Source: Polyangia bacterium (lineage in GTDB: Bacteria > Myxococcota_A > Polyangia > Polyangiales > Sandaracinaceae). Taken from it: a DNA stretch of 51,896 bases. The first letter of the stretch is position 1, and each line of letters begins with the position of its first letter. Under the pieces are notes generated by a model. It had not been told where the DNA came from. It did not search any database and saw only the letters and a list, made by a program, of their open reading frames with translations. This document shows positions 1 to 51,896 of the stretch, piece by piece. The DNA lies in contig JAUHXR010000019.1 of assembly GCA_030426845.1 (NCBI GenBank), positions 1 to 51,896 of the forward strand, written 5' to 3'. The translations under genes were made by a program, and so were the position numbers.

Positions 1-13
1 CACAGGCGCAGCG

Positions 14-829
14 TCATGGTGGATCGGTTGGCGGTTCGGTGTCGAGGGGTCCGGCTCCCGTCGGCTCCGCTTCGGGCGTCTCGTGCGGCGGTCGCACGAG
101 CCGGGCCGCGCGATCGAACAGCGGCGAAGGCAGCCACCCGATCGCCCGAGTGAGGTACGACATCGGGCGGGGGAACGCCACCACCGCGTCCCCGCGCGCG
201 ACCCCGTGGGCGATCCGCGCGGCCGCGTCGTCGGCCTCGATCATCCACGGCTTGGGCGAGTCGAGGCGGTCGGTCATCTCGCTCCGCACGAAGCCCGGCC
301 GCACCTCGGTGACGCACACGCCGTGGGGCGCGAGGTCGACGCGGAGGCTCTCGAGGAAGGTGCGGAGGAACGCCTTGGACGCGCCGTAGGCCGCGTTGTG
401 CGGCAGGCCCCGGACGCCCGCCATGCTCGTGACCCCGACGAGGTGACCGGCGCGGCGCGCGACCATCGCGGGCATCGCGGCCAGGAGGGTGGCGACCGCG
501 CCGCGCACGTTCACGTCGAGCATCGCGTCGACCGTCGCGAGGTCGAGCGCGCCCGACCAGCGCGGGCCGCCGATCCCCGCGTTGGCCACCACGAGCGAGA
601 GCGACAGCTCGTCGTCGAGGGCGCGCACCACCTCGGTGACCTGGGCCGGGTCGGACACGTCGAGGGCGAGCGGCCGCGCCCCGCACCGCGCCTCCAGCGC
701 GCTCAGCCGGTCGGCGCGCCGGGCCGCCGCGACCACGCCCCAGCCGTCCGCCCTCAGGCGCGCGACCAGCGCCGCGCCGATGCCGCTCGACGCGCCGGTG
801 ACGAGCGCCCACTTCGGCCGCGCGCTCAC
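14..829 (-). CDS. Short-chain dehydrogenase/reductase
   Basis: A 271-residue classical SDR oxidoreductase, expected to be a cytosolic NAD(P)-dependent enzyme; the substrate cannot be told from sequence. The cofactor glycine motif TGASSGIG is at residues 11-18, ANAG at 82-85, the catalytic serine near 135 and the YxxxK pair at 148-152. I start at the GTG that overlaps the stop of the upstream nucleosidase gene, so the two are probably translationally coupled. The frame is open far upstream, but that part is antisense-like and not coding. The C-terminus has a proline-rich tail. Confidence 0.85.
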   Translation of the reverse strand: MSARPKWALVTGASSGIGAALVARLRADGWGVVAAARRADRLSALEARCGARPLALDVSDPAQVTEVVRALDDELSLSLVVANAGIGGPRWSGALDLATVDAMLDVNVRGAVATLLAAMPAMVARRAGHLVGVTSMAGVRGLPHNAAYGASKAFLRTFLESLRVDLAPHGVCVTEVRPGFVRSEMTDRLDSPKPWMIEADDAAARIAHGVARGDAVVAFPRPMSYLTRAIGWLPSPLFDRAARLVRPPHETPEAEPTGAGPLDTEPPTDPP

Positions 830-1515
830 CCGTGCGGCAGGCCCTGCGCGCCGCGCTGCACCCAGGTCACGATCGCCTCGGCGGCCGCGTTCACCGCGCC
901 GCGCTGGAACTGCATCCAGTCGTGGCGCCCCGTGGAGCCGACGATGTTGCTGACGCCGAGCACCGCGGCGAAGGGGACGTCGGCCGCCTTGCAGGCCTGG
1001 CCGACCGCGAAGGCCTCGAGGTTCTCCGCCTCGCACCCGGTCGCGGGGTGGATCGCGGCCGCGAAGGCGTCGTCGATCGTGCTGGCCACCGTGCAGCCGA
1101 CCTGCGCGGAGAACACCCGTCCGCCGCTCGCGGACAGGCCCGCGGCGAGGAGCGGGTCGCACTCGAGCTGGGTCTGCATGGGCCCGGGGAACGCGCTCTT
1201 GCCCGCGTTGACCGCGTGGGAGATGAGCTGCACGCGGCTCGAGACGACGACGTCGTGGGGCCGGTACTGCGGCAGGTTCGGATAGATCCCGCAGCTCCCG
1301 ATCAGGAGCACGGCCCGCGGCTGGAGCGCGAGGATGCCGCGCGCGGTCCCCGGCCCCGCGACCGCCATGCCGAGGCCCACCGCCTTGCCGCGGACGTTGA
1401 GCCCCCGGATCGTCCCGACGAGCTGATCCGAGAGGTAGGGCCTCAGCCCCGCCATCTCCGGGGCGTGGGCCGCGACGATCAGGAGGTCGGCGTCGCGCTG
1501 CGCGGGCGGTTGCAT
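826..1515 (-). CDS. Phosphorylase-superfamily nucleosidase (MTA/SAH or futalosine type)
   Basis: A 229-residue protein of the purine phosphorylase/nucleosidase superfamily. It has the conserved GSCGIYP stretch, a C-terminal AENLEAFAV segment carrying the substrate-binding acidic residues, and the SNIVGSTGRHDW stretch. Relatives hydrolyse N-glycosidic bonds of methylthioadenosine, S-adenosylhomocysteine or futalosine; which applies here is not decided. The ATG at 1515 is preferred over an upstream GTG at 1536. It overlaps the SDR gene by 4 bp and is divergent from the phosphatase-like gene at 1556. Confidence 0.75.
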   Translation of the reverse strand: MQPPAQRDADLLIVAAHAPEMAGLRPYLSDQLVGTIRGLNVRGKAVGLGMAVAGPGTARGILALQPRAVLLIGSCGIYPNLPQYRPHDVVVSSRVQLISHAVNAGKSAFPGPMQTQLECDPLLAAGLSASGGRVFSAQVGCTVASTIDDAFAAAIHPATGCEAENLEAFAVGQACKAADVPFAAVLGVSNIVGSTGRHDWMQFQRGAVNAAAEAIVTWVQRGAQGLPHG

Positions 1516-1555
1516 CTCGGCGCGCGAGGATACCACCTGCTACCCTCGCCGCACC

Positions 1556-2587
1556 GTGGACCGAAGCCGAGTCGTCTATCGATGGGATCTCGACAAGACG
1601 TATCTCCGGACGGAGTTCGACACGTTCAAGGATCTCCTCAAGACCGCGTTCGAGTCGGCCTCCCAGAAGCGGACCGTCCCCGGCGCCGCCGCGCTGCTCC
1701 GCGAGCTCACCGCGACCGAGCCGCTCGGCATCTACATCATCAGCGGCAGCCCCGAGCAGCTCCGGCGCGTGCTCGAGGCGAAGCTCCGGCTCGACGGCGT
1801 GCGGTGGGACGGCTTCAGCCTCAAGCCCCAGCTCTCGAACATCCTCCGGGGCAAGTTCCGCTTCATCAAGGACCAGGTCGGCTACAAGCTCTCGGTCCTG
1901 CTGGAGTCGCGCGCCTCGCTCGCGGCCGAGGTCGACGAGTACATGTTCGGCGACGACGCCGAGGCCGACGCGTTCATCTACTCGATCTACGCCGACCTCG
2001 TCGCGGGTCGCGTCAGTCAAGACGTGCTGACGCGCGTCCTCGAGAACGCCGGGGTCTACGAGGACGATCTGCCGCGCATCATGCGCCTCGCCCACGAGGC
2101 CCCGCGCTTCGACAGCGGGCGGCGGATCTTCATCCACCTGGACCGCGTCAGCTCACCCGACGGCTTCGCCGCCTTCGGCCGCCGCGTCGTGCCCTTCTAC
2201 AACTACCTCCAGCCGGCCCTCGTGCTCCTCGAGCAGGGCGCGGTCGAGGCGCCGAGCGTCCTGCGGGTCGCCGCCGAGCTGGTCCTCGGCCACGGGTTCA
2301 CCGGCGACGCGCTCGCGGCCAGCTACGTGGATCTCGCCAACCGCGGGCACCTCGGCGGCGGGGCCGTGGACGCGCTGACGGAGGCGTTCGACGCGATCGA
2401 CGAGACCCACTTCGCGCGGACCTACCCGACCCTCGCCGCGTTCCTCACCCAGCTCGAGCCGGCCGCGCGGGACATGCCCGAGCAGGCCGCGCCGATCGAG
2501 GACGAGATCGACTACGTGGAGCTCTTCGCTCGCGACAAGCTCCGCGCGCGCCTCGCCAAGGAGCGCCTCTCGCGCCGCGGGGCGTAG
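1556..2587 (+). CDS. App1/DUF2183-like HAD phosphatase
   Basis: A 343-residue protein with a HAD-type phosphatase core like the App1 family (phosphatidate phosphatase-like, DUF2183). Visible motifs are the nucleophile DLDKT at residues 11-15, IISGSPEQ at 61-68 (motif II serine), a KFRFIKD lysine region near 100-106, and the acidic GDDAEAD at 132-138. About 180 further residues of unassigned helical sequence follow. The start is a GTG shortly after the divergent nucleosidase gene, so the two genes share a roughly 40-bp promoter region. Substrate is unknown. Confidence 0.75.
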   Translation: MDRSRVVYRWDLDKTYLRTEFDTFKDLLKTAFESASQKRTVPGAAALLRELTATEPLGIYIISGSPEQLRRVLEAKLRLDGVRWDGFSLKPQLSNILRGKFRFIKDQVGYKLSVLLESRASLAAEVDEYMFGDDAEADAFIYSIYADLVAGRVSQDVLTRVLENAGVYEDDLPRIMRLAHEAPRFDSGRRIFIHLDRVSSPDGFAAFGRRVVPFYNYLQPALVLLEQGAVEAPSVLRVAAELVLGHGFTGDALAASYVDLANRGHLGGGAVDALTEAFDAIDETHFARTYPTLAAFLTQLEPAARDMPEQAAPIEDEIDYVELFARDKLRARLAKERLSRRGA

Positions 2588-2663
2588 CGCGCCAAGCGCC
2601 TCTCGAGGCCGATCCAGGGTCGACGCTCGACACGAGCTTCGCTAGGTTTCGCTGGAGCCCTCC

Positions 2664-3908
2664 ATGAAGCCTGCACTCGCGTCCGCGGTCGGCCTGCTCT
2701 CCCTCGTCCTCGCGGTCGGGTGCGGCGCGAAGACCGGTCTGGACGTGCCCCCGTTCGACGCGGGGGGCATCGACGGCGGCACCGACGCGGGGATCGACAT
2801 CCCCTGCGTCGAGGTCCCCTTCGACGGCGGCATCGTGGAGCTGCCCCTCGACCTCGAGGCGCGCCTCGCGCGGGCGGACGTCCTCTTCCTCGTCGACACG
2901 ACCGCGTCGATGAACGACGAGATCGACCAGATCCGGAGCGGCCTCCGCGACGAGATCGCGCCCGGCATCGCCGCCGCCATCCCGGACTCCGCGCTCGGGG
3001 TGGCGACCTTCGCCGACTTCCCGGAGATCAGCTGCGGCGAGGCGGGCGACGTGCCCTTCCAGCTCGAGCGGCTCATCACCCAGGACCTCAGCCTCGTGCA
3101 GGCCGCGGTCGACAACATCGGGATGGGCAACGGCATCGACCGGCCCGAGAGCCAGGTCGAGGCGCTCTACCAGGTCGCGACGGGCGAGGGCCTCGAGCCG
3201 TACATCAGCCCGTCGAGCGGCTGCCCCTCCGGCGGCCAGGGCTACCCCTGCTTCCGGCTCGACGCGCTCCCCGTGGTGCTGCTGTTCACCGATGCGCCGT
3301 TCCACAATGGCCCCGGCGGGACCAACCCGTACCGCTGCTCGCTCGACGCGACCCCGCACACCTACGAGCAGGCGGTGGCGCGGCTCCAGGCGCTGAACGT
3401 CCGCGTGATGGGCCTCTACTCGGGCGACGGCGACGGACGCGGCGACATCCTCGCGATCGCGCGTGACACCGGGGCGGTCAACGACTCGGGTCCGCTCGTC
3501 TTCGACATCGGGCAGCGCGGCGAGCGCCTCAGCTCGAGCGTGGTCGAGGCGATCGAGACGCTCGCGGACGTGATCCGCTTCGACGTCGACACGGTGCTGA
3601 ACGACCCCGATCCCGGCGACGGCGTCGACCCGCGCGACTTCGTCGAGGCGGTGGTCCCGGTGCGCGCCGAGCCGATGGATCGCATCGAGGGGATCGACCT
3701 CGACAACAACCGCTTCCTCGGCGTGCTCGCGGGGACCCGGGTCTTCTTCCAGCTGCGCATCCGCGGCGGCACGGTGGTGCCCGGCCGCGAGCCGCAGCGC
3801 TTCCTCCTCGAGGTGGTCTTCCGGGGTGACGAGCGCACCCGGCTGGGGAGCCGCCTCGTGGAGATCGTGATCCCGAGCGCCGATGGCGAGGGCTGCGAAG
3901 CCAACTGA
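2664..3908 (+). CDS. VWA-domain lipoprotein (first of tandem pair)
   Basis: A 414-residue predicted lipoprotein. The signal peptide ends in LAVGC with Cys20 as the lipid-attached residue, followed by an acidic Asp-Ala-Gly linker. A von Willebrand A domain starts near residue 72; its metal site is DTTAS (78-82), a variant of the usual DxSxS. The C-terminal 130 residues look like a beta-rich domain. It is a paralogue of the next gene, with the same CGA(K/R)TGLD start after the lipid cysteine. A role at the cell surface is inferred; the ligand is unknown. Confidence 0.8.
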   Translation: MKPALASAVGLLSLVLAVGCGAKTGLDVPPFDAGGIDGGTDAGIDIPCVEVPFDGGIVELPLDLEARLARADVLFLVDTTASMNDEIDQIRSGLRDEIAPGIAAAIPDSALGVATFADFPEISCGEAGDVPFQLERLITQDLSLVQAAVDNIGMGNGIDRPESQVEALYQVATGEGLEPYISPSSGCPSGGQGYPCFRLDALPVVLLFTDAPFHNGPGGTNPYRCSLDATPHTYEQAVARLQALNVRVMGLYSGDGDGRGDILAIARDTGAVNDSGPLVFDIGQRGERLSSSVVEAIETLADVIRFDVDTVLNDPDPGDGVDPRDFVEAVVPVRAEPMDRIEGIDLDNNRFLGVLAGTRVFFQLRIRGGTVVPGREPQRFLLEVVFRGDERTRLGSRLVEIVIPSADGEGCEAN

Positions 3909-5226
3909 CCGCCCGCCCGGGCGAGAGCGGCTCGCCGCGCCGCGCAGGGTCCTCGCGACCCGGCGGATCGCGGCGCGGACGGTCGCGATGTGGGCGCTCG
4001 CCGGTCTCCTCGGCGTGGGGTGCGGCGCCCGGACGGGGCTCGACGCACCCGAGCGCGACGCTGGCGACGACGCGGGCACCGACGCCGGGGTCGACGCCGG
4101 CCCGCCTCCGCGCCCCTGCGTCGAGGCGCCCCGCGAGGTCGGCGAGGTGGTCGCGAGCTTCGAGATCCCGGCCTCCCTCGCGGTCGTCGACCTCATGTTC
4201 CTCATCGACTCGACGGGGAGCATGCGCGACGAGATCGACGCGGTGCGCCAGCGGCTGCGCGAGCGGGTCGTCCCCGGCGTGCGGGCCGCGATCCCGGACG
4301 CGGCCTTCGGCGTAGCGCTCTTCGGCGAGTTCCCGGTGCGCCCCCACGGCCCCGGCGGCGTCGAGCCGTACCGGCTGCGCTCGCCCATCACGAGCGACGT
4401 GACGCGCATCGAGGCGGCCCTCGACGAGACGCCGGTGTGGGGGAACCTCGACGATCCCGAGGCCGCCATCGAGGGCCTGTTCCAGGTGGTGACCGGCGCG
4501 GGCTACGGCCGGCCGGGCGACCCCGGCTTCATCCCCGCGAGCGCGGGCTGCCCGTCCGGCGGCAGCGGGGGCGCGTGCTTCCGCGCGGACGCGCTGCCGA
4601 TCGTGATGCTCATCACCGATGCGCCGATGCACAACGGGCCGGGCGACGCGAACCCCTACCGCTTCCTCCCGCCGCCGCACGGCTACGACGAGACCGTCGC
4701 GCGGGTCGCCAGCCTCGACGCGCTGGTGGTGGGGCTCGCGGCGAGCGACCCCGGGCGGCCTTCGGCCACGCCGCACCTCCGCCAGCTCGCGCTCGACACC
4801 GGCTCGGTCGACGGTGACGGCGCGCCGCTGTTCTTCGACATCGGCGGGCGCGGCGATCGGATCGGCGACGAGATCGTCGGGGCGGTGCAGTTCGTCGCCT
4901 CGGAGGTCCCGCTCGACGTGGACGCCCTCGCGGAGGACCTGCCAGGCGACGCGATCGACGCGTCGGTCGTCCTGCGCGGCGTGCGCGCGCGCAGCGCCGA
5001 GCCGATGAGCAACGTGGATCGCGTCGAGGGAGACACCTTCGTCGGGGTCATCCCCGGCACGGTGCTGACGTTCGAGATCCTCGTCGACGCGAGCGACCTG
5101 CCGCCCTCGCCCGAGCGCCGCGTCTTCCCGGCCCGCGTCCTGTTCCGCGCGTCCGGCCGCAGCCGGATCGACGTCCGCGAGATCGACATCGTCGTCCCCG
5201 GCGACGACGGCCTCGGCTGCGAGTAG
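3883..5226 (+). CDS. VWA-domain lipoprotein (second of tandem pair)
   Basis: A 447-residue paralogue of the preceding protein. From the ATG at 3883 the signal sequence has a long arginine-rich n-region, the lipobox is GVGC with Cys47, then a repeated Asp-Ala-Gly linker and a VWA domain with the canonical metal site DSTGS (109-113). An ATG at 3988 would give only about a dozen residues before the lipid cysteine, so I prefer the longer start, which overlaps the upstream gene by 26 bp. The pair looks like a tandem duplication in one transcript. Confidence 0.75.
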   Translation: MARAAKPTDRPPGRERLAAPRRVLATRRIAARTVAMWALAGLLGVGCGARTGLDAPERDAGDDAGTDAGVDAGPPPRPCVEAPREVGEVVASFEIPASLAVVDLMFLIDSTGSMRDEIDAVRQRLRERVVPGVRAAIPDAAFGVALFGEFPVRPHGPGGVEPYRLRSPITSDVTRIEAALDETPVWGNLDDPEAAIEGLFQVVTGAGYGRPGDPGFIPASAGCPSGGSGGACFRADALPIVMLITDAPMHNGPGDANPYRFLPPPHGYDETVARVASLDALVVGLAASDPGRPSATPHLRQLALDTGSVDGDGAPLFFDIGGRGDRIGDEIVGAVQFVASEVPLDVDALAEDLPGDAIDASVVLRGVRARSAEPMSNVDRVEGDTFVGVIPGTVLTFEILVDASDLPPSPERRVFPARVLFRASGRSRIDVREIDIVVPGDDGLGCE

Positions 5227-5249
5227 CGCCTCCCGATCGCGGCCGCGCC

Positions 5250-5921
5250 TCAGGCCAGCTCGTCGGGCAGGAGCTCGGCGTCGCGGAGCAAGCTCGTGAG
5301 CTGGGCGCGCACCGGGGCGAACGCGGGCAGGCCGATCGCGCCCATGGTGACCACCGCCAGGTCCAGCGCGCCGTCGACCAGCGCGCGGGTCTTCGCCTGG
5401 CCGGGAGACGTGTCGCGGGTGAAGTAGAGGAGCACCCCAAGGAACAGGGCCCAGAGCGCGAGCGCCATCGGGTCGCGGACGTCCTCGGGGACGCTCGGGT
5501 CGTCGACGAGGTCCCGCATCAGCGCGATCGACTGGTTGCGGAGCGGCTCGCTCTCGGGGCTGAACGCGCTGAGCGCTTCGTCCGGGCCGATGACCAGGGG
5601 GGCCAGCTCGCGCATGAGCGCGCGGTCGCCCGCGCGGACGTCGAGGCCGGTGTGGAACGCGACGCCGAGCCGCTCGCGGAGGCCGCCGCCCGCCTGCTCC
5701 AGCGCGGCCCGGACCGCCGCCTCGTGCGCCGCGTTCTGCTGCGCGTAGTAGGCCTGGACGATCGCGTGCTTGCCGTCGAAGTGGTGGTAGGCGGCTCCGA
5801 GCGACATCCCCGCCTCGCGCGCGACCTGGCGCATGGTCGTCTTCGCGAAGCCCTTCTCGCGGAACAGCGCGAGGGCGACCGCGAGGATGCGGCGGCGGGT
5901 CGCTTCGGCGTCGCGGGCCAT
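5250..5921 (-). CDS. TetR-family transcriptional regulator
   Basis: A 223-residue TetR-type repressor. The N-terminal helix-turn-helix (about residues 10-55) has the usual ATRRRILAVALALF and MSLGAAYHHFDGKHA stretches; the C-terminal half is helical and would bind a ligand. I start at the ATG at 5921, which has a GAGG box five bases upstream; an ATG at 5936 is also possible. It is the last gene of a three-gene minus-strand group with a DCC1-family protein and a membrane protein, and the palindrome at 6775-6793 in front of that group is its likely operator. Confidence 0.85.
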   Translation of the reverse strand: MARDAEATRRRILAVALALFREKGFAKTTMRQVAREAGMSLGAAYHHFDGKHAIVQAYYAQQNAAHEAAVRAALEQAGGGLRERLGVAFHTGLDVRAGDRALMRELAPLVIGPDEALSAFSPESEPLRNQSIALMRDLVDDPSVPEDVRDPMALALWALFLGVLLYFTRDTSPGQAKTRALVDGALDLAVVTMGAIGLPAFAPVRAQLTSLLRDAELLPDELA

Positions 5922-5939
5922 GGGGCCTCGTACCATGCC

Positions 5940-6341
5940 TCAGCGGTACGGGCTCGGCGCCGCGACCTCGACGCCGCACGCGTCGTGACACGGCGCGCCG
6001 ATCAACCGGCCGATGAGCCCGCGGTGGCGTGACAGGAGCGCGAAGCCCGGCTCCCCGAGGGGCGCGAGCCAGCCGTCGGCGAGCGCGTAGGCGAGGTCCT
6101 CGTACGCCTCGAGCGCCCAGAGGCACATCACGAAGGCGGGCGGGCCGACCCAGTAGCGCCCGCCGGAGTCCACCACGACGAGCTCCGCGCCGAGCGGCAG
6201 CCCACCGAAGCGCGACGCGGCCTCCGCGCTGCGGCACCCGAGGAACCGGAGCGGGACGCGCTGGGGCTGGACCTCGAGCCAGCCCCGGCAGCGCTCGCAG
6301 AACGCGCAGTGCTCGTCGTAGAGGACGATCAGCGAGTCCAT
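5940..6341 (-). CDS. DCC1-like thiol-disulfide oxidoreductase family protein
   Basis: A 133-residue protein of the DUF393/DCC1 family, thioredoxin-like proteins of unclear function. It opens with the family signature YDEHCAFCERC (residues 8-18), including a CxxC pair at Cys12 and Cys15. The start is the internal ATG at 6341; the longer open frame has no family support. It lies between the membrane protein and the TetR gene with 10-18-bp gaps, so the three are probably one transcript. Confidence 0.8.
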   Translation of the reverse strand: MDSLIVLYDEHCAFCERCRGWLEVQPQRVPLRFLGCRSAEAASRFGGLPLGAELVVVDSGGRYWVGPPAFVMCLWALEAYEDLAYALADGWLAPLGEPGFALLSRHRGLIGRLIGAPCHDACGVEVAAPSPYR

Positions 6342-6351
6342 CGCCACGACC

Positions 6352-6759
6352 TCAGGCGAGGCTCGGCGCGGCGTGCGTCGGCAGGTGCCCCTGAGGCGCG
6401 ACCGGCAGGCTGGCCGAGCGGAGCGCCCGGCGGCGGACCACATGAAAAACGAACATGTTCATAAAGTGCATGGCCGCGAGGGACAGCAGGAGCCAGCCCA
6501 GCTTGGCGGCGAGGGTCTCGATGGAGTCCCGGACCGTGTACGCCGCGCCCCCCTCGAGGAGCAGGCACGCGTAGCCGAAGTTCACCAGGTAGAAGCCGAC
6601 GACGAGCAGTCGATTCACCGCAGATGCCAGGTCTGGCTGGTCCTTGAAGACGTCTTCGAGGAACACGCGGCCGCTCTTGGAGAGCAGCCGCGCGAGCTGC
6701 ACGGTGAGGCCGAGGCTGACGAGCGCGTAGACCGCGTAGACGATCGAGAGGTTGTCCAT
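6352..6759 (-). CDS. Small integral membrane protein (3 TM)
   Basis: A 135-residue predicted inner-membrane protein with three hydrophobic helices at about residues 5-24, 50-68 and 87-108. It has a strong ribosome site (AGGAGGAG) just ahead of its ATG. It is the first gene of the membrane protein / DCC1 / TetR group, directly downstream of a palindromic operator candidate. Function unknown. Confidence 0.7.
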   Translation of the reverse strand: MDNLSIVYAVYALVSLGLTVQLARLLSKSGRVFLEDVFKDQPDLASAVNRLLVVGFYLVNFGYACLLLEGGAAYTVRDSIETLAAKLGWLLLSLAAMHFMNMFVFHVVRRRALRSASLPVAPQGHLPTHAAPSLA

Positions 6760-6774
6760 GATCTCCTCCTAGGG

Positions 6775-6793
6775 CCGAACTGAACATGTTCGG
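6775..6793. promoter_or_regulatory. Candidate TetR operator
   Basis: CCGAAC and GTTCGG form an inverted repeat with a 7-bp centre, and nested inside is the perfect palindrome GAACATGTTC (6782-6791). It is 15 bp upstream of the first gene of the TetR-containing minus-strand operon, where an autoregulating TetR protein would bind. The same decamer recurs at 6451-6460 inside the membrane-protein gene. Confidence 0.5.
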
Positions 6794-6891
6794 TAACAGG
6801 AAGAGTGGGCCCGGAGAGGCGCCTCGTCAAGGGCACCTCGTCGCCGAGGTCTTGCGACCCGCTCGGTCGCACTCGAGGTGGGGACAACCTT

Positions 6892-6921
6892 CCCTTGCCG
6901 GGATCGGAGGCGATCCAAGGG
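6892..6921. other. Interrupted hairpin in protease 5' leader
   Basis: CCCTT pairs with AAGGG as the outer stem and GGATCG with CGATCC as the inner stem around a GAGG loop, with a small left-side bulge. It ends about 43 bp upstream of the protease ATG at 6965. It may be a regulatory or RNA structure; no function can be assigned. Confidence 0.3.
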
Positions 6922-6964
6922 ATACCCCTCCCGGCTGGCCCGTCCCTTGCGGTGACTCCGAGCG

Positions 6965-7891
6965 ATGCAGATCGCGCGAGCCCCACTCCTCCTCGTGGCC
7001 GGCCTGAGCCTGGCGTGTAGTCCCGTCCCCGCCGGCCCGACAGGCGAGGGCACCGGCTCGGACGCGGTGCTGGGCGGCGTCGAGGCCTCGATCGCCGACT
7101 ACCCGTACTTCGTCGCGGTGGTCGCGCACCGGGGCACGCCCACCGATCCCACGGACGACGACAACTGCGGCGGCACGATCCTCACCCCCGAGTGGGTCCT
7201 CACCGCGGCGCACTGCGTGCGCGACCCCGAGCGCACCGCGATGGTGTTCGCGGGCACGGACCGCAGGCCGGACCTCGGCGGCGAGCGGCCGAGCGCGGTG
7301 GTCGCCGAGATCCTGATCCACTCCGACTTCTGCGATCCCCTCCCCGGATCGTCGGGGCGCCCCCACGACTACCGCGCCGACCTCGCGCTGCTGCGCCTCC
7401 AGCAGCCGCTGCCGCTCGGGGACTTCATCTCGCCCGTGAGCCTGGTCGACGACTGGCAAGAGGAGCTCCGGGCACCCGGGCGCCCGACGCGCGTGATCGG
7501 CTTCGGCACGACGCGCGACGGCGGCTACTTCCGCTCCGACCGGCTCCTGGAGGCGGACACGGTGATCGCCGAGCCAGGCGGATTCGCCCCCTACCAGCCC
7601 GCGATGATCCGTCAGGTGCCGGAGGGCACAGGCGTCTGCCAGGGCGACAGCGGCGGCCCGCTGCTCACGCCCACCGAGGCGGGCGAGCTCGTCCAGATCG
7701 GCATCGCCTCCCACGGCGTCGAGAGCTCGTGTGGTGAGAGCTTCTTCGTGGACGTGCGCCAGCACCTGGGCTGGATCACCGCGGTCCTCGCCGGCGACCG
7801 AGCTCGGACGACCCGCACCTGTGTGTCCGCCGACGCCGTCTCGACCTCACCGCTGTTGCGCGCCCTTAGGTTTGGCCCAGTGATCCCTTAG
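6965..7891 (+). pseudogene. Trypsin-like serine protease, 5' part, interrupted by prophage
   Basis: This is the N-terminal part of a secreted S1-family serine protease. A signal peptide ends at LSLAC (Cys18, probable lipoprotein). The triad is His83 in TAAHC, Asp139 in RADLALL and Ser229 in GDSGGP. The first 296 codons are host DNA; the prophage begins at 7854 and its end repeats supply 12 foreign residues and a TAG stop. The complete protease domain is therefore kept but the proline-rich linker and Cys-rich tail (41918-42216) are cut off. Rejoined in frame without the prophage and one ACCGC copy, the gene encodes 395 residues. Confidence 0.85.
7849..7853. repeat. Left target-site duplication ACCGC
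   Basis: These five bases directly before the prophage's first base are repeated at 41913-41917 directly after its last. Mu-family transposition makes 5-bp duplications, and ACCGC fits the known Mu target preference N-Y-S-R-N. Confidence 0.9.
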
Positions 7892-7901
7892 GTTTGGCCC
7901 A
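7860..7901 (+). repeat. Left-end transposase-binding repeats L1 and L2
   Basis: Two copies of a 20-bp unit: L1 at 7860-7879 (GCGCCCTTAGGTTTGGCCCA) and L2 at 7882-7901 (GATCCCTTAGGTTTGGCCCA). The invariant core is AGGTTTGGCCCA. L1 starts at base 7 of the prophage, as R1 does at the other end. By analogy with Mu end sites they are the likely transposase-binding sequences. Confidence 0.85.
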
Positions 7902-7944
7902 CGGCTCGCCCGGGATCCGCTGGGACTGGATCCGCAGGGCACCC

Positions 7945-8145
7945 TCAGGGGCCGCCCTGGCGGCCGTGCAGAGGGCCCTTCTTGGGCGGTGGGGACTGGG
8001 TCGGCTCGGGCTTCGGCGGGGCCGGTGCGCGGGGCGCTGGCGGCCACGGCATCGGCACCTCGATGTGGGGCCCGTCCTCCCGGTACTCCTCGCGGTCTCG
8101 CGGCGGGTTTCGCGGCGGGCGCGGGCCGTTCCCACCGCCGCTCAC
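7945..8145 (-). CDS. Proline-rich small protein
   Basis: A 66-residue, very proline-rich and charged protein with no recognisable domain, starting at a GTG that overlaps the stop codon of the two-TM protein gene. It is the last gene before the left end of the prophage. Its composition suggests a disordered polypeptide. It could be non-coding, but the overlap with the upstream gene favours a real coupled gene. Confidence 0.4.
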   Translation of the reverse strand: MSGGGNGPRPPRNPPRDREEYREDGPHIEVPMPWPPAPRAPAPPKPEPTQSPPPKKGPLHGRQGGP

Positions 8146-8720
8146 GAGGCCACCTGCGCGCTCGCGAATGGGTCAGCTCGAACGAGCTCGGCCTGGATCT
8201 TCGCGATGTACCAGCGAACCTGCGGCACGCCGAGCTCGGCCTCCACGCGTCGGAGCGCGGCCTCGGGCGCCTGGAGCTCCGACAGGGTGCCGAGGTACCG
8301 GCTGTCTTGCACGAGGACCAGCGCGTCGTCCCAGAAGCTGCACCGCACTGCCCACGCTTCCTCGAGCGCGGCGGCCTTCTCGACGCGGCCTACAAGGCCG
8401 GTCACCTGGAGGGCGACCGCGGTGATCGCAACGACGAGGGTGCTCGCTGCCACGAAGTCGCGCCCGCCGTAGCTGCTCGCGACGGAGGCGAACGCGCTGC
8501 CCGAGCCAACGATGACCACGGCCTGGAGCAACGCGGAGAGCCAGCCCATGAGCCGCCGGAGCCGCGAGAAGTAGCGCGCGTGGAGGTGCGCGCTGAGTCG
8601 CGCGGCCCAGATGGCCTGGTAGTAGCTCTGCCACGCCTCGCGGCCCATCTCGCGATCGACGGCAACCACGGTCGGCGCCTGGGGCTGCACGAGGACCATC
8701 GGTTCGCGCTTCTTCGACAT
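8142..8720 (-). CDS. Two-TM protein, SLATT-like architecture
   Basis: A 192-residue protein with a soluble N-terminus, two adjacent transmembrane helices (about residues 57-80 and 89-110) and a helical C-terminal half. Size and layout resemble SLATT-domain proteins, two-TM effectors found with SMODS/SLOG defence systems, but this is resemblance only and no partner sensor gene is adjacent. It lies after the tail genes at the left end of the prophage, where temperate phages often carry accessory genes. Alternatives are superinfection exclusion or a lysis role. Confidence 0.5.
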   Translation of the reverse strand: MSKKREPMVLVQPQAPTVVAVDREMGREAWQSYYQAIWAARLSAHLHARYFSRLRRLMGWLSALLQAVVIVGSGSAFASVASSYGGRDFVAASTLVVAITAVALQVTGLVGRVEKAAALEEAWAVRCSFWDDALVLVQDSRYLGTLSELQAPEAALRRVEAELGVPQVRWYIAKIQAELVRADPFASAQVAS

Positions 8721-8751
8721 GCCCAGAGTCTAGCAGGCCGCGTTGACGCGC

Positions 8752-10473
8752 CTACCCGATCCTCGGCGCGAAGCGCGACGACGTCGTCGCCCCGACGGCG
8801 GGCCAGGGCGCCTCGCCGAGAAGGTCGCAGTGGAGCCCGAAGCGCGCCGACCAGAGATGCTCGCAGCCCACGAACGCCCGCATGTCCGCGACGGCCGCGC
8901 AGAGCGCGTTGTGGGCCTGCATGGCCGCGTCCGAGAGGCTCACCGAGTCCGAGCTCGCGAGACCCAAGATCGTGCAGTCGGCCGCGGGGGCATCGCCGCC
9001 GGTCGAGGCCCCGAGGACCGCCGCGTTGGCCGGGGCGGCACGCGCGGCGGCCTGCGGAGCCGATGCGGCCTGGTTGACGACAAGTCGCTGCTGCGCCCCA
9101 TCCCAGCTCGCGGTGATGACGTAGGTGAGCCCCTGCACCATCACGGGACCCTTGAGGTCGTAGGTTGCGGCGCCGTTACGAAGCCGGAACACAGCTTGCC
9201 CCGATCCGTCGATGCGGAGGGCCCAGCCGCCGCCAGCGTCCTCGTGCTCGACGAGCGTGCAGGTCGCCGGGGCCCCGTCGATACGCACCATGACGGACCT
9301 CGTCATCGTGTCCGAGCCGATGAGCGGCGCCGCCGATGCCTGTACGTAGTAGGTCTCCGGCGTGAACCCGAGCTCACCCTCGGCGTTGGGCTGGAAGACC
9401 TCGATCGTGCCGACGTCGAGCTTCGGCGAGCCACTGTTAACGGTGACCTCCGCGCTGATGCGCAGCATCTCGAACACGCCGCCGGGCAGGCCGTCGACGG
9501 CGTCCAGGTCCTCGGCCGCGACCGTCGGACGAAGCAGAATGGTGGTCCACGACGACGAGAGCACCGACGCGGTGAGCGCGGAGCCGCCCTCGTCGGTGTC
9601 GACGTACAGGAAGGCCTTGTTGGCGCCGTCGCCGACGTCGTCGAAGCGCGCCTCGATCGCGACTACGACCTCGCCCGACGTCAGGTCGCCAGGCGCCCCG
9701 ATCGGCGCCTGGAGCGGGATCCCGAAGGGGAACAGTTCCGTCTTCGGGAAGCTCGAGGACACGTCGAGCACGATCGGGTGCTCGCGAGTGAGCGCGCGGA
9801 AGTAGCACTGCCGTCGCGCGTCCGCGTAGAGCACCGCATCGACGGCGCCGCGCGCCGACAGGTGACGCACGTCGAAGACCGGGGAGTTCGCTTCGCACGA
9901 GGCTGGCAGGACGGCCCGATCGGCGACGCCCAGAGCGAGCACCGAACGCGGCAGCTCCATGACCTGCACGAGGTCCACGTAGAGACCCACGATGTTGGCT
10001 TGCGCCGTAACGACGAGCTCGATCTCGCCGCCGCGCGCCGCGAGGTCGAAGCTCTGGAGGTCGAACGCGCGGAGGAGGTTGACGCGGCCGAGTGCGGCGT
10101 TCGCAACATTCACCAGGTCGATGCGCCAGCTACCGAAGGTCGTCGTGCCGTCGCTCGCCTCGAGATCGATGACACCGCCGAGCGTGGAGACGTCGGGCTC
10201 GCGGTGCCCGGTCACGAGGAGGGCGAACGCGAAGGCGCCCTCGCGCCACCACCCGCCGGACTCGGTCGTCAGCCGCGTGTCGAAGATCGTGGTCGGCGCC
10301 CCGGTTGGGATCTCGAGGCCGACGTGCGACGAGGGGCCAGGGCAGCCGCCGCGTGACTGAATCCAGTTGGCCAACGCGGCCGCGCCGCCCCACTCCTCGG
10401 CGCCAACGACGCGGGACGTGCGCACTCGATCGGGGACGCGTGAGCGCGCCTCGGGAGCCAACACATCAACCAC
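8752..10473 (-). CDS. Tail tip / receptor-binding candidate
   Basis: A 573-residue, beta-rich protein, the most distal large gene of the tail module. The C-terminal half (about residues 350-470) has strands resembling concanavalin-A-like/LamG folds, such as the YVITASWDGAQQRLVVN stretch, followed by an Ala-rich part and a Cys-containing tail. It starts at a GTG overlapping the previous gene's stop by 8 bp. Position and composition suggest a host-range protein; no database family is claimed. Confidence 0.55.
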   Translation of the reverse strand: MVDVLAPEARSRVPDRVRTSRVVGAEEWGGAAALANWIQSRGGCPGPSSHVGLEIPTGAPTTIFDTRLTTESGGWWREGAFAFALLVTGHREPDVSTLGGVIDLEASDGTTTFGSWRIDLVNVANAALGRVNLLRAFDLQSFDLAARGGEIELVVTAQANIVGLYVDLVQVMELPRSVLALGVADRAVLPASCEANSPVFDVRHLSARGAVDAVLYADARRQCYFRALTREHPIVLDVSSSFPKTELFPFGIPLQAPIGAPGDLTSGEVVVAIEARFDDVGDGANKAFLYVDTDEGGSALTASVLSSSWTTILLRPTVAAEDLDAVDGLPGGVFEMLRISAEVTVNSGSPKLDVGTIEVFQPNAEGELGFTPETYYVQASAAPLIGSDTMTRSVMVRIDGAPATCTLVEHEDAGGGWALRIDGSGQAVFRLRNGAATYDLKGPVMVQGLTYVITASWDGAQQRLVVNQAASAPQAAARAAPANAAVLGASTGGDAPAADCTILGLASSDSVSLSDAAMQAHNALCAAVADMRAFVGCEHLWSARFGLHCDLLGEAPWPAVGATTSSRFAPRIG

Positions 10474-11233
10474 CCTGCACCCCCACGAAGCCCTGCACGT
10501 GCAGCGCGCGCAGGAGAGGAAATAGCGCGGGCTCGCCGGGCCCCGCCGGGCCGAGGTTGGACGACGCCGCGACGCCGACCCCGACGCGCAGGACCCGCGT
10601 CGGGGCGGCGCTCGCGCCCGCGGGCGCGTTGGGGACAGAGAGCTCGGTCGTGGGCCACGCCGAGTCCGGGTCGAGGACCAGCTTGTTGGCGTAGGCGCCC
10701 GCGCCCCGCGTCGCCCCCGTCACCCGAGCGCCCACGTACCCAACGGACGCCGAGGTGAACTCCGACTGCCAGACGTGGTCCACCGGGCGCTCGTGCTCGA
10801 GCTCGGGATCGCCGTCCCACGGGTAGAGGAACACGCGGACGACGACGTCAGCCGCCGGGGGAGGCGCGAGGAGCTCGCCGCTCGCCACGCCCCACGCGGT
10901 CCAGAGCCGGAACTCGTAGCGCTCACCCGAACCGAAGACGGGCACGTCGATCACGCCGAACGGGGACGGCTCGAGCATGTACCAACCGCCGGCCGGCGTG
11001 CGGGCGACGAGCTCGTGGCGGGCAGTCGCCCATCGTCGAGGGTCGCCGGTGACCGTGAGCGCCTCATTGACCGGCTGCCAGCTCACGCGGACCTGCGCGA
11101 AGGAGTCGGCCTTGTGCAGGACGCCGTTGACCAAGCCGTCGCGGACGCGCTGAGCGCAGAGCGGGTCGTTCGCGCGGCGGTACAGGCTCGGCTCGAGCCG
11201 CACAAGTCCCCCAAGCGGGCTACGCGCGGTCAT
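10466..11233 (-). CDS. Distal tail protein, unassigned
   Basis: A 255-residue protein between the hub-like and receptor-binding-like proteins. It is rich in beta-strand-prone and Trp/Tyr segments and has a Gly/Ala/Pro-rich C-terminal third. I use the ATG at 11233; a TTG two codons upstream is also in frame. Its position in the tail operon suggests a tip or fibre-associated component. No motif was recognised. A plus-strand lipoprotein gene starts 36 bp from its start codon, in the opposite direction. Confidence 0.6.
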   Translation of the reverse strand: MTARSPLGGLVRLEPSLYRRANDPLCAQRVRDGLVNGVLHKADSFAQVRVSWQPVNEALTVTGDPRRWATARHELVARTPAGGWYMLEPSPFGVIDVPVFGSGERYEFRLWTAWGVASGELLAPPPAADVVVRVFLYPWDGDPELEHERPVDHVWQSEFTSASVGYVGARVTGATRGAGAYANKLVLDPDSAWPTTELSVPNAPAGASAAPTRVLRVGVGVAASSNLGPAGPGEPALFPLLRALHVQGFVGVQGG

Positions 11234-11268
11234 GTGCAAGCCGCCTTTCTGGGGCTATGTTGGTCGAC

Positions 11269-11619
11269 ATGAGGGCGACGGTGACCGCGATCGTGATGGG
11301 GCTGCTGGCGAGCGCGTGCGTGGCCGCGCCCGAGCCGATGTGCCCCGACCTGAGTCGGTGCTGGGAGTGCTTCGAGAACCGGCCCGACCAGACACCGCCG
11401 GACGACCCGGGGATCCCGCTGTGCTCGAGCTGTCAGGTCCCGCGGGGCGAGTGCCCCGAAGGTTGGGAGGCCGCCTGCGACATCGGCACGCCTGAGGAGC
11501 CGCAGTTCTGGGTGCCCTACTGCGTAGACGACGTTCTGCGCTGCGCGCGCCAGACCGGGCGCGAGCGGACCTACTTCGACGACCGCGTGCCGTTCTGCCG
11601 ACAGCGTCGGGCCGAGTAG
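11269..11619 (+). CDS. Cys-rich lipoprotein, antisense moron
   Basis: A 116-residue protein with a short signal peptide ending LLASAC (probable lipid cysteine), then about 95 residues with many cysteines in CxxC-like spacing (such as CWEC and CSSC). Its strand is opposite to the late operon around it and it fills exactly the 406-bp gap between the hub gene (ends 11640) and the next tail gene (starts 11233), so it needs its own promoter. This is the profile of a moron expressed from the prophage. The opposite-strand frame through the gap is Arg/His-rich and looks spurious. Confidence 0.65.
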   Translation: MRATVTAIVMGLLASACVAAPEPMCPDLSRCWECFENRPDQTPPDDPGIPLCSSCQVPRGECPEGWEAACDIGTPEEPQFWVPYCVDDVLRCARQTGRERTYFDDRVPFCRQRRAE

Positions 11620-11639
11620 CCGTATGTGCTGCTCGAGTT

Positions 11640-14423
11640 TCATGGTGCGAACACCAGCCGCGGAACAGGTCCGTCGGCGAACTCGATCTGACTCGATCGG
11701 TTGGCCTCATAAGCGAACTCGGCGAGGTTCTGGGCAGCCGAGTACTCCGTCGCCTTGCGGGCTCCCCAGGCCCACGTGAAGCCCGCGTGGGCCCAGGCTT
11801 GTTCGGTGGTGAAGGAGAGCTGGGTCGCCGCGACCGCGGTCACCGTAGCCGCGTGGAGGTCCGCGACCTTGTGGCCCCATCGGTAGACCTCGATCTCGTC
11901 GCCGACCTCCAAGAAGTCGGTCAGGTCGGTACCCGCCGGGAAGTAGCTCGCGAGGTCCACGTCCACCGTGAAGGGACCCGTTGTGCCCGAGGCGCCCGCG
12001 ATCGCCTCGCACTTCGCTCCGGGGGCGTAGCCGCCGTAGCGCACCCGCGAGAGCAACAACGTCAGCGTGCCGTAGCCGCGGTCGGGCTCCCATGACCGAC
12101 CGACCACGCGCGTGACGACCGAGGCCCCGGAGCCGCCCGCGCTGTTCGGCAGCTTCGACCAAGTCACGCCGACGACGTGGCCAGCGATCGCGTCGAAGAG
12201 CTCGAAGAGGACCTGGACGGTGAGGATGGCGTAGCGCTCGCCGAACGTCGCGAGGATGCGGTGGGCGCCTGCGATGCGCTGCCCGTCGTGCTCGGGCCGG
12301 CGCGGCGGATCGACGCTCTTCGGCTTCACCTCGAGCGTCCGGCCGCCGGGCACCCGCGAGAAACCGCGCTGCCAGCGGAAGTTCCACGGGCTGTTGCCGT
12401 GCTCGTCCTCGAGCGGGTCGTACTCGGTGAGGTGCAGGACGTGGTTGAAGATGCCGACCTGCGCCGGGTCGTACTGAAACCAGAACCCGTCGGTGACCAG
12501 CTGGTCGACGTCGACCGTCGCGTCGAGGAGCTCGACCGCGGACGGCGGACGCACGGCGCGGAAGCTGATGCGGCCCTCGAGGGAGAAGTGCGGGTAGCAG
12601 CCGAGGAGGCGGAGGTCCTGCTCGATGATCTCGCCGAGATCGAGCGTCTTGCCTGCGACGAAGGTGCGCTCGCGCAAGAGCGAGGACCCTGCGGCCGTCT
12701 CGCGCAGCTCTGCATCCCAGCCGGGCTCGAAGTCGTCGGGGCGCAGGTCGGGGGCGAGGCCGAGGTTCAGGAACTCGGCGCGATCGTCGAGGAGCTGCTG
12801 GATGAAGTCCGCGAGGCTGCCGCGCCGGACGTACTCGCGCATCACGCGGAAGGTCGGGGCGTTCTCGGCCGTGGCGACGACCAGGGCGGGCGCGCCCTCC
12901 TTGACGACGCGCGGAGCGCCGTCCGGCGCGAGGACCCCGCCGACCTCGCCCACCACGCTCGCGAGCCCCGAGAGCTCGCGGCTGACGTGGCGGGCCTGGG
13001 GCGTGGGATCGAGCTCGGGCCACTCCATCTGGAGCGCCGTCCGCCCCGCGATCATGACGGCCGGCGCGTTCAGCACGAGGCGGTTGTACTGGAGGGCGTA
13101 GCCCGTCCAGCCGGGCTTGAAGTTGGCCGCGTCGAAGATCCCGCTCGTGCTCTCGTACGTGTAGCGCGCGCCTGGGGCCGCGGGAGAGCGCTCGAAACCG
13201 AAGACGTAGCCGAGGCGCGGGAAGGTGCCGCCGCCGCCCGGCGCGAGCGGCCCGAGCGAGCCATCAGGCTGCCGGTAAAGGTTCGCGTACTCCCCGGTCG
13301 CGAGGACCTGATTCGTCGGCCGCTCGCCGCCGAGCTCGATGATGCTCGCGTCGTCCGGCGAGGCGCCGTCGATCACCGAGTCGACGCGCATCTCGATCCA
13401 CTTCGCTGAGGCGGCGGGGGCCTGGTAGACCAGCCCCCACGAGGCGCCGCGGGACTCCGCGCGTACGCCGCCCGTCGTCACCACGGACCAGCCCGCCCAG
13501 CTCGAGCTCTCGAGGTCGAGGAGGTGGTTGATCGCGGCCAGGAACTCGGCGCGGTTGTCGAACAGCCCGATGAGCTCGAAGCGCAGCTCGCTGAGGGGCG
13601 TGTCGGCAGCCTGCGGCTTCGAGCTCGTGTCGTACTCGCGCACCTCGATCCGAAGCCGCGTGGCCGGGCTGTAGTAGGCGCCGCGGAGCCCGAACTCGTC
13701 CGTGAGATCGGAGGCGAGATCGAACGCCCAGAGCCGACGGAGCGAGTCGACGGTCCAGGACCAGTGCTCACCATCCGTCGTCGGCTCGGTCGAACAGATG
13801 CCGGCCCAGACGCGCGTGCCGTCGCCCTGCAGGTCGTCGCCGGGCGCGTAGACGTACGCGTAGACGCGGCGACCCTCGAAGACGACCGGCCGATCGGTGA
13901 TCTCCGGCACGCTGAGGCGGTCGTCGGAGAGGATCGTGCTCGAACGGTAGTGGTACTGCGCAGCCTCGTTGTTGATCGACCAGAGCCCGCGCGTCAGCCC
14001 GCCGAAGCTCACGTCGTCGCGAGCCGAGTAGTGCATCGTCTCGGTGCCCATGTAGAGGACGCCCGAGGCCGGGAACGCCTCGGCGCCGGTCACCTCGATC
14101 GTGAGCTCGACGTCCGAAACGACGTCCTCGTTGAGGTAGGTGATCGCGGTCGGGTCCGCGTGGAACACCGGCAGTCCGACCTCATGGAGCACGCGGAGCT
14201 TGAAGCCGCTCGGCTCCCACTTCGCGAGGATCAGATCGATCGTCTCCGCGAACTTGAGGCCGTCCGTGAAGACGCCCGCGACACGGCGGACGTCGGTCGC
14301 GGTCGCGGGCTCGCGCTCCATCTCCTCGAGAGAGACGAACTGCGTTTGGATCCCGTCGAAGACGAAGCGCCAGGCGAGTGCGCCCGTCGCCGTCTCTTTC
14401 ACTCTGTCCCACGCGGCCGTCAT
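11640..14423 (-). CDS. Central tail hub / baseplate-like protein
   Basis: A 927-residue protein, the largest tail component after the tape measure in order. The size, the place directly after the distal tail protein and the beta-rich sequence with a mid-protein segment (about residues 480-640) resembling tail-associated hub proteins suggest the hub of a siphovirus-like tail tip. The ATG overlaps the previous gene's TGA (ATGA). No lytic domain was recognised in it. Function is inferred from synteny. Confidence 0.6.
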   Translation of the reverse strand: MTAAWDRVKETATGALAWRFVFDGIQTQFVSLEEMEREPATATDVRRVAGVFTDGLKFAETIDLILAKWEPSGFKLRVLHEVGLPVFHADPTAITYLNEDVVSDVELTIEVTGAEAFPASGVLYMGTETMHYSARDDVSFGGLTRGLWSINNEAAQYHYRSSTILSDDRLSVPEITDRPVVFEGRRVYAYVYAPGDDLQGDGTRVWAGICSTEPTTDGEHWSWTVDSLRRLWAFDLASDLTDEFGLRGAYYSPATRLRIEVREYDTSSKPQAADTPLSELRFELIGLFDNRAEFLAAINHLLDLESSSWAGWSVVTTGGVRAESRGASWGLVYQAPAASAKWIEMRVDSVIDGASPDDASIIELGGERPTNQVLATGEYANLYRQPDGSLGPLAPGGGGTFPRLGYVFGFERSPAAPGARYTYESTSGIFDAANFKPGWTGYALQYNRLVLNAPAVMIAGRTALQMEWPELDPTPQARHVSRELSGLASVVGEVGGVLAPDGAPRVVKEGAPALVVATAENAPTFRVMREYVRRGSLADFIQQLLDDRAEFLNLGLAPDLRPDDFEPGWDAELRETAAGSSLLRERTFVAGKTLDLGEIIEQDLRLLGCYPHFSLEGRISFRAVRPPSAVELLDATVDVDQLVTDGFWFQYDPAQVGIFNHVLHLTEYDPLEDEHGNSPWNFRWQRGFSRVPGGRTLEVKPKSVDPPRRPEHDGQRIAGAHRILATFGERYAILTVQVLFELFDAIAGHVVGVTWSKLPNSAGGSGASVVTRVVGRSWEPDRGYGTLTLLLSRVRYGGYAPGAKCEAIAGASGTTGPFTVDVDLASYFPAGTDLTDFLEVGDEIEVYRWGHKVADLHAATVTAVAATQLSFTTEQAWAHAGFTWAWGARKATEYSAAQNLAEFAYEANRSSQIEFADGPVPRLVFAP

Positions 14424-15832
14424 GGCATCTCGTAGAGGCCGCCGGGCGGATGCCACGTCACCGAGCCGGTGGCCGCGGAGGAGCCTGCCCCGAACGAGGT
14501 GCCGGCCGCGGGGATGAAACGCACCGTGAGGGATCCGGCCGTGCTCACGGTCAGCGCGATCGTCACCCGCCACCAGCCTGAGTTGCTGGGATGCGTTGCG
14601 GCGGTCGCCGACAGCGCGGCGAGCCCGCTTTGCGAACGGATCGTCGTGGCGCCCGTCTGGGTGTTGAGCTGGATGAACGCGTAGGCGCTCCCCCGGACGA
14701 CATGCAGCTCCGGGAAGCGAGACGTGATCGCGTCCTTCTTGACCGCGATCCGGACCTCGTACGGGGTCGCCGTGACGAGCGGCCACCCGGCAAAGACCCC
14801 GGTGTAGTACTCGGTCGCGATCGCGCTGTCGTCCGTGCTGAGCTCGGCCGCCGTGCCCCCGAACGGATCGGCCTGACCGCCGACGCTAGACGGACTGCTC
14901 GTCGGGGTCCACGAGGCGAGCACTGGAAGCGTGTCGCGCAGGGTTCCAGGATCGGCCGGCGGCTCCTCGACCGGGAGGACACGAGCGAGCAAGCGCGTCC
15001 GGTACTCGAGGGAGTACATCGGATAGTCGTCGGCGCCCGTGAACGTCGGCGAGAACACGAGCCCATCCGCGCGCATCTCGACCACCTCGGGAAGGCTGCT
15101 CGGATGGTCGTCGTCGACGCGGATCACGCACTTGTACGAGATCGCGTGATCCCACGCGTGCTGGTAGCTCCACGGGATCTGTTCCGTCGCCCGATACGCG
15201 TGCACCGGCGTGCCCGGCTCGTCGAAGGCGACCTCGCCGATCGAGCCGTCGTCCTCGCCCGCCTGAATCCAGTCCTTGTTGACCGCGCTGCGGAAGCGCG
15301 AGATCTGCCCGTAGAGCCCTCCGTCGGCCGGGGCGTCCGCGCTCACCCCCGCGTCGTAGCGGTCGGCCTTGACGCCCGTGCGGGCCATCGCGCCAGGCAG
15401 GATCACGAAGTACGGGCGCGCCGTAGAGGCGTGCGAGGCGGCGTCGAGCTCGGCTGCCGAGGAGAGGCCGAGGATCCGAGCGAGCCGCGGGCCGCCTGCG
15501 CCGACCGTGGCGTCGCGGAAGTCGAGCTGCACCGAGCCGTTGTCGTAGGCGATCGTGTACCAGGCGGGCGTCGTCGGATCGTAGGTGACCGTGTAGGCGC
15601 CCAGCCCGGCCGTGCGATCGTTGAGCTCGTCCTCGAGGACCGTCGCAAGGACCTCGAGCGACGCGATCCGCTTCGGCGTCGCGCCGCGGTGATCGACGGC
15701 GGACGCGACCGCGCGATGCACGAGCTCCCTGTCGGCCGCGATCGAGAGATCGAATGTGCCTCCGTCATCGGTCACCCGAACAGCGAGGGTGCCGAGTCGG
15801 ACGAGGTCGAAGCTGTACTCGAGGACCTCCAT
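14420..15832 (-). CDS. Distal tail (Dit-like) protein
   Basis: A 470-residue beta-rich protein immediately after the tape-measure gene, with which it shares an ATGA start-stop overlap. In siphoviruses this position encodes the distal tail protein joining tube to hub, sometimes with an extra carbohydrate-binding domain; the C-terminal 190 residues here (from about 280) may be such a jelly-roll-like extension. No diagnostic motif was seen, so the call rests on position and composition. Confidence 0.5.
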   Translation of the reverse strand: MEVLEYSFDLVRLGTLAVRVTDDGGTFDLSIAADRELVHRAVASAVDHRGATPKRIASLEVLATVLEDELNDRTAGLGAYTVTYDPTTPAWYTIAYDNGSVQLDFRDATVGAGGPRLARILGLSSAAELDAASHASTARPYFVILPGAMARTGVKADRYDAGVSADAPADGGLYGQISRFRSAVNKDWIQAGEDDGSIGEVAFDEPGTPVHAYRATEQIPWSYQHAWDHAISYKCVIRVDDDHPSSLPEVVEMRADGLVFSPTFTGADDYPMYSLEYRTRLLARVLPVEEPPADPGTLRDTLPVLASWTPTSSPSSVGGQADPFGGTAAELSTDDSAIATEYYTGVFAGWPLVTATPYEVRIAVKKDAITSRFPELHVVRGSAYAFIQLNTQTGATTIRSQSGLAALSATAATHPSNSGWWRVTIALTVSTAGSLTVRFIPAAGTSFGAGSSAATGSVTWHPPGGLYEMP

Positions 15833-17988
15833 CAGGCCGCGCGTCCCCAGCGACGCTGCTCGCTCTCGAGTCCGCGGCGGAACTCGCGGCCGAGCTCGGC
15901 GTAGGTCGCCGCGGTGACCATCGGTCCGCCGAACGTGATGTTGTAGGTGTCGCCACCGCCCCCGCCGCCGTTGTCGTTGCTGGGCTGCGGGCTCGCCGGA
16001 GACGATGCCTCGCCAGTGCCGGCCGCGCTCGACGCGCCCGCGCTCCCGGCCGCCAGACCGGCCGCGCCGCCGAAGGCCAGCGCAGCGACCGCGGTGTATG
16101 CGACGCCAGCGGCCGCGTGGGCCGCGGCACCCGCGTAGTTCATCGACGCCGCGTCGCCGACCGCCTTGGCGAACTCGAAGACCGCGAGCACCGTCGCCTG
16201 AGTGCCGATTGACCAGAGCGTGTCCTCGAGCATCCCCGCGAGGGCCTCGCCGAACGACTGCTCGCCCTTGAGGGCGGCCTTGGCGGCGCCCGCGAAGGCG
16301 TTCGCTACACCGCCGAGGAGAGAGTTCCCCATCTGCGCGGCCACGGCCTTGACGGCCATCCCCGCGGCCTCCATCGCGGAGACCTGCGCGGCGCCCGCGG
16401 CGCGGGCCGCCTCGTTCGCTTCGTTGAGGGCCTCGACGACACCATCGACCCCGCGGCGCCAGGAGTCGTGGAAGGCGGCCGCCGTCTCGGCCGCCGTGCG
16501 CGCGAGCTCCTTCTGGCGATCGATGAACTCCTGTTGCTTCTCGTTCGCCTCGTTGAAGGCGCGCGAGCGTGCGTCCAGGCCGGCATCCCACTGACCGAGC
16601 GCATGGCGGGCCGAGGAGACCGCGGCGGTCATCGCCCGATCCATCTTCGCGGCGACACGGGCGGCCGCCTCGGCGCCCTCCTGGGCCGCGAGCATGTCGG
16701 CGATCCGCTCCTCCGGCGATCGAAGGTCCGTCGAACCGCTGGAGCTCGAGCCGGCCGAGGGCACACGCGGCGGCCCTGTGGGCGCCGGCAACGCGCCGCT
16801 GCCGCCCCGAGGCCCCTCGGCCACCGCCGTACGAAGGTTGCGACTCAGCGTGTTCGAGAAGATGTCGCGAAGGCTCTCTGTCCCGCGAATGGACTGCGCC
16901 TGCTCACGCGTCCGCTGAAGCGCGGCGGCGAAGTCGAAGGTCCCGCTCGTGACCTCGCGCCACCCCTCGCCGATCAGCCGGAAGAAGCCGCGCCACCCTT
17001 CGATGGCGCGCCCGATGGCCACCGTGATCGTCTCGATTCCCGCGAGAGCTGCCGCCGTGAACCCGACGAAGATATCCTCGGTGGTGGAGGTCACGTCGCG
17101 CCAGGCGAGCGTCGCCTCGGACGATCCTGTGATGGCGCGCGCGAGATCGTCGAAGGCTGGGCCCATTTGCCGCGTGATGACGTCGGCGGCGCGCTGACTC
17201 TGGAGGTAGGCGTCTTCGAGGGCCACTCGAAAGCGCTGCACCGCGCCGCCCGCAGTATCGGCACCCGTCTCCATCTCGGCCGCCCGCTCGCGCAGCTGGG
17301 CCATTGCGGCGGAGAACTGCTGCGAACGGCTCGAGCTCGCGTCGACCTCGATCCCGAAGCGGCGCAAGGACTCCGCCGACAGCGACACGAGGCCCTCGCC
17401 GAGCTGCTCCATGGCCTGAGCGGCATCGCCACCGACCGCGGCCGCGTAGTCGGTCGCCACCTCGGCGACGCTCGCGAACTGCTCGTCGGTCAACTCGAGG
17501 CCGGACTGCATAAGCCGGTTGCGCGAGATCGCGAGATCCATCCGCGAGACCATGCCGCCGACCGCCGCCTGCGCCGCGTCCACCGAGCCCTGCATGCGAT
17601 TGAAGACGCCAACGCCGCGCTCCGTGGCGTTCGCAAAGATCGCGGCGGAGGAGGCGGCCGTGCCCAACGCGACCCCCGTGAGACGGGAGGCGGTCGCCAG
17701 CCCCTGCATGTCGATCTGGAAGCGCCGCGCCGCGCCGCCCCCCTTCTTGGCCTCATCCGCGAGCCCATCAGCAGCGTCCGCTGCGGCCCCGACAGCATCG
17801 CCGTACCCCTCGAGCGCGCCAACACCCTCGGCGAAGGCGAGCGCATCGGCGCGCGCGTCGACCATGGCCAACGCGAGCTCGTTGGCCTCGGCCTTGGCCT
17901 CCTCGAGCGCAGCAACGAAGGCGCGGACCTCCGCCTCGCCGTCGCCCCATCGCTCGGCAACGAGAACAACGCGCACCGGATCAGCCAT
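15832..17988 (-). CDS. Tail tape-measure protein
   Basis: A 718-residue, alanine-rich, mostly helical protein with coiled-coil stretches (around residues 20-75, 435-530) and a hydrophobic Gly/Ala segment near 590-660, the usual features of phage tape measures. It follows the tail chaperone frames, as expected for a tail-length determinant, and overlaps the upstream frame by 8 bp. The modest length suggests a fairly short non-contractile tail. Confidence 0.85.
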   Translation of the reverse strand: MADPVRVVLVAERWGDGEAEVRAFVAALEEAKAEANELALAMVDARADALAFAEGVGALEGYGDAVGAAADAADGLADEAKKGGGAARRFQIDMQGLATASRLTGVALGTAASSAAIFANATERGVGVFNRMQGSVDAAQAAVGGMVSRMDLAISRNRLMQSGLELTDEQFASVAEVATDYAAAVGGDAAQAMEQLGEGLVSLSAESLRRFGIEVDASSSRSQQFSAAMAQLRERAAEMETGADTAGGAVQRFRVALEDAYLQSQRAADVITRQMGPAFDDLARAITGSSEATLAWRDVTSTTEDIFVGFTAAALAGIETITVAIGRAIEGWRGFFRLIGEGWREVTSGTFDFAAALQRTREQAQSIRGTESLRDIFSNTLSRNLRTAVAEGPRGGSGALPAPTGPPRVPSAGSSSSGSTDLRSPEERIADMLAAQEGAEAAARVAAKMDRAMTAAVSSARHALGQWDAGLDARSRAFNEANEKQQEFIDRQKELARTAAETAAAFHDSWRRGVDGVVEALNEANEAARAAGAAQVSAMEAAGMAVKAVAAQMGNSLLGGVANAFAGAAKAALKGEQSFGEALAGMLEDTLWSIGTQATVLAVFEFAKAVGDAASMNYAGAAAHAAAGVAYTAVAALAFGGAAGLAAGSAGASSAAGTGEASSPASPQPSNDNGGGGGGDTYNITFGGPMVTAATYAELGREFRRGLESEQRRWGRAA

Positions 17989-18535
17989 GCCGTCGCCGCC
18001 TCCCCGGCCGGCGCTTCATGCTCACGAACCCGCCCGGACGTGACGCCGGACCTGAGCCACCGCCCGGCGGACCGTTCTTGGACTTGAGCCAGCGCTGCAC
18101 GAACCGATCACCGGCGGCGCGCGCGATCCGGAAGGTACGGAGCGCGTCGGTCACGAGCACCGGGGGATCATCCCCGAGGGTCGCCATGATGTAGTGCCCG
18201 TCGGCGTCGACCGAGAGCTCGAGCGCGTGCCTCACGAGCGGCGAGTAGAAGGAGCGCCAAGGACACGTCGGCGGGCGATGGCCGGTCACCGACGCGATCC
18301 TCTCGGCGTGACGCTCCACGGTGGCGGCCGGCGTACCGCCGACGCGGCTCCCCTTGCGGTGACTGCGGCCGTCGCAGTCGCAGCCCCACGCGGCCCGCAG
18401 GACCGCGAGAGCGCGAGGCCCCGCGTTGCCGCGCGACCCCTGCTGCTCCGGCGACAGTCGGCCCATCACGAGCCCGGCGGCGTCTCGTCGCCCTTCCTCT
18501 GCGCCGCACGCGGGGACGATCTCGGGATGTTCCAT
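17981..18535 (-). CDS. Tail assembly chaperone, downstream (T-like) frame
   Basis: This frame overlaps the end of the preceding chaperone gene and is offset by -1 from it. The part after an ATG at 18535 is 184 residues, but the frame is open upstream to the slippery heptamer at 18580-18586. A -1 shift there would fuse the first 147 residues of the upstream protein to 199 residues of this frame (346 in total), as in lambda G-GT. The sequence contains the CPWRSFYSPLVRHALELS stretch and a basic C-terminus, and ends inside the tape-measure start. Independent initiation cannot be excluded. Confidence 0.65.
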   Translation of the reverse strand: MEHPEIVPACGAEEGRRDAAGLVMGRLSPEQQGSRGNAGPRALAVLRAAWGCDCDGRSHRKGSRVGGTPAATVERHAERIASVTGHRPPTCPWRSFYSPLVRHALELSVDADGHYIMATLGDDPPVLVTDALRTFRIARAAGDRFVQRWLKSKNGPPGGGSGPASRPGGFVSMKRRPGRRRRHG

Positions 18536-19020
18536 GCAAGCTGAGAGGAAGCCGGCACTACACAGGAGGCCGGCCTGCCTTTTCCCACGACGGAGAGCGC
18601 CTCGATCGCGCTCCCGATGTCGAACACGTCGCGGTCGCCGAACCCGAGCTCCTCGAGCTCGTCCAGCGCGTCGTCATCGAGCATCTCGCCCGGGCTGTCG
18701 CGGCGCGCCTTCCATGTCGGCGGACTGACGGGCTGACCGTGCTCGTCGACGATGTCGCGGATCTCGGCGACGCCCATCCGGAACGCCATGCGCCAGCGCT
18801 GCCGATCGGTGCCGAGCAGGTCGAGCCGCTCCCGCTGCGAGCGCCTCAGCGCGCGGCAGACGAACAGTGTCGGCTTCGCCTCCCGCGGCAGGCCGGCCTC
18901 GTGGAGGAGGCCGACGTCGCGGAACATCGAATAGGGCACCGCGGCCTCGGGCCGGAGGTGCTTGCGGATCACCGGATCGAAGGAGCGGTAGATCTCGAGT
19001 TGGGCGGGGTTCTTCGTCAT
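18466..19020 (-). CDS. Tail assembly chaperone (G-like)
   Basis: A 184-residue acidic protein between the tail tube and tape-measure genes, the standard position of siphovirus tail chaperones. I use the ATG at 19020 rather than the longer open frame, which runs antisense-like through the tube gene. Codons 146-147 contain the slippery heptamer GGGAAAA; ribosomes that do not slip finish at the TGA at 18466. Family assignment is by position and by the frameshift arrangement. Confidence 0.65.
   Translation of the reverse strand: MTKNPAQLEIYRSFDPVIRKHLRPEAAVPYSMFRDVGLLHEAGLPREAKPTLFVCRALRRSQRERLDLLGTDRQRWRMAFRMGVAEIRDIVDEHGQPVSPPTWKARRDSPGEMLDDDALDELEELGFGDRDVFDIGSAIEALSVVGKGRPASCVVPASSQLAWNIPRSSPRAAQRKGDETPPGS
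18580..18586 (-). other. Programmed -1 frameshift site GGGAAAA
   Basis: On the minus strand the heptamer G-GGA-AAA is in the correct reading phase (X XXY YYZ) in the chaperone gene. Five bases downstream GCCGGC pairs with a second GCCGGC across a 12-nt loop, a plausible stimulatory hairpin. The -1 frame is open from here to the end of the downstream chaperone frame. Confidence 0.7.
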
Positions 19021-19055
19021 GCGGGGACCTCTTGGGGCTGGGGCCGAGCGGACGC

Positions 19056-20324
19056 TCAGCGGAAGATGTGGATGCGGAAGCACGACACCGCGAGATCGGT
19101 GTCGGCGCTCAGCGCGACGACCGTGTCGGTGTCGTTGCGGCCCTCCCATTCGACCGTCTCGACGCCGACGCCCTCGTTCTCGCCGGGCGGGCTCGCGAGG
19201 TACTGGACCTTCGAGGCGGTGAGCAGCACGGCGCCGGAGAGCGTCGTCGTCCCGAACGCGTACGCGAGGTACATGTCGTCGCGGTTGTCGCGGCGCTTCT
19301 GCCGCGTGAGGTCCTCGTAAAACGAGGGCATGAACGAGCCCTGGATCGTCGGCGTGTCGGCGCGGACCCGCATCCAGTGCCGCAGCCCCTCCTCGGCCGA
19401 CGGATCGGTGATGGCCCGGTTCTCGAGGTTCAGCGTGAAGCCGACCTGCTTGACGGGCGTCGCGACGAGGGCCGTCGTGCCCACCTGCTGCTCGATGAAC
19501 TCGCCCACGTGATCGGGGATGGGCGAGTAGTTGACGTAGGCCTCGGACTCGAACGCGAGAAGCGAGAGATCCGACGCGGCGTCCTCGCCGTAGTCCCATG
19601 CCCGACCTTCGAACGTGAAGGTGAGCATCGGCTCGGACTCGCCCGTGAGCGACAACTCGATCTGTACCGTCCCGAACCCGCCGCGGAAGACGTACCGGTC
19701 GTCTTCCTCCTCGCCGATCACGAGGAACTGCGCGAAGGCGCGAGGGTTGCGCGTGAGGAACAGGGTGACGCCGCCGTAGACGACGTCGGTCGCCTGGGGC
19801 GCGCTCGGAAGCGCGACCTTGAGCGTGACGACCGAGCCGACCACGGACTTGATCTCGCGGACGTAGAAGCGGTTGGCGAGGACGAAGCCGATGGCCATCC
19901 CCGCCTTGAGCCCCGCGACGCTCGTGAGCTCGCCCGAGGTGCCATCGGCCCATGTGGTGGCGACGGTCGTGCCCGTGCCGAGCTCGACGCCGCCGAGGAC
20001 GTTCTTGAGGAGCTTCGCGCAGGGCCCCGCGACCGCGGCGACCCCGTCGCCCGCCAGCGTCTCGCCGGGCGCGAGCGGGGTCCGGAACGTCAGCGACCAC
20101 GCCTTGTGGCCCTCGATCTTCTCGCGGTGATCGTGGATGTGATGGACGCCTTGGCCGGGGTCGATGAAGACCTTCCCCGGGTCGTGGTCGATCGAACCTT
20201 CGAGGTGAGGGATGAGGGTGAAGTCGCCGAGCGTGCCCGTGTGATCGAGCGCGAACGAGGCGCGGTCCGGCTCCTCGTAGAAGAAGAGCTTCTGGATGTT
20301 CTTGCTGACGGGTCCGGCGGTCAT
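19056..20324 (-). CDS. Major tail (tube) protein
   Basis: A 422-residue, strongly beta-strand-prone protein upstream of the tail chaperone genes, the usual place of the major tail tube subunit. It is longer than minimal tube proteins (about 200-250), so it may carry an inserted or added domain. The ATG at 20324 is near the end of the preceding tail gene. No sheath gene lies next to it, supporting a non-contractile tail. Identification is by synteny and composition. Confidence 0.65.
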   Translation of the reverse strand: MTAGPVSKNIQKLFFYEEPDRASFALDHTGTLGDFTLIPHLEGSIDHDPGKVFIDPGQGVHHIHDHREKIEGHKAWSLTFRTPLAPGETLAGDGVAAVAGPCAKLLKNVLGGVELGTGTTVATTWADGTSGELTSVAGLKAGMAIGFVLANRFYVREIKSVVGSVVTLKVALPSAPQATDVVYGGVTLFLTRNPRAFAQFLVIGEEEDDRYVFRGGFGTVQIELSLTGESEPMLTFTFEGRAWDYGEDAASDLSLLAFESEAYVNYSPIPDHVGEFIEQQVGTTALVATPVKQVGFTLNLENRAITDPSAEEGLRHWMRVRADTPTIQGSFMPSFYEDLTRQKRRDNRDDMYLAYAFGTTTLSGAVLLTASKVQYLASPPGENEGVGVETVEWEGRNDTDTVVALSADTDLAVSCFRIHIFR

Positions 20325-20333
20325 CGCTGCCTC

Positions 20334-20885
20334 TCAGGAGATGGGGGTGTCGATGACGATGAAGCCGCGGAAGCGGTGGATCGTCTCGATGAGCTGGGGG
20401 AAGCCGGCACCCTTCGGGCCGCTGCGCACCTTGCCGTCGCTGCTCACGTGAACGAGCGACCGGCATCCGGTCAACTCACCCGCGTTCGTGCGCTCGAGGT
20501 TGGGCGGCCACTCGATGGCCTGCGCCAGGAGCTCACCATCCTCGGTCGCGAAACCGTGCTCGTCGTAGCGCGCGTCGTCGCTCTTGATCGCGTCGAGGGG
20601 CAGGCCACGGACAACGCGGACATCGACCTCGATGGAGCGGACCTGCTTCGAGCCGGTCGGCGGATGTCGCCGGCCGCGGAGTCGGACCGAGCCGATCTCC
20701 ACGCGCGGCTGCCCGGCATCGTGCTGCTCGCTCGGGAGCGTGCGGCGCAGCTCGTCGGCCAGCGGCAGCCCCTCAGGGAGCTCCTCGGCGAAGCGGCCCA
20801 CCTGGATCGTCCGCATGTCGCCCGCGGCCTGGGTGGCGAGCTCACGGAGCCGCTCGACGAGCCGGCGGTACTCGGGCGCGGACAT
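20334..20885 (-). CDS. Tail completion / terminator candidate
   Basis: A 183-residue protein between the gp10-like gene and the tail tube gene, a position usually held by neck or tail-terminator proteins. It has a mixed alpha/beta pattern and no recognised motif. The ATG abuts the preceding gene's stop. Function is inferred from position only. Confidence 0.5.
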   Translation of the reverse strand: MSAPEYRRLVERLRELATQAAGDMRTIQVGRFAEELPEGLPLADELRRTLPSEQHDAGQPRVEIGSVRLRGRRHPPTGSKQVRSIEVDVRVVRGLPLDAIKSDDARYDEHGFATEDGELLAQAIEWPPNLERTNAGELTGCRSLVHVSSDGKVRSGPKGAGFPQLIETIHRFRGFIVIDTPIS

Positions 20886-21206
20886 CTACCGGCCCTCCAG
20901 GACGTACAGCTCGCACAGGTCGCGGACCTCGGTCGCCAGCGGCTCGGCGAGCTCTCCGCTCGCGACCGGGACGAAGGGCTTGCGGGCGTGGACGTGGGCC
21001 GCGTAGGGGGCGGCCGCGCCGAACTCCGCGCCCTCAGCGTAGACGCTCTCGAGCAGCTCGCCCGTTCCCACGAGGCCCTGCGCCTCGATGCTTGCGCGCG
21101 TCGCCTCCGCGCCGAGCTCGGCCACGCGCTCGAGGACGAGGGCCGGCTGCGCCATCCGATCGGCGATGCCCTCGATCTGGGTGATGGCCTCGTCGAAGCC
21201 AGCCAC
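20886..21206 (-). CDS. HK97 gp10-like head-tail/tail completion protein
   Basis: A 106-residue protein whose central part (GTGELLESVYAEG, then AAPYAAHVHARKPF) resembles HK97 gp10-like and virion-morphogenesis proteins, in which a similar tyrosine/histidine segment follows a conserved glycine-serine turn. The start is a GTG with GGGGAGGA upstream. It begins the tail-completion part of the operon. Confidence 0.6.
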   Translation of the reverse strand: MAGFDEAITQIEGIADRMAQPALVLERVAELGAEATRASIEAQGLVGTGELLESVYAEGAEFGAAAPYAAHVHARKPFVPVASGELAEPLATEVRDLCELYVLEGR

Positions 21207-21208
21207 GA

Positions 21209-21565
21209 TCAGTCCTCCCCGCGGGCCGGCAAATTTGCCGGTCGGGTCGCGCTGGCCCCAGTACCCTCGATGACATGGCCATCGAAGACGAAGTCTGCGC
21301 CCTGATTGAATGCCCGGAGTGCGGCGAGGAAGCGGAGCTCTCGGTCGCCCGGATCAACCGCGAGCGTCAGCACACGTGCGTCGCCTGTGGCGTCGTCGTC
21401 CACTTTCCGGGTGGGGCGGGAAGCCTCGAGGACCTCGTCGACCAGATCCGCTACAAGCGCCGCACCGGGCGTGCGCGGTAGGCGATCGAGCTCCGCGCAC
21501 AACTCCTTCGCGAAGGACTCGAAGGCGTCGCATCGGAAGCGCACCTCGTGCCGCGCGCCCATCAC
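21209..21565 (-). CDS. Hypothetical late protein antisense to zinc-ribbon frame
   Basis: A 118-residue frame between the DUF1320 gene, whose stop it overlaps, and the gp10-like gene, which starts 3 bp after its stop. These tight junctions favour a real gene of the late operon. Against it, the plus strand of the same DNA encodes a convincing zinc-ribbon protein (21275-21481). GC at third codon positions is high on both strands, so codon use does not decide. No motif was recognised. Confidence 0.45.
   Translation of the reverse strand: MMGARHEVRFRCDAFESFAKELCAELDRLPRTPGAALVADLVDEVLEASRPTRKVDDDATGDARVLTLAVDPGDRELRFLAALRAFNQGADFVFDGHVIEGTGASATRPANLPARGED
21226..21241. promoter_or_regulatory. AT-cored palindrome, copy 1
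   Basis: CCGGCAAATTTGCCGG is a perfect 16-bp palindrome, 33 bp upstream of the plus-strand zinc-ribbon start. An 18-bp stretch around it (CGGCAAATTTGCCGGTCG, 21227-21244) recurs exactly at 26247-26264 inside the ParB-methyltransferase gene. It may be a protein-binding site; on the minus strand it is also coding in the overlapping frame. Confidence 0.4.
21275..21481 (+). CDS. Zinc-ribbon protein, antisense moron candidate
   Basis: A 68-residue protein with two CxxC knuckles (CPECG near residue 14 and CVACG near 36) about 18 residues apart, then a short amphipathic helix: a classic small zinc ribbon. It is on the plus strand inside the leftward late operon and overlaps a minus-strand frame. 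The palindrome at 21226-21241 lies in its presumed promoter. Small zinc-finger proteins such as Mu Com act in phage post-transcriptional control, but no homology to Com is claimed. Confidence 0.5.
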   Translation: MAIEDEVCALIECPECGEEAELSVARINRERQHTCVACGVVVHFPGGAGSLEDLVDQIRYKRRTGRAR

Positions 21566-21960
21566 ACGAACCCCTCGAGCGAGTCGTCATCGAACGCAGG
21601 ACACGGGCGCTCCGAGCGGCCGCCGCCGGCTGCCGCGCCCTGCGCCTCAGCGACGAGGCCCTGGTAGAACGCGATCACGTCCTCGTACGCCTTGCGGATC
21701 TGGTCGAAGTCCGCGACTGGCCGATTGAGGGTCAGGAGATAGAGCGCGATCTTGACGCAATGGAGCTTGAGGAGGGCGTCGGCCGGCCGCCGCTCCGACG
21801 GGATGCGCGCCATCCACCCCTCGAGCTCGGCCGTGGCGTCATCGAGGGAGGCCGTGATGCGCGCCGCGTCCGGCATGCCACCGCTCGGCGCCGCGAGCTG
21901 ATCGACGAAGCGATCGTCCACGCGGTCGAGAAACTCGGAGCTGGTAGCGAAGGCGGGCAT
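21562..21960 (-). CDS. DUF1320-like head-completion protein (Mu gp36 type)
   Basis: A 132-residue protein like the DUF1320 family (Mu gp36), small helical head-tail connector proteins found just after the major capsid gene. The helical core (roughly residues 25-105) includes a LKLHCVKIALYLL stretch and a YEDVIAFYQGL segment typical of the family. It is the first gene after the major capsid gene, and overlaps the next frame by 4 bp. Confidence 0.7.
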   Translation of the reverse strand: MPAFATSSEFLDRVDDRFVDQLAAPSGGMPDAARITASLDDATAELEGWMARIPSERRPADALLKLHCVKIALYLLTLNRPVADFDQIRKAYEDVIAFYQGLVAEAQGAAAGGGRSERPCPAFDDDSLEGFV

Positions 21961-22118
21961 GGCGGTGCTCGTGTGGGTGCCGGTCTCTCCCGGCCGTCAC
22001 GACGCCCGACTCTCGCCGGGTCTGAGCGCGCCCCGCCCCGGTCGCGCTCGCGGATGTCGTTGCCGCTCCCCGGTATCCCTCACAGCTACTGGGGGTCCTG
22101 CGTTGACCTCGACCGCGA

Positions 22119-23069
22119 TCAGACGACGTTCTCGAAGAAGTAGGCGGCGCGGCTCGCGACGATGAACTCCTTGACCGACTCGCCCGCGCGCACGGCGACG
22201 CCGCCGTGGAGGCCGATGTCGATGTTCTTGGAGCCCGCGACCCGGGTGCCGTGCTGCGCGGTGAGGCCGAAGGTGATCCCGCCCGTCACGCCGACCGTGC
22301 GGTCGCGGAAGAAGCCGAGCACGTGGTTGCCCCAGATGCGGGTCAGCACCGGCGTCTTGCCAGGCTTCACGCTGTTGACGAAGCCGGTGCCGACGAGAAC
22401 GCGCTGGACTTCGAGCAGCTCCGCGACCCGCTGCCGCGTCGCGCGCCCCTGGGTGCCGTCGTTGCCGATGGCTGCCGAGACGATCTTCGGGTGCTTCGCG
22501 AACGCGTTCCACGCGGGCTGACCGAACAGGATGTGGTTCGGCCGGATCCAACACTGGTCGAGGCGCTCCTGAAGGAGCGTCAGCGGATCCGCGCCCGGCT
22601 GAGTGAACTGCTCGGCGCCCGCGCCGCCGCCGAGATCGGTGGAGACGTCCACCTTGAAGCCGGCCGGGTAGCTCGCCGGGTTGAAGGCGAGGCTCGCGCA
22701 GCGGATCTCGCGATCGAGCATGACGAGGTTCGTCGCCTGCTCCGTCGCGTGGCCGCGCGGGTTGATGGTCTTCGGGGCGTCGTTGATGTCGCTGTGCGTC
22801 AGCGGGATCTCGAGACCCTGATCGACGACCTTCGCCGCGATCTCGGTGCCCGTCAGCTTGATCTGCGGGACCTTCGAGTGCTCGCCGACCCGGGTGTCCG
22901 GGACGCTGAACCCACGCGCGAGGTCGTACTCGAAGTACTTGAACTCCCGGCGGCCCACGGGGGTCTTCGGGAAGATCTCGTCCTGGACCAGGACGGTGTC
23001 GGGGTTCTTGTACGCGATCGCGATCGCGGTGAGCTCCTCGTCGCGCGGAAAGGCGGTGTCGTCGGCCAT
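22119..23069 (-). CDS. Major capsid protein
   Basis: A 316-residue protein with HK97-fold-type capsid features: an N-terminal strand region, NPRGHATEQATNLVMLDREI and IRPNHILFGQPAWNAF segments, and a C-terminal EFIVASRAAYFFENVV strand. It follows the DUF2190-like decoration gene and precedes DUF1320, the usual order for Mu-like/B3-like heads. The ATG at 23069 is preceded by an AGGA-type ribosome site. A 158-bp gap after it holds no convincing gene. Confidence 0.85.
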   Translation of the reverse strand: MADDTAFPRDEELTAIAIAYKNPDTVLVQDEIFPKTPVGRREFKYFEYDLARGFSVPDTRVGEHSKVPQIKLTGTEIAAKVVDQGLEIPLTHSDINDAPKTINPRGHATEQATNLVMLDREIRCASLAFNPASYPAGFKVDVSTDLGGGAGAEQFTQPGADPLTLLQERLDQCWIRPNHILFGQPAWNAFAKHPKIVSAAIGNDGTQGRATRQRVAELLEVQRVLVGTGFVNSVKPGKTPVLTRIWGNHVLGFFRDRTVGVTGGITFGLTAQHGTRVAGSKNIDIGLHGGVAVRAGESVKEFIVASRAAYFFENVV

Positions 23070-23168
23070 GGTCCTCTTGCTCCTGGGGGCCCCGAATCGG
23101 GCTCTTCTACGACCCCAGCCCCGTCGGCCGAACCGTACGGGGCAAGGGTCACTGCGGCGTGCTCAGCG

Positions 23169-23537
23169 CTACATCTGGTGCGGGGCGATGAGCACCGAGC
23201 CCACCTCATCCGTGTCGCCGCTCTCCATCGCGAAGCCGAGGGCGAAGTTCGTGGCCACCGCGGCCACTGCCTTGCCGTTCGCGTCGCTCGTCAGCGGTGT
23301 CCCCGGGACGATCCCGTCCGCGCCGTACGTGACCGGCACGATGCCCGCGTGCTCGACGTCGATCCGCTCGCCGTCGTCCGCGCGGTCGACGGTGGAGACG
23401 CCGAGGCTCCGGTCGGCCGCCGCCGAGGACTGGGTCGCCTCGCCGTCGTTCGCGGTGAGCTTGATGATGCGGTAGCGCTCGATCGCGCCGACCGCGGTCC
23501 GGTTCTTCGTCAGTAGGGGGAACGATGCGGAGCTCAT
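23169..23537 (-). CDS. DUF2190-like capsid decoration protein
   Basis: A 122-residue small, beta-rich, glycine/alanine-rich protein with the pattern of DUF2190 capsid-stabilising proteins (RYRIIKLTANDGEATQ, DRSLGVST, GFAMESGD). It lies between the protease/scaffold and major capsid genes, the standard place. It probably caps capsomers on the head surface. The ATG begins 2 bp after the upstream gene's stop. Confidence 0.75.
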   Translation of the reverse strand: MSSASFPLLTKNRTAVGAIERYRIIKLTANDGEATQSSAAADRSLGVSTVDRADDGERIDVEHAGIVPVTYGADGIVPGTPLTSDANGKAVAAVATNFALGFAMESGDTDEVGSVLIAPHQM

Positions 23538-23538
23538 C

Positions 23539-24636
23539 TCACAGTCCTCTCTGCTTCTTCACGTGCGCCACGGCCGCCGTGGTGGTCACGACGATGCCCT
23601 TGGCGCCCTGCTCCTCCTGGTAGGCGACCGCGGCCGCGGCGAGCGACTGCGCGTCGCGGCCACCTTCGGGCGCCCCGCCCGTGCCGCCCACCTCGGCGAG
23701 CTCCACCCGCTTGGGCAGCCGCCCGAGGAGCTCCTCGCGGAAGAGCTGGGCCGGAGGGCGAAGCTCGCCCTCACCGAACGAGACCGCGTCCGCCGGGGCC
23801 GCCTCGAGCAGCTCCATGAACGCCAGCAGCATCCCGCTCGCGCACGGGAGCGGGCGACCCTGCGCGACCAGGCCCTCCAGGAAGGCCTCGTTGGCGCGCC
23901 GCCTCGACGCGTACTCGGCCCGCGCGGCCGCGCGCTCGCGCTCCTCGAGCCGGCGCTCGCGGCGAGCGAGCTCCTCGTTCAGCGCGCGCTGCCCCTCGGA
24001 CATGTCGGCCGAGGGCTGCGCGGGGGCCGTCTTCGGCGGCTGCCCGTCGGCCGGGGCGTCGCCACTCGGCTCCTCGGCCGCGGCCGCGAAGGCCTTGGTG
24101 ACCTCCTCCTCGCCGAGAGAGTCGACGAGCAGCTTCCGCAGCGCGGTCAGCATCGCGGGCGCGTCCACCTCCGCGAACTCGACGAAGTCCTGGCCGACCT
24201 TGCCCTCGCCGAGCGACACGGTCTTGGCGCCCTCGCCGAGCTCGACCGGGCGGAGCCCCTTCACGGCCGGGGGCTGCGCTCCGAGGAACCCGACGTGCCG
24301 GAGGTAGTAGGAGCCCTTCTTGGGGTTCGCGGGGGAGTCCGGTCGGTAGAAGCTCGCGCTGACCTTCTTGAACCGGCCCGCGCGGACGAGCTCCGCGAAC
24401 GCGGGGTCCACCTGATCGGTGCTCGCCTCGAGTGTGTCCTGGGGGGTCCGACTGAGCCCCTTGACCCAGCCGTAGGCGGGCCCGTTGGCGGTGGGGTGGC
24501 CGACGACCAGGGGCGCCTCGTGGACGGCCGGGTCGTACGAGCTCACGATCTGGTCCAGCTCGGCGGCGCCGAAGCTGAGGGACTCGCCGCTCATAGCGAC
24601 GTGACGACCGGCGGCGAAGATCTCGATCAGCGACAT
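23539..24636 (-). CDS. Head maturation protease with C-terminal scaffold (Mu I/Z type)
   Basis: A 365-residue protein matching the Mu-type protease-scaffold layout. Residues 1-145 have the family's HPTANGPAYGWVKGL and FKKVSASFY segments, and from about 205 there is an alanine/arginine/glutamate-rich coiled coil (RALNEELARRERRLEERERA) suited to scaffolding. The MSLIEIF start at 24636 matches the family's usual N-terminus; an in-frame ATG at 24723 would place the late-promoter dyad inside the gene. It is the first gene of the leftward late operon. Confidence 0.8.
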   Translation of the reverse strand: MSLIEIFAAGRHVAMSGESLSFGAAELDQIVSSYDPAVHEAPLVVGHPTANGPAYGWVKGLSRTPQDTLEASTDQVDPAFAELVRAGRFKKVSASFYRPDSPANPKKGSYYLRHVGFLGAQPPAVKGLRPVELGEGAKTVSLGEGKVGQDFVEFAEVDAPAMLTALRKLLVDSLGEEEVTKAFAAAAEEPSGDAPADGQPPKTAPAQPSADMSEGQRALNEELARRERRLEERERAAARAEYASRRRANEAFLEGLVAQGRPLPCASGMLLAFMELLEAAPADAVSFGEGELRPPAQLFREELLGRLPKRVELAEVGGTGGAPEGGRDAQSLAAAAVAYQEEQGAKGIVVTTTAAVAHVKKQRGL

Positions 24637-24671
24637 CGAGGGGGATGATTCCCCCGTCGCTCGGGCTCGAC

Positions 24672-24689
24672 TGGCCGGAAGTGTTCCGG
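24672..24689 (-). promoter_or_regulatory. Late-operon activator site, leftward arm
   Basis: Minus-strand CCGGAACACTTCCGGCCA, containing the inverted repeat CCGGAA-CAC-TTCCGG. The identical 18 bases lie at 34532-34549 upstream of the rightward late genes, in the same orientation relative to transcription. Both copies are followed by a CCCGAGCGA stretch and an AATCA element. A Mor/C-type activator site at a late promoter is the likely reading. Confidence 0.65.
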
Positions 24690-24784
24690 GGCCGCCCGGG
24701 CGGCTGGAGCCGGACTCGCCCATGACTACCAGAGAGGCGGCCGAACGCCCAGCGCGCCGCGAGGGCCTCAGTGGCCCTTACACG

Positions 24785-24863
24785 GCCTCTGGCGGTCCAC
24801 CCATGCCGGAGGCCACCCCTGGGCTCAGAGGCGGGCTAGGCGGGCTGTGAGACGGCTGTGAGA
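24785..24863. other. Hairpin and tandem repeats between repressor and late operon
   Basis: Downstream of the repressor stop, GCCTCTGGC (24785-24793) pairs with GCCGGAGGC (24805-24813) with one mismatch, a possible weak terminator. Nearby are direct repeats GGCGGGCT (24830 and 24839) and GGCTGTGAGA (24843 and 24854, an 11-bp period). The 258-bp region 24637-24894 holds no gene. Confidence 0.35.
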
Positions 24864-24894
24864 AGCAAGGCGGGCGCCCAGGCACGAACGGGGT

Positions 24895-25365
24895 TTAGGC
24901 GCGCCGCTTTGTCGGGCTCCAGCCAGGGAGCCGACGGCGCAGCCTCTCTAGCGAAACGGGCACGGCGGATAGGCGAGCGCTTGGCTCGGCTACTGCAGCA
25001 ACGATCAGGTCGTACTCCTCGGCCGCGACTCGGGCGAGGTCTGTGATGGGCGCCCCAAGACCTGCCTCTTCATAGACGCGCGAAACCCCGACGAGGAGGC
25101 TCGCAAGCAGCTCCGCGTCGGCGGGTGGGCGGGCGGCGGGCGGTTCCCGCCCAGTCACCAGCCACTCCAATGAGCGCCCAGTGCCCTCGGCGAGTCGAGC
25201 AGCGACGAAGAGGGAGGGCACGTTCTTCCCCTTGATGACATTGCGAAGCTGCTGAGTGGAGACCCCCGCGACGGACGCGGCCTCAGATCGGCTCCTGAAC
25301 GAGTCGACCAGCAACCGAAACCGCTCCCTGAACCCTGGACGATCGTCGTTCTCGGTGGAACTCAC
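24895..25365 (-). CDS. Phage repressor (HTH, c-like)
   Basis: A 156-residue protein with an N-terminal helix-turn-helix (about residues 27-48, AASVAGVSTQQLRNVIKGK) followed by the SLFVAARLAEGTGRSLEWLVTG stretch common to lambdoid and Mu-like repressors. The GTG at 25365 gives the usual short N-terminus; an ATG at 25419 would extend it through the operator-like inverted repeat 25392-25407. It is divergent from the Ner-like gene, the Mu-type immunity arrangement. No LexA-like peptidase motif was seen. Confidence 0.75.
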   Translation of the reverse strand: MSSTENDDRPGFRERFRLLVDSFRSRSEAASVAGVSTQQLRNVIKGKNVPSLFVAARLAEGTGRSLEWLVTGREPPAARPPADAELLASLLVGVSRVYEEAGLGAPITDLARVAAEEYDLIVAAVAEPSARLSAVPVSLERLRRRLPGWSPTKRRA

Positions 25366-25391
25366 CCCGGTCCTCGCTACCTCGCAGCGAA

Positions 25392-25574
25392 GCCAACTAT
25401 TGTTGGCAGGATTCGCCATCCCGAATTTCGCACTTCGAGGATCTACCACGTTTCCGAGGACATGCGCTGTGAGGCCAAGCCCCTCACGGCATCTGTAGCG
25501 CGTTCGGGGGAGGCGTGTGTGCGGCCACGGAAGGCGAAGGATCTGCCCCGCGCTGCCAACTTTTTTTCGCCATC
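25392..25574. promoter_or_regulatory. Central repressor/Ner operator region
   Basis: The interval between repressor and Ner genes is unusually AT-rich. It holds the inverted repeat GCCAAC-TATT-GTTGGC (25392-25407). The pair GCCAACT and TTCGCCATC occurs twice in the same order, at 25392/25412 and 25555/25566. Poly-T tracts near 25561-25585 and a TAGATT hexamer upstream of Ner suggest the early promoter. These are likely repressor and Ner binding sites and may also act as a transposition enhancer, by analogy with Mu. Confidence 0.55.
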
Positions 25575-25619
25575 GCATTTTTTGTTTGCTAGATTCGGAA
25601 TCCCAAACGCGGCCGAAAC

Positions 25620-25907
25620 ATGTCAGCCAAGAATCGCCAAACACAACACGGCTTGCATCCCGAGGAGATCAAGGCCGCAATCCGCATGAGCGGCACCACC
25701 CTAGGCGGACTCTCGAGGGCTCACGGCTATTCCGTCAGTGCCGTTGGCATTGCTCTATCGAGGCCCTGGCCTGCGGTAGAGCAGATCATCGCAGACCACA
25801 TCGGCCGCGCTCCCTGGGAGCTCTGGCCCGACCGCTACGACGAGAACCGTCAGCCGAAGCGCGGCCGTGCACCGGCCAAGCGGCGCCATCTCCGGAGGGT
25901 GAAGTGA
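25620..25907 (+). CDS. Ner-like early regulator
   Basis: A 95-residue DNA-binding protein of the Ner/Nlp (SfsB) family. It has the family pattern HPEEIKAAIR, a helix-turn-helix at about 27-47 (TLGGLSRAHGYSVSAVGIAL) and the typical PWELWPDRYD ending at 65-74, then a basic tail. In Mu, Ner represses early and repressor transcription; the same job is inferred here. It is the first rightward gene and its stop overlaps the start of the ParB-methyltransferase gene. Confidence 0.9.
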   Translation: MSAKNRQTQHGLHPEEIKAAIRMSGTTLGGLSRAHGYSVSAVGIALSRPWPAVEQIIADHIGRAPWELWPDRYDENRQPKRGRAPAKRRHLRRVK

Positions 25908-27160
25908 GCCGGCGCCGCCGGGGCCGGCGAGCCCACCCGCTCGCCGAGGCGTTCCCGATGCTCCCGGACGAGGAGCTGACCGCGCTTGCGAGCGACATCG
26001 AGGCCCATGGGCTGCGGCATCCCGTCGTGCTGCTCGACGGCCAGGTCCTCGACGGGCGAAACCGACAGGCGGCGTGCGCGCTCGCGGGGGTCGAGCCGAC
26101 CTACCAGGAGTTCGACCCCGACCTCCACGGCCCGACGCCGGTCGCGTTCGTCCTGAGCGAGAACGTCAGCCGCCGGCACCTCACCGGGTCTCAGCGTGCG
26201 CTCGCCGCCGCTCGCCTCGCGTCCCTCGGAGGCGCCCGACGCCGGTCGGCAAATTTGCCGGTCGAGCTCGCGGGAGCGCTGCGCCCCACTCAGGCCGAGG
26301 CCGCGGGGCGCCTGCGGGTCAGCGAACGGTCGGTGCGACACGCGTGCGAGGTCCTCGAGAAGGCCACCCCTGACGTCGTAGCCGCCGTGGAACGCGGCGA
26401 GCTCGCGGTCAGCGCGGCCGCTCAGCTCGCTCGGCTCTCACACGTCACCCAAGCCGTGGTGCTCGAGGCGGCGATCGAGAAGACGCGCGACCAGGCCTCG
26501 AAGACGATCAACGTCCGCAGCCTCGTCAAGGCCGCCCAGCGCACCAACGACGCGGCGCTGTCGCAATGGGATACGCCGGACGAGCTCGCGCGACGCATGG
26601 CCCGGCTCCTGGGCAGCGGCGGGTGGTTCAAGCGGCGCAAGCAAGTCCTCGAGCCGAGCGCGGGTCACGGCGCGCTCGTGCAGGCCGTGCTCGAGGCCAG
26701 CGGCCAAGGAGGGCGCGCGGCCGCGATCGAGGCCGTCGAGATTGACCCGAAGCGCTGCCGCGCTCTCCGCAAGATCTCGGGGCTCTCGGTTCACCGCGGC
26801 GACTACCTCAAGTCCGATCCGGTCGACAGGTCGTGGCCACTCGGGCCCGACGGCATCATCTCCAACCCGCCCTTCGACAAGGGCGTCGAGATCGCGCACC
26901 TGGCGAAGATGATGGACGAGGCGCGCGAGCGCATCGTCGTCCAGCTCCCGATTCGATCGATGCACGGCGAGGCGCGCTGCGAGCGCGTCTGGTCCCGCGT
27001 CGGCCGCGAGTGGTGGATCCGCGCGGAGGCCCGGCTCGTCGTCCGACCGAAGTACGAGGACGACGGCGGGCGCGACGAGATCGTGGTCGTACTGCTCACG
27101 CGCGAGGCGGGCCCCTGCGACCTCGAATGGTGGGACCTGCGCGAGGAGGCCAACGCGTGA
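25904..27160 (+). CDS. ParB/Srx-domain and DNA methyltransferase fusion
   Basis: A 418-residue two-part protein. Residues 13-100 are a ParB/Srx-like domain with VVLLDGQVLDGRNRQAAC; residues 125-210 contain a helix-turn-helix region; residues 215-400 look like an N6-adenine methyltransferase, with VLEPSAGHG (248-256) as the SAM-binding motif and NPPF (321-324) as the catalytic motif. The GTG start overlaps the Ner stop and has GGAGGG just upstream; its end overlaps the transposase start. Protection of phage DNA or control of transposition are both possible. The target sequence is unknown. Confidence 0.8.
   Translation: MSRRRRGRRAHPLAEAFPMLPDEELTALASDIEAHGLRHPVVLLDGQVLDGRNRQAACALAGVEPTYQEFDPDLHGPTPVAFVLSENVSRRHLTGSQRALAAARLASLGGARRRSANLPVELAGALRPTQAEAAGRLRVSERSVRHACEVLEKATPDVVAAVERGELAVSAAAQLARLSHVTQAVVLEAAIEKTRDQASKTINVRSLVKAAQRTNDAALSQWDTPDELARRMARLLGSGGWFKRRKQVLEPSAGHGALVQAVLEASGQGGRAAAIEAVEIDPKRCRALRKISGLSVHRGDYLKSDPVDRSWPLGPDGIISNPPFDKGVEIAHLAKMMDEARERIVVQLPIRSMHGEARCERVWSRVGREWWIRAEARLVVRPKYEDDGGRDEIVVVLLTREAGPCDLEWWDLREEANA
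26247..26264. promoter_or_regulatory. AT-cored palindrome, copy 2 (inside ParB-MTase gene)
   Basis: Exact second copy of CGGCAAATTTGCCGGTCG, containing the 14-bp palindrome CGGCAAATTTGCCG (26247-26260). It lies in the coding sequence of the ParB-like protein, where parS-like autoregulatory sites are sometimes found. Protein binding is not shown. Confidence 0.35.
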
Positions 27161-29037
27161 CCTCTCGCGCGTACACGGCCGGCGAGCTCGCCCGGCTGCT
27201 CCCCGAGCTCGGCAAGAAGGCGGCGGTCGCGCGGCGCGCGCTTGCGCACGAGTGGCCCTACCGCGAGGAGCAGGGACGCGGCGGGGTCCGGCGCGTGTAC
27301 CCGCTCGACACGCTCCCGGCAGACATCCAGGCGCGGCTTGTCAACGCGCCTCCGACGGGCCCCGACCTCGACGCGCCGGAGGCCCACCTCGAGCTCGCGC
27401 GCGAGCGCATGGAGCTGGTGCGTCAGCTCCTCGAGCGCGTGGACGCTGGCCTGAGCGTGCGGGACGCGGCCGACGTGATCGCGGGCGAGAGCGGCACGCC
27501 GCCGCGCACCCTCCGCCGATGGCTCAACACGGTGCGCGAGCTCGACCGCGTGGAGTGGCTCGGAGCCCTTCTCCCGCGCTGGCAGGGCGGCGGCCGCGCC
27601 GCCCAGTGCAACGAGCGGGTGTGGGAGTACTTCCGCGACGACTACCTCCGCGCAAGCAAGCCCGCCTTCCGCGCGGTCTACCGGCGCACTCGGGACGTAG
27701 CGAAGGAGCAGGGGTGGTCGCCGGTCCCCAGCCTCAAGTCGCTCCGGGCGCGCCTCGAGCGCGAGGTGCCCTATGAGGTCCGCGTGCTGCGCCGCGAGGG
27801 CCGAGATGCCCTCCAGCGCCTCTACCCGGCGCAACAGCGGACGCGTGCCCACCTGCGGGCCATGCAGGCGCTCAACGCAGACGGCCACCGCTTCGACGTG
27901 ATGGTGCGGTGGCCCGACGGCGAGACCTCACGGCCTGCGCTCCTCGCGTTCCAGGACCTCTACTCAGGCAAGATTGTCGGCTGGCGCCTCGACCGGACCG
28001 AGAACGCGGACCTTGTGCGGCTCGCCTTCGCGGACGCGGTGGAGACGTACGGCGTCCCCGAAGACCTCTACCTCGACAACGGGCGTGCGTTCGCCTCGAA
28101 GTGGATCACCGGCGGCGCGCGCTACCGCTTCCGCTTCAAGGTCCGCGAGGAGGAGCCCGTCGGTGTCGTCCGCGCGCTCGGGGTCGAGGTCCACTGGACG
28201 ACGCCCTACCACGGCCAGTCGAAGCCCATCGAGCGCGCGTTCCTGGACCTGTGCGAGTCGATCGCCAAGCACCCGCTCTGCGACGGCGCCTACACCGGGC
28301 GCTCGACCGAGACCAAGCCGCACAACTACGGCAGGCGCACCGTCGAGCTCACGGACTTCCTCGCGCTCGTGACGCGGGAGATCGACGCACACAACGCCCG
28401 GGAGGGCCGGACGTCCGAGGTCTGCGCGGGCCGCTCGTTCGACGAGGTGTTCCTGGAGAGCTACGCGGCCGGCCCCGTCCGGCGCGCGAGCGAGTCGCAG
28501 CGGCGCATGCTCCTGCTCGCTGCCGAGAAGGTACGAGTTCGCCAGGGGACCGCGTGCGTCCACCTCCTCGGCAACCGCTACTGGGCTCCCGCGCTCGCTC
28601 CGCTCCAGGGGCAAGACGTGGTCATCCGGTTCGACCCGCAGCGCCTCAAGAACCCGGCGCATATCTACCGCATCGACGGCGCCTACCTCTGCGCGGCCGA
28701 CTGCCAGAGCGCGGTCGGGTTCGATGACGCGGCCGCGGCACGCGCTCATGCGCGGAGCCGTTCGGCCTTCCTCAAGGCCACGAGGGCGGCCTCCAAAGCC
28801 CAAGAGCAGTTCAGCTCTGCGGAGCTGGCCGAGATGCACCTCGGGCTACGGGCCAAGAAGGCCAAGCCGGCCTCGAACGTCGTGGCCCCGATCTTCGGCA
28901 GCGCGACGCGGCCGCCACCGGCCGAGCCAGCGGACGCCGCACCGGATCGCGACGACGGCGACGACCTTGTCGCCGAGCTCGGACGCGCAGCGCAGAGCTC
29001 CGGGCGACTGCGCTCGAGGCGAGCCTCCAACGAATGA
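27157..29037 (+). CDS. Mu-type transposase A (DDE)
   Basis: A 626-residue MuA-family transposase. The N-terminus (about 1-65) is a Mu-type DNA-binding domain (TAGELARLLPELGKKAAVARRAL), followed by further HTH sequence to about 200, an RNase-H-fold integrase core, and a C-terminal Mu-transposase domain. The DDE triad is Asp247 (HRFDVMV), Asp307 (LYLDNGRAF) and Glu359 (KPIERAFLD). The start GTG overlaps the preceding stop. It should act on the end repeats at 7860-7901 and 41863-41906 with the ATPase B encoded next. Confidence 0.95.
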   Translation: MTSRAYTAGELARLLPELGKKAAVARRALAHEWPYREEQGRGGVRRVYPLDTLPADIQARLVNAPPTGPDLDAPEAHLELARERMELVRQLLERVDAGLSVRDAADVIAGESGTPPRTLRRWLNTVRELDRVEWLGALLPRWQGGGRAAQCNERVWEYFRDDYLRASKPAFRAVYRRTRDVAKEQGWSPVPSLKSLRARLEREVPYEVRVLRREGRDALQRLYPAQQRTRAHLRAMQALNADGHRFDVMVRWPDGETSRPALLAFQDLYSGKIVGWRLDRTENADLVRLAFADAVETYGVPEDLYLDNGRAFASKWITGGARYRFRFKVREEEPVGVVRALGVEVHWTTPYHGQSKPIERAFLDLCESIAKHPLCDGAYTGRSTETKPHNYGRRTVELTDFLALVTREIDAHNAREGRTSEVCAGRSFDEVFLESYAAGPVRRASESQRRMLLLAAEKVRVRQGTACVHLLGNRYWAPALAPLQGQDVVIRFDPQRLKNPAHIYRIDGAYLCAADCQSAVGFDDAAAARAHARSRSAFLKATRAASKAQEQFSSAELAEMHLGLRAKKAKPASNVVAPIFGSATRPPPAEPADAAPDRDDGDDLVAELGRAAQSSGRLRSRRASNE

Positions 29038-29089
29038 AACGAGGCCGGCGACGCCCAAACGCCGCCGGCCTCCGAGAAAGGACCGAGAC

Positions 29090-30034
29090 ATGTCAGCCCA
29101 GACTCAACCCCAAGCTATCACACCCCTCACAGACCCCGAATCGCACGAGCAGCTCCGCGAACAGGTACGGCTTCGCATGGAGTCCACTGGAGCCTCAGCC
29201 GTCGACGTCGCGCGCGCCATCGGGCGCAGCGACAAGACCGTCTCCAACTGGCTCTCGGGCAGGTACCAAAGGGCCACGCCCGACACCGACGCCGCCCTGA
29301 AAGAGTGGCTCCAAGCGCAGGCCCGACCTGGGCGCGTTGAGTTCGTCGAGACGCCCACCTCCCGAAGGATCGTGAGCGCCCTCGCGCACGCACAAGCCAA
29401 CCACGACATGGTGTGCGTCTACGGCTCGCCGGGTACCGGCAAGACCTGCACCGTCAACCAGTACCGCGACAGCTACGAGAGCGCCTGGCTCGCCACGATC
29501 ACGCCGTCGACGGCCGCGGTCGTGCCGGCGCTCGAGGAGGTCGCCGAGGCAGTCGGCATCCACGACGTCACGGGCGGCGCGCGACGACTGAGCCGGGCCA
29601 TCCGCGGCAAGGTCGCGCACCTCGACGGCCTGATCATCGTCGACGAGGCGCAGCACCTCTCGCTCGGCGCGATCGAGGAGCTTCGCTCGATCCATGACGC
29701 GACCGGGGTCGGCATCGCGCTCGTCGGCAACGAGCTCGTCTACGCGCAGCTCACCGGCGGCAACCGCGCGGTCCACTTCGCCCAGCTCTTCAGCCGCGTG
29801 GGGCTGAAGCTCTACCTCCGCGCGCCGAGCAAGAAGGACGTCGAGGCCATCGTCGCGCACTGGAAGATCAAGGATCCGAAGGCCCTCGAGCTCCTCGAGC
29901 GCGTGTCCAAGCGGGCGGGCGCGCTGCGCGCCGTCCACAAGATCCTGCGACTCGCCTCGGGCGCGGGCACCGGGCCGATCACCGCGAAGCGCATCCGCGC
30001 CGCGATGGACCTCCTCGGGACGGAGGACGCGTGA
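29090..30034 (+). CDS. MuB-like AAA ATPase, transposition target protein
   Basis: A 314-residue protein with an N-terminal helix-turn-helix (about 35-60, VARAIGRSDKTVSNWLSG) and an AAA ATPase core with Walker A GSPGTGKT (112-119) and Walker B LIIVDEA (181-187). This is the MuB layout: target DNA binding and activation of the transposase. A GAGAAAGGA ribosome site precedes the ATG at 29090. It follows the transposase by about 50 bp and overlaps the exonuclease start. Confidence 0.9.
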   Translation: MSAQTQPQAITPLTDPESHEQLREQVRLRMESTGASAVDVARAIGRSDKTVSNWLSGRYQRATPDTDAALKEWLQAQARPGRVEFVETPTSRRIVSALAHAQANHDMVCVYGSPGTGKTCTVNQYRDSYESAWLATITPSTAAVVPALEEVAEAVGIHDVTGGARRLSRAIRGKVAHLDGLIIVDEAQHLSLGAIEELRSIHDATGVGIALVGNELVYAQLTGGNRAVHFAQLFSRVGLKLYLRAPSKKDVEAIVAHWKIKDPKALELLERVSKRAGALRAVHKILRLASGAGTGPITAKRIRAAMDLLGTEDA

Positions 30035-30723
30035 TGGACCTCGCCTTCATCGACGTCGAGACGACGGGGCTCGACCCCAACGTCCACGAGATCGTCGAGG
30101 TCGCCGCGGTGCGTACCGACTGGCGGCTGCGACCGTTCAAGCTCTGGTCGACCAAGGTGCGCCCCTCGCGCATCGAGGACGCGGACCCGCGTGCACTCGA
30201 GATCAACGGCTACACGGCCGAGGGGTGGACGGACGCAGTCGAGCTCGACGAGGCGCTCCGCGACCTCGCGATGCTCGTTCAGAACGCGACGCTCGCGGGC
30301 CACAACCCCGAGTTCGACTGGGGGTTCCTCGTCCGCGGGTTCGCGACGACGGGCCTCCCGGTTCCTCAGGTCGACTATCACCGAGTCGATACCGCGAGCC
30401 TGGCCTGGCTGACGAAGGGGAGCGAGGCCGACTCGGTCTCCCTCGACCGCACCTGCGAGCGCCTGGGCATCGAGCGCGAGGGCGCGCACCGCGCGCTCCC
30501 TGACGCGATCGCGTCGCTCGCGGTCGCCCAGGAGCTCCGGCGCCTCTTCAGCGCCGAGCTCACCCTCGCCGACGTCGCCTCCGCGCTCCGGGTCTCCGAG
30601 AAGACCGCGTACGACATGGCGCGTCAGGGCCAGCTTCCGGCGTTCAAGGTCGGCCGACAGTGGCGAATGCGCCGCGGAGACCTCGACCGCTGGATCGACA
30701 CCCAGATCGCGGAGAGCGCGTGA
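30034..30723 (+). CDS. DnaQ-like exonuclease fused to excisionase-type HTH
   Basis: A 229-residue fusion. Residues 1-170 are a DEDDh 3'-5' exonuclease: Asp7 and Glu9 in DVETTG, Asp95 in GHNPEFDWGF, His152 and Asp157 in HRALPDA. Residues 177-222 are an excisionase/MerR-type helix-turn-helix (TLADVASALRVSEKTAYDMA followed by FKVGRQWRMRRGDLDRWI). ATG 30034 overlaps the ATPase stop; a GTG one codon earlier is also possible. A role in DNA ends or repair after transposition is inferred. Confidence 0.8.
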   Translation: MDLAFIDVETTGLDPNVHEIVEVAAVRTDWRLRPFKLWSTKVRPSRIEDADPRALEINGYTAEGWTDAVELDEALRDLAMLVQNATLAGHNPEFDWGFLVRGFATTGLPVPQVDYHRVDTASLAWLTKGSEADSVSLDRTCERLGIEREGAHRALPDAIASLAVAQELRRLFSAELTLADVASALRVSEKTAYDMARQGQLPAFKVGRQWRMRRGDLDRWIDTQIAESA

Positions 30724-31028
30724 TGGTCAGCGACAAGATCCGCGTCGCGGCGCGCTTCCTCCGCATCCGCGCCCAGGAGGGTCGGCCGCTGGACGCTGAC
30801 GCCCTCACGGCGCTCATCCACCACCTCGATCAAGCCGCCCACGACGCGACCCTCTTCGAGCGTCACGCGGTCGTGAGGCCGCTCGCGCCGATCCCCAGCA
30901 CGCTGCGCGAGGACGCCCTCGTCGGCCTTGTGCACGCCGCCGCGATGCAGCTCCCGGCCCCTCACTCGCTCGGGGTCCTCGCGGCCCTCCAGCGCATCGT
31001 AACGAAGCACCCGGAGGCGACCTCGTGA
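30723..31028 (+). CDS. Hypothetical early protein
   Basis: A 101-residue, mainly helical protein without a recognised motif, in the chain of overlapping early genes. The ATG at 30723 overlaps the upstream stop, and its end overlaps the zinc-ribbon gene. Residues 20-65 contain a helix-rich segment. Confidence 0.6.
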   Translation: MVSDKIRVAARFLRIRAQEGRPLDADALTALIHHLDQAAHDATLFERHAVVRPLAPIPSTLREDALVGLVHAAAMQLPAPHSLGVLAALQRIVTKHPEATS

Positions 31029-31426
31029 GCCCGTGCCCGTTCTGCGGCGCGGCGGCCGAGGGCAACCGATCGTCGTCGGGCGTCTTCTGGATCGCGTGCT
31101 CCGGCTGTGGGGTCGAGACGTCGACCTCGAGCACGATCGAACGCGCGCTCTCGCAGTGGAACGCCCGGGCCCACCGCGGCGAGGTTCCGACCGCGATCCT
31201 GAAGGCCCTCGCGAACCGCTGGCGACAGTCGTGCGACAACCTCCAGGACGAGGCCGCAGCCGTGCGCAGGAGCGCCGTCGAGGCCCTCGCGCTGCACGAG
31301 CTCGACCGCGCCCAGGAGCTCGTGCGCGCGGTCACTGCTCTCGAGGCCCGAGCCGCCGCGCTCCTCGGCGTGGGGGCGGAACTGTCAGAGGCGATTCGTC
31401 GGCACACGAGCCGGAGCGAGGCATGA
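31025..31426 (+). CDS. Lar-like zinc-ribbon protein
   Basis: A 133-residue protein whose first 45 residues form a zinc ribbon, CPFCG at 4-8 and CSGCG near 25, with the downstream ALSQWNAR typical of Lar-like restriction-alleviation proteins. The remaining helical part is phage-specific. Lar of the Rac prophage eases type I restriction; that role is possible but not shown here. It starts at a GTG overlapping the previous gene by 4 bp. Confidence 0.65.
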   Translation: MSPCPFCGAAAEGNRSSSGVFWIACSGCGVETSTSSTIERALSQWNARAHRGEVPTAILKALANRWRQSCDNLQDEAAAVRRSAVEALALHELDRAQELVRAVTALEARAAALLGVGAELSEAIRRHTSRSEA

Positions 31427-31770
31427 GCGACGTGTCGATCATCATCGTCAGCACCAGCGGCAACCGGAGGTCCGTACCGGTCCTCGACCGGCGCGGCGTC
31501 TGGGCGCTGACGGAGTGCGCGTTCAAGGGCGACGGCCCGCCGGACTCGCTCCTCGTCGTCCATGTGCCGACCGGCCGTCGCGTCAACGACATCGCGCTCA
31601 CGCCGAACGAAGCGCGGGCCCTCCTCGAGCTCCTCGAGCGGGAGGCGCCCGACTTCCTGGGTGGCAGCCGGCGGGGCGACAGCGCACCCCTCGACGACCC
31701 CGAGGTCCAACGCGTCGGCCACCTGCTGCGCGAGGCGGGCTTCTACGTCCGGGCACGGGGGACGCGGTGA
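31423..31770 (+). CDS. Hypothetical early protein
   Basis: A 115-residue small alpha/beta protein with an N-terminal strand SIIIVSTSG and a DIALTPNEARALLELLE helix. No family was recognised. ATG 31423 overlaps the Lar-like stop, and its end overlaps the DUF1643 start, so it belongs to the early operon. Confidence 0.55.
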   Translation: MSDVSIIIVSTSGNRRSVPVLDRRGVWALTECAFKGDGPPDSLLVVHVPTGRRVNDIALTPNEARALLELLEREAPDFLGGSRRGDSAPLDDPEVQRVGHLLREAGFYVRARGTR

Positions 31771-32306
31771 ACGGAGCCCCGATCGATCCGCGGCACGTGC
31801 TGCGCGACGCGGAGATCAGCCCGTGCGGGCTCTACCGCTACCGCCTCACTCGACGCTGGGGCGACGGCCCGCCTGTCGCCTGGATCATGCTGAACCCCAG
31901 CACAGCCGATCACGCGGTCGACGACCCGACGGTCCGGCGCTGCATGTCCTTCGCGCACCGTTGGGGGTACCGCGCGATCGACGTCGTGAACCTCTTCGCG
32001 TACCGAACACCTCACCCGGAGGCGCTTCGGGCCCACACGGGCGACCGCGTTGGGCCGCTGAACGAGAAGCACCTCCGCCGAGCAATCGCAGGCGCCCCGA
32101 TCCGGATCGCGGCCTGGGGGAACCACGGCGACCTCGAGGGTCGCGCGACCAAGGTGTATGCGCTCGCGCGCACCACCTTCGTAGCGGGGCCGCAGCCTCT
32201 CTCGGCGCTCGCGGTGACGAGGACGGGCGCACCGCGACACCCCATGGCGCGCGGGCCCCACTGGATTCCCGACACCGCGAGGCCTCGCCCGTGGAGGCCC
32301 GCGTGA
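31767..32306 (+). CDS. DUF1643 family protein
   Basis: A 179-residue protein with the DUF1643 signature: CGLYRYRLTRRW, then WIMLNPSTADHAVDDPTVRRC with the following FAHRWGYRAIDVVNLFAYRT. The family is common in phages and mobile elements and its reaction is not established. The GTG start overlaps the previous stop and it overlaps the next gene by 4 bp. Confidence 0.8.
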   Translation: MNGAPIDPRHVLRDAEISPCGLYRYRLTRRWGDGPPVAWIMLNPSTADHAVDDPTVRRCMSFAHRWGYRAIDVVNLFAYRTPHPEALRAHTGDRVGPLNEKHLRRAIAGAPIRIAAWGNHGDLEGRATKVYALARTTFVAGPQPLSALAVTRTGAPRHPMARGPHWIPDTARPRPWRPA

Positions 32307-32719
32307 CCAAGCGCCTGACGAAGCGCCAGAAGCGCGAGCGCGCCGCGGCGCGGAAGTGGGCGCGAGCCTGGAGCGCAAAGGCGGAAGAGGCCTACGCCCG
32401 CGCGCGAGCGGCCGAGCCCGCCCTCGCCGAGTACGACGACGCGTGGCGCGAGCTCGACGAAGCCATTCGCAAGACGAAGCGGTTCGCCTCGAAGAACGCA
32501 GTCGTCCTCATCGCGCTCGCTCAGCCGTTGCTCCCGCACGAGCCAGACTGCGGCTGCCTCCGCTGCGAGTGCGTCGTCCTCGATCGCCGCCTTGAGCGCG
32601 CACGGCTCGCCCTCACCGAACTCGCCTCCGACGAAACCAAGCGTGCAGCTCGTGAGGCCGCCCACGAACGGATCCAAGAGCGAAGGCGACCTCGCCCCCC
32701 AACCGGAGAAACGACATGA
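32303..32719 (+). CDS. Hypothetical coiled-coil early protein
   Basis: A 138-residue Lys/Arg/Glu/Ala-rich, largely helical protein, with a short CGCLRCEC cysteine cluster around residues 84-91 that could bind metal. No family was recognised. It starts at a GTG overlapping the DUF1643 gene and ends overlapping the DUF3164 gene. Confidence 0.55.
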   Translation: MTKRLTKRQKRERAAARKWARAWSAKAEEAYARARAAEPALAEYDDAWRELDEAIRKTKRFASKNAVVLIALAQPLLPHEPDCGCLRCECVVLDRRLERARLALTELASDETKRAAREAAHERIQERRRPRPPTGETT

Positions 32720-33408
32720 GCCATGCCCCGCCCCAAGGAGACGGCCTCTTCGACGCGCAAGGTCGATGGGTCCCGCGCCACCTCATCAAGGACGTCGACC
32801 TCGCTCGCCACGAGCTCGTGCACGAGCTCGTCGAGCGCGCGAAGGAGGCGTCCCGCCAACTCGCCGAGTTCAAGGCTCGCGCGATGGCCGACGTCGCCGC
32901 TTTCGTTGCCCTGAGCGCACAGAGCTACGGCGTCCACATCGGCGGCCAGAAAGGGAACGTGACCCTCACGAGCTACGACGGCCGCTACAAGATCGTGCGC
33001 GCCGTCGCCAACCAGCTCGTGTTCGACGAGCGCCTCCAGGCCGCGAAGGAGCTCATCGATGGCTGCATCACGGAGTGGGCGGCGGGGAGCCGCGACGAGA
33101 TCCGCGCGCTCGTCGGCCACGCCTTCCAGGTCGACCAACAGGGCAAGATCAGTACCGATCGGGTGCTCGGCTTGCGCCGACTCGAGATCGACCACGAGCG
33201 GTGGCGCGGCGCGATGCGGGCCATCTCCGACAGCGTGCAGATCGCGTCCACCACCTCCTACGTGCGCTTCTACGAGCGCGACGAGTCGGGCCGCTACCGA
33301 CCGATCTCGCTCGACCTTGCCTCCGTCGCAGTCAGCGGCGACGAGGCGGGAAGGGGCGACGTGACCGCGAACGAGCTCGCGAGCGCGCTCGCGTCGGAGG
33401 TCGCATGA
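32716..33408 (+). CDS. DUF3164 family protein (Mu-like)
   Basis: A 230-residue protein of the DUF3164 family, a frequent early gene of Mu-like phages. Diagnostic segments are RHLIKDVDLARHELVHELVERAK, FKARAMADVAAFVALSAQSYGV and GNVTLTSYDGRYKIVRA. Its function is not established; it is encoded near GemA in many Mu relatives, as here. The ATG overlaps the preceding gene by 4 bp. Confidence 0.85.
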   Translation: MSHAPPQGDGLFDAQGRWVPRHLIKDVDLARHELVHELVERAKEASRQLAEFKARAMADVAAFVALSAQSYGVHIGGQKGNVTLTSYDGRYKIVRAVANQLVFDERLQAAKELIDGCITEWAAGSRDEIRALVGHAFQVDQQGKISTDRVLGLRRLEIDHERWRGAMRAISDSVQIASTTSYVRFYERDESGRYRPISLDLASVAVSGDEAGRGDVTANELASALASEVA

Positions 33409-33731
33409 ACGGGCGTCCGACCAACTGGCGCGACTACACGAGCACACTCGGGCTCGCGATCCACGTCCAGCGCACCGCGGCCGAGCTACTCGAGGCCGCG
33501 CACACCGGGGACGCCGACGTCCTGATCGAGCGCTCGGCGGAGACGACCCTGATGCTGCGAGCGATGGTGGCCGATCTTGGGGTGACTCCTGAGGACCTCG
33601 AAGAGGCCATCTTCGACGACGGCATCGAAGCCTCGACCACCGCCTGGATTGCGCGGGCCCGCCTGCTCGTCCGCTTGTGCAAGAGCCTCGGCGTCGCCAT
33701 CCCGATCGAGCTCCACGAGGTGCCGGGGTGA
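33405..33731 (+). CDS. Hypothetical early protein
   Basis: A 108-residue mainly helical, acidic protein with no recognised family. It is coupled by 4-bp overlaps to the DUF3164 gene upstream and the GemA-like gene downstream. Confidence 0.55.
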   Translation: MNGRPTNWRDYTSTLGLAIHVQRTAAELLEAAHTGDADVLIERSAETTLMLRAMVADLGVTPEDLEEAIFDDGIEASTTAWIARARLLVRLCKSLGVAIPIELHEVPG

Positions 33732-34132
33732 GGCGCCGCCTGATCGCCATGCTCCACGTCGCGCGCAAGGAGCTCGCGCTCGACGAGGACACCTACCGCG
33801 CGATCCTCGAGCGGGTGACCGGCAAGCGGTCTGCGCGCGAGCTCACCGCGGCGCAGCTCGGCCAAGTGGTCGATGCGCTCAAGGAGCGCGGATTCACGCC
33901 GAAGCGGACGGCACCTCGGAGCAAGAAAGCCCACGTCCGAAAGGTCTGGGCGCTCTGGGGCCAGCTCGGCGACGACGGCCTCCTCCGCAAGACCGGCGGC
34001 GCGAGCCTGCGCGCGTTCGTGAAGCGCATGACCGGGGTCGAGGATCCGGAGTGGCTCTCGCCGGAGCAGGCCAACGTCGTCATCGAGGCGATCAAGTCGT
34101 GGCGTCGACGCGGCGCGGACCCGAGCTCATGA
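33728..34132 (+). CDS. GemA-like regulator (DUF1018)
   Basis: A 134-residue protein of the GemA/DUF1018 family. The N-terminal HVARKELALDEDTYRAILERVTGKRSA stretch and the later LWGQLGDDGLLRK and TGVEDPEWLSPEQANVVIEAI are characteristic. In Mu, GemA modulates host gene expression and DNA topology. It lies directly upstream of the Mor/C-like gene, as in Mu. GTG start overlapping the previous stop. Confidence 0.85.
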   Translation: MRRRLIAMLHVARKELALDEDTYRAILERVTGKRSARELTAAQLGQVVDALKERGFTPKRTAPRSKKAHVRKVWALWGQLGDDGLLRKTGGASLRAFVKRMTGVEDPEWLSPEQANVVIEAIKSWRRRGADPSS

Positions 34133-34518
34133 GTCGCGAGACGTGGCCCGGGGTGCTAGCCGATCTCGCCGAGCTGATCGGCGAGGACGAGGCGCGGGCG
34201 CTCGCGCAGGCCGAGGGTGGGATCGACGATCTCTACATCCCGGAGACACCGACCCCCGATCACCCGTGGGCTCGCACGTTGAGCGCGGCCGCGTGGGCGC
34301 GAGTGGCCGAGAGCTGGGGCGGCCTGCGCATTAGCCTCCCGCGCGGGACCTTCATTCGGCTCAAGAAAGTGGAGATCCTCGAGCTCTCGGAGGAGGGTCT
34401 GTCGAACCGTCAGATCGCGCGGCGCGTTGGCACCACCGAGCGGTACGTCCGCGGGATCCTCGGCAACACGAGCTCACCCGTCGACCCGCGTCAGACCACG
34501 TTCCCGTTCGAAGGCTAG
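34129..34518 (+). CDS. Mor/C-type late transcription activator
   Basis: A 129-residue protein of the Mor transcription activator family. The N-terminal dimer region includes DLAELIGEDEARALAQ and GGLRISLPRG; the C-terminal helix-turn-helix is GLSNRQIARRVGTTERYVRGIL. In Mu, Mor and C open middle and late promoters by binding imperfect dyads. The dyad at 34532-34549 lies 13 bp after its stop, and an identical one precedes the leftward late operon. Only one such activator was found. Confidence 0.85.
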   Translation: MSRETWPGVLADLAELIGEDEARALAQAEGGIDDLYIPETPTPDHPWARTLSAAAWARVAESWGGLRISLPRGTFIRLKKVEILELSEEGLSNRQIARRVGTTERYVRGILGNTSSPVDPRQTTFPFEG

Positions 34519-34531
34519 GCCAGCGCCGACT

Positions 34532-34549
34532 CCGGAACACTTCCGGCCA
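34532..34549 (+). promoter_or_regulatory. Late-operon activator site, rightward arm
   Basis: CCGGAACACTTCCGGCCA, with inverted repeat CCGGAA-CAC-TTCCGG, in the 82-bp gap after the activator gene and 51 bp ahead of the next ATG. It is the exact partner of the site at 24672-24689. A following CCCGAGCGA and AATCA are shared too. Confidence 0.65.
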
Positions 34550-34600
34550 TCCCGAGCGATCCGAGCCAATCAACCTGCCCCGGTGGTCGATGCGCCGACG

Positions 34601-34930
34601 ATGCAAGTTGTGCTGGGTGTAGCTCTCCTCGGATGGAGCATCGTCCAGTCCCTCGCGACCCTCGCGGTCTGGCTCTACGCGTGGAATGCGAACAAGAGCC
34701 AGGCGCGGGCCTCGGAGCTCGAGCTACTGAAGACCGAGCACGACCAGCGCCTCCGCAACGTCGAGCAGGGGATCACGAGTCTCCAGGCGAGCCTCCAGCA
34801 CCTACCGACCAGCGACGACTTCTCGCGGCTCTCGGCTTCTCTTGCGGCCATCAACGCCAAGGTCGAGTCCATCGACGCCCGCACGGGGCGAATGGAGGAC
34901 TTCCTGTCCACCCGGAGGGCCAGCACGTGA
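34601..34930 (+). CDS. DUF2730-like membrane protein
   Basis: A 109-residue protein with one N-terminal transmembrane helix (about 4-28) followed by a coiled coil with SLQHLPTSDDFSRLSASLA, the pattern of DUF2730 proteins found between activator and packaging genes in Mu-like phages. The internal ATG at 34601 is chosen because it begins the membrane helix. It is the first gene after the rightward late promoter. Confidence 0.7.
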   Translation: MQVVLGVALLGWSIVQSLATLAVWLYAWNANKSQARASELELLKTEHDQRLRNVEQGITSLQASLQHLPTSDDFSRLSASLAAINAKVESIDARTGRMEDFLSTRRAST

Positions 34931-35229
34931 GCAGCTTCCCCACGTTCCTCGCCGAGGACCGCAGACTCGTCATCTTGCGCCTGCTGCACGAGCAAGGCGG
35001 CTACGCCCTCAACGACAGCGTGCTGCACAGCGCGCTCGAGGCAATGGGGCACCAGGTCGCCCGCTCGATCGTGCGCGACGACGTGGGCTGGCTCGAGGAG
35101 CGGCAGCTCGTGACGACCGAGCTGATCTCCGGGCGCGTCCTCGTCGCGACGCTCACCGAGCGCGGCGGCGACGTCGCCGCCGGTCGCTCGCGCGTCGAGG
35201 GCGTCAAGCGACCGAAGCCGCGGGGCTGA
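34927..35229 (+). CDS. Winged-helix VpaChn25_0724-type phage protein
   Basis: A 100-residue winged-helix-like protein with EDRRLVILRLLHEQGGYALNDSVL and GHQVARSIVRDDVGWLEERQLV, the pattern of the small VpaChn25_0724 family found upstream of DUF3486 in Mu-like phages. The basic C-terminus could bind DNA. The GTG start overlaps the DUF2730-like gene's stop. Confidence 0.7.
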   Translation: MSSFPTFLAEDRRLVILRLLHEQGGYALNDSVLHSALEAMGHQVARSIVRDDVGWLEERQLVTTELISGRVLVATLTERGGDVAAGRSRVEGVKRPKPRG

Positions 35230-35232
35230 GCG

Positions 35233-35772
35233 ATGGCGCGGTCTTCCATCCGCCGGTTGCCGCGCGAGCTGCGCGCGGAACTCGATCGGCTCCTGTCGGA
35301 CGGCCAGATGACCATCCGCGAGCTCACCGCGCACCTGCAAACGCTCGGCGCGGACGTGAGCAAGTCCGCCGTACACCGCTACAGCCAGGACTTCGAGCGC
35401 ATGGCCAAGGACATCCGCCTCGCGCGCGAGATGGCCGTCGCGATCGGGCGCGAGCTCGAGGCCGTTCCCAGCGGCGACGCGGGCCGTCTGGCGATCGAGA
35501 GCCTCCAAGCGCTGTTGCTCCGCGCACGCATGGAGATCGCGGACGGCGAGAAGCTGAAGGTGCGCGAGGTCGCCGAGCTCGCACGGGCCGCCAAGGACCT
35601 CTCCGCCGCCCTCAAGACGAACGTCGACGTGGAGATCCGGATCCGCAAGCAGACGGCCGAGGAGGCGGCCGACGCGGCCGAGGAGGCCGGCAAGGCGGCG
35701 GGCCTGACCGCGGCCACCATCGACGTCATCAAGTCGCAGATCCTCGGCATCGCGCAGCGGGGCTCGCCGTGA
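35233..35772 (+). CDS. DUF3486 small terminase-like protein (Mu gp27 type)
   Basis: A 179-residue protein of the DUF3486 family, the proposed small terminase subunit of Mu-like phages. It opens with SSIRRLPRELRAELDRLLSDGQMTIRELTAHL, a DNA-binding HTH, followed by long helices. It is placed shortly before the large terminase, with two extra genes between them, which is not the usual adjacency. Confidence 0.85.
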   Translation: MARSSIRRLPRELRAELDRLLSDGQMTIRELTAHLQTLGADVSKSAVHRYSQDFERMAKDIRLAREMAVAIGRELEAVPSGDAGRLAIESLQALLLRARMEIADGEKLKVREVAELARAAKDLSAALKTNVDVEIRIRKQTAEEAADAAEEAGKAAGLTAATIDVIKSQILGIAQRGSP

Positions 35773-36470
35773 TCCCCGTGATCGTCGAGAGCCCCTACGC
35801 GGGCAACGTCACGGTCCACGAGGCCTACGCGCGGGCGTGCATGCGCGACTGCCTCACGAAGGGCGAGGCGCCCTACGCGTCGCACCTCCTCTACACCCAG
35901 CCAGGCGTGCTCCGTGACGACGTACCTGCCGAGCGCGAGCACGGGATTCAGGCGGGGTTCGTGTGGCGGTCGCTCGCGCACCACACCGCCGTCTACACCG
36001 ACTTTGGGATCACCCCGGGCATGCTCGCCGGCATCCGCCACGCGGAGGGCCTCGGTCACCCGATCGTCTACCGCGAGATCGGCAAGGGTTGCGTCGGCGG
36101 GGTGCGCGAAGCCCAGACCGTGCACCGCTTCCACGATCGACGTGTTCGGGCGGAGCTCGCCAGCCTTCGATCCAACGGCTTCAGGGGCGTGCGCGGCGAC
36201 GTCATCCAGCGCGCGACCTACGGCCACTTCTCGATCGCCCTCGCGCGCTACGTCGTCGACGGTACGCCGCAGGCCTTCCTCGAGGTCGTCGAGGCAGGCG
36301 CGACAGAGAACCGCACGACGATCCGGCCGCTCGCGGACCACACCGCTCGACCCAAGAGCCCAGTCGCGAGCGCGGCGCGCGCGCGCCTCGTTCGCACGGC
36401 GGCTGAGCGTGCGTTCCAGGACTGGGTCGACCGCCACCTGCCCGGGCGCAGCTCCCCCGAGGGCGCATGA
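35769..36470 (+). CDS. DUF7768-like protein with extra C-terminal domain
   Basis: A 233-residue protein. Residues 1-125 match the DUF7768/deoxyribosyltransferase-like pattern: VIVESPYAG, YARACMRDCLTKGEAPYASHLLYTQ, then YTDFGITPGM. The C-terminal 110 residues are unassigned and basic. Its insertion between small and large terminase genes is unusual and suggests an accessory gene, perhaps acting on nucleotides; that is inference. GTG start overlapping DUF3486. Confidence 0.6.
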   Translation: MIPVIVESPYAGNVTVHEAYARACMRDCLTKGEAPYASHLLYTQPGVLRDDVPAEREHGIQAGFVWRSLAHHTAVYTDFGITPGMLAGIRHAEGLGHPIVYREIGKGCVGGVREAQTVHRFHDRRVRAELASLRSNGFRGVRGDVIQRATYGHFSIALARYVVDGTPQAFLEVVEAGATENRTTIRPLADHTARPKSPVASAARARLVRTAAERAFQDWVDRHLPGRSSPEGA

Positions 36471-36892
36471 GGCACGGTAACCGACGACGGCGCCTGCTCG
36501 GGATCCCGCGGGCCAGGACGATCAACGTCAGCCGGCTCCCGCGCGCCGAGCTCGAGGCGACGGCCGCGCTCTACCACGAGGTGCGCGAACGGCCGGCGGC
36601 ACGCGGCGAGTGCGCGAACGGCCCGCGGCCGTGCCCTTGGGTGAGCTGCCGCTACCACCTCGCGCTCGACGTCGACCCCGAGCGCGGCTCGATCAAGCTC
36701 AACTTCCCCGACACCCCGATCGATGAGATGGCGCAGACCTGCGCGCTCGACGTGGCGGACCGCGGAGGCACCACGCTCGAAGAGGTCGGCGAACTCATGA
36801 ACCTCAGCCGCGAGCGCATCCGGCAGGTGGTCGACAACCTCGGCACCCGCCTTCGCGCGCCGATGGCCGCGTGGTCGGAGGAGGGCGAGTGA
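36467..36892 (+). CDS. Sigma-region-4-like HTH protein
   Basis: A 141-residue protein with a Cys-containing segment ([16 protein letters not shown], near 50-65), a [11 protein letters not shown] stretch, and a sigma-70 region-4-like helix-turn-helix [19 protein letters not shown] at about 102-120. It lacks other sigma regions, so it may bind DNA or host polymerase rather than act as a full sigma factor. It sits directly before the large terminase, overlapping it by 4 bp. Confidence 0.6.
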
Positions 36893-38394
36893 GCGCGGCC
36901 GAGGCACTCCCGGAGACGCTGCTGCCCTACCAGCAGCGCCTTCTCGAGGCGACGCGCGAGCACCAGGTGGTCGTCTGCGAGAAGAGCCGACGCATCGGCG
37001 CGACGTGGGCGATCGCGGCCGACGCGGTCCTCAGCGCGGGCGCGGAGCGCTCGGCTGGCGGGTCCGACGTCCTCTACATCGGCTACAAGGTCGACCTCGC
37101 GCGGGAGTTCGTGGACACGGCGGCGATGTGGGGCCGCGCGTTCCACCTCGCGGCCGAGGAGTCGCAGGAGTTCCTGTTCTCCGACGGCCCCGACCGCGAC
37201 ATTCAGGCGTTCCGGATCCGCTTCGCATCCGGCTTCAAGATCGTCGCACTCAGCTCGAGGCCGCGATCGCTCCGCGGCCACCAGGGCTACGTCGTGATCG
37301 ACGAGGCAGCGTTCCACGACGACCTCGCGGAGGTGCTCAAGGCCGCGCTCGCGCTCCTGATCTGGGGTGGGCGCGTCCTCGTGATCTCAACGCACGACGG
37401 GACCGAGAACCCCTTCGCCGAGCTCTGCGAGGACATCCGCGCGGGCAAGCGACCGTTCGAGCTCCTGCGCATCCCGTTCGAGGACGCGGTGCGCGACGGC
37501 CTCTACCGACGCATCTGCCTCGCGCGCGGGATCGCGTGGAGCGCCGAGGGGGAGGTCGCATGGGTCCAGGAGATCCGCGACTTCTACGGCGAGGACGCGG
37601 GCGAGGAGCTCGACTGCATCCCGCGCGACGGCGGCGGCAAGTACCTCCCGCGCGCGCTGCTCGAGGCTCGCGCGGTGCCGCGGCCGGTCCTGCGCCTCGC
37701 GCTGCCGAGCGAGTTCGTGGACGCACCGGAGGACACGCGGGTCCGTGAGATCGACGAGTGGATCGCAGAGCACCTCGCGCCCGTGGTCGAGGAGCTGCCT
37801 CAGAACCTGCGCTCGTTCCTCGGCGAAGACTTCGGGCGCTCCGGCGACCTCACCACGCTGTGGCCGCTTCTCCTCGACCGCGATCTCACGCGCCTCACGC
37901 CGTTCCTCGTCGAGCTGCGCAACGTGCCCTTCACGAGCCAGTGGCAGATCGTCCGCTGGCTCCTCGAGCACCTCCCGCGCTTCAGCGGGGCCGCGTTCGA
38001 CAAGGGCGTCAACGGTGCGTACCTCGCGGAGGTCGCGCGGCAGCGCTGGGGCTCCGACATGATCGCCGAGGTCCAGATCGGCGAGCCCTGGTACCGCGCG
38101 AACATGCCCATCCTCAAGGCGGCGATCGAGGATGGCACGATCGAGCTCATCGCCGACGCGGACGTCATCGACGACTTCCGCACCATCGAGATGATCCGCG
38201 GCGTCCCGCGCCCCGCGAAGCGAACCAAGGACGAGAAGGGGCAGCGCCACGGCGACTCCGCGATCGCGGCCGCGCTCGCGCTCGCCAAGTCCCGAGACGA
38301 CGACACCGGGCCCGTGCGGTTCGCGGTCGCCGGCCGACGCGTGTCGACGGCGGCGTACGCCGACGACCCGGACCTGTTCCGAACCCCAACCTGA
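36889..38394 (+). CDS. Large terminase (Mu gp28 type)
   Basis: A 501-residue terminase motor. The Walker A-like segment is [10 protein letters not shown] (31-40), the variant form seen in Mu gp28, and Walker B is YVVIDEA (134-140). The C-terminal nuclease half has [15 protein letters not shown] and a terminal [11 protein letters not shown] stretch. It drives DNA packaging into the heads encoded on the other arm. The GTG start overlaps the previous stop. Confidence 0.9.
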
Positions 38395-38403
38395 GAAGAC
38401 GAC

Positions 38404-39249
38404 ATGACCCAACAGACCATCCTCAAGCTCATCTCCGGAGGCTTCGGCCTCTCCCTGATCGTGACCGGCCTCGTGCTCGTTCTAACCGGCAACGGCGGCG
38501 CGCAGTCCGAGACGCTGATCGCGGCCGGCCTCGGCCTCATGATCGCGGGCGTCGGCGTGACGACGCTGCCGCGCCTGAACGAGCCGCCGATCCCGCCGAG
38601 TCGCAAGGACTCTGGTCCGAAGCCGCCGCTGGGCCCGACGCTGCTCGCGCTGCTCGCGATCGGCGCGAGCGTCACGCTCACCTCGACCGCGTGCGCGGGC
38701 CCCCCGCGCGCCGCGCGCATCGGCCTCGAGCGCGGCGCCCTGGGCTCCGACGAGCTGGACGTGCTGGTCGCGAGGGAAGTGGCGTCGGCCGGGGGCGAGT
38801 TTCGGGCGGAAGTGGCGCTCGAGGCACGCGACGGCCGACTCGCAGAGCGGTTCGGCGAGCTTGCCGGCCGTGACTGCCTCGGCCCGCTCAGCGAAGGCGC
38901 GCAGCTCGAGTGCCTCGTGACCGCGGGCATCGCGCGCCTGCGCGAGCTGCTCAGTGAGCACTGGACGGCGACGGTGCGCGACATCAATCGCGGGATCGGC
39001 GACGCGCTCGAGGCCGCAGAGCTCGCCCTCGACGCATGGACCGCCGGGGCCGACACCGCCGCGAGCTTCTTCGAGAAGGGCGCGTGCATCGTCGCGGGGC
39101 TCGCGCAGGTCATCCGACTTCTCGAGCGACAGGACGTGGAGATCCCGCGTCACGTCGCGGCCGCGGTCGACATCCTCGGGAGCCTCGCGCTCGGCGTGTG
39201 CCCACGGCCGCCCGGCATGCGTCCCGAGCTCGAGGGGGGGCTCACGTGA
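38404..39249 (+). CDS. Membrane protein, holin/spanin candidate
   Basis: A 281-residue protein with hydrophobic helices at about residues 10-29, 36-54 and 77-95, the last ending LTSTAC, like an internal lipobox. The rest is helical and acidic with few cysteines. It is between terminase and portal, where some Mu-like phages keep lysis genes. Holin, spanin-like or unrelated membrane functions are all open. ATG at 38404. Confidence 0.5.
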   Translation: MTQQTILKLISGGFGLSLIVTGLVLVLTGNGGAQSETLIAAGLGLMIAGVGVTTLPRLNEPPIPPSRKDSGPKPPLGPTLLALLAIGASVTLTSTACAGPPRAARIGLERGALGSDELDVLVAREVASAGGEFRAEVALEARDGRLAERFGELAGRDCLGPLSEGAQLECLVTAGIARLRELLSEHWTATVRDINRGIGDALEAAELALDAWTAGADTAASFFEKGACIVAGLAQVIRLLERQDVEIPRHVAAAVDILGSLALGVCPRPPGMRPELEGGLT

Positions 39250-39485
39250 GCACTGGAGCGACCATCATGAAGAGCCTCGAGATCGGCTCGCAGCTGCTCC
39301 CCTGGCTCACCGAGACCATCGACGCCTTCATCCATGGCGACGACTCCCTCGAGGTGCGCCGCGTCATCGACATCCTGCCGGCGGACCGCCGAGCGGACAT
39401 CGAGGCACAGCGGCAAGAGCTCCTCCTCGAGAGAGAGCTCCGCGAGGAGTTCGGGCCCGACCCCACGAGATCGCCGCCGGAGTAA
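39246..39485 (+). CDS. Small helical protein
   Basis: A 79-residue acidic helical protein with no recognised family, starting at a GTG overlapping the membrane-protein stop and ending 3 bp before the portal gene. Its place suggests a late-operon component. An internal ATG eight codons in is an alternative start. Confidence 0.5.
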   Translation: MSTGATIMKSLEIGSQLLPWLTETIDAFIHGDDSLEVRRVIDILPADRRADIEAQRQELLLERELREEFGPDPTRSPPE

Positions 39486-39488
39486 CCG

Positions 39489-40757
39489 ATGCCCCACGAC
39501 ACGGGCACAGACGTCGCGCCTCGCGGCACCTGGAGCGACGAGGAGGTCCGCGCGCCGGCACGCTCCGGCGTCGGACCGCTCCTCGGCGAGCTTGGCTCGG
39601 AGCACACGCGGGCCGAGCTGGCGCGGTACGCCGAGGAGGTGGCGCCGCACCGAGACGAGGTGCTGCGCCTCCACGGCTCCGGCGACCTGCGCCTCTACGA
39701 GCGGCTACTGCGCGACGACCAGGTCCACACGACCTTTCAGCAGCGGCGTACGGCCGTCATCGCGAACCCGCTTCGGGTAGACGCGGGCGGCGACTCACCG
39801 ATCGACGAGCTCGCGGCCGACGACCTGCGCGAGCAGCTCCAGGCGCTCAGCTTCGATCGCATCACGTACCGGATGCTCGCCGGGCTGATGTACGGCTACG
39901 CGGTCGGCGAGTGCATGTTCGAGCCCGAGGGGCTCCACATCCGCCTCGCGAACATCCGCGTTCGGCAGGCGCGGCGCTTCCGCTTCGCGATCAACGGCAA
40001 CCTGATCATGGTGTCGCCCGAGCAGCGGACGATGCCGCCGAACAAGTTCTGGGTCTTCACGTGCGGCGCGGACGACGACGACAACCTGCACGGCCAAGGC
40101 CTCGGCCACTGGCTCTACTGGCCGGTCTGGTTCAAGCGCAACGCGGATCGCTTCTGGGCCCTCTGGCTCGAGAAGTTCGCGAGCCCGACGCCGACCGCGC
40201 GCGGGCCGGCGGGCATGACCGACTCCGAGGAACAGAAACTCCTCGACCTCCTCAAGGCGGTCACCACGGGCGGCCGGATCGTGATTCCCAAGGGCGTCGA
40301 GATCGAGCTCCTGGAAGCGGCTCGCCAGGCCGGCGGCGACTTCAATCTCTTCGTCGACAAGATGGACGCCGCGATCGCCAAGATCGTCGTCTCGCAGACG
40401 ATGACCACGGACGACGGGAGTTCGCTTGGCCAAGCAAAGGTCCACCTGGACGTGCAGCGCGCGGTCGTTCGCTCGGACGCCGAGCTCGTCTGCGAGTCCT
40501 TCAACTCAGGCCCCGCACGGTGGCTCACCGAGTGGAACTGGCCCGGAGCGAAGACGCCGATCGTCTACCGGGACAGCGAGGAGTCCGAGGACCTCAAGCT
40601 CCGCGCGGAGCGCGACAGCATCATCGCGAGCTGGGGCTACCGGCCCACACCCGAGTACGTCGCGGAGACCTACGGCGACGGCTTCGTCGACGCGGCCGCA
40701 ACACCTGCCACCACGCCGAGCGAGCCCGCGCCCACCCCGACCGGAGAGACCGCATGA
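39489..40757 (+). CDS. Portal protein (DUF935, Mu gp29 type)
   Basis: A 422-residue DUF935 portal. Family segments include HTTFQQRRTAVIA, a GYAVGECMFE stretch, FWALWLEKFASPTPTARGP and IAKIVVSQTMTTDDGSSLGQA. It would form the DNA-entry vertex with the large terminase. The gene normally after it in Mu (F-like minor head protein) is not found; a different protein follows. Its C-terminus is a Pro/Thr-rich tail. Confidence 0.9.
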   Translation: MPHDTGTDVAPRGTWSDEEVRAPARSGVGPLLGELGSEHTRAELARYAEEVAPHRDEVLRLHGSGDLRLYERLLRDDQVHTTFQQRRTAVIANPLRVDAGGDSPIDELAADDLREQLQALSFDRITYRMLAGLMYGYAVGECMFEPEGLHIRLANIRVRQARRFRFAINGNLIMVSPEQRTMPPNKFWVFTCGADDDDNLHGQGLGHWLYWPVWFKRNADRFWALWLEKFASPTPTARGPAGMTDSEEQKLLDLLKAVTTGGRIVIPKGVEIELLEAARQAGGDFNLFVDKMDAAIAKIVVSQTMTTDDGSSLGQAKVHLDVQRAVVRSDAELVCESFNSGPARWLTEWNWPGAKTPIVYRDSEESEDLKLRAERDSIIASWGYRPTPEYVAETYGDGFVDAAATPATTPSEPAPTPTGETA

Positions 40758-41656
40758 TCACTCGAGAGGACCTCATCCGCGTCGGGACGCGCCAGCTCAG
40801 CGAGCTCGGCAGCAAGGTCGCCATCGATCCGCTCGCCGCAATGACCGCGATCGCCGACGGGCTCGGCCTCAACACGCCCCCGCGGCCCGGCTCTGCGCTC
40901 TTCGTTCGTCAGACGCGGTGGGTCCCGCCGGAGGTTGCGGCGCGGTTCGACGTGGTGATCGTCGGGGGACGCATCGAGAGCTCGTGGCGGCGCGGCCGCA
41001 TCGCCAAGACGAACCGGGACGAGAGCTGGTACGCGGCGGTGCGTGGGATGGGGACCGCGATCGCGATCTTCGACTGGATGATCGCGCCCGGCCTCTGGCG
41101 CCCCGGGCTCGAGGAGGCCGTCGACTTCGCGGCCAGCGTGGACGCGGCAGCCTTCCTCCTCAACGTCGAGCCCGCGAACAAGGCCGAGCGCCACACCGGT
41201 CGGGACTGGCGTGGGAAGGGCGCCGAGCTCGCGGCGTACGCGGGCTCGGCGCGCGAGCTCTGCGACGCCCGGGGCCTCGAGCTCTGGAGCTCCTCGTGGG
41301 CCGATCCGCCGCGATCGTTCCCGCTGAGGGAGCTGGTGCATCTCACCCACGTCGACATCCCCCAGCCGTACGAGGTCCACGGGCGGGCTGGGCCGGAGTA
41401 CGTGGCCTCGGTCCTCGCCGAGTACAGGGCCGCCGGGTCGCGTGAGCAGATCCTCGGCCGAGGGGCGCACGAGCTCGACGCGGGCGACGACGACAGCTGG
41501 CGCACACCCGCCCAGATCCTCTCTCACAGGGCCTCGACGCCGAGGGGAATGGGTGAGGCGTGGTGGCTGCCCGCGGGGGACCTCGCGGCGCGTCCAGAGG
41601 TGGTCGATGCGATGCTCCTCAGGCCCCTTCCGGCCCACCGAGCCGATCCGTTCTGA
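40754..41656 (+). CDS. TIM-barrel-like hydrolase, possible endolysin
   Basis: A 300-residue protein with alternating strand-helix pattern: FDVVIVGGR, GTAIAIFDWM, AAFLLNVEPA, LELWSSSWADP, LTHVDIPQPYE and a late AWWLPAGD. The glutamate of LNVEP and the DIPQPY strand resemble glycoside-hydrolase TIM barrels of phage lysins, but no family is certain. It is the last gene before the right end, overlapping the portal gene by 4 bp. A minor head protein is an alternative because of position. Confidence 0.4.
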   Translation: MITREDLIRVGTRQLSELGSKVAIDPLAAMTAIADGLGLNTPPRPGSALFVRQTRWVPPEVAARFDVVIVGGRIESSWRRGRIAKTNRDESWYAAVRGMGTAIAIFDWMIAPGLWRPGLEEAVDFAASVDAAAFLLNVEPANKAERHTGRDWRGKGAELAAYAGSARELCDARGLELWSSSWADPPRSFPLRELVHLTHVDIPQPYEVHGRAGPEYVASVLAEYRAAGSREQILGRGAHELDAGDDDSWRTPAQILSHRASTPRGMGEAWWLPAGDLAARPEVVDAMLLRPLPAHRADPF

Positions 41657-41665
41657 CTGGATCGC

Positions 41666-41749
41666 CGAAGTGGATCGTTAACTGGATCGTCGCCCCCTGA
41701 AAGCCCACGATCAGGCCCTTGGCACGAGAGACCTCAACGATCCACTTCG
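41666..41749. repeat. 14-bp inverted repeat at right end
   Basis: CGAAGTGGATCGTT (41666-41679) and its exact reverse complement (41736-41749) are separated by 56 bp, between the last rightward gene and the end repeats. The left arm is flanked by related CTGGATCG copies at 41657 and 41682, giving three GGATCG repeats about 12-13 bp apart. A terminator, binding-site cluster or transposition accessory site are possible. Confidence 0.45.
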
Positions 41750-41862
41750 AGTCGGCCCGCTCGGCCCGCGTCGGCGATGGCGCCCAGGTGGGCTTCACCT
41801 ACGATCCCGGGCCTTTCCGTCCCGCGGCGTCCCGACGAGTCCCGGCTCGTCCCGGCCCCCGG

Positions 41863-41906
41863 TGGGCCAAACCTCTGGGATCGTTCTGGGCCAAACCTCT
41901 GGGATC
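41863..41906 (-). repeat. Right-end transposase-binding repeats R1 and R2
   Basis: Two copies of GATCCCAGAGGTTTGGCCCA on the minus strand: R1 at 41887-41906 and R2 at 41863-41882, starting at bases 7 and 31 counted from the right end. They are inverted relative to L1 and L2 and share the AGGTTTGGCCCA core. These are the presumed transposase sites. Confidence 0.85.
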
Positions 41907-41912
41907 GTGACA

Positions 41913-41917
41913 ACCGC
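41913..41917. repeat. Right target-site duplication ACCGC
   Basis: Direct copy of 7849-7853, immediately outside the right end. Together they mark the insertion point in the protease gene. Confidence 0.9.
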
Positions 41918-42216
41918 CCCCGCCGGCCGAGCCCCCCGCCCCCGCCCCCGGCGTGGGCGAGGCCTGCGGGGTCGACGGCACCTGCATCGACACCGGCGTG
42001 ACGTCGTGCCCGGGGACGGTGGAGTCCGGCCTGTGCCCTGGTCCGAGCCAGGTGCGCTGCTGCCTTCCCGGTCCGCTCCCGGTCAGCGTCTGCACCAACA
42101 CCTGCGACTTCGCGGTCGACGGCGAGTGCGACGACGGGGCCGAAGGCGCGGTCACCTCGGCGTGCGCGTTCGGCACCGACTGCGCGGACTGCGGCGTGCG
42201 TATGCACGTCCCGTAG
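41918..42216 (+). pseudogene. Protease 3' remnant: Pro-rich linker and Cys-rich tail
   Basis: The continuation of the protease gene interrupted at 7853. Joined in frame it reads through a proline/alanine linker into a roughly 80-residue domain with about twelve cysteines, likely disulfide-bonded outside the cell, ending at the TAG at 42214-42216. A GTG at 41953 could in principle start a fragment, but no signal peptide remains, so it is probably non-functional while the prophage is in place. Confidence 0.85.
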
Positions 42217-42241
42217 TCGCGGCGAAGGCGGACCGGCGACG

Positions 42242-42973
42242 TCAGGGGTTGCCGCGGCGGTAGAGGTCCTCGCCGCTGAACACGCGTCCGGCCGCGTCCG
42301 GGTCGAGGGCGAGGTCCACCAGCGCGCGCCCGAGGGCGTCGCCGGTGATCGACCGGTAGCGGTCGCGGGTGTCCGCGCCCCCGAGCGCGCCGACGACCGA
42401 CAGCGCGGCGTTGGCCACCGCGGCCCCGAACGCCTCGCCGGGGCGGCGCTCCTCGCGGTCGCCGGTGATGAAGGAGGGACGCGCGATGACGTAGGGGAGC
42501 GAGCCCTCGCGGAGCTCGCGCTCGATCCGGGCGCGCGCCGCGAGGTAGCGGTTCGACGTCCCCTCGGTCACGCCCATCGAGCTGAGGTACACGAAGCGAG
42601 GGCCCGCCCCGCAGGCCTCGGCGGCGCGGCGAAGGAGCGCGGTGAGGCCGTAATCGACCGCCTCGTAGCTCTCGCCGTCCGGGTCACCTCCCGAGGCCGC
42701 GACCTCGCGCGCGCGCTTGCGCGTGGTGCCGAGCAGCGCGAACACCACCGCGGGCCCGTGGTCGCTCAGCGACTCGGTCATCGCGGCCTCCGACCACGGG
42801 GTCGCGTCGACCCGCGCGCCGAGGTCGCGAAACGCCTTGGCGTGCGCCTCGAAGCGGCTGGAGTCCGGCCGCACGTGGGCCACCGCGTCGACGTCGCGGG
42901 CGAGGAGGTGGCGCACGACCGCCTTGCCGGTCAGCCCGGTGGCCCCGGCCACGAACGCGCGCAGAGTCCCCAT
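42242..42973 (-). CDS. NmrA-like NAD(P)-binding protein (atypical SDR)
   Basis: A 243-residue atypical SDR with Rossmann start VAGATGLTGKAVVRHLL (8-24), GLTALLRRAAEACG and FVYLSSMGV segments, and a YVIARPSFITG motif. Such proteins (NmrA/HTATIP2-like) are sensors or reductases of unclear substrate. It is convergent with the protease remnant and codirectional with the DUF2141 gene. Confidence 0.8.
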   Translation of the reverse strand: MGTLRAFVAGATGLTGKAVVRHLLARDVDAVAHVRPDSSRFEAHAKAFRDLGARVDATPWSEAAMTESLSDHGPAVVFALLGTTRKRAREVAASGGDPDGESYEAVDYGLTALLRRAAEACGAGPRFVYLSSMGVTEGTSNRYLAARARIERELREGSLPYVIARPSFITGDREERRPGEAFGAAVANAALSVVGALGGADTRDRYRSITGDALGRALVDLALDPDAAGRVFSGEDLYRRGNP

Positions 42974-42994
42974 CGCCCCCCTCCGAGCCCGAGA

Positions 42995-43465
42995 TCAGTA
43001 GCGGATGTGCACCGTGATCTGGTGCAGCGGCGCGTCCGGCATCCGGAACATCGCGTCGTCGTAGCTCGGCGGACCGAACATGTTGAAGGCGCCGTTGGAG
43101 GCGCCGGTCCCCTCACTCGGGATCCCAAGGAGGTTGCGGTCGAGGTCGTTGTTCCCGTTCTCGTCGTGGAACGCAGCCAGCGCGTAGGGCCCCGGGGTCA
43201 CCCCGTCGAACACGCACTGCGCGGTGCGGTTCTCGATCGTGCGGTCGAGCGCCTCGCCCGCGGACTGCGCGCGCCGCGTCGGGTAGCCGTCGCGGCCGCG
43301 CCAGATCGCGCAGAACACCCGGCCTTCGCTGTTGCGCGTGTAGACGTTGGCGACGAGCCGGTAGCCCGTTTCGGGGTGCGGAGGCCCCTCCGGCTGCGCG
43401 CGTGCGACCGTCAGCCCGAGGCCGAGGGCGGCGAGGACGGCCAGGGTGGCGGGGAGGCGGCGCAT
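42995..43465 (-). CDS. DUF2141 secreted protein
   Basis: A 156-residue exported protein: signal peptide to about residue 24 (ending VARAQ), then a DUF2141 domain with VFCAIWRGRDGYP, ALAAFHDENGNNDLDRNLLGIPSEG and the following FNMFGPPSYDDAMF. The family's function is unknown; the fold is beta-sandwich-like. I use the ATG at 43465; a second one at 43480 is possible. Confidence 0.8.
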   Translation of the reverse strand: MRRLPATLAVLAALGLGLTVARAQPEGPPHPETGYRLVANVYTRNSEGRVFCAIWRGRDGYPTRRAQSAGEALDRTIENRTAQCVFDGVTPGPYALAAFHDENGNNDLDRNLLGIPSEGTGASNGAFNMFGPPSYDDAMFRMPDAPLHQITVHIRY

Positions 43466-43531
43466 CGGTCGACTGAGCATACCAGCCGTCCGACGGCCCC
43501 GCCCGGCGCTGGATTCTCCGCGGGCTCGGGC

Positions 43532-44137
43532 TCAGCGGCCGTGGTGACCGTGATGACCGTGCGGGTCGCGGCGCTCGCCCCCGTGGGCGTGGCAGCCCCG
43601 GTGCTCCGGCCGCGGGCCGTGGAGCGTGAACCCCCAGCCGAGCCGCACGACCAGCGCGCCCTCGACCCCCTGGACCGCCATCGGCGCGACGATGTTCTGC
43701 GGTACGTGGTCGACGAGCGGGATCGTGAGCCGGGCACCCACCGAGAGCGGGCCGAAGGTGAACGACTGCGCGACGTGGAGCCCGGTGCTCCCCGCGAAGC
43801 CGTCGGTCGCCGTCCGGTGCGAGACGCCAGCCTCGAGGCCGAACACGCCCCAGCCGGCCGCCACCCCGCCCGCGAAGCGCCAGGCGTCGCCGAGCTCGTA
43901 CTGCCCCTGCGAGAAGAGGCCGAGGTAGCCGTCCTCCGCGCCGTCCGGGTGGAGCTCGTAGCGGAGGTCCAGGCCGAACCCGTGCTGCAGGTCGGTGCCG
44001 CCACCGAAGGAGTAGAGCTTGCCCGCGCGCAGCACGCCGCGCGCGTCGTGGCTCGTGTCCTGCTGGGCCGATGCGCCGCTCGTGACGAGCCACCCGAGGG
44101 CGAGCGCGAGGGCTCCGAGAGCTGCCGTGTGCTTCAT
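43532..44137 (-). CDS. Outer-membrane beta-barrel-like protein, His-rich tail
   Basis: A 201-residue exported protein with a signal peptide ending near ASAQ and alternating short hydrophobic strands with glycine turns, as in small outer-membrane barrels. The last 20 residues are rich in His, Gly and Arg and may bind metal. No family is claimed. It is the same strand as the DUF2141 gene. Confidence 0.6.
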   Translation of the reverse strand: MKHTAALGALALALGWLVTSGASAQQDTSHDARGVLRAGKLYSFGGGTDLQHGFGLDLRYELHPDGAEDGYLGLFSQGQYELGDAWRFAGGVAAGWGVFGLEAGVSHRTATDGFAGSTGLHVAQSFTFGPLSVGARLTIPLVDHVPQNIVAPMAVQGVEGALVVRLGWGFTLHGPRPEHRGCHAHGGERRDPHGHHGHHGR

Positions 44138-44232
44138 GCCGCCATCCTCTCCGCGTCCGGGTTGAGCCTAGTGAAACGTCTCGCCCGCGCCAAGCCGGGG
44201 CCCGGTGATCGATCGCACGGGACGACAAACAC

Positions 44233-44265
44233 GAGAGGCCGCGGGCATTCGCGCCGCGGCCTCTC
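44233..44265. terminator. Strong hairpin after Ig-domain lipoprotein gene
   Basis: GAGAGGCCGCG (44233-44243) and CGCGGCCTCTC (44255-44265) form a perfect 11-bp stem with an 11-nt loop, downstream of the minus-strand gene ending at 44366. There is only a weak T-rich run after it, so intrinsic termination is probable rather than certain. Confidence 0.55.
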
Positions 44266-44275
44266 ACGTGGTCCA

Positions 44276-44350
44276 GACACAGTCGTCCGGGACACAGTCG
44301 TCCGGGACACAGTCGCCCAGGACACAGTCGTCCAGGACACAGTCGTCCGG
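44276..44350. repeat. 15-bp tandem repeat, five copies
   Basis: Five head-to-tail copies of GACACAGTCGTCCGG with at most two changes per copy, followed by a degenerate sixth. It lies between the lipoprotein stop and the hairpin. The 15-bp period keeps frames open on both strands, creating spurious ORFs. Confidence 0.85.
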
Positions 44351-44365
44351 GACGGACACGGTCGC

Positions 44366-46222
44366 TCAGGGCATCGGCGTACGCCGCGCGCCGGTGAACG
44401 TCCCCGTCAGGTTCTCGGTCATCATCATCATCATCGTCATGTCGCGCTCGCCCCAGAAGCCGGTCCAGGCACCGTCCTCGAGCGCGTCGACCCGCATCGT
44501 CTCCGGGTCGATGTCGGCCGCGGTGGCCGTCCCCGAGATCGTGAAGGTCGCGTCGCCGTCGATCAGCCCCGCGATCTGCGTGTCGAGGGTGCGCCCGACC
44601 GCCTGGAGGCCAGCGTCGCACGCGTTCTCGTACTGCATCGCGGAGAGGATGCCGACCGACATCGCGAGGTTCTGACCGATCATCGCGCAGTCGACGTTGT
44701 CCATCAGCATCTCGGCGCTGCTCATGTACCCGAGGATCTGCCGGAGGAAGATCTCCAGGTAGATGTACTGGACGAGCCGCCCGAAGCTGATCGTGAACTG
44801 GTGCTCGGGGATCATCAGCGTGTTGCCGTCGACGGTGACGGAGCTGCTGACCTCGGCCGAGGTGATCCCCGCGTCGCGCAGGTTGAACGTGAAGGTCTGC
44901 TCCATCCCGCCCATGCGCGGGTTGTGGATGAGCACGGTCATCGCGGTGAGCTGGTGGCGCATCGGCAGGTCGAACTCGCTGCCCGCCATCGGCTGGTTGA
45001 TCTCGAGGACCGACGCGATGCGCGCGTTGTTGATCGCGCGCGCCAGGTCACCCGCGAAGGTCGCCCAGTCGAACACCCAGTCGGGGAGGAAGCGGGCGAG
45101 CTGATCGTTGATGAAGTCCGCCGCCGGCTCGGCCGCGGTGTCCCACGCGAGGCAGCCGCCAGTGAAGCGGGAGCGGGTCACCGTCGAGGCCGAGAGCCCC
45201 ACCTGGCAGAGGTGCTCGAGGTCGCCGGTCCGGTGGTTGAGCTCACTGCAGTCGCCGAACATCTCGCTCGCCATGCACTCCCAGCGGCAGGTCTGGCCGG
45301 CGACGACGTCCACGAAGAACGCGCCCGGGTCGCGGCCCCAGTGGGGGTCGGTGCCGTCGAGCGGCCGGAAGCAGAAGTCGGTCTCGGGGGCCTGGTCGTC
45401 GGTGAGCTCGTCCAGGATGTCGATCGCGTTGCGCACGGTGGGCGGCAGGCCCTCGGCGAAGTCGAAGCGGTTGTCGAGGTCCCAGACCCCGGTGAAGTCC
45501 GGGCCGACGAGGAGGTCCTCGATCGTGATGTCGACCTCGGTCTCCTCGCGCGCACGGACGACGACGCCGTCCGCGCAGCCGAAGCCCGTCACGCCGCCCT
45601 CGCTCCGCGCGGTCACGCCGACCACGTAGTTGGCGCCAGGGGCCACCCCGGCGAACGCCGGGCGGTCGGTGATGCTGCCCACCGAGGCCGAGGTGCGGAC
45701 CGCGGTCGGGAGGCGGTTCGGGTTGAGCTCGGCGCAGCTCGCGACGTCGAAGATCAGCGCGTCGTAGCGCGTGAACATCCGCGTGCCCGTGTAGGACATG
45801 CCCACCACGATGCTGCCCGCCTCGCTGTCCTGGACCGAGACGACGAACTGCACGCTGTCGCCGACCGGGGGCACGACGTCGACGACGAAGCCCTCGTCCT
45901 CGGCGCCCGCGGTGAGGGTCATCGAGGCCTCGCCGTTCGCGTCGGTGTCCGCCCGCAGCGCGGCGAGCCGGGACGCGATCCCGTCGGTGATGATCTCGAA
46001 GGCGATCGGGGCGCCCGCGATCGGCTCCCCCGCCTCGTCCTCGTAGCGCACGACGAGATCGGCGGCCTCGTTGTAGCGGAGGTTCAGCGTGGCGTCGCCG
46101 ACGATGCGCAGCACGGCGTTGTCCAGCCGCGGATCCGTCGGGTCGAAGGGCTCGTCGTCGGCGCATGACGCGAGCAGCCCGAGGGCCAGCAGCGCAGTCA
46201 AGGCAAAGCGGATCTTTCTCAT
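44366..46222 (-). CDS. Large lipoprotein with Ig-like domain
   Basis: A 618-residue predicted lipoprotein: signal MRKIRFALTALLALGLLASC with the cysteine at residue 20, an acidic stretch, then a bacterial Ig-like (Big-1 type) domain around 35-125 (LVVRYEDEAGEPIAGAPIAFEI, DTDANGEASMTL). The rest is unassigned, with cysteine pairs near 290-370 and a final Met-rich MTMMMMMT stretch. The ATG at 46222 is used; upstream frame is not needed. Surface location inferred. Confidence 0.75.
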   Translation of the reverse strand: MRKIRFALTALLALGLLASCADDEPFDPTDPRLDNAVLRIVGDATLNLRYNEAADLVVRYEDEAGEPIAGAPIAFEIITDGIASRLAALRADTDANGEASMTLTAGAEDEGFVVDVVPPVGDSVQFVVSVQDSEAGSIVVGMSYTGTRMFTRYDALIFDVASCAELNPNRLPTAVRTSASVGSITDRPAFAGVAPGANYVVGVTARSEGGVTGFGCADGVVVRAREETEVDITIEDLLVGPDFTGVWDLDNRFDFAEGLPPTVRNAIDILDELTDDQAPETDFCFRPLDGTDPHWGRDPGAFFVDVVAGQTCRWECMASEMFGDCSELNHRTGDLEHLCQVGLSASTVTRSRFTGGCLAWDTAAEPAADFINDQLARFLPDWVFDWATFAGDLARAINNARIASVLEINQPMAGSEFDLPMRHQLTAMTVLIHNPRMGGMEQTFTFNLRDAGITSAEVSSSVTVDGNTLMIPEHQFTISFGRLVQYIYLEIFLRQILGYMSSAEMLMDNVDCAMIGQNLAMSVGILSAMQYENACDAGLQAVGRTLDTQIAGLIDGDATFTISGTATAADIDPETMRVDALEDGAWTGFWGERDMTMMMMMTENLTGTFTGARRTPMP

Positions 46223-46271
46223 GCGTCCATCCTCTCGAAGGCGGACACCATGGTACGGGACGGTGCGGGGC

Positions 46272-46835
46272 TCAAGCCACCGCGTGCGGGGAGACAAGCA
46301 CCACCACCGAGTAGCCCACCGCCGCCTTGGCCCCTCGGTTCGCGTAGCCGTGCCGCTGATCGCCGCGGAACGCGACGACGTCGCCGGGCTTGAGGACGAA
46401 GGGCTCGCCGCTCGCGGTCAGCTCGATCTGGCCCCGCTCGCACGTGAGGTACTCGCGCGTCCCCGGGGTGTGGGGGACGCCGGTCATCCGCGCGCCGGGC
46501 GGCAGCTCCAGGCGCTCCATCTCCATGCCGGGGACGGGGTCGGGCAGGAGCTTGCGGATGCGCACCTGGCCGCGGACCTTCTCGACGAGGTCCGCCCGAG
46601 GGTAGTGCCGCCCGGTGGCCCGCGGCGGGGCGAGCAGCTCCTCGAGCGAGACCGCGAGCGCGGCCGCGGCCGCGTGGAGCACCGAGAGGGTCGGGTTGGC
46701 GCCGCCCGACTCCAGGTTGGCCCAGGTCGCGCGCGGCAGGCCGGCGAGCTTCGCCATCTGCTGCTGCGTCTTGCCCCGCGCCGACCGGAGCTGCCGCACG
46801 TTGTCGGCCAGCCGGCCGCTCAGCTCATCGCTCAT
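46272..46835 (-). CDS. XRE-cupin transcriptional regulator
   Basis: A 187-residue regulator with an XRE helix-turn-helix (about residues 10-66, RGKTQQQMAKLAGLPRATWANLE) and a cupin sensor domain (about 100-180, ELPPGARMTGVPHTPGTREYL and VLKPGDVVAFRGDQRHGY). Such proteins sense small molecules in metabolic control. It is divergent from the SDR-queA genes with palindromes between, so autoregulation and control of the SDR are likely. Confidence 0.85.
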   Translation of the reverse strand: MSDELSGRLADNVRQLRSARGKTQQQMAKLAGLPRATWANLESGGANPTLSVLHAAAAALAVSLEELLAPPRATGRHYPRADLVEKVRGQVRIRKLLPDPVPGMEMERLELPPGARMTGVPHTPGTREYLTCERGQIELTASGEPFVLKPGDVVAFRGDQRHGYANRGAKAAVGYSVVVLVSPHAVA

Positions 46836-46891
46836 CTCACGCCTCCCTCGCTGCCGATCTCGCGGAACAGAGATCCCGCGGAGCAGAGCCC

Positions 46892-46937
46892 TGCCAACAG
46901 ATTGGCACGAACGCCACGTCGATGGATCGAGCGATCC
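46892..46937. promoter_or_regulatory. Palindromes between XRE-cupin and SDR genes
   Basis: TGCCAACAGATTGGCA (46892-46907) is a perfect 6+4+6 inverted repeat, and GGATCGAGCGATCC (46924-46937) is a second, 6+2+6. Both lie between the divergent regulator and SDR start regions and are good candidate operators. Confidence 0.5.
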
Positions 46938-46969
46938 ACGCTGTCTCCATGACGAAGGGCAGGTGGACG

Positions 46970-47728
46970 ATGTCTCTGGACGACACGAAGGTGCTGGTGA
47001 CCGGGGCGAGCCGGGGGCTCGGGCGGGCGCTCGGCGAGCGGCTGGCGGCGCGGGGCGCCTCGGTGGTGATGATGGCGCGGGGCGAGCCGGAGCTGCTGGA
47101 GGCGGTGGCCGCGATCCGGACGGCAGGAGGCGACGCGCACGCGCTCGTCGCGGACGTGACGGACGATCCCGCCCGCCTCGCGGGCGCGGCCGCCGCGATG
47201 GTCGGGCCGATCGACGTGGTGATCCACAACGCGAGCACGCTCGGCCCGGTGCCGCTCCGGCCGCTCTCGGACACGAGCGCGGCGGACTTCGCGCGGGCGA
47301 TCGAGGTCAACCTGGTGGCGCCGTTCAACCTCACGCGGGCGCTGGTCGGCGCGATGGTGCAGCGGGGGCGGGGGCTGCTCGTGCACATCAGCTCGGACGC
47401 CTCGGTCGAGGCCTACCCGACCTGGGGCGCCTACTCGGTGAGCAAGGCGGGGCTCGACCACCTCGCGCGGCTCTGGGCCGCGGAGCTCGAGGACACGGGC
47501 GTGCGCGCCCTGGCGATCGATCCGGGCGAGATGAACACGCGGATGCACGCCGACGCGATGCCGGACGTGGATCGGGCGGAGCTGACGGCGCCCGAGGTGG
47601 TGGCCGAGCGGATCGTGGCGCTGCTCGCGCGCGGCGCGCCGAGCGAGCCGCGGCTCAGCGCGAGCGCCCTGCGGGAGGCGACGCGCGAGACGGCGGAGGG
47701 CGAGCCCTCGCAGGAGGCGTCGGCGTGA
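46970..47728 (+). CDS. Short-chain dehydrogenase (queA-linked)
   Basis: A 252-residue classical SDR: cofactor motif VTGASRGLG near residues 10-18, HNAS in place of NNAG near 84, serine in HISSDAS near 145, and YSVSK as the active-site YxxxK. The ATG at 46970 is chosen; ATGs at 46922 and 46949 are in frame but lack a clear ribosome site. Its stop overlaps the queA start, so the two are coupled. Substrate unknown. Confidence 0.8.
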   Translation: MSLDDTKVLVTGASRGLGRALGERLAARGASVVMMARGEPELLEAVAAIRTAGGDAHALVADVTDDPARLAGAAAAMVGPIDVVIHNASTLGPVPLRPLSDTSAADFARAIEVNLVAPFNLTRALVGAMVQRGRGLLVHISSDASVEAYPTWGAYSVSKAGLDHLARLWAAELEDTGVRALAIDPGEMNTRMHADAMPDVDRAELTAPEVVAERIVALLARGAPSEPRLSASALREATRETAEGEPSQEASA

Positions 47729-48741
47729 TCGCGGCCGCGGAGCCGCGACTCGACGTCGAGGCGCAGCGCCTGCTGCACATCGACACCGAGTCGGGCGCGC
47801 TCGCGAGCCTCCGCGTCGAGGGCCTCCCCGGCCTCGTGCGCCGGGGCGACGTCTGGGTGCTCAACGACGCGGCGACCCTGCCGGCCTCGCTCGCGGGCCG
47901 CGCGCGGGCCCGCGAGGTGGAGATCCGCCTGGTCGGCGAGAAGCCGGGCGGGCGGTGGCGCGCGGTCCTGATGGGCGAGGGGAGCTGGCGCGACGACACC
48001 AACCGCCGGCCTCCCCCGCCGCGGCTCGAGGTCGGCGCGACGATCGCGCTCGGCCAGGGGCTCGCGGCCCGCGTGACCGCGGTGGACCCGCGCAGCGCCC
48101 GCCTCCTCGAGGTGGAGTTCACCCCCGGCGGCGACGGCTTCTGGCGAGCGCTCTACCGGCTCGGGCGGCCGATCCAGTACAGCTACCTCCGCCGCGAGCT
48201 GCGGCTCGACGAGGTCCAGACGGCCTACGCGGCCCGACCCTGGTCGGCGGAGCTCCCGTCCGCGGGGCGGCCGCTCTCGCACCGGCTCCTCGCGCGGATG
48301 CGGGCCGCCGGGGCGACGATCGTGAGCCTGACCCACGCCGCGTCGATCAGCGCGACGGGGGACCCCGCGCTCGACGCGGCCCTGCCGCTGCCCGAGCGCC
48401 TCGACATCCCGGAGGCGACCGCGCGGGCGGTGCAGCGCGCGCTCGACGAGGGCCGTCGGGTGGTGGCGGTGGGCACCTCCACGACCCGCGCGCTCGAGGG
48501 CGTGGCGCGGGACGCGGGGGCGGTGGTCGCGGGCGAGCGCGAGACGGGCCTCGTGCTCGGGCCGGGCACGCCGCTGCAGGTGGTGGACGCGCTGCTCACC
48601 GGCGCCCACGACCCGGCGAGCTCCCACTACGCGCTGCTGGGCGCCTTCGCCGCGCCCGCGCTCCTCGAGGCCGCGGTGGCGCGCTCCCGGGCGGAGGGCT
48701 TCCTGGGGCACGAGCTGGGCGACAGCTGGCTGCTGACGTGA
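47725..48741 (+). CDS. queA: tRNA queuosine biosynthesis enzyme QueA
   Basis: A 338-residue S-adenosylmethionine:tRNA ribosyltransferase-isomerase, which transfers a ribosyl group from SAM to the tRNA base to form epoxyqueuosine. Motifs include VLNDAATLPASL, IQYSYLRRELRLDEVQTAYA, PWSAELPSAGRPL, VGTSTTRALE and the HYALLGAF end. It is shorter than the usual ~345-355 residues but carries all these. The GTG start overlaps the SDR stop. Placement with an SDR instead of other queuosine genes is unusual. Confidence 0.85.
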   Translation: MIAAAEPRLDVEAQRLLHIDTESGALASLRVEGLPGLVRRGDVWVLNDAATLPASLAGRARAREVEIRLVGEKPGGRWRAVLMGEGSWRDDTNRRPPPPRLEVGATIALGQGLAARVTAVDPRSARLLEVEFTPGGDGFWRALYRLGRPIQYSYLRRELRLDEVQTAYAARPWSAELPSAGRPLSHRLLARMRAAGATIVSLTHAASISATGDPALDAALPLPERLDIPEATARAVQRALDEGRRVVAVGTSTTRALEGVARDAGAVVAGERETGLVLGPGTPLQVVDALLTGAHDPASSHYALLGAFAAPALLEAAVARSRAEGFLGHELGDSWLLT

Positions 48742-48796
48742 GCCCGCGAGGGCTACGGCCGCGCTCGCCCGGGGCACCTGCTATAGCTCGCGCGCG

Positions 48797-49045
48797 ATGG
48801 CATCCATGGGCAAGGCCCTCACCGGGCTCGGCGAGCGCGACCTCGAGCACCTCCTCCGGCGCGTCCACGACGGCACCCTCGAGTGCCCGGTCGATCAGCG
48901 CACCCTGTTTCGCGCGGGCCTGAGCTACCTGATCGACCGCGTCGACTTCCTCCAGGGGCTCGACGCGCGCGGCACCCGGGCGGTGCTCGTCGCGGTCCTC
49001 GCCGAGCGACGGGCCGCGGCGCGCCGGGCCGGGCGCGACGGCTGA
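48797..49045 (+). CDS. Small hypothetical helical protein
   Basis: An 82-residue mainly helical protein (GLGERDLEHLLRRVHDGTLECP, FRAGLSYLIDRVDFLQ) with no known family. It has a clear start after the queA gene and is convergent with the phosphoglycerate dehydrogenase gene. Confidence 0.6.
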   Translation: MASMGKALTGLGERDLEHLLRRVHDGTLECPVDQRTLFRAGLSYLIDRVDFLQGLDARGTRAVLVAVLAERRAAARRAGRDG

Positions 49046-49075
49046 GATCGAGCCGGGCCCGGGCTCGACGCGGCG

Positions 49076-50314
49076 TCAGATCGGGCCGACGGCGGCGTCG
49101 AAGATCTGGGCGTGTCCGCGGATCTCCTCGAGCGTCGCCTCGCTCGGCTCCCCGACCACCGCGATGCGGGCGATCGCCGCGCCGCCGCCGCCGAACAGGG
49201 TGTTCTGCATCTCCTGCACGTTGAGCTCGCCGCGGCGGAGCACGTCGAGCACCGTCGCGAGGACGCCCACCCGATCCTCGTGGCGGACGACGAGGCGGTG
49301 GGTCGCGAGCGTACGGCGCGCGAGGTTGACGCAGTTCGGGATGACGTCGCTCGCGAGGAACGCGGCCACGATGCGCACGACCTCCTCGCCGACCGCCTCC
49401 GACGCCTCGGTGGTGCTCGCGCCGATGTGGTGGGTGCCGTAGACGCTCGGGTGCGCGGCGACCGGGCCCTCGAACGCGCCCTGCCCCGCGCTCGGCTCCT
49501 CGGCGAACACGTCGAGGCCCGCGCGCAGCCCCTTCTCGTCGAGCGCGCGCAGCAGCTCCGGCTCGTCGACCACCTCGCCGCGCGAGGTGTTGATGAAGTA
49601 GGCGCCCGGCTTCATCGCGACGAACACGCTCTTGCCGATGCGGCCGCGGGTCTCGGGGGTGAGCGCGAGGTGGACGCTCACCGCGTCGGCGCCCTCGACC
49701 GCGGCCTCCGGGGTCGCGGCGTGCTCGACGAGCGCGAGGCGCGCCTTCTCCGGGTCGAGGCTCCGCGACCAGGCGCGGACCTTCATGCCGAGCGCGCGGG
49801 CGCGGTGGGCGACCTCCTTGCCGATCTGGCCGAACCCGAGCAGCGCGAGCGTCCGCCCGTTGAGGCCCGGCGCGACCCCGAAGCCCTTCTTGTCCCAGCG
49901 GCCCTCGCGGAGGGCGGCCACGTTGTCGGCGATGCGACGGTCGAGGTTCACGAGGTGCCCGATCGTCAGCTCCGCGACCGCGCACGCGTTCTTGCCGGGG
50001 CAGTTGGCGACGTAGACGCCGCGCCGGCTCGCCTCGCGCATGTCGATGGTGTTGACGCCGGCCCCGGCCCGGATGACGAGCGAGAGCCCGCGGCCCGCCT
50101 CGAAGCAGGCGGCGTCGACCTTGGTGCTGCGGACGACGAGCACCGCGGGGTCGAGCTCGGCGAGCCGGGCCGCGAGCGCGGGGCCGGACAGATCCGGCTC
50201 GACGTGGACCTCGAGGCCCAGGTCCTGGAGGCGCCCCGCGACGAGGGGGGCGAGCTTGTCGGCGAGCAGCGCGCGCATGACCGCGAGGTACGCCCGCGGC
50301 GAGGTGGTGGTCAA
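49076..50314 (-). CDS. serA: D-3-phosphoglycerate dehydrogenase
   Basis: A 412-residue D-2-hydroxyacid dehydrogenase of the SerA type, the first step of serine synthesis from 3-phosphoglycerate. The NAD site is LLGFGQIGKEVA (about 155-166); the active-site region includes NTSRGEVVDE and the GTHHIGAST histidine; a C-terminal ACT domain (about 335-412) suggests amino-acid feedback. The ATG at 50314 or a nearby ATG twelve codons on could be the start. Divergent from the NUDIX gene. Confidence 0.85.
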   Translation of the reverse strand: MTTTSPRAYLAVMRALLADKLAPLVAGRLQDLGLEVHVEPDLSGPALAARLAELDPAVLVVRSTKVDAACFEAGRGLSLVIRAGAGVNTIDMREASRRGVYVANCPGKNACAVAELTIGHLVNLDRRIADNVAALREGRWDKKGFGVAPGLNGRTLALLGFGQIGKEVAHRARALGMKVRAWSRSLDPEKARLALVEHAATPEAAVEGADAVSVHLALTPETRGRIGKSVFVAMKPGAYFINTSRGEVVDEPELLRALDEKGLRAGLDVFAEEPSAGQGAFEGPVAAHPSVYGTHHIGASTTEASEAVGEEVVRIVAAFLASDVIPNCVNLARRTLATHRLVVRHEDRVGVLATVLDVLRRGELNVQEMQNTLFGGGGAAIARIAVVGEPSEATLEEIRGHAQIFDAAVGPI

Positions 50315-50346
50315 GGCCGACGCGATCGTGCGAGCCTGACCGGACG

Positions 50347-50823
50347 GTGGACGTCGACCCCGCCATCCGCGCTGGCTACCGCGTCGCGCACGCGCTCCTT
50401 CGGAGCTACTGGTTCGTGCGCCGCCCGCGCACGAGCGGGGCGCTCGCCGCGATCTGGCACCAGGGCGGGGTCCTGCTGATCAAGAGCACCTACCGCCGCC
50501 AGTACTCGCTCCCTGGCGGCTACGTCCGGCCGGGCGAGGACCCGCGGCGCGCCGCGTCCCGGGAGGTCCGCGAGGAGCTCAACGTCCACATCGCGCCCGA
50601 GGACCTCGAGCTCGCCTACCACGGGACCAAGCGCTTCGAGTTCCGCGAGGACACGCTCGACATCTACGAGTGCGCGCTCGAGGCGCCGCCCCGCATCGAG
50701 GTCGACCAGCGCGAGGTGTGGTGGGCCGGCTTCGTGCCGCCCGCCCAGGTGGCCCGGATGGACATCGTCCCGCACCTCGCCGACTACCTCGAGAGCGTCG
50801 GCCCCCTGGGCGTCCCGGGCTGA
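50347..50823 (+). CDS. NUDIX hydrolase
   Basis: A 158-residue NUDIX protein. The Nudix box runs from GYVRPGED through REVREELNV, fitting Gx5Ex7REUxEExGU except that the final Gly position is Asn. The substrate, usually a nucleoside diphosphate derivative, is unknown. It starts at a GTG divergent from the serA gene. Confidence 0.85.
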   Translation: MDVDPAIRAGYRVAHALLRSYWFVRRPRTSGALAAIWHQGGVLLIKSTYRRQYSLPGGYVRPGEDPRRAASREVREELNVHIAPEDLELAYHGTKRFEFREDTLDIYECALEAPPRIEVDQREVWWAGFVPPAQVARMDIVPHLADYLESVGPLGVPG

Positions 50824-50844
50824 CTTCTCGGCGCTGAGGCTTAG

Positions 50845-51004
50845 CAGCCCGTTGAAGAACCGACCGTGATGGATCGCGGTTGCGAGGGCGCGCCTGCGTG
50901 GCGCAGGGGGACAAGGGAATCCCGGAGGATTCTCGAGGAGCGATGCGCCGTGCAGGCGCGGGCTCCCGGCCGTGAGGCGCGCGGGGAGGTTGTTCAACGG
51001 GCTG
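50845..51004. repeat. MITE-like element with 17-bp inverted ends
   Basis: CAGCCCGTTGAAGAACC (50845-50861) is matched in inverted orientation at 50988-51004 with one mismatch. The 160-bp interval holds three internal perfect hairpins (stems at 50893/50902, 50917/50927 and 50945/50955) and no coding frame. The similarity to transposon-type end sequences suggests a miniature inverted-repeat element; a structured RNA is the alternative. No clear target duplication was seen. Confidence 0.5.
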
Positions 51005-51031
51005 TTGGACGAGGCGCAGCGTTCGACGCGA

Positions 51032-51853
51032 TCACAGCGTCCCGCGGAAGACGTGGCGAGCCGGGCCGCGCATGCGGATCGGCTCGGCGTCGCCGTCTAC
51101 GCGGATCACCAGCCGGCCGCCGGGCAGGTGGACCTCGAGGTCCTCACCGCGCGACGCCCGCCCGGTCTGCACCGCGGCGTAGGCGGCCGCGCAGGCGCCG
51201 GTGCCGCAGGCCTGGGTCCAGCCGACGCCGCGCTCCCACACCGCGAGCTCGAGCCCGGCGTCGGTGCGGGACGCGAAGCCCACGTTGACCCGCGCGGGGA
51301 AGCGAGGGTCGCGCTCGAGGCGCGGGCCGAGCGCCGCCCGCGCGTCGCCCAGGTCGTCGAAGGTGACGGCGTGGGGGTTGCCCATCGAGACGGCGGTGAC
51401 GCGAACCACGCGACCGTCGACCTCGAGCGGCTCGTCGACCCACGGCCGGTCCGAGAGGATGGGGACCTCGGACGGCGCGAGGCTCGCGGGGCGCATCCAC
51501 ACCTCGACCTCCGCGCCCTGGGCGTGGACGCGGTGGGGACCGGCGTCGGTCGCGAGCTCGAAGGGCGCGTCCGAGACCCGGCCGGCCGCGCGCAGGTAGA
51601 GGCCCACGCAGCGCACGCCGTTGCCGCACATCTCCGGGACGCTGCCGTCGGCGTTGTGGACCTTCATCGACGGGCGGCCCGCCGCGTCCTCGCCCACCAC
51701 GAGCACTCCGTCGGCCCCCACCCCGCGGTGACGGTCGCAGACCGCGGCGACCCAGGCCGGGGTGAGCGCGATCGAGGCCGCCTCGAGCGCGCCGGCCTCG
51801 ATCACGACGAAGTCGTTGCCGAGGCCCTCGTACTTCTCGAAGGCGACGCCCAC
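51032..51853 (-). CDS. dapF: Diaminopimelate epimerase
   Basis: A 273-residue DapF, which interconverts LL- and meso-diaminopimelate for lysine and peptidoglycan. Both catalytic cysteines are visible: Cys in HNADGSVPEMCGNGVRC and in TQACGTGACAAAYA. The N-terminal FEKYEGLGNDFVVIE is typical. The start is a GTG close to the window's right edge; upstream sequence is too short to judge a promoter. Confidence 0.9.
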   Translation of the reverse strand: MGVAFEKYEGLGNDFVVIEAGALEAASIALTPAWVAAVCDRHRGVGADGVLVVGEDAAGRPSMKVHNADGSVPEMCGNGVRCVGLYLRAAGRVSDAPFELATDAGPHRVHAQGAEVEVWMRPASLAPSEVPILSDRPWVDEPLEVDGRVVRVTAVSMGNPHAVTFDDLGDARAALGPRLERDPRFPARVNVGFASRTDAGLELAVWERGVGWTQACGTGACAAAYAAVQTGRASRGEDLEVHLPGGRLVIRVDGDAEPIRMRGPARHVFRGTL

Positions 51854-51896
51854 GCGCGCAAGGTACTCGACAATGGTAGAGTCCGCTCGCTTCCGA

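Follow-up and report, generated by a model that had tools for sequence, protein, structure and literature searches.

Llp of phage T5 is an outer-membrane lipoprotein which acts from the periplasmic side to block FhuA, the receptor of T5 (PMC9586334). The cognate Llp of phage BF23 lacks homology to that of T5 and corresponds to the receptor of BF23, BtuB (PMC4728585). Similarly, Cor inactivates the phage receptor FhuA (PMC9586334, PMC11436027), and Llp and Cor each hold an intramolecular disulphide (PMC9586334). Ltp of the Streptococcus thermophilus phage TP-J34 is reported to be a superinfection-exclusion lipoprotein which is expressed by the prophage (PMC3952083). Receptor-blocking lipoproteins are known from a few coliphages.

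In the current work, a Mu-like prophage was found to contain a lipoprotein gene that is almost certainly phage-borne and was inserted, on the antisense strand, where two genes of the tail operon formerly shared a start-stop overlap. In related prophages, the junctions flanking the corresponding hub gene are repeatedly occupied by other antisense lipoprotein genes. The stretch of DNA that was analyzed (named “the window”; 51,896 nucleotides) is contig C531 of a 9.4-Mb draft genome, the close relatives of which include a 10.3-Mb complete genome of the same family. The host of the prophage belongs to a family labelled Sandaracinaceae-like in view of its genome size and GC and of known biology, and we take it to be a myxobacterium. 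The assignment to Mu-like transposable phages is based on Pfam matches to DDE_2 (8e-58), Phage-MuB_C (6e-16), Portal_Mu (7e-91) and Phage_Mu_Gp27 (7e-40), and the positions of the relevant features are collected in Table 1. The head and tail genes of the window are arranged in two divergent arms, 8142-24636 (-) and 25958-41656 (+), with the portal at the far right and the protease through to the tail genes on the left. The portal and hub genes are located on one strand, ~12 kb apart, in C413 and G140, and the portal is on the strand opposite to the hub in G145; the divergent arms of the window represent a rearrangement or a misassembly. A tandem pair of host lipoprotein-like paralogues (2664-3908 and 3988-5226, both +), carrying GCGAKTGLD and GCGARTGLD, is present beside the prophage.

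Table 1 Features of the prophage and of the hub region in the window (positions counted from the first nucleotide of the window).
Feature	Position	Strand	Basis
Mu-like prophage	8142-41656 (ends approximate; about 8.1-41.7 kb)	.	Pfam, PHROGs, gene calls
Distal tail protein with LamG/ConA-like lectin domain, candidate receptor-binding protein	8752..10425	-	Pfam Laminin_G_3, E 1.8e-7
Next tail gene, 255 aa	10466..11233	-	Alignment; homologous to the relatives' hub-overlapping gene
ATGA at start of next tail gene, also stop of 137-aa ORF	11230..11233	-	Sequence, alignment with relatives
137-aa ORF opposite the lipoprotein	11230..11643	-	Regarded as a shadow frame instead of a gene
Cys-rich lipoprotein gene, antisense to tail operon	11257..11619	+	GC3, lipobox scan, codon-position GC
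Signal peptide MRATVTAIVMGLLASA	11269..11316	+	Sequence
ATGA at hub stop	11640..11643	-	Remnant of ancestral start-stop overlap
Tail/baseplate hub gene, 927 aa	11640..14423	-	AlphaFold2, Foldseek, structural matches
Tail gene directly upstream of hub	14420..15832	-	ATGA-joined to hub in the window
Capsid (major head protein)	22119-23069		Pfam/PHROGs
Protease	23539-24636		Pfam/PHROGs
MuA	27157-29037		Pfam/PHROGs
MuB	29177-30034		Pfam/PHROGs
Gp27	35233-35772		Pfam/PHROGs
Terminase	36889-38394		Pfam/PHROGs
Portal (Mu)	39489-40757		Pfam/PHROGs

The hub gene and the next tail gene are separated by a gap of 406 bp, which is occupied by the plus-strand ORF. The GC content of this ORF depends on codon position (0.66/0.55/0.92, GC3 0.917; p = 1.6e-8) in a manner resembling that of the neighbouring genes (0.70-0.75/0.50-0.55/0.89-0.90), and the plus frame is judged to be coding because of its third-position GC of 0.92. 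Translation is likely to start at ATG 11257, preceded by GGGG, or at ATG 11269, yielding a product of 116-120 aa, the sequence of which begins with MRATVTAIVMGLLASAC. This product has the organization of a small lipoprotein: the signal peptide MRATVTAIVMGLLASA is followed by the Cys residue to be acylated (codon 11317-11319; lipobox ASAC, in which the Ala at position -3 is permitted, though another residue is commonest) and by a mature part of 100 residues, within which all 11 Cys residues are located. Residue +2 is Val, being, as a hint from sequence only, neither the Asp (E. coli) nor the Lys (Myxococcus) associated with inner-membrane retention, the latter occupying this position in the majority of M. 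xanthus lipoproteins of the inner membrane (PMC3222651). A scan of the whole window for ORFs combining a lipobox with GC3 returned four, i.e. this gene and three located in the host flanks.

The lipoprotein is without match in Pfam, in PHROGs and among 50,697 phage records, these searches revealing no similarity in sequence to Llp, Cor or other known families, and its AlphaFold model (pLDDT 52) is too poor for structural comparison. Neither the lipoprotein nor the hub of the window, when used as a lone query, retrieved any sequence from IMG/VR or GTDB; the loci of the relatives were obtained with alignment queries instead of single-sequence queries. No sigma-70 promoter or intrinsic terminator was recognized near the gene by a consensus scan, the E. 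coli consensus of which may not fit a myxobacterium of 72% GC, and the divergent starts of the lipoprotein gene and the next tail gene are only 23-35 bp apart.

By its fold, the gene adjoining the insert encodes a tail hub. An AlphaFold2 model based on 13 hub sequences (pLDDT 70.9) matches the T5 tail tip (Foldseek E 4.4e-9), as well as the JBD30 baseplate and lambda J, and gives Z scores of 13-15 against Mu gp44, T4 gp27 and T5 pb3 (14.1 for Mu gp44, 1wru; 14.0 for T5, 7zqp), while a hub profile compared to the sequences of solved structures gave no believable match. The gene with the LamG-like lectin domain is situated two genes on from the hub. Considering the modelled fold of the hub together with this nearby lectin-domain gene, the insert is located in the adsorption module.

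In relatives without an insert at this position the two tail genes are joined. Their overlap is ATGA in L040, L053, L054, L057, L058 and, later, L109, it is GTGA in L030 and L056, and hub stop and next start overlap by one base (TGATG) in L031 and L112. Furthermore, the N-terminus of the next gene product is MTARSPLGG in the window and MTARSPRGG in L056, where the corresponding start codon overlaps the hub stop. The joined junctions of the relatives and the matching start of the next gene therefore indicate that the insert split an ancestral overlap, with each gene keeping its half, the two ATGA copies being the natural result. An earlier note on this DNA had described a Cys-rich lipoprotein gene filling the gap between two otherwise abutting tail genes, with ATGA at both gap edges, and had predicted relatives in which these genes are joined by ATGA; each of these points is borne out by the above results. 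Its proposal that the start-stop junction was duplicated on insertion holds to the extent that the ancestral overlap was split and both ATGA copies survive; a particular duplication mechanism is not shown, since ATGA at both edges is expected from any insertion leaving both genes whole and implies no specific mechanism. A four-base transposon target duplication, which was also considered, is needless, since each edge inherited its ATGA from the overlap and no such duplication is seen with the inserts in L031, L039, L055 and L110. The designation of the gene as a moron is appropriate in that it was added between two genes which are joined in relatives; a promoter and terminator of its own are unsupported by the above consensus scan. 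The 3' ends of the inserts are very tight, being TGA|TCA in L039, TAG|CTA in L110 and CTAG in L031.

Hub homologues were collected from contigs C413 and C93 of the window genome, from two family members, from IMG/VR contigs and, later, from other families of the order. An antisense lipoprotein gene is located at most one gene from the hub in each of the six Sandaracinaceae hub loci (the window, L030, L031, L039, L040 and L041): at the hub 3' end in L039 and L041, at the hub 5' end in L031 and L040, and after the next gene in L030. The lipoprotein genes of this family occupy three different junctions and belong to at least three sequence groups. The junction of the hub with the upstream tail gene holds such a gene not only in L031 and L040 but also in the viral contig L055, in which the lipoprotein is homologous to that of L031 (z 12.9; 34% protein identity). 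The lipoproteins of L039 and L041 are likewise clearly related (z 4.3), and that of the window shows a suggestive match to those of L030 and L055 (z about 2.4). A single homologous lipoprotein family at every site is unsupported, the L031/L055 and L039/L041 pairs being the only ones clearly related. It is this repeated occurrence of non-homologous lipoproteins around the hub that goes beyond the original finding.

Across ten loci with packed operons, all but two of the sense-strand gaps of >330 bp near the hub contain a lipoprotein gene, the two being a gap in L039, which probably represents a missed short tail gene, and a 1.4-kb gap at the prophage edge of the window, which contains a host gene. 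A wider search of the order, performed after the pattern had been noted, added five loci as a held-out check. Among these, L110 (G440, another family) carries a Cys-rich antisense lipoprotein gene at exactly the hub-next junction that is occupied in the window, and L113 carries an antisense lipoprotein gene ~3.4 kb downstream; L109, as well as L060 obtained earlier, has no antisense lipoprotein gene nearby, and such a gene near the hub is also absent from four of the six distinct IMG/VR hub loci.

Three further genes were observed at these loci. A second antisense lipoprotein-like gene with a weaker signal (start at 12536) is present two genes past the hub in L040 (12003-12590, -), and a small ORF with one TM segment in L055 (5334-5582, -) overlaps the end of the antisense lipoprotein gene by one base, forming a two-gene antisense cassette. 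In a prophage of another family, the hub 5' junction is occupied by an antisense gene (L111:1303-1902, +) for a 199-aa exported protein with a non-canonical VTC motif, which is a non-lipoprotein variant of the antisense pattern.

By analogy with T5 Llp, the lipoprotein may be expressed by the prophage and act at the cell envelope to block the receptor of its own tail, a reading to which we assign an even chance. Since its transcription runs counter to that of the late operon, the gene would be expressed mainly while the late genes are silent, i.e. during lysogeny or early infection. Following export and acylation, the product would move to the outer membrane and, stabilized by disulphides, would there bind and block the receptor used by the tail tip or lectin-like fibre of the phage itself, thereby excluding superinfecting phages of the same kind and sparing new virions from binding to debris. 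The position adjacent to the hub would allow the guard to travel with its matching adsorption module, and differences in receptor would account for the unrelated lipoproteins found at one position. More tentatively, and with less than even confidence, we propose that Mu-like phages of myxobacteria have a dedicated and swappable slot for a guard, in which receptor-matched antisense lipoprotein genes enter the overlaps flanking the hub, so that recognition and blocking would be swapped together as a single module.

Lysogenic conversion without receptor blocking, for which lambda bor is a precedent, is possible though rather doubtful. Here, host-derived surface lipoproteins would provide another benefit, such as resistance to stress or predation or altered surface properties, with compact convergent insertions in the tail operon being harmless. 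The lipoproteins found at the site are mutually unrelated, as this explanation would have it, and by the same rule as applied above 51 of 344 genes (15%) from a related complete host genome are predicted to encode lipoproteins; myxobacterial genomes being rich in such genes, an acquired gene will often be one. In favour of the receptor-guard reading, six lipoproteins in 10 antisense genes, counted by independent groups, correspond to p = 0.001 given the 15% background. Eight of 11 antisense cassettes are located at the two hub junctions (~2 in the 12 junctions examined; p about 6e-5, assuming 12 junctions per locus), which argues against conversion alone, both p values being rough because the loci were fetched around the hub, biasing the junction figure upward, and because some are related. 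A profile of the Cys-rich group retrieved its three prophage copies and otherwise no significant match in ten family genomes (best other 0.005, one weak E-value match), a result which also counts against this explanation.

A decaying or neutral insertion of a host gene, devoid of function, would agree with the lack of a recognized promoter in the consensus scan, but is improbable in view of the intact reading frame and strong codon bias, the recurrence of the pattern in six related hub loci and in a further family, and the L031 and L055 proteins, which have remained 34% identical. Also improbable is a virion or late-function gene that is antisense by chance, for example one encoding a tail-associated lipoprotein: the association with tail genes is constant, and L056 has a sense-strand Cys-rich lipoprotein gene three genes past the hub, yet transcription in the antisense direction would run into that of the late genes, an antisense lipoprotein gene is absent from several relatives, and the lipoproteins of related virions are non-homologous.

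It is highly improbable that the genuine operon gene is the 137-aa ORF on the minus strand, with the lipoprotein ORF being accidental: although the 137-aa ORF begins and terminates precisely at the two ATGA overlaps, with a similar bridge from TGATG to ATGA in L040, its codon-position GC (0.86/0.54/0.66) is unlike that of the neighbouring genes and of the antisense-frame type, in-register antisense frames are stop-free in 94% of 360-nt coding stretches of a related host genome, relatives have no gene there, and L031 and L055 conserve the lipoprotein frame alone (z 13.2, compared to 0.9 for the best operon-strand frame). The ORF, the span of which is exactly the 11230-11643 given in the earlier note, thus needs no separate explanation, and conservation of the minus-strand frame, which that note named as evidence against its reading, was not seen between L031 and L055. 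These form the one homologous pair suited to this strand-conservation test, the window gene being without a sufficiently close relative; an operon-strand frame pair between the window and L031 (z 5.0) is not the 137-aa frame and contains stops, and was discarded as a composition artefact. In the window (11230-11643, -) and in L040 (7278-7619, +), an operon-strand ORF spans the antisense gene from the residual upstream start to the downstream overlapping stop. Such bridge ORFs might serve to retain ribosomes on the late mRNA, but they are accounted for as shadow frames.

If true, the receptor-guard reading would turn the recurrent antisense slot around the hub into a simple signature by which such genes could be located in the genomes of phages with unknown receptors, and it would lead to a pairwise prediction, i.e. 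that each lipoprotein excludes only phages sharing its hub or fibre specificity. As unrelated surface-protein genes are present at the hubs of related viruses, the placement of a “door guard” beside the part that finds the door may be a standard arrangement.

Of the systems described above, Ltp of TP-J34 is from a phage of a Gram-positive host, unlike the window prophage. The lambda morons bor and lom encode envelope proteins made by prophages and are located among late genes; bor is located near the lysis genes, whereas lom follows the tip gene J. Lom is an outer-membrane protein, the gene of which, unlike that of the window lipoprotein, is in the sense orientation. We know of no indication that either blocks the lambda receptor. 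Like the window gene, cor of N15, phi80 and T1 encodes a small lipoprotein and is located in the tail-tip region of a temperate phage; unlike the window gene, N15 cor shares the strand of the tail genes, being situated three genes past the tip fibre, and there is no sequence match between the two. T5 is virulent and its llp has an annotated promoter, whereas the window gene belongs to a Mu-like prophage, and llp is at an operon edge, whereas the window gene neighbours the hub gene inside the operon. No sequence similarity was found between T5 Llp and the window lipoprotein, the Llp proteins of T5 and BF23 being themselves non-homologous. As with the window gene and its tail hub neighbour, however, T5 llp is a small lipoprotein gene on the strand opposite to its neighbour, the receptor-binding gene oad (pb5), and directly beside it. 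The opposite strand, the tail-tip neighbours, the unrelated lipoproteins in related phages and the Cys-rich mature part would together fit the logic of the T5/BF23 Llp system.

Follow-up and report, generated by a model that had tools for sequence, protein, structure and literature searches.

The window, a 51,896-nucleotide stretch of DNA from a Polyangia bacterium, carries an overlapping pair of reading frames on its minus strand, directly upstream of a tape measure gene. The order of the segment is a gene of major-tail-protein size, the first frame of the pair (G), the second frame (T) and the tape measure gene (Table 1). G initiates at the ATG at 19020 and runs for 184 codons to the stop codon at 18468-18466. 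It contains a GGGAAAA heptamer that starts at the third position of a codon (GTG GGA AAA, codons 145 to 147), which is the slippery phase. The -1 frame of this region has stop codons at 18676 and 17983 only, so that it stays open between 18673 and its terminating codon at 17983-17981. A sequence-only reading of the stretch had proposed this heptamer, a -1 frame open to 17981, a 346-residue fusion and a GCCGGC hairpin starting five bases past the heptamer. All its coordinates are correct: the phase of the heptamer and the position of the hairpin are as it described, and recomputing the fusion returned the same length.

Table 1. Features of the putative tail chaperone region in the window.
Feature	Coordinates	Strand	Basis
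G gene, predicted first tail assembly chaperone (184 aa, frame 0)	18466..19020	-	homologues in other loci; AlphaFold pTM 0.80; weak structural resemblance to proteins annotated as tail assembly chaperones
Slippery heptamer G GGA AAA	18580..18586	-	aligned site canonical in 23/24 loci
GCCGGC...GCCGGC hairpin, possible stimulator	18551..18574	-	stability not above local background in the window
T region, -1 frame after the predicted slip (199 codons + stop), 346-aa G-T fusion	17981..18580	-	-1 product has homologues at all 23 further loci
Tape measure gene (718 aa)	15832..17988	-	BLASTP E 2e-13 to the gene at the equivalent place in L014
Probable major tail (tube) protein, 422 aa	19056..20324	-	place and size only

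Considered in the window by itself, without relatives, the heptamer is suggestive. In the other structural genes nearby, AAA accounts for 1 of 65 Lys codons and GGA for 11 of 248 Gly codons. When codons were permuted among synonymous positions so as to preserve the protein (5000 shuffles), a heptamer landed on the window site in 3.7% of the shuffles and anywhere in the gene in 71%. The presence of some heptamer in the gene is thus not rare, and the case for the site rests on its conserved place in relatives.

Relatives were sought with both halves of the predicted product. The G protein matched in 3 of 183 genomes of the order, the window's own genome included, and the T half also matches in both further genomes. 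A T profile of three rows identified seven viral contigs, a T profile search of 377 genomes of the phylum matched three and revealed another locus in the genome that contains the window, and a ten-row T profile brought the viral contigs to 19 and contributed one Myxococcales bin. Neither the single G protein nor a three-row G profile had a match in the viral contigs, and the three-row T profile had none in the genome contigs. The final set comprises 24 loci including the window, with 21 distinct fusion proteins falling into 15 clusters at 60% identity; counts given over 24 loci omit nothing, exact duplicates having been removed for the "distinct" figures only. One member of the set, L023 (G000 contig 413, 46563-46988), is a diverged second chaperone pair in the host genome and also carries GGGAAAA. 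Searches of PHROGs and Pfam with the window G and T proteins gave no convincing match, only sub-threshold noise, and so did ten members each of alignments A3 and A5 against PHROGs and of A5 against Pfam.

At all 24 loci T is encoded in the -1 frame relative to G, and that frame is open at each of them. An in-phase X XXY YYZ heptamer occupies the aligned site in 23 of the 24 loci (20 of 21 distinct proteins; 14 of 15 clusters), as against 5 of the 4057 other in-phase positions of the same G genes. The corresponding binomial value, 3e-40, assumes independent clusters, but the sequences are related and the figure gives an order of size only. The aligned slip codon comes after a G motif resembling GS.I.A.S, and the G stop codon follows the slip site at a distance of 39 to 92 codons. 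The heptamers are GGGAAAA (10 loci), GGGAAAC (1), CCCTTTC (3), CCCTTTT (1), TTTTTTA (7) and TTTTTTT (1). The exception, L002, has T TTT TGC (five Ts, position 1884) and no canonical heptamer anywhere in G; a "five" motif is among those inferred by the authors of one prediction tool, in the relevant portion of their paper (PMC10885494). The six heptamer sequences are connected by seven changes of type on a tree that shows 5 of its 18 inner branches as unresolved and places two rows at the end of very long branches. Given this number of heptamers and of type changes, the codons are not retained merely for the residues that they encode (GK, GN, PF, FL or FF). The sequences indicate that slipperiness, rather than the exact heptamer, is what the family retains. 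The sequence-only reading had staked its case on persistence of the heptamer and of the open -1 frame in close homologues. The frame persists at every locus and a canonical heptamer at all but one, but GGGAAAA itself is found in only 10 of the 24 and is elsewhere replaced by other X XXY YYZ sequences.

We considered whether T might instead be translated separately, from the ATG at 18535 or by re-initiation at the G stop codon, no fusion being made. Two features of the window are compatible with this. The ATG, 15 codons past the slip site, opens a 184-aa ORF in the correct frame, and the G stop overlaps a GTG/ATG pair of the T frame (18469 and 18466). However, no purine-rich Shine-Dalgarno sequence directly precedes the ATG (CTTCCTCTCAGCTTGC), and conservation of T extends upstream from it: the -1 product is already conserved at its opening codons, which read RQAGLLCSAGFLS in the window and RQAALCAAAGYLSG in L002. 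Moreover, seven of the 24 loci (L017, L026, L028, L029, L030, L033 and L035, three of them identical) have no usable start near the beginning of T, with no ATG, GTG or TTG in the T frame through 150 nt beyond the start of the match. The conserved residues ahead of the ATG and the loci devoid of a start make separate translation of T unlikely for the family; it would also leave the conserved heptamers unaccounted for. Overall we regard it as improbable. 

A second alternative places the slip at the level of RNA polymerase, which would generate a mixed mRNA population. It finds a foothold in the homopolymer runs (TTTTTTA or TTTTTTT) present at the site in 8 of the 24 loci. Yet GGGAAAA, GGGAAAC and CCCTTTY form no long homopolymers and occur at the same codon and in the same phase, the X XXY YYZ pattern is a signature of tandem tRNA slippage, and strong stems follow several of the slip sites. 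These observations make transcriptional slippage a very improbable explanation. That the two ORFs are one gene broken by sequencing error or decay, a concern since the window is one contig of a 538-contig draft assembly, is scarcely credible when the same -1 relation between G and T recurs at all 24 loci, which come from many assemblies, and the G stop lies 39 to 92 codons past the site.

In the window the two GCCGGC arms lie at 18574-18569 and 18556-18551. The predicted minimum free energy (MFE) over 45 nt is -14.2 kcal/mol (z -0.95), a stability matched by 57-59% of local windows; for a sequence with a GC content of 72% such a hairpin is ordinary. The hairpin was consequently dropped as independent evidence in the window, where it may nonetheless act as a stimulator. 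Across the family, downstream stability is unusual, taken as a set, for the 11 clusters whose sites are of the GGG or TTT type, L002 included (Fisher p 7e-5; p 4e-5 without the window), a split from the CCC types that was chosen after the data had been seen. With all 15 clusters pooled, p is 0.002; the four CCC clusters, at 0.80-0.97, show no unusual downstream structure. The five-T site of L002 is followed by a stable stem (MFE -21.1 over 45 nt, z -2.61), and the GGGAAAC of L036 (position 3836) by a long stem that is the most stable in the set (MFE -26.3 over 45 nt). Inspection by eye revealed a candidate H-type pseudoknot in L023, from position 1474 onward and right after the heptamer (GCGTG/CACGC and GCGGCA/TGCCGC). 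The same kind of inspection found no upstream Shine-Dalgarno-like motif common to the loci.

The T region itself (17984-18580 in the window) contains four cysteines, C25, C67-x-C69 and C106, that are invariant in all ten rows of alignment A3, which covers the T regions of 10 of the 24 loci. C106 is followed by P-W, the P being nearly invariant in these ten sequences. The cysteines might constitute a metal-binding site in the tail chaperone.

Gene order provides one line of evidence on the identity of the pair. The 718-aa gene downstream from it has no direct match in PHROGs or Pfam and is homologous to the gene in the same place at L014 (Table 1). When the downstream genes of six loci were compared with PHROGs, those of L014 and L036 matched tape measure families (E 4.7e-6 and 2.8e-6), that of L016 matched weakly (E 0.0032) and three had no match. 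On the upstream side, the 422-aa gene has no worthwhile family match in PHROGs or Pfam, and its assignment as a major tail gene comes from its size and place; ORFs of 411-451 aa lie immediately upstream of G in 6 of 7 relatives checked. The AlphaFold model of G (pLDDT 81.5) was compared with BFVD using Foldseek. Named tail assembly chaperones make up 9 of the best 50 rows, all of them weak (best named E 0.014). The best of the 50 rows listed has E 0.0086 and no name, none reaches E <= 0.001, and no convincing match, nor any at that threshold, was found in the PDB. A single VIA-align row for the G model, the only one of its kind (Z 3.3), corresponded to an unrelated protein and was set aside. 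The T model (pTM 0.74) had no match in the PDB. Taken together, the gene order and the weak fold match are consistent with a tail assembly chaperone.

The window also encodes a MuA-type transposase (26833-29037), with matches to PF02914 (1.1e-57), PF09039 and PF09299, and a Mu gp36 family protein (21562-21960). Among 15 genomes or records queried, many of them fragments, PF02914 was found in one, the window's own genome. With MuA in one of 15, the chaperone family may not be confined to Mu-like phages. The only MuA match of the host genome lies in the window, although the second chaperone copy, L023, sits elsewhere.

The slippery heptamer of phage lambda is GGGAAAG. The window resembles the lambda gpG/gpGT system in having two overlapping ORFs ahead of the tape measure gene and a predicted -1 shift on a heptamer of the same type. 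It differs in the four conserved cysteines of its T part, and no sequence similarity to lambda was detected in PHROGs, Pfam or a phage collection. The section of a review concerned with these genes treats lambda G/GT as the type case, in which -1 shifting occurs at a low level and the molar ratio is 30:1 (PMC5009743).

Among Mu-like phages, a passage on PaMx73 (core ORFs 35/36), a siphophage of the D3112 group that infects Pseudomonas aeruginosa, predicts that the gene preceding putative tail genes has a -1 site, T TTT TTC, which lies 43 codons ahead of the stop (PMC4378225). The same T TTT TTC site is present in orf42 of D3112 (orf42/orf43 pair). The D3112 group, which are siphophages, and the prophage in the window are alike in being transposable phages with a predicted -1 site before the tail genes. 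They differ in the heptamer and in the length of the -1 extension (about 85 codons in D3112 versus 199 in the window), and tblastn of the window G protein found no match in a phage collection that includes D3112. The tail chaperone genes of Mu have the same role and place as those proposed for the window pair and are likewise frameshifted; the portions of three papers dealing with Mu describe a -2 shift (PMC5009743, PMC2628397, PMC4378225), whereas the shift in the window would be -1. A search of open-licence PMC papers found none joining tail assembly chaperone, slippery site and myxococc-; in the same source, the sole phage match for CCCTTT with frameshift and tail assembly was a terminator table in an SPP1 paper. 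The sequence-only reading had portrayed the locus as a copy of the lambda G/GT arrangement in a Mu-like phage. The conserved site, the gene order, MuA and the weak fold match favor that description, but the hairpin has proved unexceptional in the window and, from the passage on PaMx73, the arrangement is already in print (PMC4378225). The novelty lies in the protein family and in the way its slip site has turned over, lambda-type arrangements in Mu-like phages having been predicted in print before.

We consider it highly likely that the overlapping pair represents G and T of a lambda-like tail assembly chaperone and that a ribosomal -1 slip yields the 346-aa G-T protein. Most ribosomes would read G and terminate at 18468-18466, releasing the 184-aa protein. 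A minority, whose peptidyl- and aminoacyl-tRNAs sit on GGA AAA, would shift one base back to GGG AAA and read on in the -1 frame as far as 17983, making G-T. By analogy with lambda, the tape measure protein would be coated by many copies of G and few of G-T, which would also bring in the tail tube protein, and the ratio of G to G-T would set correct assembly. To judge from the sequence, then, a one-base slip of the ribosome very probably gives this Mu-like prophage a long as well as a short form of a tail-helper protein.

For the family as a whole, the balance of the evidence leans towards a tail chaperone family absent from Pfam and PHROGs, distributed among Myxococcota prophages and environmental phage contigs. 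Its slip site would stay at one position of the protein through repeated replacements of the heptamer (GGGAAAA/C, CCCTTTC/T, TTTTTTA/T and a bare T5), with stable stems accompanying the GGG and TTT types as a set and not the CCC types. The mechanism itself is textbook. The analysis puts a name to a probable tail chaperone pair overlooked by family libraries and shows that its -1 site is conserved in place. If the picture of repeated replacement is correct, the family would offer a natural series on how a recoding signal can be rebuilt without functional loss. Its homologous sites, with varied heptamers and with or without stems, are useful material for testing the determinants of frameshift efficiency in GC-rich hosts.
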